Part shown: piece by piece, positions 1-64,000 of the stretch
How the letters are laid out: the number at the start of each line of letters is the position of its first letter
How positions within the stretch are numbered: the stretch's first letter is position 1
Assembly: GCF_032854445.1 (NCBI RefSeq)
Contig: NC_088306.1
Span: 1,786,873 to 1,850,872 of the forward strand
Origin: Liolophura sinensis
Taxonomy: Eukaryota; Mollusca; Polyplacophora; Chitonida; Chitonidae
Direction: 5' to 3'
Length of the DNA stretch: 64,000 nt
Notes under the pieces: generated by a model
The model's database searches: none
Told to the model about the DNA's origin: nothing
Seen by the model: the letters and a program-made list of their open reading frames with translations, nothing else
Program-made: the position numbers and the translations under genes

Positions 1-113
1 TAACTGGAGTATTGTATTTAAATCTCTTTTGACTCATCCTGAATGCCCCAGCTTGGTGTGAGGGCTCATAATCAGTTAAACAGTTTTGATTGTATCCTGG
101 TTTTTCTTTACAG

Positions 114-1899
114 AGAGAAGAAAGCCGCTTTGGAAGAAAAACTGAGACAGTATGCTGTACAGCAACAACAACAGCAGCACAAGCAGCAGATGGAAGAGTC
201 TGTCGTCACGAGGTCTAAAAATGTGCTAGGTAACCTTGACAACCAGCTACAAGATCAACATTTGTATGTAGCAAGAAATCTCAAGGATATTGATAATGCT
301 GATCAAGTGATATTTGCTACTAGTGCCCTTCCACCCGGAGCGGAATCCACACAAGAGGGTCAGAAAACTTTAGACGATGATGTTTATCCAGAAAGTTTGG
401 CAATAGTCAGAGGACAGACTGGAATTAAAACAGCAGACCAACAAGATAGCGAGCAATTGCGAGGAGAGCCTGCTGGTTTGGACCTGAATGTCTTGTCCGA
501 GGTGTTGGCGGGTAACACTGAATCAGACCATGTGCGTCGAATCAGGGAATACCAGCAGCGTTTGCTGGAGCGACACAAGAGCTGGAAGATGTTGGCTGAG
601 ACGAGGTCTGATATTGAGCGACGGCGCATTGAGCTTCGTCAGCGTTATCCTCAGCTTAACATTCCGCAGATGGAACCTCTGCCAACTTCAGGCTCATTAA
701 GTCTCCTTAATGCACCAAGACCTTTTCCTCCAACGTCATCGGTACTCCCGTCACAAGACCCACTCGTGACTGCAGAACCCTCTCTGGCTCAGCCTGTTTC
801 AGCCATCCACAACATAAATCCAAACCCCAAAGAACAACCAAATACATTTTCTCTTCAACAGTCTAATGGTGTCTCAGCAACCATTTTTCCTCCTGCATTG
901 CCATCTGGTGTTGTTGCCATGCCAACCACTAGTTCAACAATTCTTCAGACTAATGGTTTATCAGATAAAGGGGCCCTTGCTTCCAAAGTGGAACAACCCA
1001 AAATGGACAATGTTCGTAAGCAACTTCTTTTTGATTCAGAGACACCTAAAACTAGCCCAGAGAAACAGAAACCCAAAAGCCCTTTGACAGGGAGAAGAGA
1101 CATGAATCGAGTTGTCCATTCGGAGAAAAACGAGCTACCACCAAACGCTGCAGTCAGTGATTTTGCTACAGCAGTTCCGCTCGGTCAGTCAAGAGTGAGG
1201 AAGAAAATCCAAGTCTCTCCAGCAAACATTTCTCCAACAGAAGACCAGTCTTTGGACCATTCAGGAATTGATCCTATCCTGGCTCTCACAGAAGCAGCCA
1301 AGGAACGGAAACTTTATTTTGAAAAACGACAGAGGCAACTGACGCAGCAACTTGAAGAGATTCAGAACCAAAAGGCTGCATACCTGAGCCAGCATGAAGA
1401 CAGTCAAAGGAGACTGCAAGAACACCGCCAACGTGTTCTGCGAGAACTCATTCAAGGCTTTCCTTCTGAAACCTTGGACGATGCTATAACTCGTGAACAG
1501 CCCTTAGAGGTTCTGAGATCATCAAATTCTGTGGCCAAGCCAGAAACTGGAACCAGGCATCCAGATTCTTTGCAGAATGTTTCTTTTAAATCATTGAGTT
1601 CGGTTGGTCGCAAAACCTGGGCAGACCTTCTTCACGACGCAACAGAAAGTGCTGACTCAGCATCAATAGATCCAGTGTCACTTCTGAATGGCAGCCAGGC
1701 ATCTGCGCCCGACTCCCATCAACCACACGAGCTGAGCACTATTCTGGAGGTGGACACGCCCCCACAGAGCAAGAGTCTGTCGACAAGCCGGAGAAGAAGT
1801 GAGGGACAGGATGACGCTGATGGTCTTGTCATTGGACCACCTTCCCATGGCAACAGCATCTCCGGTGCTGAAATAACAGATGACAGATTTTCATCTCAG
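114..1899 (+). CDS. CEP295: CEP295-like exon with coiled coils
   Basis: Acceptor ttctttacag ends at 113 and the donor caggtgagcc follows 1899; the exon ends in phase 0. It encodes about 595 residues: a Gln-rich stretch (AVQQQQQQHKQQ), a charged helix (VRRIREYQQRLLERHKSWKM), a Pro/Ser-rich linker, then a strongly heptad-like region near 1270-1470 (EKRQRQLTQQLEEIQNQKAA). An open frame runs on both sides (43-113 and 1900-2124), but the splice signals and the minisatellite that follows show these parts are intronic. Confidence 0.8.
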
Positions 1900-4800
1900 G
1901 TGAGCCATTTTCTCCTTAGTCCCACATGTATTTATGATGTTTTAACATGGCATTTCCAATCTACATGTTTAGACTGTGATTTATTTTTGAACCAGTGCTT
2001 ATACGCTCTGACTGAGTGGAGTTGTCCAGCCCTGTACATAGGGAACAAATACTATTACTCAGCAGTGCCCTTTACCTGCTTGAATAATAATGTCAGCTTA
2101 CATCAGTGCCCTCTACCTGCTTGAATAACATTGTCAGCTTACATCTGTGCCCCCTACCTGCTCGAATAACAATGTCAGCTTACATCTGTGCCCTCTACCT
2201 GCTCGAATAACAATGTCAGCTTACATCAGTGCCCTCTACCTGCTTGAATAACATTGTCAGCTTACATCTGTGCCCTCTACCTGCTCGAATAACAATGTCA
2301 GCTTACATCTGTGCCCTCTACCTGCTCGAATAACGTTGTCAGCTTACATCTGTGCCCTCTACCTGCTCGAATAACATTGTCAGCTTACATCTGTGCCCTC
2401 TACCTGCTTGAATAACATTGTCAGCTTACATCTGTGCCCCCTACCTGCTCGAATAACAATGTCAGCTTACATCTGTGCCCTCTACCTGCTCGAATAACAA
2501 TGTCAGCTTACATCAGTGCCCTCTACCTGCTTGAATAACATTGTCAGCTTACATCTGTGCCCTCTACCTGCTCGAATAACAATGTCAGCTTACATCTGTG
2601 CCCTCTACCTGCTCGAATAACGTTGTCAGCTTACATCTGTGCCCTCTACCTGCTCGAATAACAATGTCAGCTTACATCAGTGCCCTCTACCTGCTTGAAT
2701 AACAATGTCAGCTTACATCAGTGCCCTCTACCTGCTTGAATAACATTGTCAGCTTACATCAGTGCCCTCTATCTGCTTGAATAACAATGTCAGCTTACAT
2801 CAGTGCCCTCTACCTGCTCGAATAACAATGTCAGCTTACATCAGTGCCCTCTACCTGCTCGAATAACAATGTCAGCTTACATCAGTGCCCTCTATCTGCT
2901 TGAATAACAATGTCAGCTTACATCAGTGCCCTCTACCTGCTCGAATAACAATGTCAGCTTACATCAGTGCCCTCTACCTGCTCGAATAACAATGTCAGCT
3001 TACATCAGTGCCCTCTACCTGCTCGAATAACAATGTCAGCTTACATCAATGCCCTCTAATATAGTTAATCATATGCATGTACATAGAGGCCACAGTTGTT
3101 TTATGTGTTGCAAGATTAGCCTCCCCTACATAACATTAAATGTAACGTTTAATCCAAAGCAAACAAATGAATGTAGTTTTAGGATATGTATTAATTTATA
3201 AAAGAAGTTATTGTGTGTGTTTGCAGAGGATTTCAATGCTGCCACCACCCGGTTATGAAGATGTAACCAGAATAAGAGATGGTTTGGATGAGGATGGTTT
3301 GTACCGTTTGTTGGGTTTTTTTCCTGAGTTACAAGAGAAGATACAAAATACAAAACTACACACACTGTAAACATGTATTGGTTGTTCTGAGAGTTTATAG
3401 AACAATATGCACCCTTGTTATGCATGAGCATGTTAAAACATATCTTAGTTTTTGAGAGCTGCTGTCATGTAAGTGAAATATTACAGCGCAAAATTCAAAT
3501 CAAGGTAATAAAACAAACATTTTTTTGGAGAAATCATGTCAACAAAATAACACATTTTCTTTGAGGCTGAAAATTGAAAAAGTGATCACATCTAAAGTTT
3601 AATCAGGCTTTGTTCTCATTCAGCAAATTTAGAAGCTGTATGTCAAATGGTTCTGTGGGCCTCCATGCAAGCACAGCACAGCACAATGGCTGAGGAGCCT
3701 CTTACAAATATGGTCGTTGTGAGTTTATGTCCAGCTCATGCTGGCTTCCTCACTGGACATGCACGGCGAAGTCTTCCAGCAACCTGCGGATTGTCGTGTG
3801 TTTACGCTGGGCTCGATTTCCTCCCAATATAATGATGGCCAGGGTCATATATGTATAAGTGAAATATTCTTGAGTACAGTGTAAAATACCAGTCAAAGAA
3901 ATTCATAAATCAAATAGTTTTTGTAGAAATCATATCCACAAGCATGACAAGGAACACACACACAGACAGATGGGTGCAAATCAAGATCCATTTCCAAAGG
4001 TGAATAAAAATACACTAGGAGAATGTCATTTTAAGGGTCAGTGATATTCCTAGAATCTAGTATTAATTCATTACATTTAAACCTGAACAACTGATCATCT
4101 CATTTATTGTCTTTGTAGATTTTGAAGAAGGTTACGAGCCATTTGCTACTGGACTGGTGTTGAGAAAGTCTGATGACATCACGCTGAAAACAGTCAGCGA
4201 AGCCTCAGCGGCAGTGGCTAGAGCCCACCAACTCTTAGCCCAAACGGCAATCCCTCTGCTCACAGGTTCCGATACAGACGCACATCTCTACGACAACCAG
4301 TCGTCTGGAAGCGATTTAGTCAGTGCGATTTCAGGATCACAGAGCCACGCATCTGCCGAGTTTTGCGGCGCAGAGTTGCTGTTTTCCAAACGTGACCAGA
4401 AGGAGAGCTCAAACAACAGCTCTGTGTGGAGATCGCCTGATATATATGAGGGGTCTTCCCCGCATAGCTCAGAGGTAACCCAGTATTCTGCTCCTTCTGA
4501 GTCTGCTCGGTCAAACGGCTCTGAGGCAATCAAGTCAACGGAAAGTCTCACTCAGTACATGGCCTACAGCAATGGTGAGAAATGGGGTAATGGCACCATG
4601 TGGATGACCAAGGATCGGCAGCTCTCTCCCTCAGGGGTATCAGAGGTAACTCAGTACTCTGGGGCGTCGGGGGTATCCCAGGACTCCACTGGGAAAAGAT
4701 TGCACTCCTCGGAAGTTTTGGGAGATTCAGGAAAAGTCAGGGAGATGGGATCAGCAGAGATGAAGGGTAGAATTGTGGACAAGGTCGCGACCTTCAACTC

Positions 4801-7800
4801 ACCTTCAGAACTAGAGCTGACCCAGTTTTCTCACAATTCAGAAAAAACGTCCAGTCAGGATAAGTCTTCCACTCTGTTTATAACGAGCAAGTCTCAGGTT
4901 GATGAAGAAACCATTCCTGGTTACCACGGCAACGATCCGTTGACAAGCCACACAGAAATTGCAGAGTTGCGTCCGAAATCTTCAACCAGTGTGTCTGCCA
5001 CAGAAATAACGCAATATTCGTGCTCCCCAATATTAGAATTAAATACAGAACTTGAAGTTAAAGGCGGAAAATCGACTGAGACAAAAGAGTTGACACATGC
5101 AACATCACCTAGCATGCCTGGTATTGAGGAAGGCACAAACATTCCAGTCACAACCGAGTCCCAAATCCTGGAAAACGCCTCGTCACAGATGGAATTGACA
5201 AAAAATGTTCTCAACAAGCAGAGTTTGCACTCTGCCAAGTCTTTGACTGAAAGACGTGCAGTGACATCAAGCGAGAATGTCTGGTCATCTGATCTTACTG
5301 AGTGTTCGGCCACTTCAGTTGGAGAAAGTTGTCAGAGAAACAACAAAACCTATCCGCAGAAAAACTCATCTCTGAGGGAAGTGTCAGACATAGGAGACAT
5401 GACTTCCTACAGTTCAAGTCCTGCTGATCACAGCACACCTGCTCAATCAGAACTAGGGAGAGATGTGAAACAAATGTCTAACTCAGAATCACAAAAAGAA
5501 TCACTCCCTTTCCTGGATTTGTCACAGAAATCCAAGGAAAACCAGAGAGATATTTTCCGAGCCGTCAAAGTTTTCATAGAACCCCCAAACAGCCAGTCGT
5601 CTCCTCAAGGAACGGAGCGGTCGGGAAGGGATCGCACGCAGGGATCGTCAGTATCACAGGGCGTTGGCATAGACGTGCAATCAGGCCCTTCAGAGAGCAG
5701 TAGTTACATGACTCTGCCTGCCATGAGCAGAGCAAATCCCCTGGCCATGACAGACTTTTCTGCCTTCAGCAGCCATGTTAATGGAGACTTCCACTCCAAG
5801 ACAGACTCTTTCGAAACTTTTGGTAGCTCCGGGTACCAGCCTCTTTCTGAAGATTCCTGGAAAACGCCGGGTATGACCTCACATCACGAGGACTCCCTGG
5901 CCCTGGACCTTCACAAGTGGAAGGAGTATTTGCAGCTGGGTAGCCCTGATAAGGTGAGAATGAAAGAAAAGAATCCAATTTTCTGATATGTCGGTCAACT
6001 GGAAATTCCCTGACAGATTGAAATACAGGTATGGTCTTGATGAAACTGGTTACATGTGTTTGCATAAGTGCGATGTGTTTGTACAGCATTGTTCACATTG
6101 TTCAAATTGTGCTGACAGTGTACACGTCATACGTGGTTGTTTGACAGTGTACACATCGTGTGTGGTTATGTGACAGTGTACACATCATATGTGGTTATGT
6201 GACAGTGTACACATTGTATGCGGTTATGTGACAGTGTACACATCGTATGCAGTTATGTGACAGTGTAACATCGTATGTGGTTATGTGACAGTGTACACAT
6301 TGTATGTGGTTATGTGATAGTGTACACATTGTATGTGGTTATGTGACAGTGTAACATCGTATGTGGTTATGTGATAGTGTACACATTGTATGTGGTTATG
6401 TGACAGTGTACACATTGTATGTGGTTATGTGACAGTGTACACATTGTATGTGGTTATGTGACAGTGTACACATTGTATGTGGTTATTTGATAGTGTACAC
6501 ATTGTATGTGGTTATGTGACAGTGTAACATCGTATGTGGTTATGTGACAGTGTACACATTGTATGTGGTTATGTGACAGTGTACACATCGTATGTGTTTA
6601 TGTGACAGTGTAACATCGTATGTGGTTATGTGACAGTGTACACATTGTATGTGGTTATGTGATAGTGTACACATTGTATGTGGTTATGTGATAGTGTACA
6701 CATTGTATGTGGGTATGTGACAGTGCACACATAGAATGTGTACATGTATGTTAGGATTATTGTATTTCACCCAAAGGTTGGCTTGTAAAAATGTACTTTC
6801 AAGTTGCACATATTGTGCTTTAAATATATTATAAACAATATTATTGATGCCAGCGCTAAAGTTTTTCTGATGATGAATTAATGCAGCTTCACAAGAATTT
6901 CTTAAGAGGCCATTTACATGTAAGGTGGATAAATCAATCAGAATTGAGCAAAATGTTTCCCTTGAAAAGACCAACTAAACTTAAGGTGATACAGTATGTA
7001 TAAATATAACTATCATGAGTGTCATCTTTCACATCAGTGAGATGAGTGTCATTTTTGATGAAGGTTGTTTTCAGATAGTTCATTTCAAGCAGAGGGTTAA
7101 CAAAAAATGTGAAAAAGGGTGTCCAAACAGCTTTTCCTGAAGCTTTTTTATTTCAACAGAATGTTCAGATTTTCGAACAGTGCAGAAAATACATTAAGCA
7201 GAATTAAACGTCAACCAAGGAAAGAAACATTTCTTAAAGAACAAGGCGAACTATGCCGAACCTGTAACTGTTCAATCTTTTTGAAAAGTGATATTGCATT
7301 TTTGTGTCAACTGAAGTGGTTTTAAAGTTGCCATGCCAATTTAACCACAGCTTCATTTTAATAACACGTTTTAACTCCAATGGTCAATAAATGTTGCTTT
7401 TGTTGTTGTTAGTCGCAGATCTCCCTCTCAGAGCCTGGCATAATGGAGGAGGCTGAATTGACATTGGTGTCATCTGCATCAATAACCAGTCCATCCCGAC
7501 TGCACGACAGCCAATCGGAGAGCTTGGTGTCATTTGAGCGTCACGAGGCCAGTGTGGATGACATCGGAGTGCTGACTCCCCGGCAGAAGTCAGACCAGCG
7601 TCATGACGACATCATGCTGTATTTGGAACCTGGTGAGTTAGCCCTCAGTAGATGACTTCTGTGTTGTTGTTGTTGTTGTTAGGAGAAAAAATAGTGCCGG
7701 TGATAAGATTCATATTATAATCCATATTTGAAAATCTTTCAAAGACATGCTGATATACATACATGTATACGTGTACATGTGTTCAACCTGGAAATGGCAA

Positions 7801-10297
7801 ACATCCTAAATCTTCTACTGGAACCGTTGCTGGTCTAAAGGACTGTATGTGGCTTCATAGCCTTTCTTTGCCTTTGACCAGTGAGGTCACGTGTTCAAAT
7901 CCGGCTCGCTGTTTTGGCCACAGTTCTATGCCAGGACGTTTGTTTGTTTTGTTGCTTTATTTTGTTGTGTTTGGCATAAATGTACCCACTGTACATTTGC
8001 ATTCAATGCCAGCGGCACCCTGTTTTAGTGGCTATTTTCAAAGGTCATAGTGAATTGCCCCCGTGTACATGTCACTTTTTTTTTTGTCATTTATTTATTT
8101 CATTGATGTTTTATGCCATACTCAAGAATATTTCACTAAGACGGCGGCCAGCATTATGGTGGGTTGAAACCAGGCAAAGCCCGAGGGAAACCTACGACCA
8201 TCCACAGGTTGTTGGCTGACCTTCCCACGTACAGCCGGAGAGAAAGCCAGCATGAGCTGGACTTGAACTCAATGTGACCGCATTGGTGAGAGACTCCTGG
8301 GTCATTATGCTGTGCTGTGCTATGATCTTGTCAAACTTGGAGTGTTTCACCACTGTGATACACTGCTCTCAATGTTGTTTGGCAGGAGACAAGATGAGCT
8401 CAGAAAAACGAGGCATGACATTACAAGATGCATTCCTGGCCAAGAAGAAGGGCTTTGCGACCGCGTCAGAGAAGAGGGTTCTGGAAGCGAAAGAGAAAGC
8501 GCTTGGGCTCAGTGCCAAAGAAAAACCTCATGTGGAACCAGCTCAATCTGGTCTGACCAAAATGCTCGCATCATGGAAAAAATCTAGAGGCATTAGAGGT
8601 ACAAGATTTAATATTGCTTCTGTGTCTGCTGTTTTTGTCTTCATGTGTTTTTTTCCCTCTGATAAGTGTTTTATGCTGAACTAACAGAATTTCGCTTGCA
8701 TCCGATAGCATCAAAAATGACCTTTTTTGTAACCCCCCGTCTTTCTCATTTAACATGTTGGATGTCACATGTGAAGTACAACCCAGACTATGTCATTCAT
8801 TGTATTTGAGGACAATTTACGTACTCGTTTCATCAGAATGTCTTTTCTCTTTTTTTTTGCCTTAAGGTTTCTCTGGTATAATTACGGTGATCTTCGGTCG
8901 ATATGAACTGACAGATTGTTTATACAATCAGAAATAATACTGTAAAACAATTCTCTTCCTATTATTTCAGCTCCCTCAAAGCCTTCTCCTGGCAGATCAC
9001 AGCTGACACAGAAAACCAAGACGACCCCAGATCGTAAAAAACAGGAGAAAGAGAAAGTGGAGAGGACAAAGAGGTAAGGGGAGATAACCGTGTGTATCCA
9101 GCTTTTTCATGTCAAATTTTAGGAAAGTTATCACAGGCACTTTGGTTTCCATAAAACTGGCTGTTAGTTAAAAATTCCGGAGGACAGCATTTAACAACAA
9201 TCAGATAAATAATGCATGTGTTTACATAAATTCTTAACCTTGTTACTACATTGAGAAAACTACATTGATTGGATTGGCCAGTGTCATGGCGTCTCAATGA
9301 GTATAATATTATCAGTCAACACAAAATAATGCCATCAGAATATGCTTGAATAAAAATGTTGTGGACTTGTGAAGCGATTGAAGAACTACAGTATGTCATG
9401 TGCATTGTGTGCTGACCACTGTGGTGTTTGCTGATCACTACTTACTGATTCTCTGTGAAAGTTTTGAGGCCTTCTCATTGGTCAGGTTGTACAATCAGCT
9501 GGAGGAAGTGAAGGAGAGAAACCTCATAAAAGAGAGAGAAAAACAGTACGCCGCTAACAGAGACAAAGCCAAACAGTATCACAAGGTATGCACCAAAACC
9601 TCAACTACAAGTGGCTCTGGATCCCATTGTTCTAGGTTGTCCCTGTACCGAGAATTATGGTCTACCGTATTTCACCTTAAGTTTGGCGTATAAAACTATA
9701 AAGCTGCTGTTTTCAGGAGCACATAAAGGCCTTAAAATGATACTTCTGATATCAACATTGTTTTTGATAAGAAATTTATCAAACTTTACAAAATTTTTTT
9801 AATTTTATTCTTCAGATAAATCCCCATATACCTCAACACACTGTTAACACGTTTTTCTGAGCATTGGTATTAAATAGAAATTATTTCTGCACACATGTGA
9901 AGCTGAGCTGTAAATTCAAGTTATTTTAAAGTTCATACAAAAGGTCTCAAATGTTGTTATAAAATTGGATGAATAAGTCAGAATCAAGCAATATGTGTCA
10001 CCTGAAATGTGCCAAACCCCTCGTGAAATACGGTACCTGTGTATAGCTGGCTGTGAACATGTTGGCTATCTTAAAAGTATTCATTTCTCCTCCTGGATCA
10101 TGTCTTTTGCTTTGTGCACTGGACCATATAGTTCTTTAATTGTTAGAGATCCAACATGGCCGCAAGTACATGTAGATGTGAGGTATACAGCAATAGTTTT
10201 ACACATTTGTAGTGTATATTACTGTAACTGTAAGATTTTTTTATTTTTGCAGAAAATGCAAGAAAACCTGAAGAAGAAGAGAGCATCAAAGAAATGA
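114..10297 (+). CDS. CEP295: CEP295-like centriolar protein, C-terminal part (8 exons, 5' end outside window)
   Basis: Exons read from splice signals and phase: 114-1899, 3227-3296, 4119-5953, 7413-7632, 8386-8598, 8971-9073, 9486-9585, 10253-10297 (stop). All junctions are GT-AG and all phases join, giving about 1456 residues in view. Content in order: a Gln-rich coiled coil, a helical block around RIREYQQRLLERHKSW that resembles CEP295 coiled coils, a second coiled coil (LTEAAKERKLYFEKRQRQ), a long Ser/Thr-rich low-complexity region with TQYS repeats, and a C-terminal ALMS motif (MTLQDAFLAKKKGF ... RLYNQLEEVKERNLIKEREK). Known of the family: CEP295 acts in centriole elongation and centriole-to-centrosome conversion, and the ALMS motif is shared with ALMS1. 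ALMS1 is the main alternative; the coiled-coil block before the Ser-rich region favours CEP295. The N-terminal exons lie left of the window. Confidence 0.8.
2060..3058. repeat. 41-bp minisatellite in a CEP295-like intron
   Basis: About 24 head-to-tail copies of a 41-bp unit (core gtcagcttacatctgtgccc, then tctacctgctcgaataacaa) fill most of the intron between 1899 and 3227. Variant letters (cag/ctg, cttg/ctcg, caat/cgtt) recur in order with a period of seven units (287 bp): 2148-2434 looks like a duplicate of 2435-2721. Non-coding. Confidence 0.93.
3227..3296 (+). CDS. CEP295: CEP295-like small exon
   Basis: A 70-nt exon between acceptor gtgtttgcag and donor gatg|gtttgt. It encodes RISMLPPPGYEDVTRIRDGL and a few more acidic residues and ends in phase 1. 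The choice of donor is set by phase: only an end at 3296 lets the codon continue into the exon at 4119 (completing Asp before FEEGYEPF). The donor is weak, so alternative use is possible. Confidence 0.7.
3657..3917 (+). mobile_element. SINE family A, diverged copy
   Basis: Begins with a degraded tRNA-like head (gggcctccatgcaagcacag) and ends with the family 3' part (ataagtgaaatattcttgag, then tacagtgtaaaataccagtc). It lies in an intron of the CEP295-like gene. It is recognised by comparison with the better copy at 30068-30335. Confidence 0.75.
4119..5953 (+). CDS. CEP295: CEP295-like large Ser/Thr-rich exon with TQYS repeats
   Basis: Acceptor ttgtctttgtag ends at 4118 and donor aaggtgagaa follows 5953. 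The 1835-nt exon encodes about 611 residues of low-complexity Ser/Thr/Glu-rich protein. A short motif recurs: SSEVTQYSAPSES, SLTQYMAYS, SEVTQYSGAS, LELTQFSHNS, ATEITQYSCSP, SDLTECSATS and GDMTSYSSSP. No globular domain is visible. The open frame continues a little past the donor to 5986, which is intronic. Confidence 0.78.
6111..6740. repeat. 29-bp minisatellite in a CEP295-like intron
   Basis: About 22 tandem copies of a 29-bp unit (ggttatgtgacagtgtacac, then attgtatgt). Some copies are shortened by 2 bp (gtgtaacatcg for gtgtacacatcg), and the final copies decay at the right edge. Confidence 0.92.
6815..6970. repeat. Dispersed repeat shared with 9705-9790 and 20590-20935
   Basis: The words gcgctaaagtttttctgatg, gaattaat and cttcacaagaa correspond in order to a segment at 20640-20700, and a weaker match lies at 9706-9790. 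This suggests an old MITE-like or SINE-like element; no ends were defined. Confidence 0.45.
7413..7632 (+). CDS. CEP295: CEP295-like exon
   Basis: Acceptor tgttgttgttag ends at 7412 and donor cctg|gtgagt follows 7632 (phase 1). It encodes 73 residues starting SQISLSEPGIMEEAELTL, acidic and Ser-rich, ending DDIMLYLEPG. A second AG at 7417 would break the phase, so 7413 is preferred. Confidence 0.75.
7852..8065 (+). mobile_element. SINE family C copy (tRNA-headed)
   Basis: Contains ccagtgaggtcacgtgttca followed by aatccggct, a B-box-like tRNA segment. The reverse complement is seen at 16828-16850, so this is a second dispersed copy of the same tRNA-derived family. The 3' boundary is approximate. 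Confidence 0.5.
8084..8322 (-). mobile_element. SINE family A copy
   Basis: Reads as the reverse complement of the full-length family: 3' part first (cattgatgttttatgccata), then gacggcggccagcattatgg and tgagctggacttgaactcaa. It inserted in a CEP295-like intron just upstream of the ALMS-motif exon. Confidence 0.85.
8386..8598 (+). CDS. CEP295: CEP295-like exon starting the ALMS motif
   Basis: Acceptor tgttgtttggcag ends at 8385 and donor agag|gtacaa follows 8598. It encodes DKMSSEKRGMTLQDAFLAKK and onward. The pattern SLQEAFLxxxxxFIxxSxxR is the start of the ALMS motif in the CEP295/ALMS1 family, and MTLQDAFLAKKKGFATASEK fits it. It is highly basic, with heptads at its end. Confidence 0.8.
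8971..9073 (+). CDS. CEP295: CEP295-like exon, basic linker in the ALMS region
   Basis: Acceptor cctattatttcag ends at 8970 and donor gag|gtaagg follows 9073. It encodes a Lys/Arg-rich segment (PSKPSPGRSQLTQKTKTTPD, then KKQEKEKVERTK) and ends in phase 2, completed by the first base at 9486. Confidence 0.78.
9486..9585 (+). CDS. CEP295: CEP295-like exon, core of the ALMS motif
   Basis: Acceptor ctcattggtcag ends at 9485 and donor aag|gtatgc follows 9585. It encodes RLYNQLEEVKERNLIKEREK followed by QYAANRDKAKQYHK. This fits the most conserved part of the ALMS motif, (R/K)xYxQLPEVxxKxxEExxxxxY. Confidence 0.82.
9705..9790. repeat. Dispersed repeat fragment
   Basis: The phrases cacataaaggccttaaaatga and aatttatcaaactttacaaaa are near matches to the segment at 20600-20700, in the same order. 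Confidence 0.5.
10253..10297 (+). CDS. CEP295: CEP295-like last exon
   Basis: Acceptor tttatttttgcag ends at 10252. The exon encodes KMQENLKKKRASKK and a TGA stop at 10295-10297. A short basic tail after the ALMS motif is usual for the family. Confidence 0.8.
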   Translation, partial: KMQENLKKKRASKK

Positions 10298-10365
10298 ATT
10301 TCAGCATGTAATACAAGACCATGAAAAAAAAAATCCTTCCTGTTTTAAATGTTAATAGTGCTTTT

Positions 10366-10371
10366 ATTAAA
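10366..10371 (+). terminator. Candidate polyadenylation signal (ATTAAA)
   Basis: ATTAAA lies 69 nt after the CEP295-like stop codon. It is the first recognised poly(A) hexamer variant downstream. An AATAAA further down near 11490 is a possible alternative. Confidence 0.4.
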
Positions 10372-11571
10372 CAAGATATGAGATCACACATCGAGTAGTG
10401 TAACACCAATCATCATCAAGGATATCGCCACTCTTCAAAACCACCTCTCTGGCTCATTTACCAATGTGTTATTGCCGCAGGTGATTGCCCCGGCATCTAA
10501 ATCACAGACTTCATTCCACCTGCAGATGGTATTTGTGTTGGTGTTGAAAGGTACCTAGCATTCATGTTTCATTCTTGTCACTTTTCCACTGTTATCTTAC
10601 TTATGTTGTCTTAAGAAAACACTAAACTTACAAAATTCAAACGTGAGGATTGCCTAGGATCAAACTGCCCACAGCCATTGCTCAGTTGACAGCGTCTGCT
10701 ACCTCTAGCAGAGCAGGGATTAACAGAGTTGTGATAATCCAGGAAGCAGTGTCAGAATCATTAGTCTATGAATGGTGATTACGGGAAGTTATCTCTTTTA
10801 TAAACTGAAACAGTACATAAATGATGCCTGTGTACTTTGTATTGACGAATGCTAAAAAAAAAAAAAAATAGACTTATTTGCACCTAAGTACCAGTCAGTA
10901 GTTCCAAGACACCCGTGTGTCAGGAGATCAAGAGGTCGACACTTGTCAAGTGTCTACTGTAAGAGATGTTCAGCTATGTTAACTCAGAGAATGCAGTATC
11001 GAAATTTTTCAGGACTAAATAACTGCATGCATGCTTGAGGTTTAACCCTTGAATAATTCTACAAGCGTATATACTGCCCAATTTGCAAGGTAATTAGGCC
11101 AACTGGTAAAATGTAAATTTATGTGTGTAAAATTGATCAGTTACCATTTGTTGTATTTACATAAGGTCTTTACAGATAACAAGTTTATGGAGGCTTGCAC
11201 GAACATGTATATATGTACAGGGACCAGTTTTGAATGAGCTGATTTACTAATTGTAATTACAAAGGGTAACAGCTGTTACTTACATCTATTACTCTTTAAG
11301 TGTAAGTAACATGATTAGTCTAACCTGAGTATTACAAAGAACCATTACTTTCTGTAATGAATGGGTCATATCACGTTTCTGTAACACAGAAGAAATATAC
11401 GTTGATACATTTTGCCATGTACTCTCAAAGTAATTTATTGTACAAATGTACATACAAATATGTTACCTTCTATCTATTTATTTTGCTAACAATAAATCTG
11501 TGCTGTTATATTATGTAAGTTGTCATGTTATTTATCTCATGCAAGCCATAATCTAGAGACATATACGATGG
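10372..11571. other. Intergenic stretch after the CEP295-like gene
   Basis: I see no coding exon, tRNA or clear mobile element here. It is AT-rich and may include 3' UTR of the upstream gene if a distal poly(A) site is used. Confidence 0.5.
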
Positions 11572-11758
11572 TGGTCAAATTTAGTAGGAAAGTGCCTGGG
11601 GAAAACCACTGACCTTTGGCAAGTTTCTTGCATAGCTTCCACATATGCACACCAAATTGGTGGAAAACAGGTGATCTTCAATGAATGTTGAAGAGAGCAA
11701 ACAAATTTATTTGTCTTTGGCTGGGTTTGAACCCATACCTAATGTTTTATAGTGAAAG
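11572..11758 (-). mobile_element. SINE family B, partial copy
   Basis: Shares ccactgacctttggcaagtt, the phrase ggtgatcttcaatga and gggtttgaaccca with 17228-17563, in the same order and orientation. gggtttgaaccca is a tRNA B-box read on the minus strand. Confidence 0.65.
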
Positions 11759-11800
11759 GCAAACTCAAGTTCTCATAACATTACAAGCGTACATGTACAA

Positions 11801-14800
11801 CATTTACCACTGGTCGTGATGTTTCACCTTCAATATGTACGACATGTATCAGTGATAGTGATATTCCACCTTCAGTATGTACGACATGTATCAGTGGTAG
11901 TGATGTTCCACCTTCAGTATGTATGACATGTATCAGTGGTAGTGATGTTCCACCTTCAGTATGTGTGACGTATCAGTGGTAGTGATGTTCCACCTTCAAT
12001 ATGTACGACATGTATCAGTGGTAGTGATGTTCCACCTTCAGTATGTACGACATGTATCAGTGGTAGTGATGTTCCACCTTCAGTATGTACGACATGTATC
12101 AATGGTAGTGATGTTCCACCTTCAGTATGTGTGACATGTATCAGTGGTAGTGATGTTTCACCTTCAGTATATGTGACATGTATCAGTGGTAGTGATATTC
12201 CACCTTCAGTATGCACGACATGTATCAGTGGTAGTGATGTTCCACCTTCAGTATATGTGACATGTATCAGTGGTAGTGATATTCCACCTTCAGTATGCAC
12301 GACATGTATCAGTGGTAGTGATGTTCCACCTTCAGTATGTGTGACATGTATCAGTGGTAGTGATGTTCCACCTTCAGTATGTGTGACATGTATCAGTGGT
12401 AGTGATGTTCCACCTTCAGTATGTGTGATATGTATCAGTGGTAGTGATGTTCCACCTTCAGTATGTACGACATGTATCAGTGGTAGTGATGTTCCACCTT
12501 CAGTATGTACATGTATCAGTGGTAGTGATGTTCCACCTTCAGTATGTACGACATGTATCGGTGGTAGTGATGTTCCACCTTTAGTATGTACGACATGTAT
12601 CAATGGTAGTGATGTTCCACCTTCAGTATGTGTGACATGTATCAGTGGTAGTGATGTTCCACCTTCAGTATGTGTGATATGTATCAGTGGTAGTGATGTT
12701 CCACCTTCAGTATGTACGACATGTATCAGTGGTAGTCATGTTCCACCTTCAGTATGTACGACATGTATCAGTGGTAGTGATGTTCCACCTTCAGTATGTA
12801 CGACATGTATCAGTGGTAGTGATATTCCACCTTCAGCATGTACGACATGTATCAATGGTAGTGATGTTCCACCTTCAGTATGTGTGACATGTATCAGTGG
12901 TAGTGATGTTTCACCTTCAGTATATGTGACATGTATCAGTGGTAGTGATGTTCCACCTTCAGCATGTGCGACATGTATCAGTGGTAGTGATGTTCCACCT
13001 TCAGTATGTATGACATGTATCGGTGGTAGTGATGTTCCACCTTCAGTATGTACGACATGTATCAGTGGTAGTGATGTTCCACCTTCAGTATGTACGACAT
13101 GCATCAGTGGTAGTGATGTTCCACCTTCAGTATGTACGACATGTATCAATGGTAGTGATGTTCCACCTTCAGTATGTGTGACACGTATCAGTGGTAGTGA
13201 TGTTCCACCTTCAGTATGTGTGACATGTATCAGTGGTAGTGATGTTCCACCTTCAGTATGTACGACATGTATCAGTGGTAGTGATGTTCCACCTTCAGTA
13301 TGTACAACATGTATCAGTGGTAGTGATGTTCCACCTTCAGTATGTACGACATGTATCAGTGGTAGTGATGTTCCACCTTCAGTATGTACGACATGTATCA
13401 GTGGTAGTGATGTTCCACCTTCAGTATGTGTGACATGTATCAATGGTAGTGATGTTCCACCTTCAGTATGTGTGACATGTATCAGTGGTAGTGATGTTCC
13501 ACCTTCAGTATGTACGACATGTATCAGTGGTAGTGATGTTCCACCTTGAGTATGTACATGTATCAGTGGTAGTGATGTTCCACCTTCAGTATGTGTGACA
13601 TGTATCAGTGGTAGTGATGTTTCACCTTCAGTATATGTGACATGTATCAGTGGTAGTGATGTTCCACCTTCAGAATGTACGACATGTATCAGTGGTAGTG
13701 ATGTTCCACCTTCAGTGTGTACGACATGCATCAGTGGTAGTGATGTTCCACCTTCAGTATGTGTGATGTATCAGTGGTAGTGATGTTCCACCTTCAGTAT
13801 ATGTGTCATGTATCAGTGGTAGTGATATTCCACCTTCAGTATGCACGACATGTATCAATGGTAGTGATGTTCCACCTTCAGTATGTGTGACATGTATCGG
13901 TGGTAGTGATGTTCCACCTTCAGTATGTGTGACATGTATCAGTGGTAGTGATGTTCCACCTTCAGTATGTACAACATGTATCAGTGGTAGTGATGTTTCA
14001 TCTTCAGTATGTACAACATGTATCAGTGGTAGTGATGTTCCACCTTCAGTATGTATGACATGTATCAGTGGTAGTGATGTTCCACCTTCAGTATGTACAA
14101 CATGTATCAGTGGTAGTGATGTTCCACCTTCAGTATGTGTGACATGTATCAGTGGTAGTGATGTTCCACCTTCAGTATGTGTGACATGTATCAGTGGTAG
14201 TGATGTTCCACCTTGAGTATGTGTGACATGTATCAGTGGTAGTGATATTCCACCTTCAGTATGTACATGTATCAGTGGTAGTGATGTTCCACCTTTAGTA
14301 TGTACAACCTGTATCAGTGGTAGCGATGTTCCACCTTCAGTATGTACGACATGTATCAGTGGTAGTGATGTTCCACCTTCAGTATGTGTGACATGTATCA
14401 GTGGTAGTGATGTTCCACCTTCAGTATGTACGACATGTATCAGTGGTAGTCATGTTTCACCTTCAGTATGTACGACATGTATCAGTGGTAGTGATGTTCC
14501 ACCTTCAGTATGTACGACATGCATCAGTGGTAGTGATGTTCCACCTTCAGTATGTGCGACATGTATCAGTGGTAGTGATGTTCCACCTTCAGTATGTACG
14601 ACATGTATCAGTGGTAGTGATGTTCCACCTTCAGTATGTGCGACATGTATCAGTGGTAGTGATGTTCCACCTTCAGTATGTGCGACATGTATCAGTGGTA
14701 GTGATGTTCCACCTTCAGTATGTACGACATGTATCAGTGGTAGTGATGTTCCACCTTCAGTAAGTGTGACATGTATCAGTGGTAGTGATGTTCCACCTTC

Positions 14801-14888
14801 AGTATGCCAACATGTATCAGTGGTAGTGATGTTTCATCTTCAGTATGTACAACATGTATCAGTGGTAGTGATGTTCCACCTTCAGTGA
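11801..14888. repeat. 42-bp minisatellite, about 73 copies
   Basis: A 42-bp unit (atgtatcagtggtagtgatg, then ttccaccttcagtatgtacgac) repeats head to tail for 3.1 kb. Because 42 is a multiple of three and the unit lacks stops in several frames, both strands show long open frames (472 aa on +, 331 aa on -) built from TCISGSDVPPSVCT-type repeats. Copies with 1-2 bp indels (near 11965 and 13767) break the frames. No start, splice signal or unique flanking protein supports coding. Confidence 0.93.
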
Positions 14889-15608
14889 TGTTCTTCCTTG
14901 GTGTAGGAAGCATTATGGCTTGTACAGCCATTGCTGTACCTTTTTTCAGCAAAAAAAAAAGGAAAATACAAATCACAATTAAAGTGGAATAAATTTAATG
15001 GCAGCTCAACAAAATGAAGGCCCATGCACACACGTGCACTGTAGACTGTGAAGCTCATAAAACTAATTTGCATCTATGAAGAATACAAAGCAGGACATCC
15101 CAAATCATGGCCTTTTGTGCTGAGATAGTCAACCAATGGCGTTACCACTTTGAAATTGCTTTCGACTTGCCTGCTTGAAGTTGGTGCCAGCTAAGACCTT
15201 TCCACGGGTTCAGCCATGACTTCAAGGAGTTTCGTAAGATAAAGGGCCATGTGTTGCAATTTACTGTGGACTGATAAAATTTTGTATGTTTTCTGCATGT
15301 ATTTATTGGCTTTCAGAGAGACGTACACTTTCTCCATACTCCGTTCAGTGTCACATATCGTGTATACATAGCTAAAGATGCTTTATTATAGTCCTGTCAG
15401 TTACATACTATATAAGGCATATATAAACAGGTGTTTTAAACACCAGCCCCGGTTGTTCCAAAGTGTATTTGTTGATACCAGTACTAAGCTTTATTACATA
15501 CATGTATGTAATCAGTACAATTGTAAATAAATCAAATGGCACAGCAGCATATTTAATTCATATTTAACATGCTGATGTGCAATAATGTTTCGGCCAAGTA
15601 TGAACTTA
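14889..15608. other. Spacer between two minisatellites
   Basis: Unique-looking AT-rich sequence without a recognisable exon or RNA gene. Confidence 0.5.
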
Positions 15609-16455
15609 TGAACCGGTTTGTACATGTGAATACCATGGGTATGGTATGTAGTGATGGTTTTGCTATGAACCTGTTTGTACATGTGAATACTGTGTGTATG
15701 GTATGTAGTGATGGTTCTGTTGTGAACCTGCTGGTACATGTGAATACCATGGGTATGGTATGTAGTGATGGTTTTGCTATGAACCTGTTTGTACATGTGA
15801 ATACTGTGTGTATGGTATGTAGTGATGGTTCTGTTGTGAACCTGCTGGTACATGTGAATACCATGGGTATGGTATGTAGTGATGGTTCTGTTGTGAACCT
15901 GTTGGTACATGTCAATACTGTGTGTATGGTATGTAGTGATGGTTTTGCTGTGAACCTGTTTGTACATGTGAATACCATGGGTATTGTATGTAGTGATGGT
16001 TTTGCTGTGAACCTGCTGGTACATGTGAATACTGTGTGTATGGTATGTAGTGATGGTTCTGTTGTGAACCTGCTGGTACATGTGAATACTGTGTGTATGG
16101 AATGTAGTGATGGTTCTGTTGTGAACCTGCTGGTACATGTGAATACTGTGTGTATGGTATGTAGTGATGGTTCTGTTGTGAACCTGCTGGTACATGTGAA
16201 TACTGTGTGTATGGTATGTAGTGATGGTTCTGTTGTTAACCTGTTGGTACATGTGAATACCATGTGTATGGTATGTAGTGATGGTTCTGTTGTTAACCTG
16301 TTGGTACATGTGAATACCGTGTGTATGGTATGTAGTGATGGTTCTGTTGTTAACCTGTTGGTACATGTGAATACCGTGTGTATGGTATGTAGTGATGGTT
16401 TTGCTATGAACCTGTTGGTACATGTGAATACCGTGTGTATGGCATGTAGTGATGA
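15609..16455. repeat. 57-bp minisatellite, about 15 copies
   Basis: Unit of 57 bp (gaacctgttggtacatgtga, then ataccgtgtgtatggtatgt and agtgatggttctgttgt). In the left part two variants alternate (accatgggtatg with tttgctat; actgtgtgtatgg with tctgttgt), a 114-bp dimer. The length is again a multiple of three, giving open frames of about 300-350 aa on both strands. Confidence 0.92.
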
Positions 16456-16639
16456 ACAGTGGGAAACGTCTTCATTTGCATTAAAGGAAAAGATCTCTAA
16501 CAATCGCAATACGCCAGAGTTTTTAGATACCATTGGTATGGCTCATAAAGCTCACCATCGTATTCAAATATTAGAATGTCTTTCAACACTTAAAATAAAT
16601 GAAAGTATTTTTATGCATAGTTTTTAGTTGTCTGTATGA

Positions 16640-16890
16640 TGAACCTTACTTCACACCTCCACCGTGGTCACTTAGCTGACTGGAGTTTAACACTATGGTG
16701 CTGAGTTTTTGGCTCACAGGGACATGACAGAGGCCAGGTTTATGGGTGGAGGAACCAGGAGTACCTGCTGGTCTTCAAGTACAAATACCTGACAAACCTA
16801 TAACGCCCCATCCAAAACAGCAATAGCCGGATTTGAACACGTGACCTCAATGGTGAAGGGCCTGATAGTGACAACGAGCCAGTGGTTTAA
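16640..16890 (-). mobile_element. SINE family C copy
   Basis: On the minus strand it begins with a tRNA-like head (atggttaaaccactggctcg) and includes gaggtcacgtgttcaaatcc, which matches the + copy near 7880-7910. The 3' boundary is uncertain. Confidence 0.5.
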
Positions 16891-16944
16891 CCATCATTTC
16901 ATAGCAGAAAAAGCGCAATTCAGAGCTGGTGAAATTTCAATGTC

Positions 16945-16950
16945 TTTATT
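16945..16950 (-). terminator. Polyadenylation signal for BRCC3 (AATAAA)
   Basis: The plus strand reads tttatt, so the minus strand reads AATAAA, 86 nt past the BRCC3 stop codon: a suitable place for the 3' end of a short 3' UTR. Confidence 0.55.
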
Positions 16951-17035
16951 TACAAACCTATTCAGACAGCACAAGAGATCACAAGACACCACAAATACAT
17001 TGTACACAGAACATGGAGATATATATATATATGAT

Positions 17036-20000
17036 TTATGTGCGTAGTTCCTCCAGCATTTCTTCTTTTCTCCTCTCAAGCTCGTTTATTCTGACTTTGT
17101 TCCGTTCTAGTCTGTTTTCCAGGGACTGGATGAGGGGGCCCGTCATCACGTCCATGATGTGAGACAGAGACTTGGTGTACACTGATAAAAAAAACAAAAA
17201 AAAGAAACCACACACACGCCGATTAATATAATGACTGACTGACTGATTATGGCTTAATGCCATACTCAAGCATTTCTCACGTGTATGATAGCAGTCAGCT
17301 TCATGGATGGAGGCCAATGAGTGCCAAGCATAAACCACCGACCTTTGGCAAATTACTGACATTCCCACACGTAACGTACAGACATGCATCCCATATGGGT
17401 GGAAGACAAGTGGTCTTCAATGACCATGAAACTGTGCATACTGCAACACTGAGAGTGGAGGGAATCTACAAAATCCCTGTCCAAGTCTGGTTTTGAACCC
17501 ACTCCTCTTTTGCCCTATGTACTGAGAGCAAAGTGCCTTGAACGACTAGACCATGGCCCACTCCTTGGCCATTCTACACTATAATCTGAAGATGTACATG
17601 TATATGTATGCATTCCCAATAATCATGTCACAGGTATGCTATAATAAGCATTTAGAACAGAAGACTGGACAAACCTGGCACTGACATAGTTACACAACCA
17701 TATTACCTGCAGCATTGTGTATACAGGTCATGAGGTCAAGGTCTTTGTTCTGTCGGATCTGCTCATAAGCCTCAGACTCTTCAAGACGTAGAATGTTAGG
17801 TAATTCTACCAGGGACTCCAGACATGCTGGCCCCACCCTAGCGCTGGGGACAATATGGAGTGGCACCTCAATACGGCTGTACCTATAACAAGCAAATGTG
17901 CACAAAATTCAGGTCTAACTCAGGGGACCATTTCTTTTATTGAACAGTTCACTGGGGTTTAATGCTGGATATTTCATTCATATATATGACAACAATCAGT
18001 TTCATGAGTGGAGTAAAGCTTTTGATGTAAAAGGATCAGATTTGGCTTAGTTCATTTCATTGGTGTTTTACGCTGTACTTAGGAATATTTCACTTATGTG
18101 CCGGCACCCAGCAAAGAAATCAGACGGGGAAATTGCTGGCAGACTTTCCCACGAACAGTTGGAGAGGAAGCCAGCATAAGCTGGACTTGAACCCATAGTG
18201 ACCCGGAAAGGATAAAACAAAATGATAGACAGTTAACATTAATTTATTAATACATATTGATAACTTTAATGTTTTTGTGCAACATACATCTAATTCCCAT
18301 CGGTCATGTCTGTTGAGAACAAAATACATTGTAACATACAGATGCAGTGACCAGAGTGTACATGCGAACATTTGCCGTGACAAAAAACTGAGACTGTATC
18401 TGCTGCGTCAGCATGTTGATTGAGTAGATGTGTACTCACTGGGAGGGCTGTCCCTCAGGGCTGTGATTGACAGACTGGAAACAGGTCACCTGGATTCTGT
18501 TATTCTACATGGAAAATGGAATTTGTTTGGACCACAAACACATGTGTATGCATTTAAAACACACTTCATACTTTAACATTGAAGCCACTCCCACACATAC
18601 ATGTATGTAAGGTACATACATTTCATTGGTTTGCCATACTCAACAATTTCTCACTTACACAACGGCCATCAGCTTTTTGGGTGGAGGAAACCACAGTGCC
18701 TGGAGTAAACCACCAACCTTTGGTAAGTTAAAGGATTAGTGTCCAGATTTACCTACTTGTCCTAAGTATAAAGACTATAACCTGTTCAACAATATGTTAC
18801 CACAAGGGCCTCTGAGAAACTAATTACGACTTTAACTCCAACTAAACCAAAAGATTTACAACCCTAGCCAATCTCCAGCTGGCTGTCCAGTAAAGCTCAG
18901 CAGGTGACGTCACAGATGGCCAACCCAAGTCTAGCTGGCCTATATAACCTGGGAATTCGTATCAAAACTATGTCATTTTCGAGAATCTAGCCACACAGAA
19001 GCACATATATGGCAGCATCAATTTGAACCCATAGTATACGACATTGAAGTTCCGATTTATGACACTGACATCGTGGATCAGACTTCAGATTCCGAGTTTT
19101 CAGGCGCTGAATTTGATCTTTCTTCAGGTATTTCCAACCGCACTGGCGCAGACGTACAGACTGGTCAGCTATAGCTTTATCCTGTGTTACACTGTAGGTC
19201 TACATTTCATGTGTATATCAGATTTAATATTTAGTATTCTCTCCTTCTGTCCGCTTCAAAGTAAATATCATTCTATTCCCAAAGTGGATTTACTTCAAAA
19301 ATGGGTTCGCAGGAATTAATTTTCCTGCATTCGATCAAGTCAATACTGAAAATATTCTTACAACTGTTTAATTTTCCTAGTTATATTATATCCGGAATTA
19401 CTCGAGCACATCAAACAGGTGTTATGAAGGGTGGCTTTAATCCTCTTTCGCTTCCTGAAGTGCTGCTAATCCTCATAATCTGGATCAGACGGAGATTAAA
19501 ACAATGGGGGGTGGATTATCACTATGTAAGATTGCTTTCGCACCTACCCTGAGCAGTATTCAAAGAGATGTCACTTGTTTTCACACCTTTGATGTGTAAT
19601 TTTAATTAACAACCAGTATTTCAACCTCAGTCATTAATTCTTGATTTACGCAGACAAGCAACACGATTAGTTTTGGATTGTTTTCAGATTTAATTGTCCT
19701 CTATCTGGTCCGCTAACATTGCTGTAGCTGCCAAATGGCCATTGCGTTGTCATACACGGTTCACAATTTGTTAGAAGCTTACTCATTGGTCCACACAGGG
19801 ACACAGCCAGTGGGATGGCATGTATCATAGCAACATTCATTGGAAGCCATGACATGGATATATCTAATTTCCTTTAATTTTACCGGCATACTGAAGATTG
19901 GTCACACTAATGATGAAAGATATCCTGCTTTGTTTTACGCCCATCAAGCCCTCTCACCACAGTTTTTATACATATATCTAAAGCCTAATTTTTCCTCCAT

Positions 20001-23000
20001 GATGTTAAAATTTAGCCGCCTGCCAGGATTTCTTATCTCAACTCCTGTCAGCTCAGCAAAGTTTTGGCTGTGTTTGGTGGGTATAAAACCCATTCGTCTT
20101 GTTGCTAATTATGAATAAATAACAAATCTGAACACTAATCCTTTAACACTGATATACACATATGGCATATATTTGATTTGTCTGATTGGTGTTTTACGCC
20201 GTACTCAAGAATATTTCACAGATACATCTGCTGCCAGCATTATCGTGGGAGGAAACCGGGCAGAGCCTGGGGGAAACCCACGATCATCCACAGGTTGCTG
20301 CAAGACCTTTCTAATTACGGCCAGAGAGGAAGCCAACATGAGCTGGGCTTGAACTCACAGTGATCACACTAATGAGAGGGTATATATCTGAAGAAAGAAA
20401 ACAATTTTTTCAATTAAAGCCTAGACATTTAAGTCTATTTCCTCCTTGGTCATATTGGTTTAGGGCCAACTGGCTGTGTTGTAAAGCCTCTTTACTGACA
20501 TGCATTTACATCAGCATGTATGATAACAGAAAATAAATAACCATATGAACATTATACTACTGGCATTGTAATGTTTTTGACTGATAGCTATTTCACCTAG
20601 TTCAGAGGCACACAAAGGCCTTAAAATGACACTTTTTGTTCCAGCACTATAATTTTTCTGATAAGGAATTAATCAAACTTCACAAAAGAACTCTTGAAGG
20701 GATATAAAATCAACGCAGATTGGCTGACAGTGGAGATAGGGTTCCCTGGGTTAAATCTTGCAGCCTTGGTCATGCTTGAATAAATGTACCACACCTAAAA
20801 TTCAGCTTAGACAAAGGTAAAGCCTGGACTTGCCTATCTCTCACGTCAGCCAATCAGAATGGATTCTGTATCCGTTTAAGTGACAATATAAAGTTATAAA
20901 GCACATGGATTTGCCAAAACTGTCATCAACTATCAGACTATCTGCCTGGCGACTTTTCAACAACGCTACCTTTGCCTATATTAACTAACAAGGTTATGAG
21001 TACATGTATTTGTAATGAGAACCTTATCAGCTTTGGTTTGGTAAAAGCCTTCCCTGCTTTCTCAGAGGCATTTACAAGTTGATGAGGGCGTACACAGTAA
21101 CTAACATGATGTTCTTAGTGGACTGACACCTTGTTGATTGATCTGCACCAAATCCTCCTTACCTGCACCAAATCCTCCTTACCTTTGATACTTTATCCTG
21201 GTTGAATACTGATAAGATTAAGCCAATAAATCCCTCATCCATCATTTGGTACATAGCCTGTGTCCTCACATCTGCAAACAAGCATGTGAGCTGAGATTAG
21301 CTGCTCAATACACGTATATATCACATTAAGCATAACAAGAATTGGCCATTGCAATACGCGTAACAAGTACTATCTACACATACATGAATGAATGAATGGT
21401 TGGGATGGATGAAACCCTTTATTTCTAGAGGGTGCCTCTGTCAAAATGTACAATTCATTCTTCCCAGAGGCCTTTTATAACATTGTTTCTCAGTGTATAT
21501 TTATTTATTTACTTATCTATTTATTTGATTGGTGTTCTATGCTGTAGTCAAAAATATTTCACTTATACGGTGGCAGCCAGCATTATGGTGGGAAGAAACT
21601 GGGCAGAGCCCAGGGGAAACCCACGACCATCCGCAGGTTGATGGAAGACCTTCCCACTTATGGCTGGAGAGGAAGTCAGTATGAGCTGGACTTAAACACA
21701 CAGCGAACGCATTGGTGAGAGACTCTGGGTCATTACTCTGCGCTAGCACGCTAACCACCTGAGCCATGAAGGCCCCTCTCTGCGTTTAGTTGCCTGGTAT
21801 GTTTGTGTCAGTTTCAAATTGGGTAATGCTTTAGACATCCTTCACTCAGTTAGTCCACCTTTACAAAATACTCTGTTGGGCATAACCTGCACCTATAGGG
21901 AAAAAATAGGGCAGCTTCCTTTATGTTCTGGCTATTAATAAAGACAGGGATTTTAAAGAAATTAACACAAAAGGACAAAATCGATAAAAGGAAAAACTGA
22001 TAACAAGGAAAAAATATCCCAATAAAACTAAGTTCTGTTTTAGAAGGTTAGTAGGATTATGCTTAACCAGCAGATTCTCAATGTTGGCTAACCATAGTAT
22101 GCCAACATTTACTGCTCATTCAGCCTAAGGGAACAGGCCTAGTGCTAGAGGGCCTGTCGCAGGTTATGGTGCATACATGTACATATGTAAATGTATCTGG
22201 TGTTTCAGTACAACGTTGTTGTTATCCATGGTCCTGCAAGAATTCCACATTATTGACTGATTTACAGCATTACCAAACACATCAAAACAAAACTGGCTGA
22301 GGCTTTTTAGGTCTCCTTCCGCGCCTTTTCTGAAACAACTAAGGTTCGATAAGCCGTTTGTCTTTTCTCTCAATCAATAAAACTTCAAGGAAATGGTTCA
22401 AGCTGACCAAATAAACCTGTAAACATGTAAAATCTTTAATCCAGTGATCACACTGATTTCATCTTGCTGTGCATGCACATCATAGCTGTGTAGCCTGTTT
22501 CTTACCAACATGTGAGGGCCAGACTGTGATGTGAGGGTGAGAGTGATACCAGCCTAACACCCGCATCGGCCGGTCAAGCTCCTGTGCTAATCTGTGCGCA
22601 TGGTTAAGAAACGAAATCAGTGCTCCTGTTGTAACTACCAGATCAACAGTTATCCAGCAAACATTTCATAAAAAAACCTGTAATCACTGACATCTGTTTT
22701 TACTTATTCATTTACCTGGTAGTTCATTGGAGTTTTATGCTGCATACTTGTATGGCAGCAGCAAGCATTATGGTGGATTTGAACTCACAGTGATCGCACT
22801 AATGTCAGGCTCTTGGGTTAATGTGCAGCGTTATCATGCTAACTACTAGATCATTGACATCTGAGGTCAATCTAAGTACATGTAAATATAAAACTACATA
22901 CGGACTGTGGTTAGCACGCAAGGACGGTGCTATGCCCCAAAGCCTCTCGCCAATGTGGTTGCTGTGCAAGTTAACCAATGACTTCAAAAGCGTTCGGGGG

Positions 23001-25184
23001 CCTCCGTTGTTCAGTTGGTTAGCGCACTAGCGCAGCATAATGACCCAGAAGCCTCTCATCAATGCGGTCGCTGTAAGTTCAAGTCCAGCTCATGCTGGCT
23101 TCCTCTCCAGCCATATGTGGGAAGGTCTAGCAGCAACATGCAGATGGACGTGGGTTTCCCCTGGACTCTGCCTGGGTTCCTCCCACTATGGTGCTGGCTG
23201 CAGTCGCATAAGTGAAATATTCTTAAGTACGGCGTAAAACACCAACCAGATAAATAATAATAAATATAACTACATGTACATGCAGGTACGGATTAAAAGA
23301 GATTACATGTATTTCCACATTCCAAAAGGATATCTCTGCTTTGGTTGAAGCGTCGGACAGCTGCTCTGGAGAAATTTCCACTCTGTCTGGTTGCTTATCT
23401 GATCGTCGCAACATTATCACAGCTGATATCCGCGAAACTCTCTGCTCATCAATCTGCAGCAATTACATGTTGTTATTAAATGCTTCAATAAAACTGGCTT
23501 ACCATCAATGGCCTCAAGACAGACATTCACCTATTATTTATTTGACGAATAACATAAATCCATCTGATAGTAATAAACTCTCATCTTAAACATTCAAGTA
23601 CTGGTTAATAAATGAACATAAATGAGTAGATCTGTAAAGGTGTTTGTTTCAATCTGAATTTACATACATGTATTCATCCTATACCATATGTTTCTATGTT
23701 TCTGAGGTTTTGACTTTGGCACAGTTGACTTTGGCACAGTATGAAGGCAGAACTATAAACAGGCTTTCATATCATATTTACAAGCCAGGTCAGAATCAAA
23801 ACTTAAAATCGACTGTCCCATCACACTCCCATCACAGGCTCATATTAATAAGCTATGAACAGCGTAAAACATCAATCAAATAAATAAATAAATAATAAGC
23901 TATGCTAAGTTTTGTACCAATATCTGTCTGTCATGTCTATGTAACTGTTTTTGTCACTCTACAACAGTAAAACATGTGTTAAGAGCCAGTTTTTAAACTG
24001 ATGAGAAGACTCTGGTTTTGTCTGAGACGACAGAATATATGATATACTAGTATCAGATTTCCTATAATTTGTGTTTTTAATGGTGGTTAGTGGGGTAAAG
24101 CAGTCAAATGTTACACTGCCGGCTGGCTGATGAATAGTAGTACGTTGTCTGATATGGTGAACTACATGTATGTAACAGTTAAACAGCACATACCGTGAAA
24201 GTATCACAAGAGCTCTCATCTGTTCAGTCGGACATTGCTTTGACGTTGGGCTTGGCAAGATTGCTCTGACATTGGATTTGGCAAAATTTTATTCGGCCAA
24301 GGATGGCCCCAAACCAACATCAGAGAGCACTCCATTTAATCACCTGATGGAGTTGCTGTAGCTGTGTGTCACGGTGTTTGACATTAAAATTATCCATCAA
24401 ATACCTCTCCATGGCCTTAAGTTTACAGACATTTATGTTCCTTATCTTTTTGTCTGTCGATTTATCACGTGCACAATGTCGATAGGTCATTTCTAGGCTG
24501 TGTAGGCCCGGCATTTCTTGATGATGCTCAAAGAACCCAACGTATTGACGGCCTCAACATATCTGATAAGTGCTGGTGACTACGTCAGGTTTTTACATCT
24601 TAAAAACACTATGTAGAATGTCATGTATCCTTGTGTGCTGAGGGAACAATTGGACAGCCAGTAGATATTAGAACTACTGTCACAGTGGTGGATATGAAAT
24701 ATTCAACATGCTGGCAATAGAGCTTAATTCCGATGACAATGACAGCCCTCCTTGCGTCGTTCCATTAGTTTCGGATGAGAAAATGTGGGACCAACAGAAT
24801 TACATGTACATACACTAGCCCTGGATGTCGTAGTCATGGCTGGGTCTCCTTTAGCCCGGTAGGCTGAATTGTAAAATTTCGGAAAATAATCGATTACTAA
24901 CCTAACTCGCTCATCCAGCCACTTCTTTAAAGTTTTATAATTCCTCCTACCCGGCTAAAAAGGGGACCCAGCCATGACTACGCGACGCCCTACGAGCGTT
25001 GTCATCCAGGCCTATATATGCATGAACTCCATTACATTTACATTGTGAGTTACAATGCATAACATATCTGCTAATTTACCTCTCCAATGAGAAGACCCAT
25101 CACCTCCTCGCGTTCTGTAGACAGAGCGTGGGTCAGACAAACCATATAGGCGTCTGATTCCAAATAAACTTTTTCTACTGCCAT
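17036..25184 (-). CDS. BRCC3: Lys-63-specific deubiquitinase BRCC36 (complete, 7 exons)
   Basis: Exons in transcript order: 25184-25080, 23453-23334, 22593-22506, 21271-21183, 18504-18440, 17882-17707, 17181-17036. They join in phase to a 262-residue protein starting MAVEKVYLESDAYMVCLTHA. Human BRCC36 is 316 aa; the N-terminus and the post-JAMM insert are shorter here. The JAMM zinc site is complete: Glu27 in EEVMG, and His92, His94, Ser102 and Asp105 in HSHPHITVWPSHVD. The C-terminus is a coiled coil (LENRLERNKVRINELERRKE), used in the family for pairing with the pseudo-DUB partner. Known role: zinc metalloprotease cleaving K63-linked ubiquitin in the BRCA1-A and BRISC complexes. The Asp105 codon is split between exons 3 and 4. 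Intron 2 is AT-AC; the other introns are GT-AG. Confidence 0.96.
17228..17563 (-). mobile_element. SINE family B, near full-length
   Basis: On the minus strand it starts with a tRNA-like head (ggccatggtctagtcgttca, A-box) and has ggttcaaaaccagac as B-box. It continues to tgagtatggcattaagccat and a gtcagtcagtcag tail. It lies in the last intron of BRCC3. Related copies: 11572-11758 and 18613-18731. Confidence 0.75.
18047..18206 (-). mobile_element. SINE family A, partial copy
   Basis: cattggtgttttacgctgta is followed by ggaatatttcacttatg and by gaagccagcataagctggac. The middle is deleted relative to the 30068-30335 copy and the tRNA head is missing. Confidence 0.75.
18613..18731 (-). mobile_element. 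SINE family B, interrupted copy
   Basis: ttggtttgccatactcaaca followed by aaccaccaacctttggtaagtta matches the 17228-17563 copy, then stops exactly at TTAA where the 1.4 kb element begins. The sequence resuming at 20143 (ttaacactgatatacacat) can be read loosely as the continuation, so the element probably landed in this SINE. Confidence 0.6.
18732..20142. mobile_element. TTAA-flanked non-autonomous DNA transposon, 1.41 kb
   Basis: Terminal inverted repeats of about 22 bp: the left end is aggattagtgtccagattt and the right end reversed is aggattagtgttcagattt, with one mismatch. Each end is flanked directly by TTAA (18728-18731 and 20143-20146), the target duplication of piggyBac- and Kolobok-type elements. 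No transposase is visible. An internal frame near 18990-19170 (WQHQFEPIVYDIEVPIYDTD and onward) looks weakly protein-like and may be a captured or decayed gene piece. Confidence 0.75.
20170..20382 (-). mobile_element. SINE family A copy
   Basis: tgattggtgttttacgccgt, tcaagaatatttcacagata, gtgggaggaaaccgggcaga and gggcttgaactcacagtgat follow the family order reversed. The head is truncated near 20380. Confidence 0.85.
20590..20935. repeat. Dispersed MITE-like repeat
   Basis: Shares aaaggccttaaaatgacac and ggaattaatcaaacttcaca with 9705-9790 and 6815-6970. Ends and target duplications could not be set by eye. Confidence 0.45.
21143..21182 (-). promoter_or_regulatory. Tandemly duplicated 5' splice site of BRCC3 exon 4
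   Basis: Immediately after exon 4 the minus strand carries two perfect copies of the 20-mer gtaaggaggatttggtgcag. Each starts with a GTAAGG donor and ends with CAG. Use of the second donor would add 20 nt and shift the frame. Confidence 0.6.
21497..21777 (-). mobile_element. SINE family A, full-length
   Basis: Starts with a TATTTATTTA tail, then tgattggtgttctatgctgt, and ends with gctaaccacctgagccatga and aggcccc, the reversed tRNA-like head. It lies in intron 3 of BRCC3. Confidence 0.88.
22506..22593 (-). CDS. BRCC3: BRCC3 exon 3, JAMM motif exon
   Basis: Encodes RLAQELDRPMRVLGWYHSHP and on to WPSHV, carrying the zinc-binding His92 and His94 and catalytic-site Ser102. It follows an AC acceptor (gcgcac|aga) and ends at donor gttg|gtaaga. 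Reading from AC, not from the CAG two bases later, keeps the frame and the family residues E-R-L-A. Confidence 0.93.
22715..22858 (-). mobile_element. SINE family A, internally deleted copy
   Basis: ttcattggagttttatgctg, then gcaagcattatggtggattt, directly joined to gaactcacagtgatcgcact. The central part is missing. Confidence 0.7.
22996..23268 (+). mobile_element. SINE family A, full-length
   Basis: Head ggggcctccgttgttcagtt (A-box region) and ggttagcgcactagcgcag, B-box gtaagttcaagtccagctc, 3' part gtgaaatattcttaagtacg, tail aaataataataaat. It lies inside the AT-AC intron. Confidence 0.88.
24829..24982. mobile_element. Hairpin MITE, 154 bp
   Basis: Inverted ends of about 37 bp: the left begins cgtagtcatggctgggtc and continues to agcccggtagg; the right is its near-perfect reverse complement (cctacccggctaaaaagggg, acccagccatgactacg). 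It lies in BRCC3 intron 1, about 100 bp past exon 1. The target duplication is unclear. Confidence 0.7.
25080..25184 (-). CDS. BRCC3: BRCC3 exon 1
   Basis: ATG at 25184-25182. It encodes MAVEKVYLESDAYMVCLTHA through LLIGE, containing the catalytic Glu27 (EEVMG), and ends at donor gagag|gtaaat in phase 0. The start is set by the family: human BRCC36 has VHLESDAFLVCLNHALSTEK at the same place. Confidence 0.95.
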
Positions 25185-25239
25185 TTTCAGTTAACCTCAA
25201 TCACTTTAAATTGTTAAATTCAACTCATTTCTGTCACTC

Positions 25240-25420
25240 ACACACTGATCCGGAAGTAGTGCGGTGGACTATATGTACCTCCGAAAAGGGGAGAGCTGTG
25301 AAAGTCAAACTTTGACATCGGCGTAATAGAAGCGGCAGGCTCAGACGTAGAGGTATTCCGCAAGTCGAAAAGGTTGCGGCCGTCATGCTTGACAGCAGAT
25401 CCGTTGTTATCAGATGGCAT
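25240..25420 (-). CDS. Unrecognised 60-aa reading frame just upstream of BRCC3
   Basis: From an ATG at 25420 the minus strand encodes MPSDNNGSAVKHDGRNLFDL and later MSKFDFHSSPLFGGTYSPPH, ending near YFRISV before a stop at 25238-25240. The composition looks protein-like. It ends at gatca|gtgtgtgag, which could be a splice donor. It may be an upstream ORF in the BRCC3 leader, an alternative first exon, or the first exon of another minus-strand gene. I do not recognise a family. Confidence 0.35.
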
Positions 25421-25426
25421 TGTCAA

Positions 25427-27180
25427 GCGTTCGGGGGGAGTAGTGTCAGAGGTGATAACGCCGTGCTGACCCGCTGACTGACTGGTAGAGGTTTGTATCG
25501 TGTATTTGCTGTGCAGAGCCTAACCCGTGTCGTCGGCCGCCAGCTGATCTCTGCATGCTGGAAACACGGCATATCCTCCCTTCATCCAGGTTCAGGGAGA
25601 TCGAAAACAGACCCACAGATCCGCCGACAGAATGACAGAACAGTCAATTGATTAGTGTGCCGTGATAAATTGTGCAGAAGATCGTCCCTTGGACTTTGCC
25701 ACAGGTGCGAATGATTTGTGTTAGTAGTCCTATGGTATATATAGGCTTACTTACCTCCATGAGGCTGCTGGTATAATAAAATAGCGTGTATGATCAGTAG
25801 GTTGGATGTCATAGGCATGATGGCAGATAGATGATGGAGGACAGAGATGCATTCTAACAGTTTCATGACAGATTGCGCAGTTTGTTCCGTTTTACATTTC
25901 ATTTCAGATATAGGCCTACATGTAGAGCCATCTGGTTTGCAGGTACATGAATGTTTGATTTGATTGATGTTTTATGCAGTAGGAACATGCAGGTAGGTCT
26001 ACCGTTAAGACCGTAGTGGCAAACACGTAACTCTAATTCAAGTGGCACAGCCACAAGAATTACAATGCGAAACAAGATGTATCATAGAATAATTTGCAGC
26101 ACCTCTGCACAGAGTTATATTTTAGCCTGGCACCTTACCTGAACTCTTTTGCTGTAGCAGTGCAGATGAGTCTGGGAAGAGTGCACAAATTTTCAGAAAA
26201 GGAAAAGGAGATATTGCAAAAATGCAAGCTTGTCCGTGGGATTTCTTTTTGCGGTAAGGACTCATTTATAATGTACAGCAACCAGTGATAGCTGTGCATT
26301 CCTTCGTGGCTTTTATTGAAGAAATTGATACGACAAATGTGCTTCTTAGGCAGATATGTTTTACATGTTTTGGTCAACTATAAACACACTTTTTTTTGTT
26401 CAGTTGCACAGAACTATTGTACCAATGTTTTATATATGAATAGGTCTAGAGGAAAATTGAGGAAAATAATAATTTAGAAATATAATAATAATTTATACAT
26501 GTTTTTAATTTGATCTGTAAAGCAGGCTATAGCTGTATGTAATCTGTACATGTAGCTGTTTTAATGACTGGGTCCTGCTGTTTTCAGCAGTAAGCATGTT
26601 AACTACCATTAGGTAAAACATGCAACTTGATGGATAATAAAATAAACCCTGAAGCAGCCTTGCAATTCACTAAAAGCACATTCAAATTTGAATAACCCAA
26701 CAACAATATTTTTTCGCACTGTAAACTTTCCTCTCCTCAGTAGTCAGAAAACTATCACTGCCCTCACATTATCTTACATGTTTTCCGGTTGTTTTCATGT
26801 CATGTGTTATTTTAGGGGAATTTGTCAATGTTGACAATTGTTGGGCTCTGTTGCAATATGTCCAGTTGTAAATTATACTAGTTTGAATTTGTTTCACTGT
26901 ATAGAAATACGTGTATTGAAACTGTATTAGGATGTGTGTTAGTAGGGTACCGACCAATCCGATTCTCATGTATGTGTGTCACTGACATGTAAACTCTCAT
27001 ACAGATGATATAATGTGTGGGCTAAAAATAAATCTCTTGTCCAACAGTACACAGCATATACATGTAGATTAGCGTATATCAGGCTCAGTTTTAAGGTATA
27101 TATCACATGGATTTTTAAAACAAATAGCTTTTTACAGATATGAATTTATGTATTATACACCTATATGTACATGCATGTAT
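25427..27180. other. Intergenic stretch, BRCC3 upstream flank
   Basis: No exon with family resemblance is visible. The part near 25440-25600 is richer in CpG by eye than its surroundings and would be the natural BRCC3 promoter area. A short SINE tail-like phrase (gattgatgttttatgcagta) lies near 25970. Confidence 0.4.
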
Positions 27181-28662
27181 TGTTGGGGTATCCCTCTGCA
27201 TGTTTGTGTATCCCTCTGCATGTTAATGTATCCCATTGAATGTTTGTGTATCCCTCCGCAAGGTGGTGTGTGTATCCCTCAGCGTGTTGTTTTATCCCTT
27301 TGCATGATAGTGTATTTCTCAGCATGTTTGTGTATCCCTAAGCATTTGTGTGCATCCCTCAGCATGTTTGTGTATCGCTTTGCATGTTTGTGTATCCCTC
27401 GGCATGTTTGTGTATCCCTTTACATGTTGGTGTGTCCCTAAGCAAGTTGGTGTATCCCTTACCATGTTGGTGTATCTCTCAGCATGTTGGTGTATCTCTC
27501 AGCATGTTAGTGTATCCTTCAGCATGTTGGTGCATCCTCCAGCATTTTGGTGCATCCTTCAGCATATTGGTGTATCTCTCAGCATGTTGGTGTATGTTGG
27601 TGCATCCTCCAGCATGTTGGTGTATCCTCCAGCCTGTTGGTGCATCCTCCAGCATGTTGGTGTACCCTCCAGCCTGTTGGTGCCTCCTCCAGCATGTTGG
27701 TGTATCTCTCAGCATGTTGATGTATCTCTCAGCATGTTGCTGCATCCTCCAGCATGTTGGTGTATCCTCCAACATTTTGCTGCACCCTCCAGCCTGTTGG
27801 TGCCTCCCTCAGCATGTTGGTGCCTCCTCCAGCATGTTGGTGCATCCTCCAGCATGTTGGTGCATCCTCCAGCATGTTGGTGCATCCTCAAGCCTGTTGG
27901 TGTATTTTTCAGCATGTTGGTGCATCCTCCAGCATGTTGATGTATCCTCCAGCATGTTGGTGCATCCTTCAACATGTTGGTGCATCCTCCAGCATGTTGG
28001 TGTATCCTCCAGCATGTTGGTGCATCCTCCAGCATGTTGGTGCATCCTCCAGCATGTTGGTGTATCCTTCAGCATGTTGGTGCATCCTCCAACATGTTGG
28101 TGTATCCTCAAGCCTGTTGGTGCATCCTCCAGCATGTTGGTGTATCCTCCAGCATGTTGATGCACCCTCCAGCATGTTGGTGCATCCTCCAGCATGTTGG
28201 TGTATCCTCCAACATTTTGCTGCACCCTCCAGCCTGTTGGTGCCTCCCTCAGCATGTTGGTGCCTCCTCCAGCATGTTGGTGCATCCTCCAGCATGTTGG
28301 TGCATCCTCAAGCCTGTTGGTGTATTTTTCAGCATGTTGGTGCATCCTCCAGCATGTTGATGTATCCTCCAGCATGTTGGTGCATCCTTCAACATGTTGG
28401 TGCATCCTCCAGCATGTTGGTGTATCCTCCAGCATGTTGGTGCATCCTCCAGCATGTTGGTGCATCCTCCAGCATGTTGGTGTATCCTTCAGCATGTTGG
28501 TGCATCCTCCAACATGTTGGTGTATCCTCAAGCCTGTTGGTGCATCCTCCAGCATGTTGGTGTATCCTCCAGCATGTTGATGCACCCTCCAGCATGTTGG
28601 TGCATCCTCCAGCATGTTGGTGCATCCTCCAGCATGTTGGTGTATCCTCCAGCATGTTGAGG
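27181..28662. repeat. 20-bp minisatellite with higher-order repeats, about 74 copies
   Basis: Unit agcatgttggtgcatcctcc. The left third (27181-27480) is diverged (tgtttgtgtatccctctgca). The right part holds two large near-identical blocks of about 420-440 bp, recognised by the marker aacattttgctgcaccctcc at 27770 and 28210. Three units make 60 bp, so all frames stay open for long distances (270 and 315 aa on +, 310 aa on -). These are not genes. Confidence 0.93.
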
Positions 28663-29840
28663 TATATTTTGGTGTATATGTTAGCCAATTCATGTGTTTA
28701 AGCAGCAATTTACACAGCAGTTTATAAGAAGACGAAAACATGCAGATTCAATCCTGGATTATTTCAGTTCAAATTTTATCTAAAACAATTTTGAAACATA
28801 CACCCCTTGTGAGTGTACATGTATATGTGTACAGTATGTGACAGTAGGTTTACACTTCAGAGTATAAGCATACAATGACAGATAGCAATCAGCCAGATGT
28901 GGCTGAAGGATGGGATCCAAATATTTACACAGCACACAAGGGCATGTCTAACAAACCGAGGCAGTCAATGTCATTTGTAATACATGTATATCAACAGGCT
29001 GTGTTACACTCTAAGCAAGGTTAATGTCTGTGGAATGTACATAGAACTGTTCCTGAAAACCATACTCCAAAATGACACGTTTTACAGCATGAAATAAAAT
29101 GTTTTCACATGACTCTAGAAACATGGTGATGATTCTAGCCTTCTATAATACATTTTGATCTCACCCTGTATTAAAGTGGAGCAGTTAAAAAGATTCCTTG
29201 GGCGTTAGGAGAGGAAATAAACAGTTGACAGGTTCTCATAGACCCATTTATTTGTTTTGGTTGTTGTTTAAGTCTTGATCAGTGGGCTCATTGAGGTGAT
29301 GCAGAAATTAAAACTCAGTTGTGTCAATATGTCGTACACACCGAAGTTCACCAGCTGCATGCCATCAGCTACTGCTTTATTTCGGAGACGCTGATTTCCT
29401 CCACCCACCAATGTTCATGTACGAACCCTGCTCTACATGTTGTATATACGTACGTTAATAGTTTGTTGTTCATATTTTTGTGCCATGTTACATGGCCATT
29501 CTGATGTGGATTTTGGCATCTCACATAACACCCCTGCGCTCGGGTATTAATGGATACAAAGAGTGCATATATAGATAAGTGTAGATCTGTTTGATGATGT
29601 TTGATGATGTTTGATGATGTATGTGTTTACCACAGTGATGCGTGGAACGTGTGTGTGTTTTGTTTATACGTAGTGAGACAGAATGTTTCATTTCCTTTTA
29701 CAGATTCTAAATCTTGCCTATTGATGATGATGGATGTAGTCATGACAGTGGCAGAGAGAAGAAGCTAGAAATTAAAGAAGAGAAACTGAACTTCTGAGCA
29801 TTGATGCAAGTGGCGGTCAGTTAATGTTCACCATCATAAA
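28663..29840. other. Intergenic stretch
   Basis: No coding exon recognised. Three tandem copies of gatgatgttt lie near 29590-29620. A possible acceptor (ttccttttacag, ending about 29702) could mark a 5' UTR exon of the downstream DUF229 gene, but nothing confirms it. Confidence 0.4.
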
Positions 29841-29841
29841 C

Positions 29842-29975
29842 TGTTTGTGGCTGAGCGATTTGCATGCTAGTGTAGCATAGTAACTCAGGGGCCCGTCACC
29901 AGTGCAGTCACTGTGAGTTGGGAAGGTCTGTCAGCAACCTGCGGAAGGTCGTTGGTTTCCCCCTGCAGCTTTGAA
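29842..29975 (+). mobile_element. SINE family A, partial copy
   Basis: gtggctgagcgatttgcatg, ggggcccgtcaccagtgcag, gggaaggtctgtcagcaacc and tgcggaaggtcgttggtttc follow the family order, with the central segment deleted. Confidence 0.7.
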
Positions 29976-30067
29976 CGTTGTTGGCTTATCGTAGTCTTAT
30001 ACATTCAGCTGACCTAACCCTTACTACAGTTACATTAATTCTTCAACCTTTTCACATCTTTGCAAGA

Positions 30068-30335
30068 AGGGGCCTCCGTGGCTCAGTTGGTTAGCGCGCT
30101 AGTGCAGCATAATGACCCAGGAGCCTATCACCAATGCAGTCGCTGTGAGTTCAAGCCCAGCTCATGCTGGGTTCCTCTCCGGCCGTACGTGGGAAGGTCT
30201 GCAGCAACCTGCGGATGGTCGTGGGTTCCCCCCGGGTTCTGCCCGGTTTCCAGCCACCATAATGCTGACCGCCATTGTATATGGGAAATATTTTTGAGTA
30301 CGGCGTAAAACACCAATCAAATAAATAAATAAATC
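30068..30335 (+). mobile_element. SINE family A, full-length reference copy
   Basis: tRNA-like head ggggcctccgtggctcagtt (A-box tggctcagttgg), B-box gagttcaagcc, a body with cggccgtacgtgggaaggtc, 3' part gagtacggcgtaaaacacca, and an aaataaataaataaat tail. It is about 268 bp and the clearest + copy in the window. Confidence 0.92.
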
Positions 30336-30889
30336 TTTGCAAGGCGTTTAATTAATCAAGCATATTCTCCACATATTTGTCTCTCGGTTCTCAGTCGAAC
30401 TCATATCCTGCTGATACAACTGTGGCTTTGATTTGGCCAGTTTGTCATGAATTGCAGATGTATTTTGACAAGTTTCATTTCTGTGGAAATGGGATGTTCA
30501 TCCATTCATAAACCTGGCCTCTGTGTAATGTAAGATAAATACTCCTGAGTAGATACTTGGTTAAACTTCAATCAGGGGTTATTTTTCCATGTGCGAATCA
30601 CCAGTCTTGGGAGGAAATTAAATATTTCTTTCAGTCCAAATTGAGTTTTTTATTCAATCGACAAACCGAGTACCGGACTGAATACGGAGACGACTTCATT
30701 GAACCCCTGAGAATAAATAAATAACCTGCTGAGCAAAATAATACGTGGGTGTTTGATTTTTAAATGTGGACTTTACTGCATCCTTGAATGATGTTAGCCA
30801 TTTGTATAAAAAGTCAGTCTCATTAAGGGTGTAAGTTTTTGATGCAGTAATTGTGTTTTGTATCCCACAGGTCTGACAACTGGCTCACT

Positions 30890-33800
30890 ATGAGACTGAG
30901 AGCATTTTTGCGGGGGCGATTTTACCGTTCAAAACTGGGAGGTTTTCTGCTATGGCTGGTGGTTTGTGGAGTCATCTTCCTCGCTCTGGATTTGTACTTC
31001 GGAGCTCATCTTGTCGTTAACATGGACCTATCTCACACGGCTATTGGTGATCAGCCAGGAAATGTGAACGATCTGAAACTGAAAGCTGCTGATTTGGCGA
31101 GTCTGCGAGGAGGTGTGTCTGACCAGTCCGTTTCCGGCAGCTCAAAACCCCACGGCCCGAGACAGATGAATCCTCACCGTCTGAACAAAGTCCAGATTTG
31201 CAATCATCCGAATCTGGACCTGGAGCACGATGCTAATAAAGAAGCATTTTACACGATGAATGCTCTTGTCTGTCTGGGCACCAGTTTATTCAGCAGCAAA
31301 GATGGAGTGCTCTCCCTTAACAGAACTCTCCTGGGCCAAAACAAACTTAATAAGTGCACGTACAGAGGAATTGTAAGGTTTGACGACAACTCTGCCACCT
31401 ACACTCAAGAATTGGTCCGTTCTGAGGAGCCTTTCGAAATTGTGATCAAGCATGACTTCTTTCGAATCCAGTGTAATTTGAAGAATGGAGGCAGCAGGCG
31501 GCTTCTTGGCTTCAATGAAAAAACAGCAGTGGGCATAAAGCAAGAAAATCATTCTAGTGTTAACGGTTTTTCTAATTTACGAACATTAAAAACTTCAAAG
31601 GAAGATGCTGACATTGATTTGATTGGGATAAACCTGGGAGATGATGTAAATACCACTGAGTATGACCAGTACAAAGATTTCTTTGGAAATTACCCAGATT
31701 TTGGATTAACAGACGATTCAACCGAGTCAGAATCTGCTGACTTTGATCAGTTCATCGCTCAAGTTTATCCTTCAAAGGAGGTGTTTGAGCGCATTGATGG
31801 TATTCGTAAGGAGATGAAGGAACAGGGACAATCACAACCCCATGATCCCATGAACGTCCTGGTATTTTGTCTCGACTCTCTCTCTCATCTCTCATATCAA
31901 AGAAAACTTCCTCTGACATACAAGTTTATCAAGAACGCTCTTGGGGCAACAATCCTGCATGGATATAACATCGTAGGAGACGCTACCACGGCCAACCTGC
32001 TGCCCCTTCTTACTGGTAAGTAATACATGCCCAGCTCTGCCTTTCACTGTGTTACCATGACAACTCTCCCATTCCTGATGTAATAACACTTTGTTGCCAT
32101 GGCAACCCTAGTCCTCTTTTCACAGGTGATTACTTTCTCATGGCCAACTCTGTCATTGTCCATAAGCCACCCACCTTTGGTAAAGTTAGTGACAAACTTT
32201 CCCACTCGTGACAAACTTTCCCACTCGTGACAAACTTTCTCACTCGTGACAAACTTTCCCACTTGTGACAAATTTCTCACTCGTGACAAACTTTCCCACT
32301 CCTGACAAACTATCCCACTCCTGACAAACTATCCCACTCCTGACAAACTTGCAAACCACTTCTTGTTACTAAAGCCCTTATGATAAAGCAGGGGAACAAT
32401 CTACATGTAGAAATTGCCAAAGGCTGGGGTTGAAGTCACACCACATGTGCTCCCCACTTTTCTGCTTGTTTGATTAAAACGTGTTGAGAGTGATGTTAAA
32501 TCTTGAGCAAACCCCCCAAAAAAAGGGAAATTACCTGTATCAGATGTTAAGTGATCACATTGTTTTGTGCAGATATGTTTGTACTGTTCAGAATTTTCAA
32601 AATTTGTTTGTTTTTTTTTTGGTTTTTTAGGGAAAGCCCATGATGAATTGCCAGAAACAAGATCGGATGTGGCAGACAGCAACTATGTGGACACTTACCC
32701 TCTTCTTTGGTACAAGTACGAGCGTAAAGGTTATGCTACACTGTTTGCTGAAGACGAACCTACAATAGGATCGTTCAACTTGCGGCTGAATGGCTTTGAA
32801 CATCAGCCGACAGATCATTATATGCGTCCATTCTGGCAAACCATTTGGGCGTCGTCCTTGAACAAGGACAGTATGAAGTATTGCCTCGGCAACAAACCCA
32901 AACACCAGTACACTTTAGAGTATGTGCAAGATTTCTTCCACGTTTACCACCAGATCCCCAAGTTTGCGTTTGTCATGCATGCCGAGCTGACACATTGGGA
33001 TAACAACCCTGGACAGTTTATCGATGCTGACTTGACTGCTTTCTTGGCTGGCCTACAGAGAAATGGACACCTGAACAATACCGTGGTGATCCTGATGGGT
33101 GATCATGGTGCACGGTACAGCAAGGTGCGCTGGACGGTGCAAGGGAAGCTGGAAGAACGGCTGCCGATGATGTCTTGGGTCATTCCGGACTGGTTCGCCA
33201 AGAAATACCCAAAACTTGTGCAAAATTTCAAGCAAAATTCTCACAAACTAACCACGCCATATGACATTCACGAGACACTCTTAGATGTTCTGGACTTGAC
33301 AAGGACGACAAAACCTTTGAAGCATTCTGATCGTGGCCTGAGCCTTTTCCATTCCATCCCTCTGAATCGTACATGCAAATCGGCAGGAATTGACATGCAC
33401 TGGTGCACCTGCCTCACTCAGCAAATAGTGCACACCTCCAATGAGCATGTGCAGAAGTCTGTCGCAGAGGTCATGAATCACATCAATGAGAAAACGGCGA
33501 AATTCAGGGACCTCTGTGAGGAACTGAAACTGAAGTCCATAAAGAGTGCAATGTTGGTTGTGCCAAATGAAAAGGTAAATTAAAGGGACATACTGTCAAA
33601 AGAAATTAATAATTTTTGAGTTGGCTCAGCTAAATAAAAAAATCAGTTGCATTTGACTCCTAACTAATCCCCCTGGGCCTATATTTTCCAAAAAATGTCA
33701 GCAATCTGTCACTGATCTATAGGGTCCATTCGAGAAGATAACATGTGCAAATGATGCAGCGCAAAGATTCCCATAATGCAACGTTCACTTGTGGATCAAA

Positions 33801-34796
33801 CATGTAAACAATACGATAAGTTTAAAATCGAATTTATAAGTCTAGTAAACCAAATATGATCTATCTTTTCCATCGCTAAAGTTTTATAAAGTATTCATAA
33901 TTCCCAGCAATTTGTATGGCAGAACTGAAGTTACACGGTAGACCGCATAACTTATTGTGTCTGACATTTGACAAGTTTGCTGAACATAGCTCGTCGTCTA
34001 GACAACAAGGGAGGTAACTGATTCCAAAAATCAGGCCCTCTAAATACAGCAACTTGAGTGAGTTGATCGAAGGGAAACCTTAGACAAAACTGAACGTTGT
34101 TTTTTCATTCAAAGTAGGATACAGGTCAGTAGACATCTTGAAGTCTCAGCTTTATTTAAATGACGTCTAAAATAACAACCCAATTTTTTCAACATTGGCA
34201 CTATGTTTCTCTACAAACTGTGTGCATTTTCATGAAAAGTTTGTTGACATGTACCATCAGCCATTTCATCGTTTTCATCTGTATAATTAAAAAGAGTTGA
34301 CATTCTGGTGTGCAGACATGTGCGAGAAAAATCAAAAAATGAAAACACCCTTTCAACAGTTGAATGAAAGTTCGATAAGTTCGAAATATAATGATGTAGA
34401 AATTGACGTTTAATGTGTCTTTCGTTTCGTATTTTACATAAATCTGTATATGTATACATAAGTGGTTTTCTCGTAGCATGTTGATGATGGTTTTTCTCTA
34501 ATTTTCAGGTGTTACGCTATCAATTTTCCCAAGACGATGATCACCGCGTGGCAAATTTCAGCAGCAGAGCCAAGCTAGATATCGCCTATTATCAGGTCAC
34601 CATAGTAACAGAACCTGGTGAAGGCTTATACGAAGCAACAGTGCAAGCGAATTTCCTGAGTTCGGCGTACACCATCAATGCTCAGGTGAGCCGCGTGAAC
34701 AAGTACGGTAAACAGGCCGAATGCGTGCAGGAAAAACATCCAAGTATACGAAAGTTTTGCTACTGCAAGCCAAAACAGGCGGAGGAGAAAGCATAA
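30890..34796 (+). CDS. DUF229 family membrane protein, sulfatase-like fold (3 exons)
   Basis: Exons 30890-32015, 32631-33574 and 34509-34796 join in phase to 785 residues. The ATG at 30890 sits 20 nt after an acceptor (tatcccacag), so at least one upstream exon is probably untranslated. One transmembrane segment near residues 16-38 (GGFLLWLVVCGVIFLALDLY) after a basic N-terminus suggests a type II, lumen- or outside-facing protein. The DUF229 core has NVLVFCLDSLSHLSYQRKLP with Asp329, and MGDHGARY with Asp533-His534, both typical metal-site segments of the alkaline phosphatase/sulfatase superfamily. Family members occur in flies, nematodes and molluscs; their substrate is not established. The last exon carries a Cys-containing tail (ECVQEKHPSIRKFCYCKPKQ). 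Confidence 0.9.
32161..32188 (-). mobile_element. SINE family B fragment at a minisatellite edge
   Basis: ccacccacctttggtaaagtta matches the family B phrase ccaccgacctttggcaaattac (17335 region). The next expected SINE bases (tgacattcccac) resemble the minisatellite unit that follows. Confidence 0.5.
32189..32352. repeat. 19-bp minisatellite in a DUF229 intron
   Basis: About 8-9 copies of gtgacaaactttcccactc. Late copies change to cctgacaaactatcccact. It lies in the first intron of the DUF229 gene. Confidence 0.88.
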
Positions 34797-35157
34797 TAGG
34801 TGCATGCTGTTTTAACAGTGCCATTGCGATTGTGATGTAAAGGTTTACTTGACAGACTCAGAGAATGTTTATATAGTAAATGATAATGGACATTTAGTCT
34901 GTCTGTTTGTTGTACACTTTACAGAGGAATATGTGGACATGTATAACACTTCAAAGTAAGCTACTTGTCTCATAACTCACTTTTTTATATATTTATTTAT
35001 ACATATATATAATTGTTTGTTCTTTTTTTTTTTATTTTTGCCATGATAAGCACCAAAGCTTGCTTTTTGCATTCAAAATTGTTTTTAATTTCAAGCTGAT
35101 TCTATATATGGAACCGTGATAGGAAGAAATAATTTTTAAACCACCTGGCTGCTCCAA

Positions 35158-35163
35158 AATAAA
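35158..35163 (+). terminator. Candidate polyadenylation signal (AATAAA)
   Basis: AATAAA about 360 nt after the DUF229 stop codon, the nearest canonical hexamer downstream in the + direction that I noticed. Confidence 0.4.
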
Positions 35164-35799
35164 CAGTGAATTTTATAATAATTCTCCAAGTCTTGTTAAT
35201 TTAAAGATAGTGCCCACTAAAGTTGTGACACGTTTTATAAGCTTTAAAACTTCCAAATCTAGATTGGATCAGATCAGGTCAAAAAATAAAATAAATTTGA
35301 CCTGGTTTGGAGCTGTGTGTATGATTGTGACCATCATGACCTTGCTCAAACAGGCCTGTGACTCTTGTGAGTTGGTATTTAATCAGATGATCTTGTCGGG
35401 TGTGCCTCATCAGTATTTAGTGGACAGACATGCAATTTTGGGCCAAATCAGTATTCTTTGCCATGTATATATTTCTTTTCTTTTTTGGCAGTGGGGTATT
35501 TTTTTTTTGGTTTTTCTTTCATGGTAATAATTTCTTATGACAGCATTTTGTTAACCCTTCATGAATTGATGTAAATTACAGAGCACCATATTTTGATACT
35601 TGCTATGTGTTTGGTCGTGAAAATATTCTGACTATATGTATTACATGGATTGGCACGTATATAGTGAAACCATGCAGAGGTTCTCTCCCTTGTTGATAAA
35701 TGTGATATTTGGTGTTTATTCTGATTAGTCCTGTCATATTTCAAAAGGATGGTGTTAGGTGGTAAAATAAGGCTTTTCCCAAATGTTCACATATGTTCA
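35164..35799. other. Intergenic stretch after the DUF229 gene
   Basis: AT-rich; no recognisable gene or element. Confidence 0.45.
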
Positions 35800-36225
35800 G
35801 ATACTCAAAGGTTGACATATATTCACACACTAAAAGGATGACACATATTCACACACCCAAAGGTTGACATATATTCACATACTCAAAGGTTAACATATTC
35901 ACACACTCAAAGGTTGACATATATTCACACACTTAAAGGATGACATATATTCACACACCCAAAGGTTGACATATATTCACATACTCAAAGGTTGACATAT
36001 TCACACACTCAAAGGTTGACATATATTCACACACTAAAAGGATGACACATATTCACACACCCAAAGGTTGACATATATTCACACACCGAAAGGTTGACAT
36101 ATATTCACACACCCAAAGGTTGACATATATTCACACACTCAAAGGTTGACATATATTCACACACTTAAAAGATGACATATATTCACACACCCAAAGGTTG
36201 ACATATATTCCTACGCTCAAATGCT
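35800..36225. repeat. 26-bp minisatellite
   Basis: About 16 copies of a 26-bp unit (aaaggttgacatatattcac, then acaccc), with variants ctcaaagg, ccaaaagg and cttaaagga and a few copies 2-4 bp shorter. Confidence 0.9.
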
Positions 36226-38037
36226 CACGGATACAAAGGGCATGTATACATATGTGTGCATCATTCCCTTGCTGTAGAAAGTTTTCAAGCTTTGTAGTGT
36301 GTACATGTGAACTTTGTACATACAGGATATAGCAGAGGTAATGTCAGCAAATTTTGCAAGTCTGACATGGTCAAAATTTGTAAATTGTCATTGACAAGCT
36401 GGTTGACATGTCACATGATACGGTAGAGCTGTGTTTTGCATTACTGGCAAAAGACCTAAAACTGTAAATGTTGTAGAAAGAGTTTCAAGTGTTTGTGAAA
36501 AACAACATTACAAAAAACACTCTGTATATGATTTTTTTTCCCAAGTTTCCAGACTTTCAGAACAGTGATTTTTGTCATGTTGTTTCTAACTAACAACTCA
36601 GTGCCTGTATTCACTTGGGTTTCAAGTTTAGGTTTCGCTGCGTGATGGCTGCTGTGGGGTAATTGAGCTCCCACAAAAACACGGATCCATGTAAATATCT
36701 GACGGACACACGTAGCATTGTGGGACATTTGTGCCATTGTGATGACACGAAAATCTGATAAAATAATTTTTGTTGCTGTGATTTTTATAAAGTTGTTAGT
36801 TGATAGAAGATTTATTTTAGAAAATGTTGTTAAAATTAAATATTTTTATATGATTTTTGTTTTTGTAGAAAATTTATAAAGATAGTGTCGATATTTTCTG
36901 GGTATCGATGCATGTACACATAGCTTTGTGGTTTTGAATTAAACGAATGATAGTCTTTTAATAGAGAATAATAGTTTTAATAGAGAGGAAAATAAACAGG
37001 ATCAGTTGTGAATGAAGACTTTTGAAGATTTTATACAGATTACTCTGACAGATATAAAATGATCAAAATATAATAGGCTAAAGGCGCATGCATTCCACCA
37101 GTTTTCTCGTCACAGATGGATGAGTACAGCTGTAGCATGTACTGCACACGAATGCAGCTGTATCTCCCCCATTGATTTTGATGACAAAAATTGTATTTAA
37201 ACCCTGAACAAAAAAACATGGGGAAAATATGTTAGACTTTAAACCATGACTTAGATGATGTGTACATGTATATATTGAACCAGTAACAGCTTAATTTACA
37301 TGGATCTGTCCATTTGATTAATTTTGTCAGATCTTTATAATATCAGTATTGTGTACTAAATTAGCACAATGTATTCTATACATGTGGTTGTAAATACAGG
37401 TGCACGCATAGTGAATATTATCCTTTGTATATAAACATTGTTCAATCTTCAGAAAAAAAAATCCTGGTGTGTCAAACACATTTATTGCATTTCAGATACA
37501 TATGTACTTGAATACGCTTAGTTATGCACAAATTGTGCAAAGGTTTCTGACTGTTGTATGAGATTAAGATATGCTTATGTCATCTCTTCAACTCGTCATT
37601 AGTGTGATGTCTCCATGTATGTCAGTTCATGTTTTTTTCATTTGATAGCAGTAATCGTAGTTTATTGATTTTGTGAAGTTAAGGTTAATTGATGCATTTG
37701 TTTCTGATTATCATTTATTTCTTCTTCTTCTTATTATTATTATTATTATATATCAGTGTGTGTACAGTGGTAGAATGATTGAGATGATGAACTAAAATAG
37801 TGTTTACATGACTTTTGACAGTGGAGTAGATAAAGCTGACTTTGCGTAAGATAATGGAAATCCAGATGTTTTCAAATGAGCTTCCTAACGCTTTGTGATT
37901 ATATTGTTGTTTGTAGAGGATACATGTATTGTAGTATCTTTGAAAGTCTATAAAATTCCATGAATTCCACTATTAAACAACCCTTCTTAACTTTGCAATC
38001 CTCTTTTTTGTACACTAATATCCCTGAATATATTTTC
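36226..38037. other. Intergenic stretch
   Basis: AT-rich, with a (TTA)n/(CTT)n microsatellite near 37728-37752. No exon, RNA gene or mobile element was identified. Confidence 0.45.
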
Positions 38038-38530
38038 AATGAAATCCACAACCACTGACTCACTCATAGCAGAATTCAACCCACTAACTCCCCCACAGTT
38101 TGAATCCAGCCCACTTATTCCCTCAAAATGTAATCCACCCTACTGATTCCCACACAGTGAAATCCCCACCCACTGACTCTCAAACAGTGAAATCCACCCC
38201 ACTGATTCCCACACTGTAGAATCAACCCCACTGACTCCCACACAGTGAAATCCACATTCATTGAGCTCCACACAGTGAAAGCCATTCCACTGACTCCCAC
38301 ACGGTTGAATCCACTTCACTCCCACACAGTAAAATACATACCTACTGACTCCCACATAATGCAGTGTATGCCCACGGACTCCCACACACAGAGAAATCCA
38401 CATTTTCTGACTCTCACACAGCAAAGTCCACAGCCACTGACTCCTACACAGTTACAACCACTCTACTAACTCAAACAGAATGAAATTCATCACACTGAGT
38501 CTTGACCTAACCCATCACACTGACTCTATT
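38038..38530. repeat. Degenerate minisatellite of about 29 bp
   Basis: About 16-17 diverged copies of a unit like cactgactcccacacagtga followed by aatccaccc. Many substitutions and length changes; older than the other arrays. Confidence 0.85.
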
Positions 38531-38735
38531 ACTGAAAACATAGTTTTATTCTGCAAAAGTAAGCTGCCATATATTTTTCTCACTTAAAGACATATTCCAT
38601 ATGCAACAAAGATCATTTTGCACATGTGCATAGCATTGCATATCATTCATACTGTTTCGCAAAAATGCTTTATTTTTTTTCCAGTCGCTTTGGTTCTGGG
38701 AAAGGTAATCTTCTAAATACCCCTTCTCTAAATTT

Positions 38736-39001
38736 GTTTATTTATTTATTTGATTGGTGTTTTACGCCGTACTCAAGAATATTACACTTATACGACGGCG
38801 GCCAGCATTATGGTGGGAGGAAATCGGGCAGAGCCCAGGGAAAACCCAGAACCATCCGCAGGTTGCTGCAGACCTTCCCACGTGCGGCCGGAGAGAAAGC
38901 CAGCATGAGCTGGACTTGAACTCACAGCGACCGCATTTGTGAGAGGCTCCCAAGTCATTACGCTTCGCTAGCGCGCTAACCAACTGAGCCACGGAGGCAC
39001 C
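38736..39001 (-). mobile_element. SINE family A, full-length
   Basis: Tail tttatttatttatttgattg, 3' part tggtgttttacgccgtactc, B-box tggacttgaactcacagcg, head gctaaccaactgagccacgg and aggcacc. A C-rich run follows at 39003-39018. Confidence 0.92.
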
Positions 39002-39022
39002 ACCCCCCCCCCCTCCCCCATA

Positions 39023-39090
39023 TTTGGTGTATTTGACACCGCCCTCAAGAATATTTCAGTTATACGACTGTGGCTTGTCGTAATGTTAAG
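39023..39090 (-). mobile_element. SINE family A 3' fragment
   Basis: tgacaccgccctcaagaatatt followed by tcagttatacgactgtggc is the family 3' part, directly after the full copy. Confidence 0.6.
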
Positions 39091-39388
39091 TGTGTACCAC
39101 ACGTTAGATTCTTCATACAAGTGTACCTGTGGTCTATATCCCTAGCTGTAAAGAACGGAATGCTGATTTTGGCAGATTTCTGAACAGGACCCTGAAACCA
39201 TCATATTTGAAGGTACAACAATCGTATGAGATTTTTAAAAATGTCCCAGAGAATTTCTAACTTCATCCATCGTAATTACTGCATTGTGGTGCTCCTTGCA
39301 ACATGTTTCCTTGCTGGTTTGCATGAAATGTAATTTTAGCCCATGGTATGAAGCGTGTCGTCCAGTTTTTCACTTTCACATTGCATCA

Positions 39389-39418
39389 GGTTCCTCGGTT
39401 CAAATCTCGGTGGAACCT
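39389..39418 (+). pseudogene. tRNA-Gln remnant
   Basis: Only the acceptor start (ggttcc) and the T-arm plus 3' end (tcggttcaaatctcggtgga) remain. The D arm and anticodon arm are deleted. Confidence 0.65.
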
Positions 39419-39648
39419 TATGCCTCTAGTCATCTAATTTTTGCAATATAGCAACTATTATCCGGGAAAAATTCACCGGATAGCCAAAGCTTCAAAGATT
39501 TTATTACGACAAACATTTTTAGGTCACCTCCTCAAGATTACCTCATATCCCTAGGAAGAAAGGGCCAAAGGACATGCCGGTAAACAGGAAATTGATTTAG
39601 GGAGGGGCGGCCATTGCTAGAGACATTAGTTTGCCAAAAGTTCCACCT

Positions 39649-39720
39649 GGTTCCATAGTGTAACGGTTTGCACTCTGGACTTTGAATCAACCAAGCCGAG
39701 TTCAAATCTCGGTGAAACCT
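39649..39720 (+). pseudogene. tRNA-Gln(UUG)-like, decayed
   Basis: 72 nt starting ggttccatagtgtaacggtt with anticodon loop ctttgaa (UUG) and a clear T arm (gagttcaaatctc). The anticodon stem is broken (ctgga against tcaac) and the D loop is altered, so it is probably a pseudogene. Confidence 0.65.
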
Positions 39721-39911
39721 GATTTATTTTTTTTCAAACAATCGTATGAGATTTTTGAAATTGTTCCGGTGAATTTCTGACGTTTTCCAGCGTAATGACT
39801 GCAGTGTGGTGTTAGTTGCAGCGTGTTTTATTAGTGGTTTGTATAATATTTAATTTTAGCCCACGGTATAAAGCGTGTCATTATGCTATTTTAACCCCGC
39901 AAATTGCATCA

Positions 39912-39983
39912 GCTTCCATGGTGTAATGGTTAGCACTCTGGACTTTGATCCCAGCGGTCGGAATTCAAATCTCGGTGGAATCT
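39912..39983 (+). pseudogene. tRNA-Gln(UUG)-like, decayed
   Basis: 72 nt with an intact A-box region (catggtgtaatggttagc) and anticodon triplet ttg. The anticodon stem has a mismatch (ctgga/cccag) and the acceptor and T stems carry changes (gcttcc, gaattcaaat). Confidence 0.65.
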
Positions 39984-40744
39984 TTGGCTCTTTTTATCTA
40001 ATTTTTGCAATATGGCAACTATTAGGCTGGAAGAATTCTGAAATTGTCATGCCATGCAAAGCCTAAACCTTTTCCACATGCCTGAAGACATTGTCAGCAT
40101 GGTCTGGCGGTTGCTTTTAGCATGTTGTCAAATTACATTTGATTTTTAGGCTTTTTCTAGCTTCTTTTCTTTAAATTATCAACATTGACCAAATAATCAA
40201 TTATATTTTGAATAAGTTTTCATTTTGTCATCTAAAAGACGATTAATTGTCTGGGTCACAAAAGTTTTTAAAGATTTTATTACGACAAACACTAATAGGC
40301 CACCTCCTCATCATTAGGCCTACTTCACATCGGTAAGGAGAAAGGGTGAAAGGACATGCCTTCCCCTGTTTTTATCTAATTTTTGAAATATGACAACTAT
40401 TATACTGGGGAAATTTTTCGCGCTAGATTCTAGCATGTTGTCAAATTACATCTATTTTCAATTATTTGGGCTATTTCTCGTTTCTTTTCTTTATATTATC
40501 AACACTGACCAGGTAATCAATTAATTTTTAATTAACTTTTCAGTTTTTCAGCTAAAAAACGTATACTATACCGGGTCACCTCTTAAAGATTATTTACATC
40601 CGTAAAAAGAAAGGGTGAAAAGACATGCCGATCAGCAGGAAACTGCTTTAGACAGAGGCGTTCATTGCTAGAGACATTAGTTTGATATCTGTTTACACAT
40701 TTGTGCAACAACAACGCTTGTTTTTCAGACTGATTTTCTGGTGA

Positions 40745-42107
40745 ACTGGGAGCCCACAGAGCTTGAGTTTGGCCAGTGGTTACTGCGTGTGCCCCGTTGG
40801 ATCACAAGCCCGTGTCGTTTTCGCCTGTAAACAGGCCAAGCAGAACTTTGTCTGTGTCAATCTCTACACGAAGCAGCCCGGCATTTTCTACGGCTGTCCA
40901 GAGGGACTTTATTCCTTTTCTGTCAAGTGTGTTAAATATCAAGACAGAGCTAATAAGTTTTCAGAAGAATTATTTAAAGAAACACTTCTATCTCCGCGTG
41001 TCTACAGTGGCTGGGCATAATGCCCTAGTGAGTAAATCCAATGTTGTTATAAATGGAACGACGTGGTCCATTATGCCCGCGTCGTCAGTTTACCTGAATC
41101 TGACGGCCCACTGGGCACCGGATGAAATGTCAGATGACACTATCGAGGCAGCTTTGAAACCCTATGGTGAATGCCTGGGTGTGACGAAACCCAGATTTTC
41201 AGACCCGGAGCTCTCACATGTTCGGACAGGTATTCGGATTTACAGATTTAGGTGTCACAAAGTTCGTTATGTACCAAATTTTATTAATTTCGGTGGTGAC
41301 ATTGTTATGTTTACCTACCCCGGGCAAACTTATGAATGTCGGAAGTGTGGCCAAAAATCACACAAGGCGGCAGAGTGTAGAGCACTGTGGTGTTCTAACT
41401 GCGACGGTTTCTCCCCCCATGAGAATCCTCATACAGAGAAGGACTGTACAAATCCATGCCGAATGTGTGACTCAGGGCTTCATACGGTCAGTGACTGTTG
41501 TGCGAGAGCAGTGTCGTACGCGGCGCGAGTTAAGGGAAACCTACCGACTATGCGCCAGTATAATAAGGAAGACGCCGTAAAACAAGATGACATTGATGTT
41601 GACGTCAGCGACGATGATGATCCATTCAACGCACCTGCTATGGAACTGGTTCAAGACAGCGAGGAGAACGAAGACGAAATCGACGGGAATGGTGACGACA
41701 GCGCCGATGAAGACGTCAGCGACGACAGCGAGTCTGATAAGGAGATGGACGTCCGGGAGAATACTAAGAACACCGAAGAAGTGGATGTTGGTGATAATGA
41801 AACGTCATCAGCTGTCCCAAGGGTGAAGAATGTGGTCGTGGCTGACGTGCATGCTCCCGACGTGCGTTCACCAGTCCCAGTCGAGGAAAAGCGAGCTAAG
41901 TTGGACAATGGCAGTACAGCCGAAGAGGCAGCGTCATCTATCCCGCCCAGTTCCCATCCTACTGATTATGATGGTGTTGATGCTGATCAGTCGTCAGACT
42001 GTATGACGCCGACCCCATCTCAGGAGGGGGACACCATGCTTCTGGAATACAGGAAAAGAAAATCGCTTGCTTCTCGTGCGAGGCAGCGAATGAAAAGAGA
42101 CAAATGA
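40745..42107 (+). pseudogene. LINE ORF1 (gag-like, zinc knuckles), frameshifted
   Basis: The frame from about 41030 to 42107 encodes a nucleic-acid-binding region (VVINGTTWSIMPASSVYLNL), two CCHC knuckles (CRKCGQKSHKAAEC and CRMCDSGLHTVSDC) with an atypical Cys/His segment between (CSNCDGFSPHENPHTEKDC), and an acidic Asp/Glu/Ser tail. The first part (40745-41010) reads sensibly only in another frame (KQAKQNFVCVNLYTKQPGIF), so there is a frameshift near 41000. No ATG opens the upstream frame. Expected role: RNA-binding chaperone of the retrotransposon RNP. Confidence 0.75.
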
Positions 42108-42180
42108 TTTGTAGCGTAATTAGGACTCTCTTATTTGACCACAATGGGTATGTACGCTCTACCTTTACTTACTTTGTATA

Positions 42181-45100
42181 ATGAGCTTAAATAATATTCG
42201 TTTTGGGACTTTAAACATTAATGGTTTACGGGATCCGTCTAAACAAGAACATGTCAAGCAATTTGTTTTCGATAAAGGAATTGATGTACTATTCTTACAG
42301 GAAACACACTTCGAAAACTATAATGACATTAAATATTTGCAAATCCCAGGCGATGCAAGGTGGGCGTATGGGTCAAATCGAAGTTGTGGGGTGGGAATAA
42401 TTATTAGGTATACGGTAGACTGCTTTATACGGAAAATACAGAGGTGCCCTAACGGTCGCTACATAAGCCTTAGGGTTGAGCTCAACAACACTGCTTTAAA
42501 CCTTGTTTGTGTATATGCCCCTAATAATCCAAAGGAAAGAAAAGAGTTTATTTCTAATCTAGATAATGTGATGCAGGGCAGTGAGTTGGTTATTATGGGT
42601 GGGGATTTTAATTGTGTTGAGAGCATTGAATTAGATAGAGCTGACTGTGCCACTAATGGAAGGAATGATGGAGTGGACGAAATTAATAATTTGAAAAGAG
42701 ATTTTGGTATTTGTGATATTTTTAGGAAACTGCATCCGGATAAGAATTGTTACACGTGGTCTAGGCGCCAGTGTGCCAGTAGATTGGATAGATTTTATAT
42801 CCCTAACGCTGTGTTTAAGTATGTAACCCAGTGTGATGCTGTACATGTGTCTTTTTCTGATCATTCGTGTTTGTTTTTTGATATCTCTTTTGAAGATGTC
42901 ATTTCATGGGGGCCGTTCTACTGGAAGTGTAATACTTCTGTGTTAAATGACACGGAGCTTGTTGATGATATTAAATCCGTCTTCCATGATATTTTCTCTG
43001 TCTGTACAACTGGTCATGCAGATCTAATAGACAGATGGGAGACATTTAAAAGGGAATGTAAAGATAGGATTCGGAGTTACTGTAAGGAAAAATCTATGAA
43101 CAAAAAACGTGATTTGTTGGTACTTGAACAAGAATTAAATGCGTTGAAATCTAGTCCAATCATTAACTGTGAGCGTATTGACAATGTGAAAAAGACTCTA
43201 AATGCCCTTTATAAGTCGAATCATGCGGGAGCGGTTATCCGTGCTAAAGCTGTTCATTTTGATCAGGGAGAAAAACCAACCAAATTATTTCATTAGACGA
43301 GAAGTTGGTAGGGGCAGAAAGAAGATGATCAAAAGTATTACTTGTCATAGTGATTCTTCAATATCCCATGAATCTCAGGAAGGCATTGCTAAGTGTATAA
43401 GGTCGTATTGTATGAAATTGTATACTGAACAAGATACTGACTCCTCCATTCAAGATGAGTTCTTGTCATCGCTTCCGATGTTAAATGACGATTGTAAAAC
43501 TGCCTGCGAAGGCCTTTTGACTGAACAGGAGTTGTTTTTTGCAGTAAAAAATATGTCTAAAAACCGTTCGCCGGGATGCGACGGTTTGCCAGCAGAGTTT
43601 TATGTACAATTTTGGCCACTGTTTTCGGGTGTGTTTACGGATGTAGTTAATCACTGTTTTAACTTGGGTAGATTAAGTAATTCACAGCGTTCTGGGTTAA
43701 TCACACTATTATGTAAGGACCCCGACAATGCCGAAAGCATAAAAAACTGGAGGCCAATTAGCTTACTAAATGTAGATTATAAGATTGTTTCTAAAGCTTT
43801 GTGCAATCGGTTAAAAAATGTGATCGATACAATTGTACTTCAGAATCAGACATGTGGAATACCAGGCCGAAGTATTTTTGACAACCTTCACTTATTACGA
43901 AATACATATGATTATGTTGAACAAAAAGATTTAAAAGGATGCTTTCTTAACTTAGACCAGGAGAAAGCCTTTGACAGAGTAGACTGGTCATTTTTGTTCA
44001 AATGTTTAGAGAAATTTAACTTCGGACCCGACTTTTGTAAGTGGGTGCAATTATTATATACTGACATTACAAGTAGTGTTATTGTGAACGGGCACATAAC
44101 AGAAGAATTTAAACTGAGTCGAGGTGTCCGACAGGGTTGTTCTTTGTCACCATTATTGTATGTTTTGTCCTTAGAGCCCTTTATAGCCGCCATTAGAAAC
44201 AATGACGAAATTAATGGTGTACGGTTACCCGGCACAAATAAGGAAACAAGAGTGTCGGCATTTGCAGATGATACGACTGCAATTTTATCTGAAGAGAGTT
44301 CTGTTCCGCATGTAATTAAACTAGCAGAAAGTTATGGAAAAGCCTCAGGAGCAAAACTCAACTTGTTGAAAAGCACGGTTCTTCCCATTGGTAACTGGGA
44401 CGAAACTAACGTGCACAGTGGTGGGCTTATCATCACTACAAATTCAAAGATTTGTGGGGTATTTTTTGGACCAGATCAAACAGAACTCAATTCTGAGCGT
44501 GTTTTAAGTAAGGTAAAGAAACATGTATCAGCATGGAATGGAAGATATTTGACCCTACGGGGGAGGTCTGTCTTAATTAATACAGTTGCTTTAGCTGTTT
44601 TATGGTTTTCTGCACAGTGTACTCTGTTGCCACCTAAATGTGTCAATCAATGTTCCCAAACTGTGTTCAGATTTTTGTGGGATAACAAGCCCGAAAGTTT
44701 GAAGAGAGTTGTCGTACATAATAAAATAGGGAATGGAGGTCTAAACGTACATAATATAGATTGTAAAATAAAAGCACTTGGTACTCGGCATGTTTTAAAA
44801 TTAATTCATGCAACAACAGCGGAATGGAAATACTTTGCCATCTATTGGTTGGGTTTACCCCTAAGACATGTTTGTCGTGAATTCTGTCGTTCCAATGTCC
44901 CACATTCTGAAAACATTCCACCTTTTTATAGACTGGCCTTGAGCGCCTGGAGAGAATTTACCACAGGTGTACAGCAACCTGTAACATTGTGTTCAAGCAG
45001 GTATATTTATGAATATTTTGTAACAAAAATAGTACATTGTCCAAGAGCAATGGTGTCTATGCCGCATTTGGACTGGGTTAGAATACGGAAAACTGTTTTT

Positions 45101-45599
45101 CATCAATTCTTAGATCACAATTTGGTCAACTTCAGTTACAAGTTGGTTCATGACATTTTGCCCGTTAAGGAAAAACTTCTTAGGAGAAATGTAGCCACCG
45201 ATGACTTGTGTGTTTTTTGCTCCCTGTCTGAAACTCGGCAACATCTGTTTGTACAACGCAAAATCGTTCAGGATGTGTTTAATGACTTTAACCGGATATT
45301 TGTTTTGTTTGCGAACTACCTACCAAATATGGACTCGGAAACATTAATTTACAAGGTATTCAATTCCACCTTTAACCAGGAAGTTAGAGCTGTGATGGTG
45401 TATGTCATATGTGTTCTTCAGTTTAGTATTTGGTGTGTACGCAACGACATAATATTTCAGAAAAAAAAACAGGGATTCTGTTGCTATTGTTAAGGCCGCC
45501 AAAGGAATAATTAAAACCCGTATTCATGTTTCGACTAGACAGGCCATCTTTCGAGAAAATCTGGTGTATAAACAAAGTCTTCTGTACATTACGGAATGA
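42181..45599 (+). pseudogene. LINE ORF2 (APE endonuclease and reverse transcriptase), frameshifted
   Basis: ATG at 42181. Endonuclease motifs in order: TLNINGLR, LQETHF, YAPNNP, GGDFN, SRLDRFY, SFSDHS. A frame change near 43285 breaks the frame in the linker after EKPTK. RT motifs follow in the second frame: GCDGLPAEFY, LNLDQEKAFDRVDW, RGVRQGCSLSPLL and the active-site FADDT. A second frameshift lies in an A run near 45460-45468, after which the C-terminal tail runs to a stop at 45597-45599. In the C-terminal zinc motif (CVFCSLSETRQHLF) the expected last Cys is replaced. Inactive as read. Confidence 0.85.
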
Positions 45600-46176
45600 T
45601 AAATTAGTGTATTTATTGAAATGAGCAATTGTTCTATTCACAAAGCAGTCATCTTTTCTGTGATCTTTTATTTCAATTAAGACTGCCTTGTGATTTCAAA
45701 AGTTTGTGATAGCCGGGTATTGTGAAATCTTGTGTATTTGATAACAATCTGGGAATAAATTCAACAATTTTCAAAAAAAAAAAAAAAATACTTTGACATG
45801 CTCTCAGACGAACACTCTTGAAACTTTCTCATTTTCCTTTGACGATTGGAAGTGAACCAAAATGTAAACTTTAAAAAAGACAAAGAAACTGAAGTTTAGG
45901 CTATAATTATTTCCAATGTTACAAATGCTGTTAAATGTGGAAAAATTATCTATTAATGAAAAGTGTTGCAAAATGATACCGTACGGTCTTAACACTTTCG
46001 TCAAATACGTTATGAAACTTTAAGAAAGGATAAGCGTCAAGATTTTTGGAACAAATAACGATTAGTTCTGGTGTGTTTTATCAGAAAACCAAACAAAATG
46101 ACAAAAAAAGAGAAAAAAAACCCCCAACTCTACAACTTTACATAAATGATATAAAAACAAGAAAAGAAATAGCAAA

Positions 46177-46258
46177 TGGCAGCGGTGGGATTCGAACCCA
46201 CGCCTCCGAAGAGACTGGTGCCTTAAACCAGCGCCTTAGACCGCTCGGCCACGCTACC
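46177..46258 (-). tRNA. tRNA-Leu(AAG)
   Basis: 82 nt. Arms pair as expected; anticodon arm CTGGT-TTAAGGC-ACCAG gives AAG; T arm GTGGG-TTCGAAT-CCCAC is intact. Serves as the reference - copy; a T-rich stretch lies downstream on the minus strand. Confidence 0.9.
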
Positions 46259-46697
46259 AGATCCCATAGCCGTAGCGATCGCGTGTGATTTTAAAAGCTA
46301 AGAGGCATTCGGAAAGTGGCTCCTCTTAAGGAATAAAGGCAGGTGTGACGTTATTGTTGGGTGATACATAAGTATATTTTCCACTGTGATTTGTGTAAGC
46401 TGTTAAAATATATGAGAATTTAGTTTGTTTTTGAGAAAAAGTTTACTGCAGATGGGTGCTATGAGCCTATCCGCCATAGCGAAGGTTATCTTTGCAAAAT
46501 GTTATGATTTTACGTCCAGAAGCAAGAGCTGAACAATGTTAATGCATGACAAGTTGACTTCGCCAACTTCACCAGATGAATTTTCAGAAAAAGTAGTGTG
46601 CTCTTGTGTAACATATAAAATATGTGCTAACCGGAAGTGGTGTAGGCCTTGTTAGAATGTCAGTGTTTTTTTTTCCGAAATGTTCAATCATCTGTCA

Positions 46698-46779
46698 GGT
46701 AGCGTGGCCGAGCGGTCTAAGGCGCTGGTTATAGGCACCAGCCTCTCAGGAGGCGTGGGTTCGAATCCCACCGCTTCCA
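46698..46779 (+). tRNA. tRNA-Leu(UAG)-like, A33 subfamily
   Basis: 82 nt; loop TATAGGC has A instead of the invariant U33 next to anticodon TAG. The 3' acceptor strand is cgcttcc, giving a U3-U70 mismatch. Followed by a T8 run (Pol III terminator). Function doubtful. Confidence 0.7.
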
Positions 46780-47222
46780 TACGGGTTTTTTTTAATTTTT
46801 GGCTTGAAATAAAATACGTGCTTTGCTTTGCCGAATACTTTGACATGCTCTCAGACGAGCACTCTTGAAACTTTCTCATTTTCCTTTGACGATTGGAAGT
46901 GAACCAAAATGTAAACTTTAAAAAAGACAAAGAAACTGAAGTTTAGGCTATGTCTATTTCCATTGTTACCAATGCTGTTAAATGTGGAAAAGATATCTAT
47001 TAATGAAAAGTGTTGCAAAATGATACCGTACGGTCTTAACACTTTCGTCAAATACGATATGAAACTTTAAGAAAGGAGAAGCGTCTGGATATTTGGAACA
47101 AATAACGATTAGTTCTGGTGTGTTTCATCAGAAAACCAAACAAAATGACAAAAAAAGAGACAAAAAAACCCCAACACCACAGCTTTACATAAATGATATG
47201 AAACAAGAAAAGAAATAGCAAA

Positions 47223-47304
47223 TGGCAGCGGTGGGATTCGAACCCACGCCTCCGAAGAGACTGGTGCCTTAAACCGGCGCCTTAGACCGCTCGGCCACGC
47301 TACC
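47223..47304 (-). tRNA. tRNA-Leu(AAG), one anticodon-stem mismatch
   Basis: 82 nt; as the reference copy, but the anticodon stem starts CCGGT instead of CTGGT, giving a C-A mismatch. Confidence 0.75.
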
Positions 47305-48032
47305 AGATCCCATTACCGTAGCGATCGCGTGTGATTTTAAAAGCTAAGAGGCATTCGGAAAGTGGCTCCTCTTAAGGAATAAAGGCAGGTGTGACGTTGT
47401 TGTTGGGTGATACACCAGTATATTGTCCACTGTGATTTTTGTAAGCTGTTAAAATATATGAGAGTTTAGTTTCTTTTTGAAAAAAAGTTTACTGCAGATG
47501 GCTGCTATGAGCCTATCCACCATAGCGAAGGTTAGGTTTGCAAAATGTTATGATTTTACGTCCAGAAGCAAGAGTCGAACAATGTTAATGCATGACAAGT
47601 TGACTTCGCCAACTTCACCAGATGAATTTTCAGAAAAAGTAGTGTGCTCTTGTGTAACATATAAAATACGTGCTAACCGGAAGTGGTGTAGGCCTTGTTA
47701 GAATGTCAGTGTTTTTTTTTCCGAAATGTTCAATCATCTGTCAGTTATGAGAGTTTAGTTTGTTTGTGAGAAAAAGTTTAATGCAGATGGCTGCTATGAG
47801 CCTATCCGCCATAGCGAAGGTTGGCTTTGCAAAATGTTATGATTTTACGTCCAGAAGGAAGAGTCGAACAATGTTAATGCATGACAAGTTGACTTCGCCA
47901 ACTTCACCAGATGAATATTCAGAAAAAGGAGTGAGCTCTTGTATAAACTATAAAATATGTGCTAACCGGAAGTGGTGTAGGCCTTGTTAGAATGTCAGTG
48001 TTTTTTTTTCCGAAATGTTCAATCATCTGTCA

Positions 48033-48114
48033 GGTAGCGTGGCCGAGCGGTCTAAGGCGCTGGTTATAGGCACCAGCCTCTCTGGAGGCGTGGGTTCGAA
48101 TCCCACCGCTTCCA
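48033..48114 (+). tRNA. tRNA-Leu(UAG)-like, A33 subfamily
   Basis: Same A33 and cgcttcc changes as 46698-46779. The variable arm differs by one base (ctctctggagg for ctctcaggagg). Confidence 0.7.
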
Positions 48115-48557
48115 TACGGGTTTTTTTTTATTTTTGGCTTGAAATAAAATACGTGCTTTGCTTTGCCGAATACTTTGACATGCTCTCAGACGAGCACTCT
48201 TGAAACTTTCTCATTTTCCTTTGACGATTGGAAGTGAACCAAAATGTAAACTTTAAAAAAGACAAACAAACTGAAGTTTAGGCTATGTCTATTTCCATTG
48301 TTACCAATGCTGTTAAACGTGGAAAAGATATCTATTAATGAAAAGTGTTGCAAAATGATACCGTACGGTCTTAACACTTTCGTCAAATACGATATGAAAC
48401 TTTAAGAAAGGAGAAGCGTCTGGATATTTGGAACAAATAACGATTAGTTCTGGTGTGTTTCATCAGAAAACCAAACAAAATGACAAAAAAAGAGACAAAA
48501 AAACCCCAACACCACAGCTTTACATAAATGATATGAAACAAGAAAAGAAATAGCAAA

Positions 48558-48639
48558 TGGCAGCGGTGGGATTCGAACCCACGCCTCCGAAGAGACTGGT
48601 GCCTTAAACCAGCGCCTTAGACCGCTCGGCCACGCTACC
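48558..48639 (-). tRNA. tRNA-Leu(AAG)
   Basis: 82 nt, identical by eye to the reference copy at 46177-46258; all arms intact. Confidence 0.9.
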
Positions 48640-49367
48640 AGATCCCATTACCGTAGCGATCGCGTGTGATTTTAAAAGCTAAGAGGCATTCGGAAAGTGG
48701 CTCCTCTTAAGGAATAAAGGCAGGTGTGACGTTGTTGTTGGGTGATACACCAGTATATTGTCCACTGTGATTTTTGTAAGCTGATAAAATATATGAGAGT
48801 TTAGTTTCTTTTTGAAAAAAAGTTTACTGCAGATGGCTGCTATGAGCCTATCCACCATAGCGAAGGTTAGCTTTGCAAAATGTTATGATTTTACGTCCAG
48901 AAGCAAGAGTCGAACAATGTTAATGCATGACAAGTTGACTTCGCCAACTTCACCAGATGAATTTTCAGAAAAAGTAGTGTGCTCTTGTGTAACATATAAA
49001 ATATGTGCTAACCGGAAGTGGTGTAGGCCTTGTTAGAATGTCAGTGTTTTTTTTTCCAAAATTTTCAATCATCTGTCAGTTATGAGAGTTTAGTTTGTTT
49101 GTGAGAAAAAGTTTAATGCAGATGGCTGCTATGAGCCTATCCGCCATAGCGAAGGTTGGCTTTGCAAAATGTTATGATTTTACGTCCAGAAGGAAGAGTC
49201 GAACAATGTTAATGCATGACAAGTTGACTTCGCCAACTTCACCAGATGAATATTCAGAAAAAGGAGTGAGCTCTTGTATAACCTATAAAATATGTGCTAA
49301 ACGGACGTGGTGTAGGCCTTGTTAGAATGTCAGTGTTTTTTTTTCCGAAATGTTCAATCATCTGTCA

Positions 49368-49449
49368 GGTAGCGTGGCCGAGCGGTCTAAGGCGCTGGTT
49401 ATAGGCACCAGCCTCTCAGGAGGCGTGGGTTCGAATCCCACCGCTTCCA
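49368..49449 (+). tRNA. tRNA-Leu(UAG)-like, A33 subfamily
   Basis: Third member with loop TATAGGC and acceptor end cgcttcca; by eye identical to 46698-46779. Confidence 0.7.
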
Positions 49450-49893
49450 TACGGGTTTTTTTTTATTTTTGGCTTGAAATAAAATACGTGCTTTGCTTTG
49501 CCGAATACTTTGACATGCTCTCAGACGAGCACTCTTGAAACTTTCTCATTTTCCTTTGACGATTGGAAGTGAACCAAAATGTAAACTTTAAAAAAGACAA
49601 ACAAACTGAAGTTTAGGCTATGTCTATTTCCATTGTTACCAATGCTGTTAAATGTGGAAAAGATATCTATTAATGAAAAGTGTTGCAAAATGATACCGTA
49701 CTGTCTTAACACTTTCGTCAAATACGATATGAAACTTTAAGAAAGGAGAAGCGTCTGGATATTTGGAACAAATAACGATTAGTTCTGGTGTGTTTCATCA
49801 GAAAACCAAACAAAATGACAAAAAAAGAGACAAAAAAAACCCCAACACCACAGCTTTACATAAATGATATGAAACAAGAAAAGAAATAGCAAA

Positions 49894-49975
49894 TGGCAGC
49901 GGTGGGATTCGAACCCACGCCTCCGAAGAGACTGGTGCCTTAAACCAGCGGCTTAGACCGCTCGGCCACGCTACC
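49894..49975 (-). tRNA. tRNA-Leu(AAG), D-stem mismatch
   Basis: On the minus strand TAAGCCGCTGG replaces TAAGGCGCTGG, so the D stem loses a pair. Otherwise canonical. The same change recurs at 54647-54728. Confidence 0.72.
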
Positions 49976-50416
49976 AGATCCCATTACCGTAGCGATCGCG
50001 TGTGATTTTAAAAGCTAAGAGGCATTCGGAAAGTGGCTCCTCTTAAGGAATAAAGGCAGGTGTGACGTTGTTGTTGGGTGATACACCAGTATATTGTCCA
50101 CTGTGATTTTTGTAAGCTGTTAAAACATATGAGAGTTTAGTTTGTTTTTGAAAAAAAGTTTACTGCAGATGGCTGCTATGAGCCTATCCACCATAGCGAA
50201 GGTTAGCTTTGCAAAATGTTATGATTTTACGTCCAGAAGCAAGAGTCGAACAATGTTAATGCATGACAAGTTGAATTCGCCAACTTCACCAGATGAATTT
50301 TCAGAAAAAGGAGTGAGCTCTTGTATAACCTATAAAATATGTGCTAACCGGAAGTGGTGTAGGCCTTGTTAGAATGTCAGTGTTTTTTATTTTCCGAAAT
50401 GTTCAATCATCTGTCA

Positions 50417-50498
50417 GGTAGCGTGGCCGGCTGGTCTAAGGCGCTGGTTTTAGGCACCAGTCTTTCAGGAGGCGTGGGTTCGAATCCCACCGCTGCCA
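50417..50498 (+). tRNA. tRNA-Leu(UAG), altered D loop
   Basis: Loop TTTAGGC with normal U33 and anticodon TAG; acceptor end cgctgcca. The D arm reads ggccggctggtc instead of ggccgagtggtc, losing A14 and damaging the A-box. Confidence 0.65.
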
Positions 50499-50942
50499 TT
50501 CGGGTTTTTTTTTATTTCTTCCTTGAAATAAAATACGTGCTTTGCTTTGCCGAATACTTTGACATGCTCTCAGACGAACACTCTTGAAACTTTCTCATTT
50601 TCCTTTGACGATTGGAAGTGAACCAGAATGTAAACTTTAAAAAAGACAAAGAAACTGAAGTTTAGGCTATAATTATTTCCATTGTTACAAATGCTGTTAA
50701 ATGTGGAAAAATTATCTATTAATGAAAAGTGTTGCAAAATGATACCGTACGGTCTTAACACTTTCGTCAAATACGATATGAAACTTTAAGAAAGGAGAAG
50801 CGTCTGGATTTTTGGAACAAATAACGATTAGTTCTGGTGTGTTTCATCAGAAAACCAAACGAAATGACAAAAAAAGAGACAAAATAAAACCAACTCCACA
50901 ACTTTACATAAAGGATATAAAAACAAGAAAAGAAATAGCAAA

Positions 50943-51024
50943 TGGCAGGGGTGGGATTCGAACCCACGCCTCCGAAGAGACTGGTGCCTTAAACCAGCGC
51001 CTTAGACCGCTCGGCCACGCTACC
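50943..51024 (-). tRNA. tRNA-Leu(AAG), acceptor mismatch
   Basis: The + strand reads tggcagggg instead of tggcagcgg, so one acceptor-stem pair is lost. The same variant is at 56272-56353. Confidence 0.72.
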
Positions 51025-51750
51025 ACATCCCATAACCGTAACGATCGCGTGTGATTTTAAAAGCTAAGAGGCATTCGGAAAGTGGCTCCTCTTAAGGAAT
51101 AAAGGCAGGTGTGACGTTATTGTTGGGTGATACATAAGTATATTGTCCACTGTGATTTGTGTAAGCTGTTAAACGATATGAGAGTTTAGTTTGTTTTTGA
51201 GAAAAAGTTTACTGCAGATGGCTGCTATGAGCCTATCCGCCATAGCGAAGGTTATCTTTTCAAAATGTTATGATTTTACGTCCAGAAGCAAGACCTGAAC
51301 AATGTTAATGCATGACAAGTTGAATTCGCCAACTTCACCAGATAAATTTTCAGAAAAAGTAGTGTGCTCTTGTGTAACATATAAAATATGTGCTAACCGG
51401 AAGTGGTGTAGGCCTTGTTAGAATGTCAGTGTTTTTTTTCCAAAATCTTCAATCATCTGTCAGTTATGAGAATTTAGTTTCTTTTTGAGAAAAAGTTTAC
51501 TACACATGGCTGTTATAAGCCTATCCACCATAGCGAAGGTTAGCTTTTCAAAATGTTATGATTTTACGTCCAGAAGCAAGAGTCGAACAATGTTAATGCA
51601 TGACAAGCTGACTTGGCTAACTTTAACAGATGAATTTTCAGAGAAAGGAGTGTGCTCTTGTGTAACCTATAAAATATGTGCTCACTGGAAGTGATGTAGG
51701 CCTTGTTAGAATGTCAGTGTTTTTTTTCCGAAATGTTCAATCATCTGTCA

Positions 51751-51832
51751 GGTAGCGTGGCGGAGTGGTCTAAGGCGCTGGTTTTAGGCACCAGTCTCTC
51801 AGGAGGCGTGGGTTCGAATCCCACCGCTGCCA
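51751..51832 (+). tRNA. tRNA-Leu(UAG), D-stem change
   Basis: gtggcggagtggtc replaces gtggccgagtggtc, breaking one D-stem pair. Anticodon arm and T arm are normal. Confidence 0.72.
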
Positions 51833-52273
51833 TACGGGTTTTTTATTTTATTTCTTGCTTGAAATAAAATACGTGCTTTGTTTTGCCGAATACTTTGACA
51901 TGCTCTCAGACGAGCACTCTTGAAACTTTCTCATTTTCCTATGACGATTGGAAGTGAACCAAAACGTAAACTTTATAAAAGACAAAGAAACTGAAGTTTA
52001 GGCTATAATTATTACCATTGTTATCATTGCTTTAAAATGTGGAAGATTTATCTATTAATGAAAAGTGTTTTCAAAATGATACCGTACGGTCTTAACACTT
52101 TCGTCAAATACGATATGAAACTTTAAGAAAGGAGAAGCGTCTGGATTTTGGAACAAATAACGATTAGTTCTGATGTGTTTCATCAGGAAACCAAACGAAA
52201 TGACAAAAAAGACAAACAAAACCAACTCCACAACTTTACATAAATGATGTAAAACAAAAAAGGAAATAGCAAA

Positions 52274-52355
52274 TGGCAGCGGTGGAATTCGAACCCACGC
52301 CTCCGAAGAGACTGGTGCCTTAAACCAGCGCCTTAGACCGCTCGGCCACGCTACC
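52274..52355 (-). tRNA. tRNA-Leu(AAG)
   Basis: 82 nt; one T-stem change (GAATTCCAC on the minus strand) gives a tolerated G-U pair; otherwise canonical. Confidence 0.82.
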
Positions 52356-52792
52356 ACATCCCATAACCGTATCGATCGCGTGTGATTTTAAAAGCTAAGA
52401 GGCATTCGGAAAGTGGCTCCTCTTAAGGAATAAAGGCAGGTGTGACGTTATTGTTGGGTGATACACCAGTATATTGTCCACTGTGATTTGTGTAAGCTGT
52501 TAAAATATATGAGTTTAGTTTGTTTTTGAGAAAAAGTTTACTGCAGATGGCTGTTATGAGCCGATCCGCCATAGCGAAGGTTAGCTTTGCAAAATGTTAT
52601 GATTTTACGTCCAGAAGCAAGAGCTGAACAATGTTAATGCATGACAAGTTGACTTCGCCAACTTCACCAGATTAATTTTCAGAAAAAGGAGTGAGCTCTT
52701 GTGTAACCTATAAAATATGTGCTAACCGGAAGTGGTGTAGGCCTTGTTAGAATGTCAGTGTTTTTTTTTCCGAAATGTTCCACCATCTGTCA

Positions 52793-52874
52793 GGTAGCGT
52801 GGCCGAGTGGTCTAAGGCGCTGGTTTTAGGCACCAGTCTCTCAGGAGGCGTGGTTTCGAATCCCACCGCTGCCA
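52793..52874 (+). tRNA. tRNA-Leu(UAG), T-stem mismatch
   Basis: gtggtttcgaatcccac replaces gtgggttcgaatcccac, so the pair closing the T loop is lost and the B-box is altered. Same at 54121-54202. Confidence 0.68.
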
Positions 52875-53315
52875 TACGCGGTGTTTTTTTTTTATTTCTT
52901 GCTTGATATAAAATACAGGCTTTGTTTTGCCGAATACTTTGACATGCTCTCAGACGAGCACTCTTGAAACTTTCTCATTTTCCTTTGACGATTGGAAGTG
53001 AACCAGAATGTAAACTTTAAAAAAGACAAAGAAACTGAAGTTTAGGCTATAATTATTTCCATTGTTACAAATGCTGTTAAAGTGGAAAAATTATCTATTA
53101 ATGAAAAGTGTTGTAAAATAATATCCTATGGTCTTAACACTTTCGTCAAATACGATATGAAACTTTAAGAAAGGAGAAGCGTCTGGATTTTGGAACAAAT
53201 AACGATTAGTTCTGATGTGTTTCATCAGGAAACCAAACGAAATGACAAAAAAGACAAACAAAACCAACTCCACAGCTTTACATAAATGATGTAAAACAAA
53301 AAAGGAAATAGCAAA

Positions 53316-53397
53316 TGGCAGCGGTGTTATTTGAACCCACGCCTCCGAAGAGACTGGTGCCTTAAACCAGCGCCTTAGACCGCTCGGCCACGCTACC
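53316..53397 (-). pseudogene. tRNA-Leu(AAG) with broken T arm
   Basis: The + strand reads gcggtgttatttgaacccac: several changes destroy the T stem and B-box, although the anticodon arm is intact. Confidence 0.7.
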
Positions 53398-54120
53398 AGA
53401 TCCCATAACCGTATCGATCGCGTGTGATTTTAAAGCTAAGAGGCATTCGGAAAGTGGCTCCTCTTAATGAATAAAGGCAGGTGTGACGTTATTGTTGGGT
53501 GATACACCAGTATATTGTCCACTGTGATTTGTGTAAGCTGTTAAAATATATGAGTTTAGTTTGTTTTTGAGAAAAAGTTTACTGCAGATGGCTGTTATGA
53601 GCCTATCCGCCACAGCGAAGGTTAGCTTTGCAAAATGTTATGATTTTACGTCCAGAAGCAAGAGCTGAACAATGTTAATGCATGACAAGTTGACTTCGCC
53701 AACTTCACCAGATGAATTTTCAGAAAAAGGAGTGTGCTCTTGTGTAACCTATAAAATATGTGCTAACGGAAGCGGTGTACGCCTTGTAAGAATGTCAGTG
53801 TTTTTTTTTCCGAAATGTTCAATCATCTGTCAGTTATGAGAGTTTAGTTTGTTTTTGAGAAAAAGTTTACTGCAGATGGCTGTTATGAGCCTATCCACCA
53901 TAGCGACGGTTAGCTTTGCAAAATGTTATGATTTTACGTACAGAAGCAAGAGTCGAACAATGTTAATGCATGACAAGTTGACTTCGCCAACTTCACCAGA
54001 TTAATTTTCAGAAAAAGGAGTGAGCTCTTGTATAACCTATAAAATATGTGCTAACCGGAAGTGGTGTACGCCTTGTTAGAATGTCAGTGATTTTTTTCCG
54101 AAATGTTCCACCATCTGTCA

Positions 54121-54202
54121 GGTAGCGTGGCCGAGTGGTCTAAGGCGCTGGTTTTAGGCACCAGTCTCTCAGGAGGCGTGGTTTCGAATCCCACCGCTGC
54201 CA
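54121..54202 (+). tRNA. tRNA-Leu(UAG), T-stem mismatch
   Basis: Carries the same gtggtttcgaatcc change as 52793-52874; otherwise like the best + copy. Confidence 0.68.
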
Positions 54203-54646
54203 TACGCGGTGTTTTTTTTTTATTTCTTGCTTGATATAAAATACGTGCTTTGTTTTGCCGAATACTTTGACATGCTCTCAGACGAGCACTCTTGAAACTT
54301 TCTCATTTTCCTTTGACGATTGGAAGTGAACCAGAATGTAAACTTTAAAAAAGACAAAGAAACTGAAGTTTAGGCTATAATTATTTCCATTGTTACAAAT
54401 GCTGTTAAATGTTGAAAAATTATCTATTAATGAAAAGTGTTGTAAAATAATATCCTACGGTCTTAACACTTTCGTCAAATACGATATGAAACTTTAAGAA
54501 AAGAAGAAGCGTCTGGATTTTTGGAACAAATAACGATTAGTTCTGGTGTGTTTCATCAGGAAACCAAACGAAATGACAAAAAAGACAAACAAAACCAACT
54601 CCACAGCTTTACATAAATGATATAAAACAAAAAAGGAAATAGCAAA

Positions 54647-54728
54647 TGGCAGCGGTGGGATTCGAACCCACGCCTCCGAAGAGACTGGTGCCTTAAACCA
54701 GCGGCTTAGACCGCTCGGCCACGCTACC
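54647..54728 (-). tRNA. tRNA-Leu(AAG), D-stem mismatch
   Basis: Same D-stem change as 49894-49975 (+ strand accagcggcttag). Confidence 0.72.
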
Positions 54729-55742
54729 AGATCCCATAACCGTATCGATCGCGTGTGATTTTAAAAGCTAAGAGGCATTCGGAAAGTGGCTCCTCTTAAG
54801 GAATAAAGGCAGGTGTGACGTTATTGCTGGGTGATACACCAGTATATTGTCCACTGTGATTTGTGTAAGCTGTTAAAATATATGAGTTTAGTTTGTTTTT
54901 GAGAAAAAGTTTACTACAGATGGCTGCTATGAGCCTATCCGCCACAGCGAAGGTTAGCTTTGCAAAATGTTATGATTTTATGTCCAGAAGCAAGAGCTGA
55001 ACAAAGTTAATGCATGACAAGTTGACTTCGCCAACTTCACCAGATTAATTTTTAGAAAAAGGAGTGAGCTCTTGTATAACCTATAAAATATGTGCTAACC
55101 GGAAGCGGTGTACGCCTTGTAAGAATGTCAGTGTTTTTTTTCCGAAATGTTCAATCATCTGTCAGTTATGAGAGTTTAGTTTGTTTTTGAGAAAAAGTTT
55201 ACTGCAGATGGCTGCTATGAGCCTATCCGCCATAGCGAAGGTTAGCTTTGCAAAATGTTATGATTTTACGTCCAGAAGCAAGAGCTGAACAATGTTAATG
55301 CATGACAAGTTGACTTCGCCAACTTCACCAGATGAATTTTCAGAAAAAGGAGTGAGCTCTTGTATAACCTATAAAATATGTGCTAACCGGAAGCGGTGTA
55401 CGTTTTGTAAGAATGTCAGTGTTTTTTTTCCCGAAATGTTCAATCATCTGTCAGTTATGAGAGTTTAGTTTGTTTTTGAGAAAAAGTTTACTGCAGATGG
55501 CTGTTATGAGCCTATCCACCATAGCGACGGTTAGCTTTGCAAAATGTTATGATTTTACGTACAGAAGCAAGAGTCGAACAATGTTAATGCATGACAAGTT
55601 GACTTCACCAACTTCACCAGATGGATTTTCAGAAAAAGGAGTGAACTCTTGTATAACCTATAAAATATGTGCTAACCGGAAGTGGTGTAGGCCTTGTTAG
55701 AATGTCAGTGTTTTTTTTTCCGAAATGTTCCACCATCTGTCA

Positions 55743-55824
55743 GGTAGCGTGGCCGAGTGGTCTAAGGCGCTGGTTTTAGGCACCAGTCTCTCAGGAGGCG
55801 TGGGTTCGAATCCCACCGCTGCCA
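55743..55824 (+). tRNA. tRNA-Leu(UAG), best + copy
   Basis: 82 nt with all arms paired: CTGGT-TTTAGGC-ACCAG (TAG), T arm gtgggttcgaatcccac, acceptor ggtagcg/cgctgcc, discriminator A, and a T7 run 10 nt downstream. Confidence 0.9.
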
Positions 55825-56271
55825 TACGCGGTGTTTTTTTTATTTCTTGCTTGATATAAAATACGTGCTTTGTTTTTGCCGAATACTTTGACATGCTCTC
55901 AGACGAGCACTCTTGAAACTTTCTCATTTTCCTTTGACGATTGGAAGTGAACCAGAATGTAAACTTTAAAAAAGACAAAAAAACTGTAGTTTAGGCTATA
56001 ATTATTTCCATTGTTACAAATGCTGTTAAATGTGGAAAAATTATCTATTTATGAAAAGTGTTGCAAAATGATACCGTACGGTCTTAACACTTTCGTCAAA
56101 TACGATATGAAACTTTAAGAAAGGAGAAGCGTCTGGATTTTTGGAACAAATAACGATTAGTTCTGGTGTGTTTCATCAGGAAACCAAACGAAATGACAAA
56201 AAAAGAGACAAAAAAAACCAACTCCACAGCTTTACATAAAGGATATAAAAACAAGAAAAAGAAATAGCAAA

Positions 56272-56353
56272 TGGCAGGGGTGGGATTCGAACCCACGCCT
56301 CCGAAGAGACTGGTGCCTTAAACCAGCGCCTTAGACCGCTCGGCCACGCTACC
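56272..56353 (-). tRNA. tRNA-Leu(AAG), acceptor mismatch
   Basis: Same tggcagggg acceptor change as 50943-51024. Confidence 0.72.
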
Positions 56354-57371
56354 ACATCCCATAACCGTAACGATCGCGTGTGATTTTAAAAGCTAAGAGG
56401 CATTCGGAAAGTGGCTCCTCTTAAGGAATAAAGGCAGGTGTGACGTTATTGTTGGGTGATACACCAGTATATTGTCCACTGTGATTTGTGTAAGCTGTTA
56501 AAATATATGAGAGTTTAGTTTGTTTTTGAGAAAAAGTTTACTGCAGATGGATGCTATGAGCCTATCCGCCATAGCGAAGGTTATCTTTTCAAAATGTTAT
56601 GATTTTACGTCCAGAAGCAAGAGCTGAACAATGTTAATGCATGACAAGTTGAATTCGCCAACTTCACCAGATAAATTTTCAGAAAAAGTAGTGTGCTCTT
56701 GTGTAACATATAAAATATGTGCTAACCGAAAGTTGGTGTAGGCCTTGTTTAGAATGTCAGTGTTTTTTTTTTCCAAAATGTTCAATCATCTGTCAGTTAT
56801 GAGAATTTAGTTTCTTTTTGAGAAAAAGTTTACTGCAGATGGCTGTTATAAGCTATCCACCATAGCGAAGGTTAGCTTTGCAAAATGTTATGATTTTACG
56901 TCCAGAAGCAAGAGTTGAACAATGTTAATGCATGACAAGTTGACCTTGCCAACTTCACCAGATGAATTTTCAGAAAAAGGAGTGCGCTCTTGTATAACCT
57001 ATAAAATATGTGCTAACCGGAAATGATGTAGGCCTTGTTAGAATGTCAGTGTTTTTTTTCCGAAATGTTCAATCATCTGTTAGGTATGAGAGTTTAGTTT
57101 GTTTTTGAGAAAAAGTTTACTGCAGATGGCTGCTATGAGCCGATCCGCCATAGCGAAGGTTAGCTTTTCAAAATGTTATGATTTTACGTCCAGAAGCAAG
57201 AGTCGAACAATGTTAATGCATGACAAGCTGACTTCGCTAACTTTAACAGATGAATTTTCAGAAAAAGGAGTGTGCTCTTGTGTAACCTATAAAATTATGT
57301 GCTCACTGGAAGTGATGTAGGCCTTGTTAGAATGTCAGTGTTTTTTTTCCGAAATGTTCTATCATCTGTCA

Positions 57372-57453
57372 GGTAGCGTGGCGGAGTGGTCTAAAGCGCT
57401 GGTTTTAGGCACCAGTCTCTCAGGAGGCGTGGGTTCGAATCCCACCGCTGCCA
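57372..57453 (+). tRNA. tRNA-Leu(UAG), altered D arm
   Basis: gcggagtggtctaaagcgctgg carries two D-arm changes (gcg and aaagc). Anticodon and T arms are normal. Confidence 0.66.
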
Positions 57454-57899
57454 TACGGGGTTTTTGTTTTATTTCTTGCTTGAAATAAAATACGTGCTTT
57501 GTTTTGCCGAATACTTTGACATGCTCTCAGACGAGCACTCTTGAAACTTTCTCATTTTCCTATGACGATTGGAAGTGAACCATAACGTAAACTTTAAAAA
57601 AAGACAAAGAAACTGAAGTTTAGGCTATAATTATTACCATTGTTATCATTGCTTTTAAATGTGGAAGATTTTATCTATTAATGAAAAGTGTTTTCAAAAT
57701 GATACCGTACGGTCTTAACACTTTCGTCAAATACGATATGAAACTTTAAGAAAAGAAGAAGCGTCTGGATTTTTGGAACAAATAACGATTAGTTCTGGTG
57801 TGTTTCATTAGGAAACCAAACGAAATGACAAAAAAAGACAAACAAAACCAACTCCACAACTTTACATAAATGATATAAAACAAGAAAAGAAATAGCAAA

Positions 57900-57981
57900 T
57901 GGCAGCGGTGGGATTCGAACCCATGCCTCCGAAGAGACTGGTGCCTTAAACCAGCGCCTTAGACCGCTCGGCCACGCTACC
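57900..57981 (-). tRNA. tRNA-Leu(AAG), T-stem mismatch
   Basis: The + strand reads gaacccatgcctcc instead of gaacccacgcctcc; the outer T-stem pair becomes A-C. Confidence 0.74.
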
Positions 57982-58712
57982 ACATCCCATAACCGTAACT
58001 ATCGCGTGTGATTTTAAAAGCTAAGAGGGCATTCGGAAAGTGGCTCCTCTTAAGGAATAAAGGCAGGTGTGACGTTATTTTTGGGTGATACACCAGTATA
58101 TTTTTCCACTGTGATTTGTGTAAGCTGTTAAAATATATGAGAATTTAGTTTGTTTTTGAGAAAAAGTTTACTGCAGATGGATGCTATGAGCCTATCCGCC
58201 ATAGCGAAGGTTAGCTTTGCAAAATGTTATGATTTTACTTCCAGAAGCAAGACCTGAACAATGTTAATGCATGACAAGTTGACTTCGCCAACTTCACCAG
58301 ATGAATTTTCAGAAAAAGGAGTGAGCTCTTGTGTAACCTATAAAATATGTGCTAACCGAAGCGGTGTACGCCTTGTAAGAACGTCAGTGTTTTTTTCTTC
58401 CAAAATGTTCAATCATCTGTCAGTTATGAGAGTTTAGTTTTGTTTTTGAGAAAAAGTTTACTGCAGATGGCTGTTATGAGCCTATCCACCATAGCGACGG
58501 TTAGCTTTGCAAAATGTTATGATTTTACGTACAGAAGCAAGAGTCGAACAATGTTAATGCATGACAAGTTGACTTCACCAACTTCACCAGATGGATTTTC
58601 AGAAAAAGGAGTGAGCTCTTGTATAACCTATAAAAATATGTGCTAACCGGAAGTGGTGTAGGCCTTGTTAGAATGTCAGTGTTTTTTTTTCCGAAATGTT
58701 CCACATCTGTCA

Positions 58713-58793
58713 GGTAGCGTGGCCGAGTGGTCTAAGGCGCTGGTTTTAGGCACCAGTCTCTCAGGAGGCGTGGGTTCGAATCCACCGCTGCCA
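58713..58793 (+). pseudogene. tRNA-Leu(UAG) with 1-nt T-stem deletion
   Basis: 81 nt: ttcgaatccaccgc lacks one C of the T stem. The rest equals the best + copy. Confidence 0.68.
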
Positions 58794-59232
58794 TACGTGG
58801 TGTATTTTTTATTTCTTGCTTGATATAAAATACGTGCTTTGTTTTGCCGAATACTTTGACATGCTCTCAGACGAGCACTCTTGAAACTTTCTCCATTTTC
58901 CTTTGACGATTGGAAGTGAACCAGAATGTAAACTTTAAAAAAGACAAAGAAACTGAAGTTAGGCTATAATTATTTCCATTGTTACAAATGCTGTTAAATG
59001 TGGAAAAATTATCTATTAATGAAAAGTGTTGTAAAATGATATCGTACGGTCTTAACACTTTCGTCAAATACGATATGAAACTTTAAGAAAAGAAGAAGCG
59101 TCTGGATTTTGGACAAATAACGATTAGTTCTGATGTGTTGCATCAGGAAACCAAACGAAATGACGAAAAAGACAAACAAAACCAACTCCACAACTTTACA
59201 TAAATGATATAAAACAAAAAGAAAATAGCAAA

Positions 59233-59304
59233 TGGCAGCGGTGGTATTCGAACCCACGCCTCCGAAGAGACTGGTGCCTGAAACCAGCGCCTTAGACCGC
59301 TCGG
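59233..59304 (-). tRNA. tRNA-Leu with anticodon CAG
   Basis: The + strand reads gtgcctgaaacc, so the minus loop is TTCAGGC: anticodon CAG instead of AAG by one A-to-C change at position 34. It also has a G-A mismatch in the T stem (ggtggtattc). Confidence 0.72.
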
Positions 59305-60043
59305 CCACGCTACCAGATCCCATAACCGTACCGATCGTGTGTGATTTTAAAAGCTAAGAGGCATTCGGAAAGTGGCTCCTCTTAAGGGAATAAAGGCAGG
59401 TGTGACGTTATTTTTGGGTGATACACCAGTATATTGTCCACTGTGATTTGTGTAAGCTGTTAAAATATATGAGTTTAGTTTGTTTTTGAGAAAAAGAGTT
59501 TACTGCAGATGGCTGCTATGAGCCTATCCGCCACAGCGAAGGTTAGCTTTGCAAAATGTTATGATTTTACGTCCAGAAGCAAGAGCTGAACAATGTTAAT
59601 GCATGACAAGTTGACTTCGCCAACTTCACCAGATGAATTTTCAGAAAAAGGAGTGTGCTCTTGTGTAACCTATAAAATATGTGCTAACCGGAAGCGGTGT
59701 ACGCCTTGTAAGAATGCCAGTGTTTTTTTTTTCCGAATTGTTCAATCATCTGTCAGTTATGAGAGTTTAGTTTGTTTTTGAGAAAAAGTTTACTGCAGAT
59801 GGCTGTTATGAGCCTATCCACCATAGCGACGGTTAGCTTTGCAAAATGTTATGATTTTACGTACAGAAGCAAGAGTCGAACAATGTTAATGCATGACAAG
59901 TTGACTTCACCAACTTCACCAGATGGATTTTCAGAAAAAGGAGTGAGCTCTTGTATAACCTATAAAATATGTGCTAACCGGAAGTGGTGTAGGCCTTGTT
60001 AGAATGTCAGTGTTTTTTTTCCGAAATGTTCCACCATCTGTCA

Positions 60044-60125
60044 GGTAGCGTGGCCGAGTGGTCTAAGGCGCTGGTTTTAGGCACCAGTCTCTCAGGAGGC
60101 GTGGGTTCGAATTCCACCGCTGCCA
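60044..60125 (+). tRNA. tRNA-Leu(UAG)
   Basis: 82 nt; one T-stem G-U pair (ttcgaattccacc), otherwise canonical, with a T run downstream. Confidence 0.82.
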
Positions 60126-60566
60126 TACGCGGTGTTTTTTTTTATTTCTTGCTTGATATAAAATACGTGCTTTGTTTTGCCGAATACTTTGACATGCTCT
60201 CAGACGAGCACTCTTGAAACTTTCTAATTTTCCTTTGACGATTGGAAGTGAACCAGAATGTAAATTTTAAAAAAGACAAAGAAACTGAAGTTTAGGCTAT
60301 AATTATTTCCATTGTTACAAATGCTGTTAAATGTGGAAAAATTGACTATTAATGAAAAGTGATGTAAAATGATACCGTACGGTCTTAACACTTTCGTCAA
60401 ATACGATATGAAACTTTAAAAAGGAGAAGCGTCTGGATTTGGAACAAATAACGATTAGTTCTGATGTGTTTCATCAGGAAACCAAACGAAATTACAAAAA
60501 AGACGAACAAAACCCCAACTCCACAACTTTACATAAATGATATAAAACAAAAAAGGAAATAGCAAA

Positions 60567-60647
60567 TGGCAGCGGTGGGATTCGAACCCACGCCTCCGAA
60601 GAGACTGGTGCTTAAACCAGCGCCTTAGACCGCTCGGCCACGCTACC
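60567..60647 (-). pseudogene. tRNA-Leu(AAG) with anticodon-loop deletion
   Basis: 81 nt: gtgcttaaacc lacks one base, leaving a six-base anticodon loop (TTAAGC). Confidence 0.7.
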
Positions 60648-61300
60648 AGATCCCATAACCGTATCGATCGCGTGTGATTTTAAAAGCTAAGAGGCATTCG
60701 GAAAGTGGCTCCTCTTAAGGAATAAAGGCAGGTGTGACGTTATTGTTGGGTGATACACCAGTATATTTTCCACTGTGATTTGTGTAAGCTGTTAAAATAT
60801 ATGAGAGTTTAGTTTGTTTTTGAGAAAAAGTTTAATGCAGATGGGTGCTATGAGCCTGTCCGCCATAGCGAAGGTTAGCTTTGCAAAATGTTATGTTTTT
60901 ATGTCCAGAAGCAAGAGCTGAACAATGTTAATGCATGACAAGTTGACTTCGCCAACTTCACCAGATGAATTTTCAGAAAAAGGAGTGTGCTCTTGTGTAA
61001 CCTATAAAATATGTGCTAACCGGAAGCGGTGTACGCCTTGTAAGAATGTCAGTGTTTCTTTTTTCCCCGAAATGTTCAATCATCTGTCAGTTATGAGAGT
61101 TTAGTTTGTTTTTGAGAAAAAGTTTACTGCAGATTGGCTGTTATGAGCCTATCCACCATAGCGACGGTTAGCTTTGCAAAATGTTATGATTTTACGTACA
61201 GAAGCAAGAGTCGAACAATGTTAAAAACATGACAAGTTGACTTCGCCAACTTCACCAGATGAATTTTCAGAAAAAAGGAGTGAGCTCTTGTATAACCTAA

Positions 61301-61500
61301 NNNNNNNNNNNNNNNNNNNNNNNNNNNNNNNNNNNNNNNNNNNNNNNNNNNNNNNNNNNNNNNNNNNNNNNNNNNNNNNNNNNNNNNNNNNNNNNNNNNN
61401 NNNNNNNNNNNNNNNNNNNNNNNNNNNNNNNNNNNNNNNNNNNNNNNNNNNNNNNNNNNNNNNNNNNNNNNNNNNNNNNNNNNNNNNNNNNNNNNNNNNN
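61301..61500. other. Assembly gap (200 N)
   Basis: A run of 200 N separates the tRNA-Leu array from the right tRNA-Gln repeats. The size is probably nominal, since the gap lies within a tandem array. Confidence 0.98.
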
Positions 61501-62180
61501 CAAATTACATTTGTTTTCACTATACGGTTTCTTTCTCGCCTCTTTTCTTTATGTTATCAACACTGACCAGATAATGAATTTTTTTTGTATAATTTTTTTT
61601 TATCTTCTAACGGGCGCTTAATTGTCTGGGTCGCAAGAATGTTTAAAGATTTTATTACGACAAGCATTAATAGGACACTTCCTCATGATTACATCACACC
61701 AGAAGGGAGGAAGGGTGAAAGGACACATCTTTCCATTTTTTTTTGTTTAATTTTTGCAATAAGGCAATTATTGTACTGGGGAAATTTCTAAAAATGTCAT
61801 GCCATGCAAGGCCTAAAGCTTTTGCACATCCCTTAAGACATTGTCAACATGGTTTCGCGTTTGATTCTAGCATGTTGTCAAACTACACATGTTTTTAATT
61901 ATTTGGCTATTTCTTGCTCCTTTTCTTTATATTACCAACATTGACCAGGTGTAGCAATTATTTTTTGATGAAGGCTTTCAGTTTGTCAACAAGAAGGCGT
62001 ATACTATACCGGGGCATAAGTTTCAAACATTTTATTACGACAAACAATTTAAGATCACCTCTTAAAGATTATTTACATTTGTAAGGAGAAAAGGTGAAAA
62101 GACATGCCTGTCAGCAATAAACTGCTTTAGACAGAGGCGTTCATTGCTAGAGGCATTAGTTTGCCAAATAGTGTTCACCT

Positions 62181-62252
62181 GGTTCCATGGTGTAATTGTT
62201 AGCACTCTGGACTCTGAATCCAGCGATCCGAGTTCAAATCTCGGTGGAACGT
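62181..62252 (+). tRNA. tRNA-Gln(CUG)-like
   Basis: 72 nt: ggttccatggtgtaattgtt ... anticodon arm CTGGA-CTCTGAA-TCCAG (CTG), T arm gagttcaaatctc. Weak points: one D-loop G is lost (aattgtt) and the last acceptor pair is G-G (ggaacg). Confidence 0.7.
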
Positions 62253-62365
62253 AATTTATTGGTTTTAAACAACTGTGTGAGACTTTGAAATTGTGCTAGT
62301 GAATTTCTCATGTTTTCCTGCTGTATGACTGCATGGTGGTGTTAGTTGCAAAATGTTATATGCAA

Positions 62366-62436
62366 TATGCCGTCGTATAAGTGAAATATTCTTGAGTACG
62401 GCGTAAAAACACCAATCAAATAAAAAAATAAATAGA
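62366..62436 (+). mobile_element. SINE family A 3' end fragment
   Basis: cgtcgtataagtgaaatatt, cttgagtacggcgtaaaaac and accaatcaaataaaaaaata: the 3' tail inserted between the two tRNA-Gln genes. Confidence 0.8.
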
Positions 62437-62449
62437 TCATATTGCATCA

Positions 62450-62520
62450 GGTTCCATGGTGTAATGGTTAGCACTCTGGACTTTGAATCCAGCGATCCGA
62501 GTTCAATCTCGGTGGAACCT
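62450..62520 (+). tRNA. tRNA-Gln(UUG)-like with short T loop
   Basis: 71 nt: acceptor, D arm (catggtgtaatggttagc) and anticodon arm CTGGA-CTTTGAA-TCCAG are perfect. The T loop has lost one base (gagttcaatctc), which also damages the B-box; possibly a recent pseudogene. Confidence 0.7.
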
Positions 62521-62666
62521 TTCCTTTTTTCAATTTAACTTTTTACCTAAACCTTTTGCACATTCTTGAAGACAGTGTTAGCATGATCTAGCGGTTGATT
62601 TTAGCATGTTGTCAAATTACATTTGTTTTCAACTATTCAGGTTTTTTCTCGCCTCTTTCCTTTATA

Positions 62667-64000
62667 CAATCCTGGAAAAAAGTTTGGAATATTGGTGAAT
62701 TTCACACCATCTCCACGAAGAGCATGGTTCGTTACGTTCAGGTCAATAATCTGTCGATTGGTTTCACTTAGATTAGTCTTAATGATGCATTATCAATAGT
62801 TTCCTCAAACCAGAACATTTCTAAATGTTATAGGAGACGAGTTTTCCACGATAATCTGAAAGCGCCCCAAACAAGTGCAGAAATTCAGTGAAACCCATGT
62901 ATTTTATTACGAGCTGTAACTTTTATTCGATTGGAAATATGTCTACAATACTTGGTAAGTTAAATATGCAAAACACTAACAATACAGAAAATTAATTTAG
63001 TACTTGGTGTGCCCACCCCTTGCATTGTACAATGCGCGCACACGTCTTGGCATACTGGCAACTAAGGAAGTCAAAGTTTCTTCCGGTATATCTCTCAGCA
63101 AGTGAGCACAGCACGAGTTAGTTCAGCCACGTTCGTTGGGGCTTCATCCAGTTATTGAACCCACGGGAAACTCCGCCCACAAGTTCTCAATTGGGTTCAT
63201 ATCCGGTGAAATGGCTGGCCACTGCATGTGCTCAACACCCTCTTGTTCCAGAAAATTCGGCATCAGTTCGGTCCGGTGCGGCGTGGCGTTGTCGTCCTGA
63301 TACACAAAGTTTGCCCTGAATTGTTGCCGAGCAAATGGGAGCATTATCGTTTCCAGAGTCCGTTGATATTGGTGCTGGTTCATGTGTCCATCAAGACGTG
63401 CAGGTCGCATTTACCAGTGCTATGAAAGCACCCAGACGGTGACCCACCGCCCCCGCCTTGGACTCTGGGCATGATGCAATCTTCGTTCAGAGCCTCGTGA
63501 GCCTGACGACGCACCATCACACGGCCATCTTCCCGGTAGACGACAAAACGAGACTCATCACTGAATATCACGTGTCGCCAGTGTCCCACCTGCCAGTTCA
63601 GGTGTTCCCGCGGCCCAGGATAGGCGTGCCTGGCGGTGTCGACGCTGTAGCAAAGGCTTCCTCTTAGGCCTCCCTACCAAATACCAGCAGTCAACAGTCT
63701 GGATCGCACTAAGCGGCTTGACACAGGAGTATTGGTAAATCTCATCAGTCAGCGCGTATCTGGTTGGAACTCTTCGTACGAAGCCATTGCGGCAAAGTCT
63801 CACCAGATACCGGTCCTCTCTCTCGGTGGTCTTTCGTGGCCGACCAGACCTCGGTCTAGGCGTCGGCACACCCGTCTGTCGGTGTCCGCTTAAAGATTTT
63901 GGAGACGGCTCCCTGAGTGACACCAAGAGCTGCTGCAATGTCCTTCTGTTTTGCTCCAGCCAGGCTCATACCAACGATACGGTTGCAGACTGCAGCACTC
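62667..64000 (-). mobile_element. Tc1/mariner transposon, runs off the window
   Basis: Starts at a TA dinucleotide (62665-62666) with caatcctggaaaaaagtttg, which resembles a Tc1 terminal repeat. A minus-strand transposase follows. The other end lies beyond 64000. Confidence 0.8.
63144..63990 (-). pseudogene. Tc1-like DDE transposase, frameshifted
   Basis: In transcript order: an HTH region (MSLAGAKQKDIAAALGVTQG, near 63970-63890), an AT-hook/GRPR linker (TPRPRSGRPRKTT), then the catalytic segments VIFSDESRF (first Asp), VYQDDNATPHRT (second Asp) and ISPDMNPIENLW (Glu). At least three frame changes separate these pieces (near 63880, 63570 and 63400), so the copy cannot make an intact transposase. 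Confidence 0.82.

Follow-up and report, generated by a model that had tools for sequence, protein, structure and literature searches.

The window (i.e., the whole 64-kb stretch of DNA analyzed) contains a tRNA-Leu array that was probably shaped by block duplication and exchange and that probably also serves as a target region for an L1-superfamily LINE drawn to Pol III genes. The array unit consists of a UAG gene and an AAG gene on opposite strands. In this reading, the array would grow and change by block duplication and by exchange between repeats, with block copying multiplying defective and sound tRNAs alike. The LINE, one copy of which forms the left border of the array, would insert ~100 bp downstream of Pol III genes and in gene direction, behind any tRNA gene as well as 5S rRNA genes.

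Array and edges:
46176..60648, both strands: alternating array of 23 tRNA-Leu-like genes (ARAGORN, Rfam)
39649..39984, + strand: two tRNA-Gln genes in the Gln repeat on the left (ARAGORN, Rfam)
62181..62521, + strand: two tRNA-Gln genes in the Gln repeat on the right (ARAGORN, Rfam)
61301..61500, no strand: stretch of 200 N that cuts the last sub-repeat copy and sets the apparent right border and apparent unit count of the array

ARAGORN called 23 tRNA-Leu-like genes in the window, 12 on the minus and 11 on the plus strand, in the strict alternation that the initial annotation had described, and 23/23 reached the Rfam tRNA gathering score. The proposed split of UAG on plus and AAG on minus held for most copies: the plus copies are UAG (n = 11) and the minus copies AAG except for one CAG copy, while one minus copy has a 6-base anticodon loop. 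Convergent gaps, reported as fixed at 439-447 bp, measured 438-446 bp, and the three reported divergent sizes (~440, 728 and 1015 bp) were recovered as classes of 436-440, 722-730 and 1013-1017 bp that track one to three copies of a 287-bp sub-repeat. The array is a tandem series of repeated units with recognizable tRNA genes, and the 11 complete units compared are 93-99% identical. A sister array built to this plan lies on another contig (C7); its first 26 tRNA calls alternate regularly, and the order is lost towards its end. Judged from this shared plan and from unit identity, a chance origin of the array is excluded. tRNA-Gln genes flank the Leu array on both sides (starts 39649, 39911, 62181 and 62449), and a Tc1-like element occupies 62.7-64 kb. 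The position previously given for the left limit, 45789, stood, but this edge is set by the 3' terminus of a LINE that the initial annotation lacked and is not a natural array end. The 200 N touching the right edge and the close likeness of the units could indicate an assembly artefact in which units were duplicated or reordered; we consider this very unlikely because a divergence of 3-7% separates most unit pairs, which also have tRNA defects of their own, and because the C7 array repeats the plan on a separate contig.

Sub-repeat landmarks (blastn for the first two):
46411..46697, + strand: 287-bp sub-repeat, reference copy, directly 5' of the first UAG tRNA
54881..55742, + strand: one of two sub-repeat triplets
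56506-57371: second sub-repeat triplet

The sub-repeat, previously put at 288 bp, was found by blastn in 23 copies of ~287 bp each, and its reported copy order was confirmed (1,2,2,1,2,1,2,3,3,2,2 and at least 2, the last copy being cut by the 200 N). In both arrays, sub-repeats of the distal class tend to be closer to one another than to the proximal class, and vice versa: identity in the window is 94.9% and 94.9% within the two classes and 93.1% between them, and in C7 it is 97.5 and 96.2% within and 94.7% between. C7 carries 13 consecutive doublets, and on this pattern the doublet is the standing state there. Because the doublet is common to the window and C7, the single and triple states look secondary, with a mixed signal: among the single copies, S4 clearly combines distal and proximal parts as a chimera, S1 resembles the distal class along its whole length and S6 shows a mixture. 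A simple distal/proximal crossover fits S4 only and was rejected as the source of every single copy. Units 1-3 are 99.2% identical, and high identity also joins units 4/8 (97.0%), 5/9 (97.6%) and 6/7 (98.3%); the array therefore reads as units amplified by block duplication, with their defects apparently copied along. The initial annotation had proposed two nested duplication processes. Of that proposal, the amplification of entire units is upheld, as is a distinct sub-repeat on the divergent side, while the C7 doublets and the class grouping speak against repeated local expansion of the sub-repeat.

tRNA-Leu copies:
46176..46259, - strand: tRNA-Leu(AAG), integrity checks passed
48557..48640, - strand: tRNA-Leu(AAG), integrity checks passed
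55743..55824, + strand: tRNA-Leu(UAG), integrity checks passed
46698..49449, + strand: three plus copies (46698, 48033, 49368) that have U33>A and a T-T mismatch of the acceptor stem in common; their units are 99.2% identical

Only 3/23 window copies passed all simple integrity checks, and 20/23 failed at least one structural or promoter-box check, so that the 23 tRNA-Leu-like genes first described hold as tRNA-Leu-like copies but not as sound genes. By these simple checks, the array copies as a whole would not be intact enough to act as tRNA genes. Most copies probably fail because block copying and exchange include defective tRNAs. In the C7 array, 15/32 copies passed all checks. Strict alternation and near-constant convergent gaps could instead reflect selection on the layout, for a hairpin or for paired transcription of two isoacceptors. 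This is extremely improbable, since copying a two-gene unit yields both features, the spacers are not palindromic, 20/23 copies fail a check, and tRNA diversity (0.043 for UAG, 0.025 for AAG) is not clearly below that of the spacers (0.035-0.057). The same comparison led us to reject strong purifying selection on the tRNAs relative to the spacers. In the plus/minus pair tested, the inverted arms are the 82-bp tRNAs alone, 77/82 identical and ~440 bp apart. The flanks of UAG and AAG genes had no significant similarity when compared, which removes the spacers and flanks from the hairpin-capable inverted repeats proposed earlier and leaves the tRNA arms; it also led us to reject the idea that the pair arose by inverted duplication. 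Under the favored reading of block duplication and exchange, the array offers a readable example of concerted evolution that would multiply broken tRNA genes.

LINE at the left border:
40694..45788, + strand: L1-like LINE ending in poly(A), 5' end ~50 bp shorter than in full-length copies
40767..42107, + strand: first open frame, 446 aa, with CCHC-type cysteine motifs by eye
42139..45493, + strand: second open frame region, with AP-endonuclease, reverse transcriptase and zf-RVT

The LINE carries PF03372, RVT_1 and zf-RVT domains in a second open frame region that is split into two frames in the window copy, and its first open frame matched no Pfam family at E <= 0.01. The closest solved structure to its reverse transcriptase is human LINE-1 ORF2p (5e-55), with R2 at 2e-18. 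An AP-endonuclease, a reverse transcriptase nearest L1, a poly(A) end and target site duplications together place it among L1-superfamily non-LTR retrotransposons; from the look of the reverse transcriptase, it may have Tx1 affinity. Identity among six copies from three array regions is 98.3-99.6%, and all six have the poly(A). In the window, the LINE's 3' junction follows a tRNA-Leu(UAG) position in the array unit by ~55 bp, and its 5' junction precedes a tRNA-Gln position in the flanking Gln repeat by ~17 bp.

Sampled copies across the genome showed where the LINE sits relative to Pol III genes and in which direction it points. We scored 40 copies, which are the best 40 of 110 candidates and not a random sample; 40/40 matched at 92-100%, and the 5' end was located in 36, the other four lying in a tRNA-Asn array. 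A same-strand tRNA or 5S rRNA gene lies 33-230 bp upstream of 25/36 located copies (median 106 bp), a distance that is uninformative in 5S repeats and dense arrays, and 22 of these 25 fall within 40-180 bp. This matches TRE3-like targeting (~40-150 bp downstream, same direction). The upstream genes comprise tRNAs of 12 amino acids and 5S rRNA, and none of the 36 located copies had an opposite-strand tRNA within 250 bp upstream. Independent insertion events are fewer than copies because some copies share related flanks.

The remaining 11/36 located copies are off the rule. Copy 28 adjoins a tRNA-Ile fragment (by eye); the tRNA distance is 465 bp for copy 35, 476 bp for copies 41 and 43, which duplicate one another, and 909 bp for copy 59. 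No tRNA was found for copies 47, 55 and 57; weak Rfam matches for copies lacking a tRNA came down to tRNAs that had been identified before and a single cis-regulatory match below threshold (PYLIS_3, E 0.36), which we took as chance. Copy 49 was counted with only part of its flank scored, copy C7b is a segmental duplication, and the window LINE is off the rule at its 5' side.

The LINE might insert anywhere and survive mainly in tRNA and 5S arrays, where insertion is harmless. A small number of contig stretches hold many of the 40 copies, as repeats or tolerance could explain, and several array tRNAs are already defective. If survival alone were at work, insertions should point either way and fall anywhere in the spacer, while 25/25 rule-fitting copies share the direction of the upstream gene. 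Random points with random direction inside two arrays, our baseline, met the rule in 15.5% (C7) and 12.7% (C5) of cases, so 13-15% was expected against 25/36 observed, and we regard this explanation as unlikely. The LINE could also recognize the DNA sequence of one spacer and then have spread by array amplification. In line with this, both C7 copies have the same 3' flank and lie in a 12.35-kb block duplicated at 98.6%, and the flanks of copies 41 and 43 are 98.7% identical. Exact target duplications of 10-16 bp in 10/34 scored junction pairs all differ in sequence, which led us to reject a sequence-specific target, and the range of neighboring genes (12 tRNA amino acids and 5S rRNA) makes spread from one spacer exceedingly doubtful. 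Copies 28, 38 and 54 entered one homologous spacer at three different points.

For the favored reading of targeting by Pol III genes, we propose that TFIIIB/TFIIIC or the terminating polymerase at or just behind a Pol III gene may bring in the LINE complex, whose endonuclease would then nick a loosely chosen A/T-rich site. The joint between Gln and Leu repeats probably formed via the LINE, either by insertion with loss of the intervening DNA or by exchange between LINE copies.

TRE3 of Dictyostelium is an L1-type non-LTR retrotransposon that targets the region downstream of tRNA genes (PMC5911963, PMC5006619), and the TRE family there expresses its second ORF via a -1 frameshift (PMC5911963). 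The window LINE resembles TRE3 in being L1-type with two ORFs, in its order of AP-endonuclease, reverse transcriptase and zinc finger, and in its A-tail (PMC5911963, PMC5006619). Unlike TRE3, it has a different host, probably an animal with a 609-Mb genome, and it also lies beside 5S rRNA genes; the likeness concerns the way of working. Dewa is described as a Tx1-clade element of the tRNA-Leu spacer, and both are non-LTR retrotransposons found between tRNA-Leu genes in animals. Unlike Dewa as described, the LINE neighbors 5S genes and tRNAs of 12 amino acids, and its target duplications differ; the 11 other amino acids and 5S do not fit a restriction to the tRNA-Leu spacer. tRNA genes also serve as targets for NeSL-1_TV (tRNA-Pro), LIN15_SM (tRNA-Arg) and LIN25_SM (tRNA-Glu), sequence-specific elements of animals and protists (PMC4640811), and for Dada DNA transposons (PMC3706591). 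Each of these is specific to one tRNA type and site, whereas the site of the window LINE would be set by distance; NeSL-type elements also use another endonuclease, in contrast to its AP type. The array resembles the Arabidopsis Ser-Tyr-Tyr cluster in its tandem multi-tRNA units (PMC12308677), and differs in its two opposed Leu isoacceptors, inner 287-bp sub-repeat and many defective copies.

The literature extracts at hand place the downstream form of tRNA-gene LINE targeting in dictyostelids and name no animal element with same-direction insertion downstream of Pol III genes. Whether an animal lineage of L1-superfamily LINEs evolved Pol III-guided insertion convergently with slime-mould TRE3, and seeds and reshapes tRNA arrays, we judge to be evenly balanced. 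Such reshaping would include the joining of the Gln array to the Leu array, as well as a duplicated block whose limit coincides precisely with the 5' end of a LINE. A LINE that targets Pol III genes by distance and in a set direction offers a model of how to insert into a genome safely. Its occurrence in an animal too would raise the questions of whether unrelated LINEs are guided by shared host factors and of how retrotransposons shape tRNA gene number. More distant relatives of the LINE (~40-75% at the protein level) lie in the same arrays, which suggests that a whole clade may share the habit.

The following two features carry the analysis.

~40694-45788: non-LTR retrotransposon (LINE), adjoining the tRNA-Leu array on its left
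46176-60648: 23 tRNA-Leu-like genes, 12 on the - strand and 11 on the + strand

Both ARAGORN and Rfam recovered the 23 genes in strict strand alternation that the initial annotation had reported, a count that extends up to the run of 200 N bounding the array on the right. The fixed convergent gaps and three classes of divergent gap it had described were also borne out, at 438-446 bp and at 436-440, 722-730 or 1013-1017 bp, respectively. Divergent gaps differ in size because the copy number of a sub-repeat directly upstream of the + gene varies, in the claimed order (1,2,2,1,2,1,2,3,3,2,2, at least 2) and with a repeat length of 287 bp. The tRNA pairs had further been read as inverted repeats able to form hairpins. 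This held for the 82-bp tRNAs themselves (77/82 identical in the one pair tested), but pairing is limited to them: the flanks of + and - tRNAs showed no significant similarity when compared, and a palindrome search of the convergent spacer yielded only short, weak matches.

Within sub-repeat doublets, distal and proximal copies form classes (94.9% identity within each class and 93.1% between them in the window; 97.5 and 96.2% within and 94.7% between in a second array on contig C7), and the doublet thus probably arose before most copies of the unit. The window has three single-copy sub-repeats: S4 is a distal/proximal chimera, S6 is mixed, and S1 is distal-like at 6/6 diagnostic columns; secondary recombination likely lies behind these singles.

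We scored tRNA integrity by stem pairing (variable arm left out), U33, the T loop, A and B box patterns, the discriminator base and length. All checks were passed by 3/23 window copies vs 15/32 on C7; the window copies at 50417, 52273 and 60044 fail by box-pattern changes alone. Constraint on the window tRNAs appears weak at best, because their nucleotide diversity (0.043 for UAG and 0.025 for AAG) compares with 0.035-0.057 in the three spacer classes. Amplification of whole units (i.e., one UAG and one AAG gene), as first proposed, is seen as block duplication: units 1-3 are 99.2% identical, their + tRNA carrying two defects common to all three, and unit pairs 4/8, 5/9 and 6/7 are 97.0-98.3% identical. 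Broken copies were not spared, however; shared defects track unit relationships, and block duplication thus copies broken tRNAs too. Arrays of this kind are already known, and the window array is partly decayed.

Elsewhere in the genome (609 Mb, 632 contigs), the C7 array follows the same plan, with 32 ARAGORN tRNAs in the 50 kb examined, regular alternation in the first 26 and irregular order after, and 13 consecutive sub-repeat doublets followed by single or partial copies. Contig C5 carries a different array (C5:6575000-6651000), made up of tRNA-Leu(CAG) genes on one strand; three LINE copies in it are young, and four LINE blocks are older. The tRNA-Leu genes of two single-gene loci (L014 and L015) pass the integrity checks, and that of a third (L016) fails, being one base short.

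The window LINE encodes AP-endonuclease, RT and zf-RVT domains, and among solved structures its RT is closest to human L1 ORF2p (5e-55 vs 2e-18 for R2). The second reading frame is disrupted in the window copy; long open frames of 460 and 1214 codons are present in at least one other. Five further copies lie in the C7 and C5 arrays, and the six share 98.3-99.6% identity.

We searched the genome for this LINE and scored the best 40 of 110 candidates (92-100% identity); five were already at hand, and 5' and 3' flanks were extracted for the other 35. We could place the 5' end of 36/40 copies; the remaining four lie in a tRNA-Asn array. Of these 36, 25 start 33-230 bp (median 106 bp) downstream of the end of a tRNA or 5S rRNA gene on the same strand, hereafter the rule. 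The upstream genes comprise 19 ARAGORN tRNAs, one Rfam-only tRNA (31 bits) and two 5S genes among the newly extracted copies, plus C7a, C5b and C5c among the five known ones. The upstream tRNAs are Asp, Cys, Glu, Gly, His, Ile, Leu, Phe, Pro, Ser, Thr and Tyr, and no opposite-strand tRNA was found within 250 bp upstream of any of the 36. A 41st copy, C5a (outside the 40), has a degenerate tRNA-Leu ~100 bp upstream by eye. Within 260 bp of 3' flank, ARAGORN found a tRNA in 6/35 copies, three of them opposite-strand tRNA-Ser genes of one convergent Ile/Ser locus family in which the LINE is downstream of both genes. On contig C6 near 20.47-20.49 Mb, LINE copies lie 132 and 82 bp downstream of 5S rRNA repeats.

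A random point with random direction in array spacers satisfies the rule in 15.5% (C7) or 12.7% (C5) of cases. Even with 20% taken as a generous background, at least 25/36 would arise with a binomial probability of ~2e-10, a figure that ignores relatedness of copies and takes its distance range from the data. Exact target duplications of 10-16 bp flank 10/34 scored copies, and all ten differ; copies 28, 38 and 54 inserted at three separate positions within the same homologous spacer, and the sites of copies 32 and 44 may be the same. These differing duplications and entry points indicate that the LINE inserts according to its distance and orientation relative to the gene rather than at a fixed sequence.

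Eleven of the 36 copies fall outside the rule. Inspection by eye shows part of a tRNA-Ile where a gene would be expected for copy 28, whose flank matches those of two rule-following copies at 91% identity. The tRNA is 465 bp away from copy 35, 476 bp from copies 41 and 43 (flanks 98.7% identical, i.e., one event) and 909 bp from copy 59. No tRNA was found in the flanks of copies 47, 55 and 57. Copy 49, counted here, has a partly covered flank, C7b lies within a duplicated block, and the window copy has a Gln repeat on its 5' side.

Counted from a tRNA-Leu(UAG) position, the 3' junction of the window LINE is ~55 bp downstream, in agreement with the rule. At its 5' end the element lacks ~50 bp relative to full-length copies and abuts a tRNA-Gln repeat, the junction falling ~17 bp ahead of a tRNA-Gln position. 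The Leu array is thus embedded in a Gln array, and the LINE connects the two on the left. A C7 block of 12.35 kb, duplicated at 98.6%, stops precisely at the 5' end of a LINE copy. Together, these two cases suggest that tRNA arrays here are shaped by insertion of the LINE or by recombination.

The C5, C7 and C12 arrays also contain LINEs more distant from this one (~40-75% at the protein level): four C5 blocks and one C12 block lie on the strand of all local tRNAs, and the C7 element is downstream of a same-strand tRNA. The present LINE resembles TRE3 (PMC5006619) in its way of working. Zebrafish Dewa occupies the tRNA-Leu spacer (PMC3706591), and other tRNA-gene elements are each restricted to one tRNA (PMC4640811).

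The window also contains long minisatellites at 11793-14891 (42-bp unit), 27320-28659 (20 bp), 2063-3058 (41 bp), 15609-16454 (57 bp) and 6113-6740 (29 bp). Two open frames at 30851-33580 match DUF229, a sulfatase-like family; this match, taken with the genome size, suggests an animal host. A transposase-like frame at 63558-63965, Tc1/mariner type by eye, belongs to a copy that runs past the window end. A dispersed repeat of ~100 bp, by eye resembling a tRNA-derived SINE, occurs at 38901-39001, 30069-30169, 22997-23097, 21677-21776 and 8248-8311.
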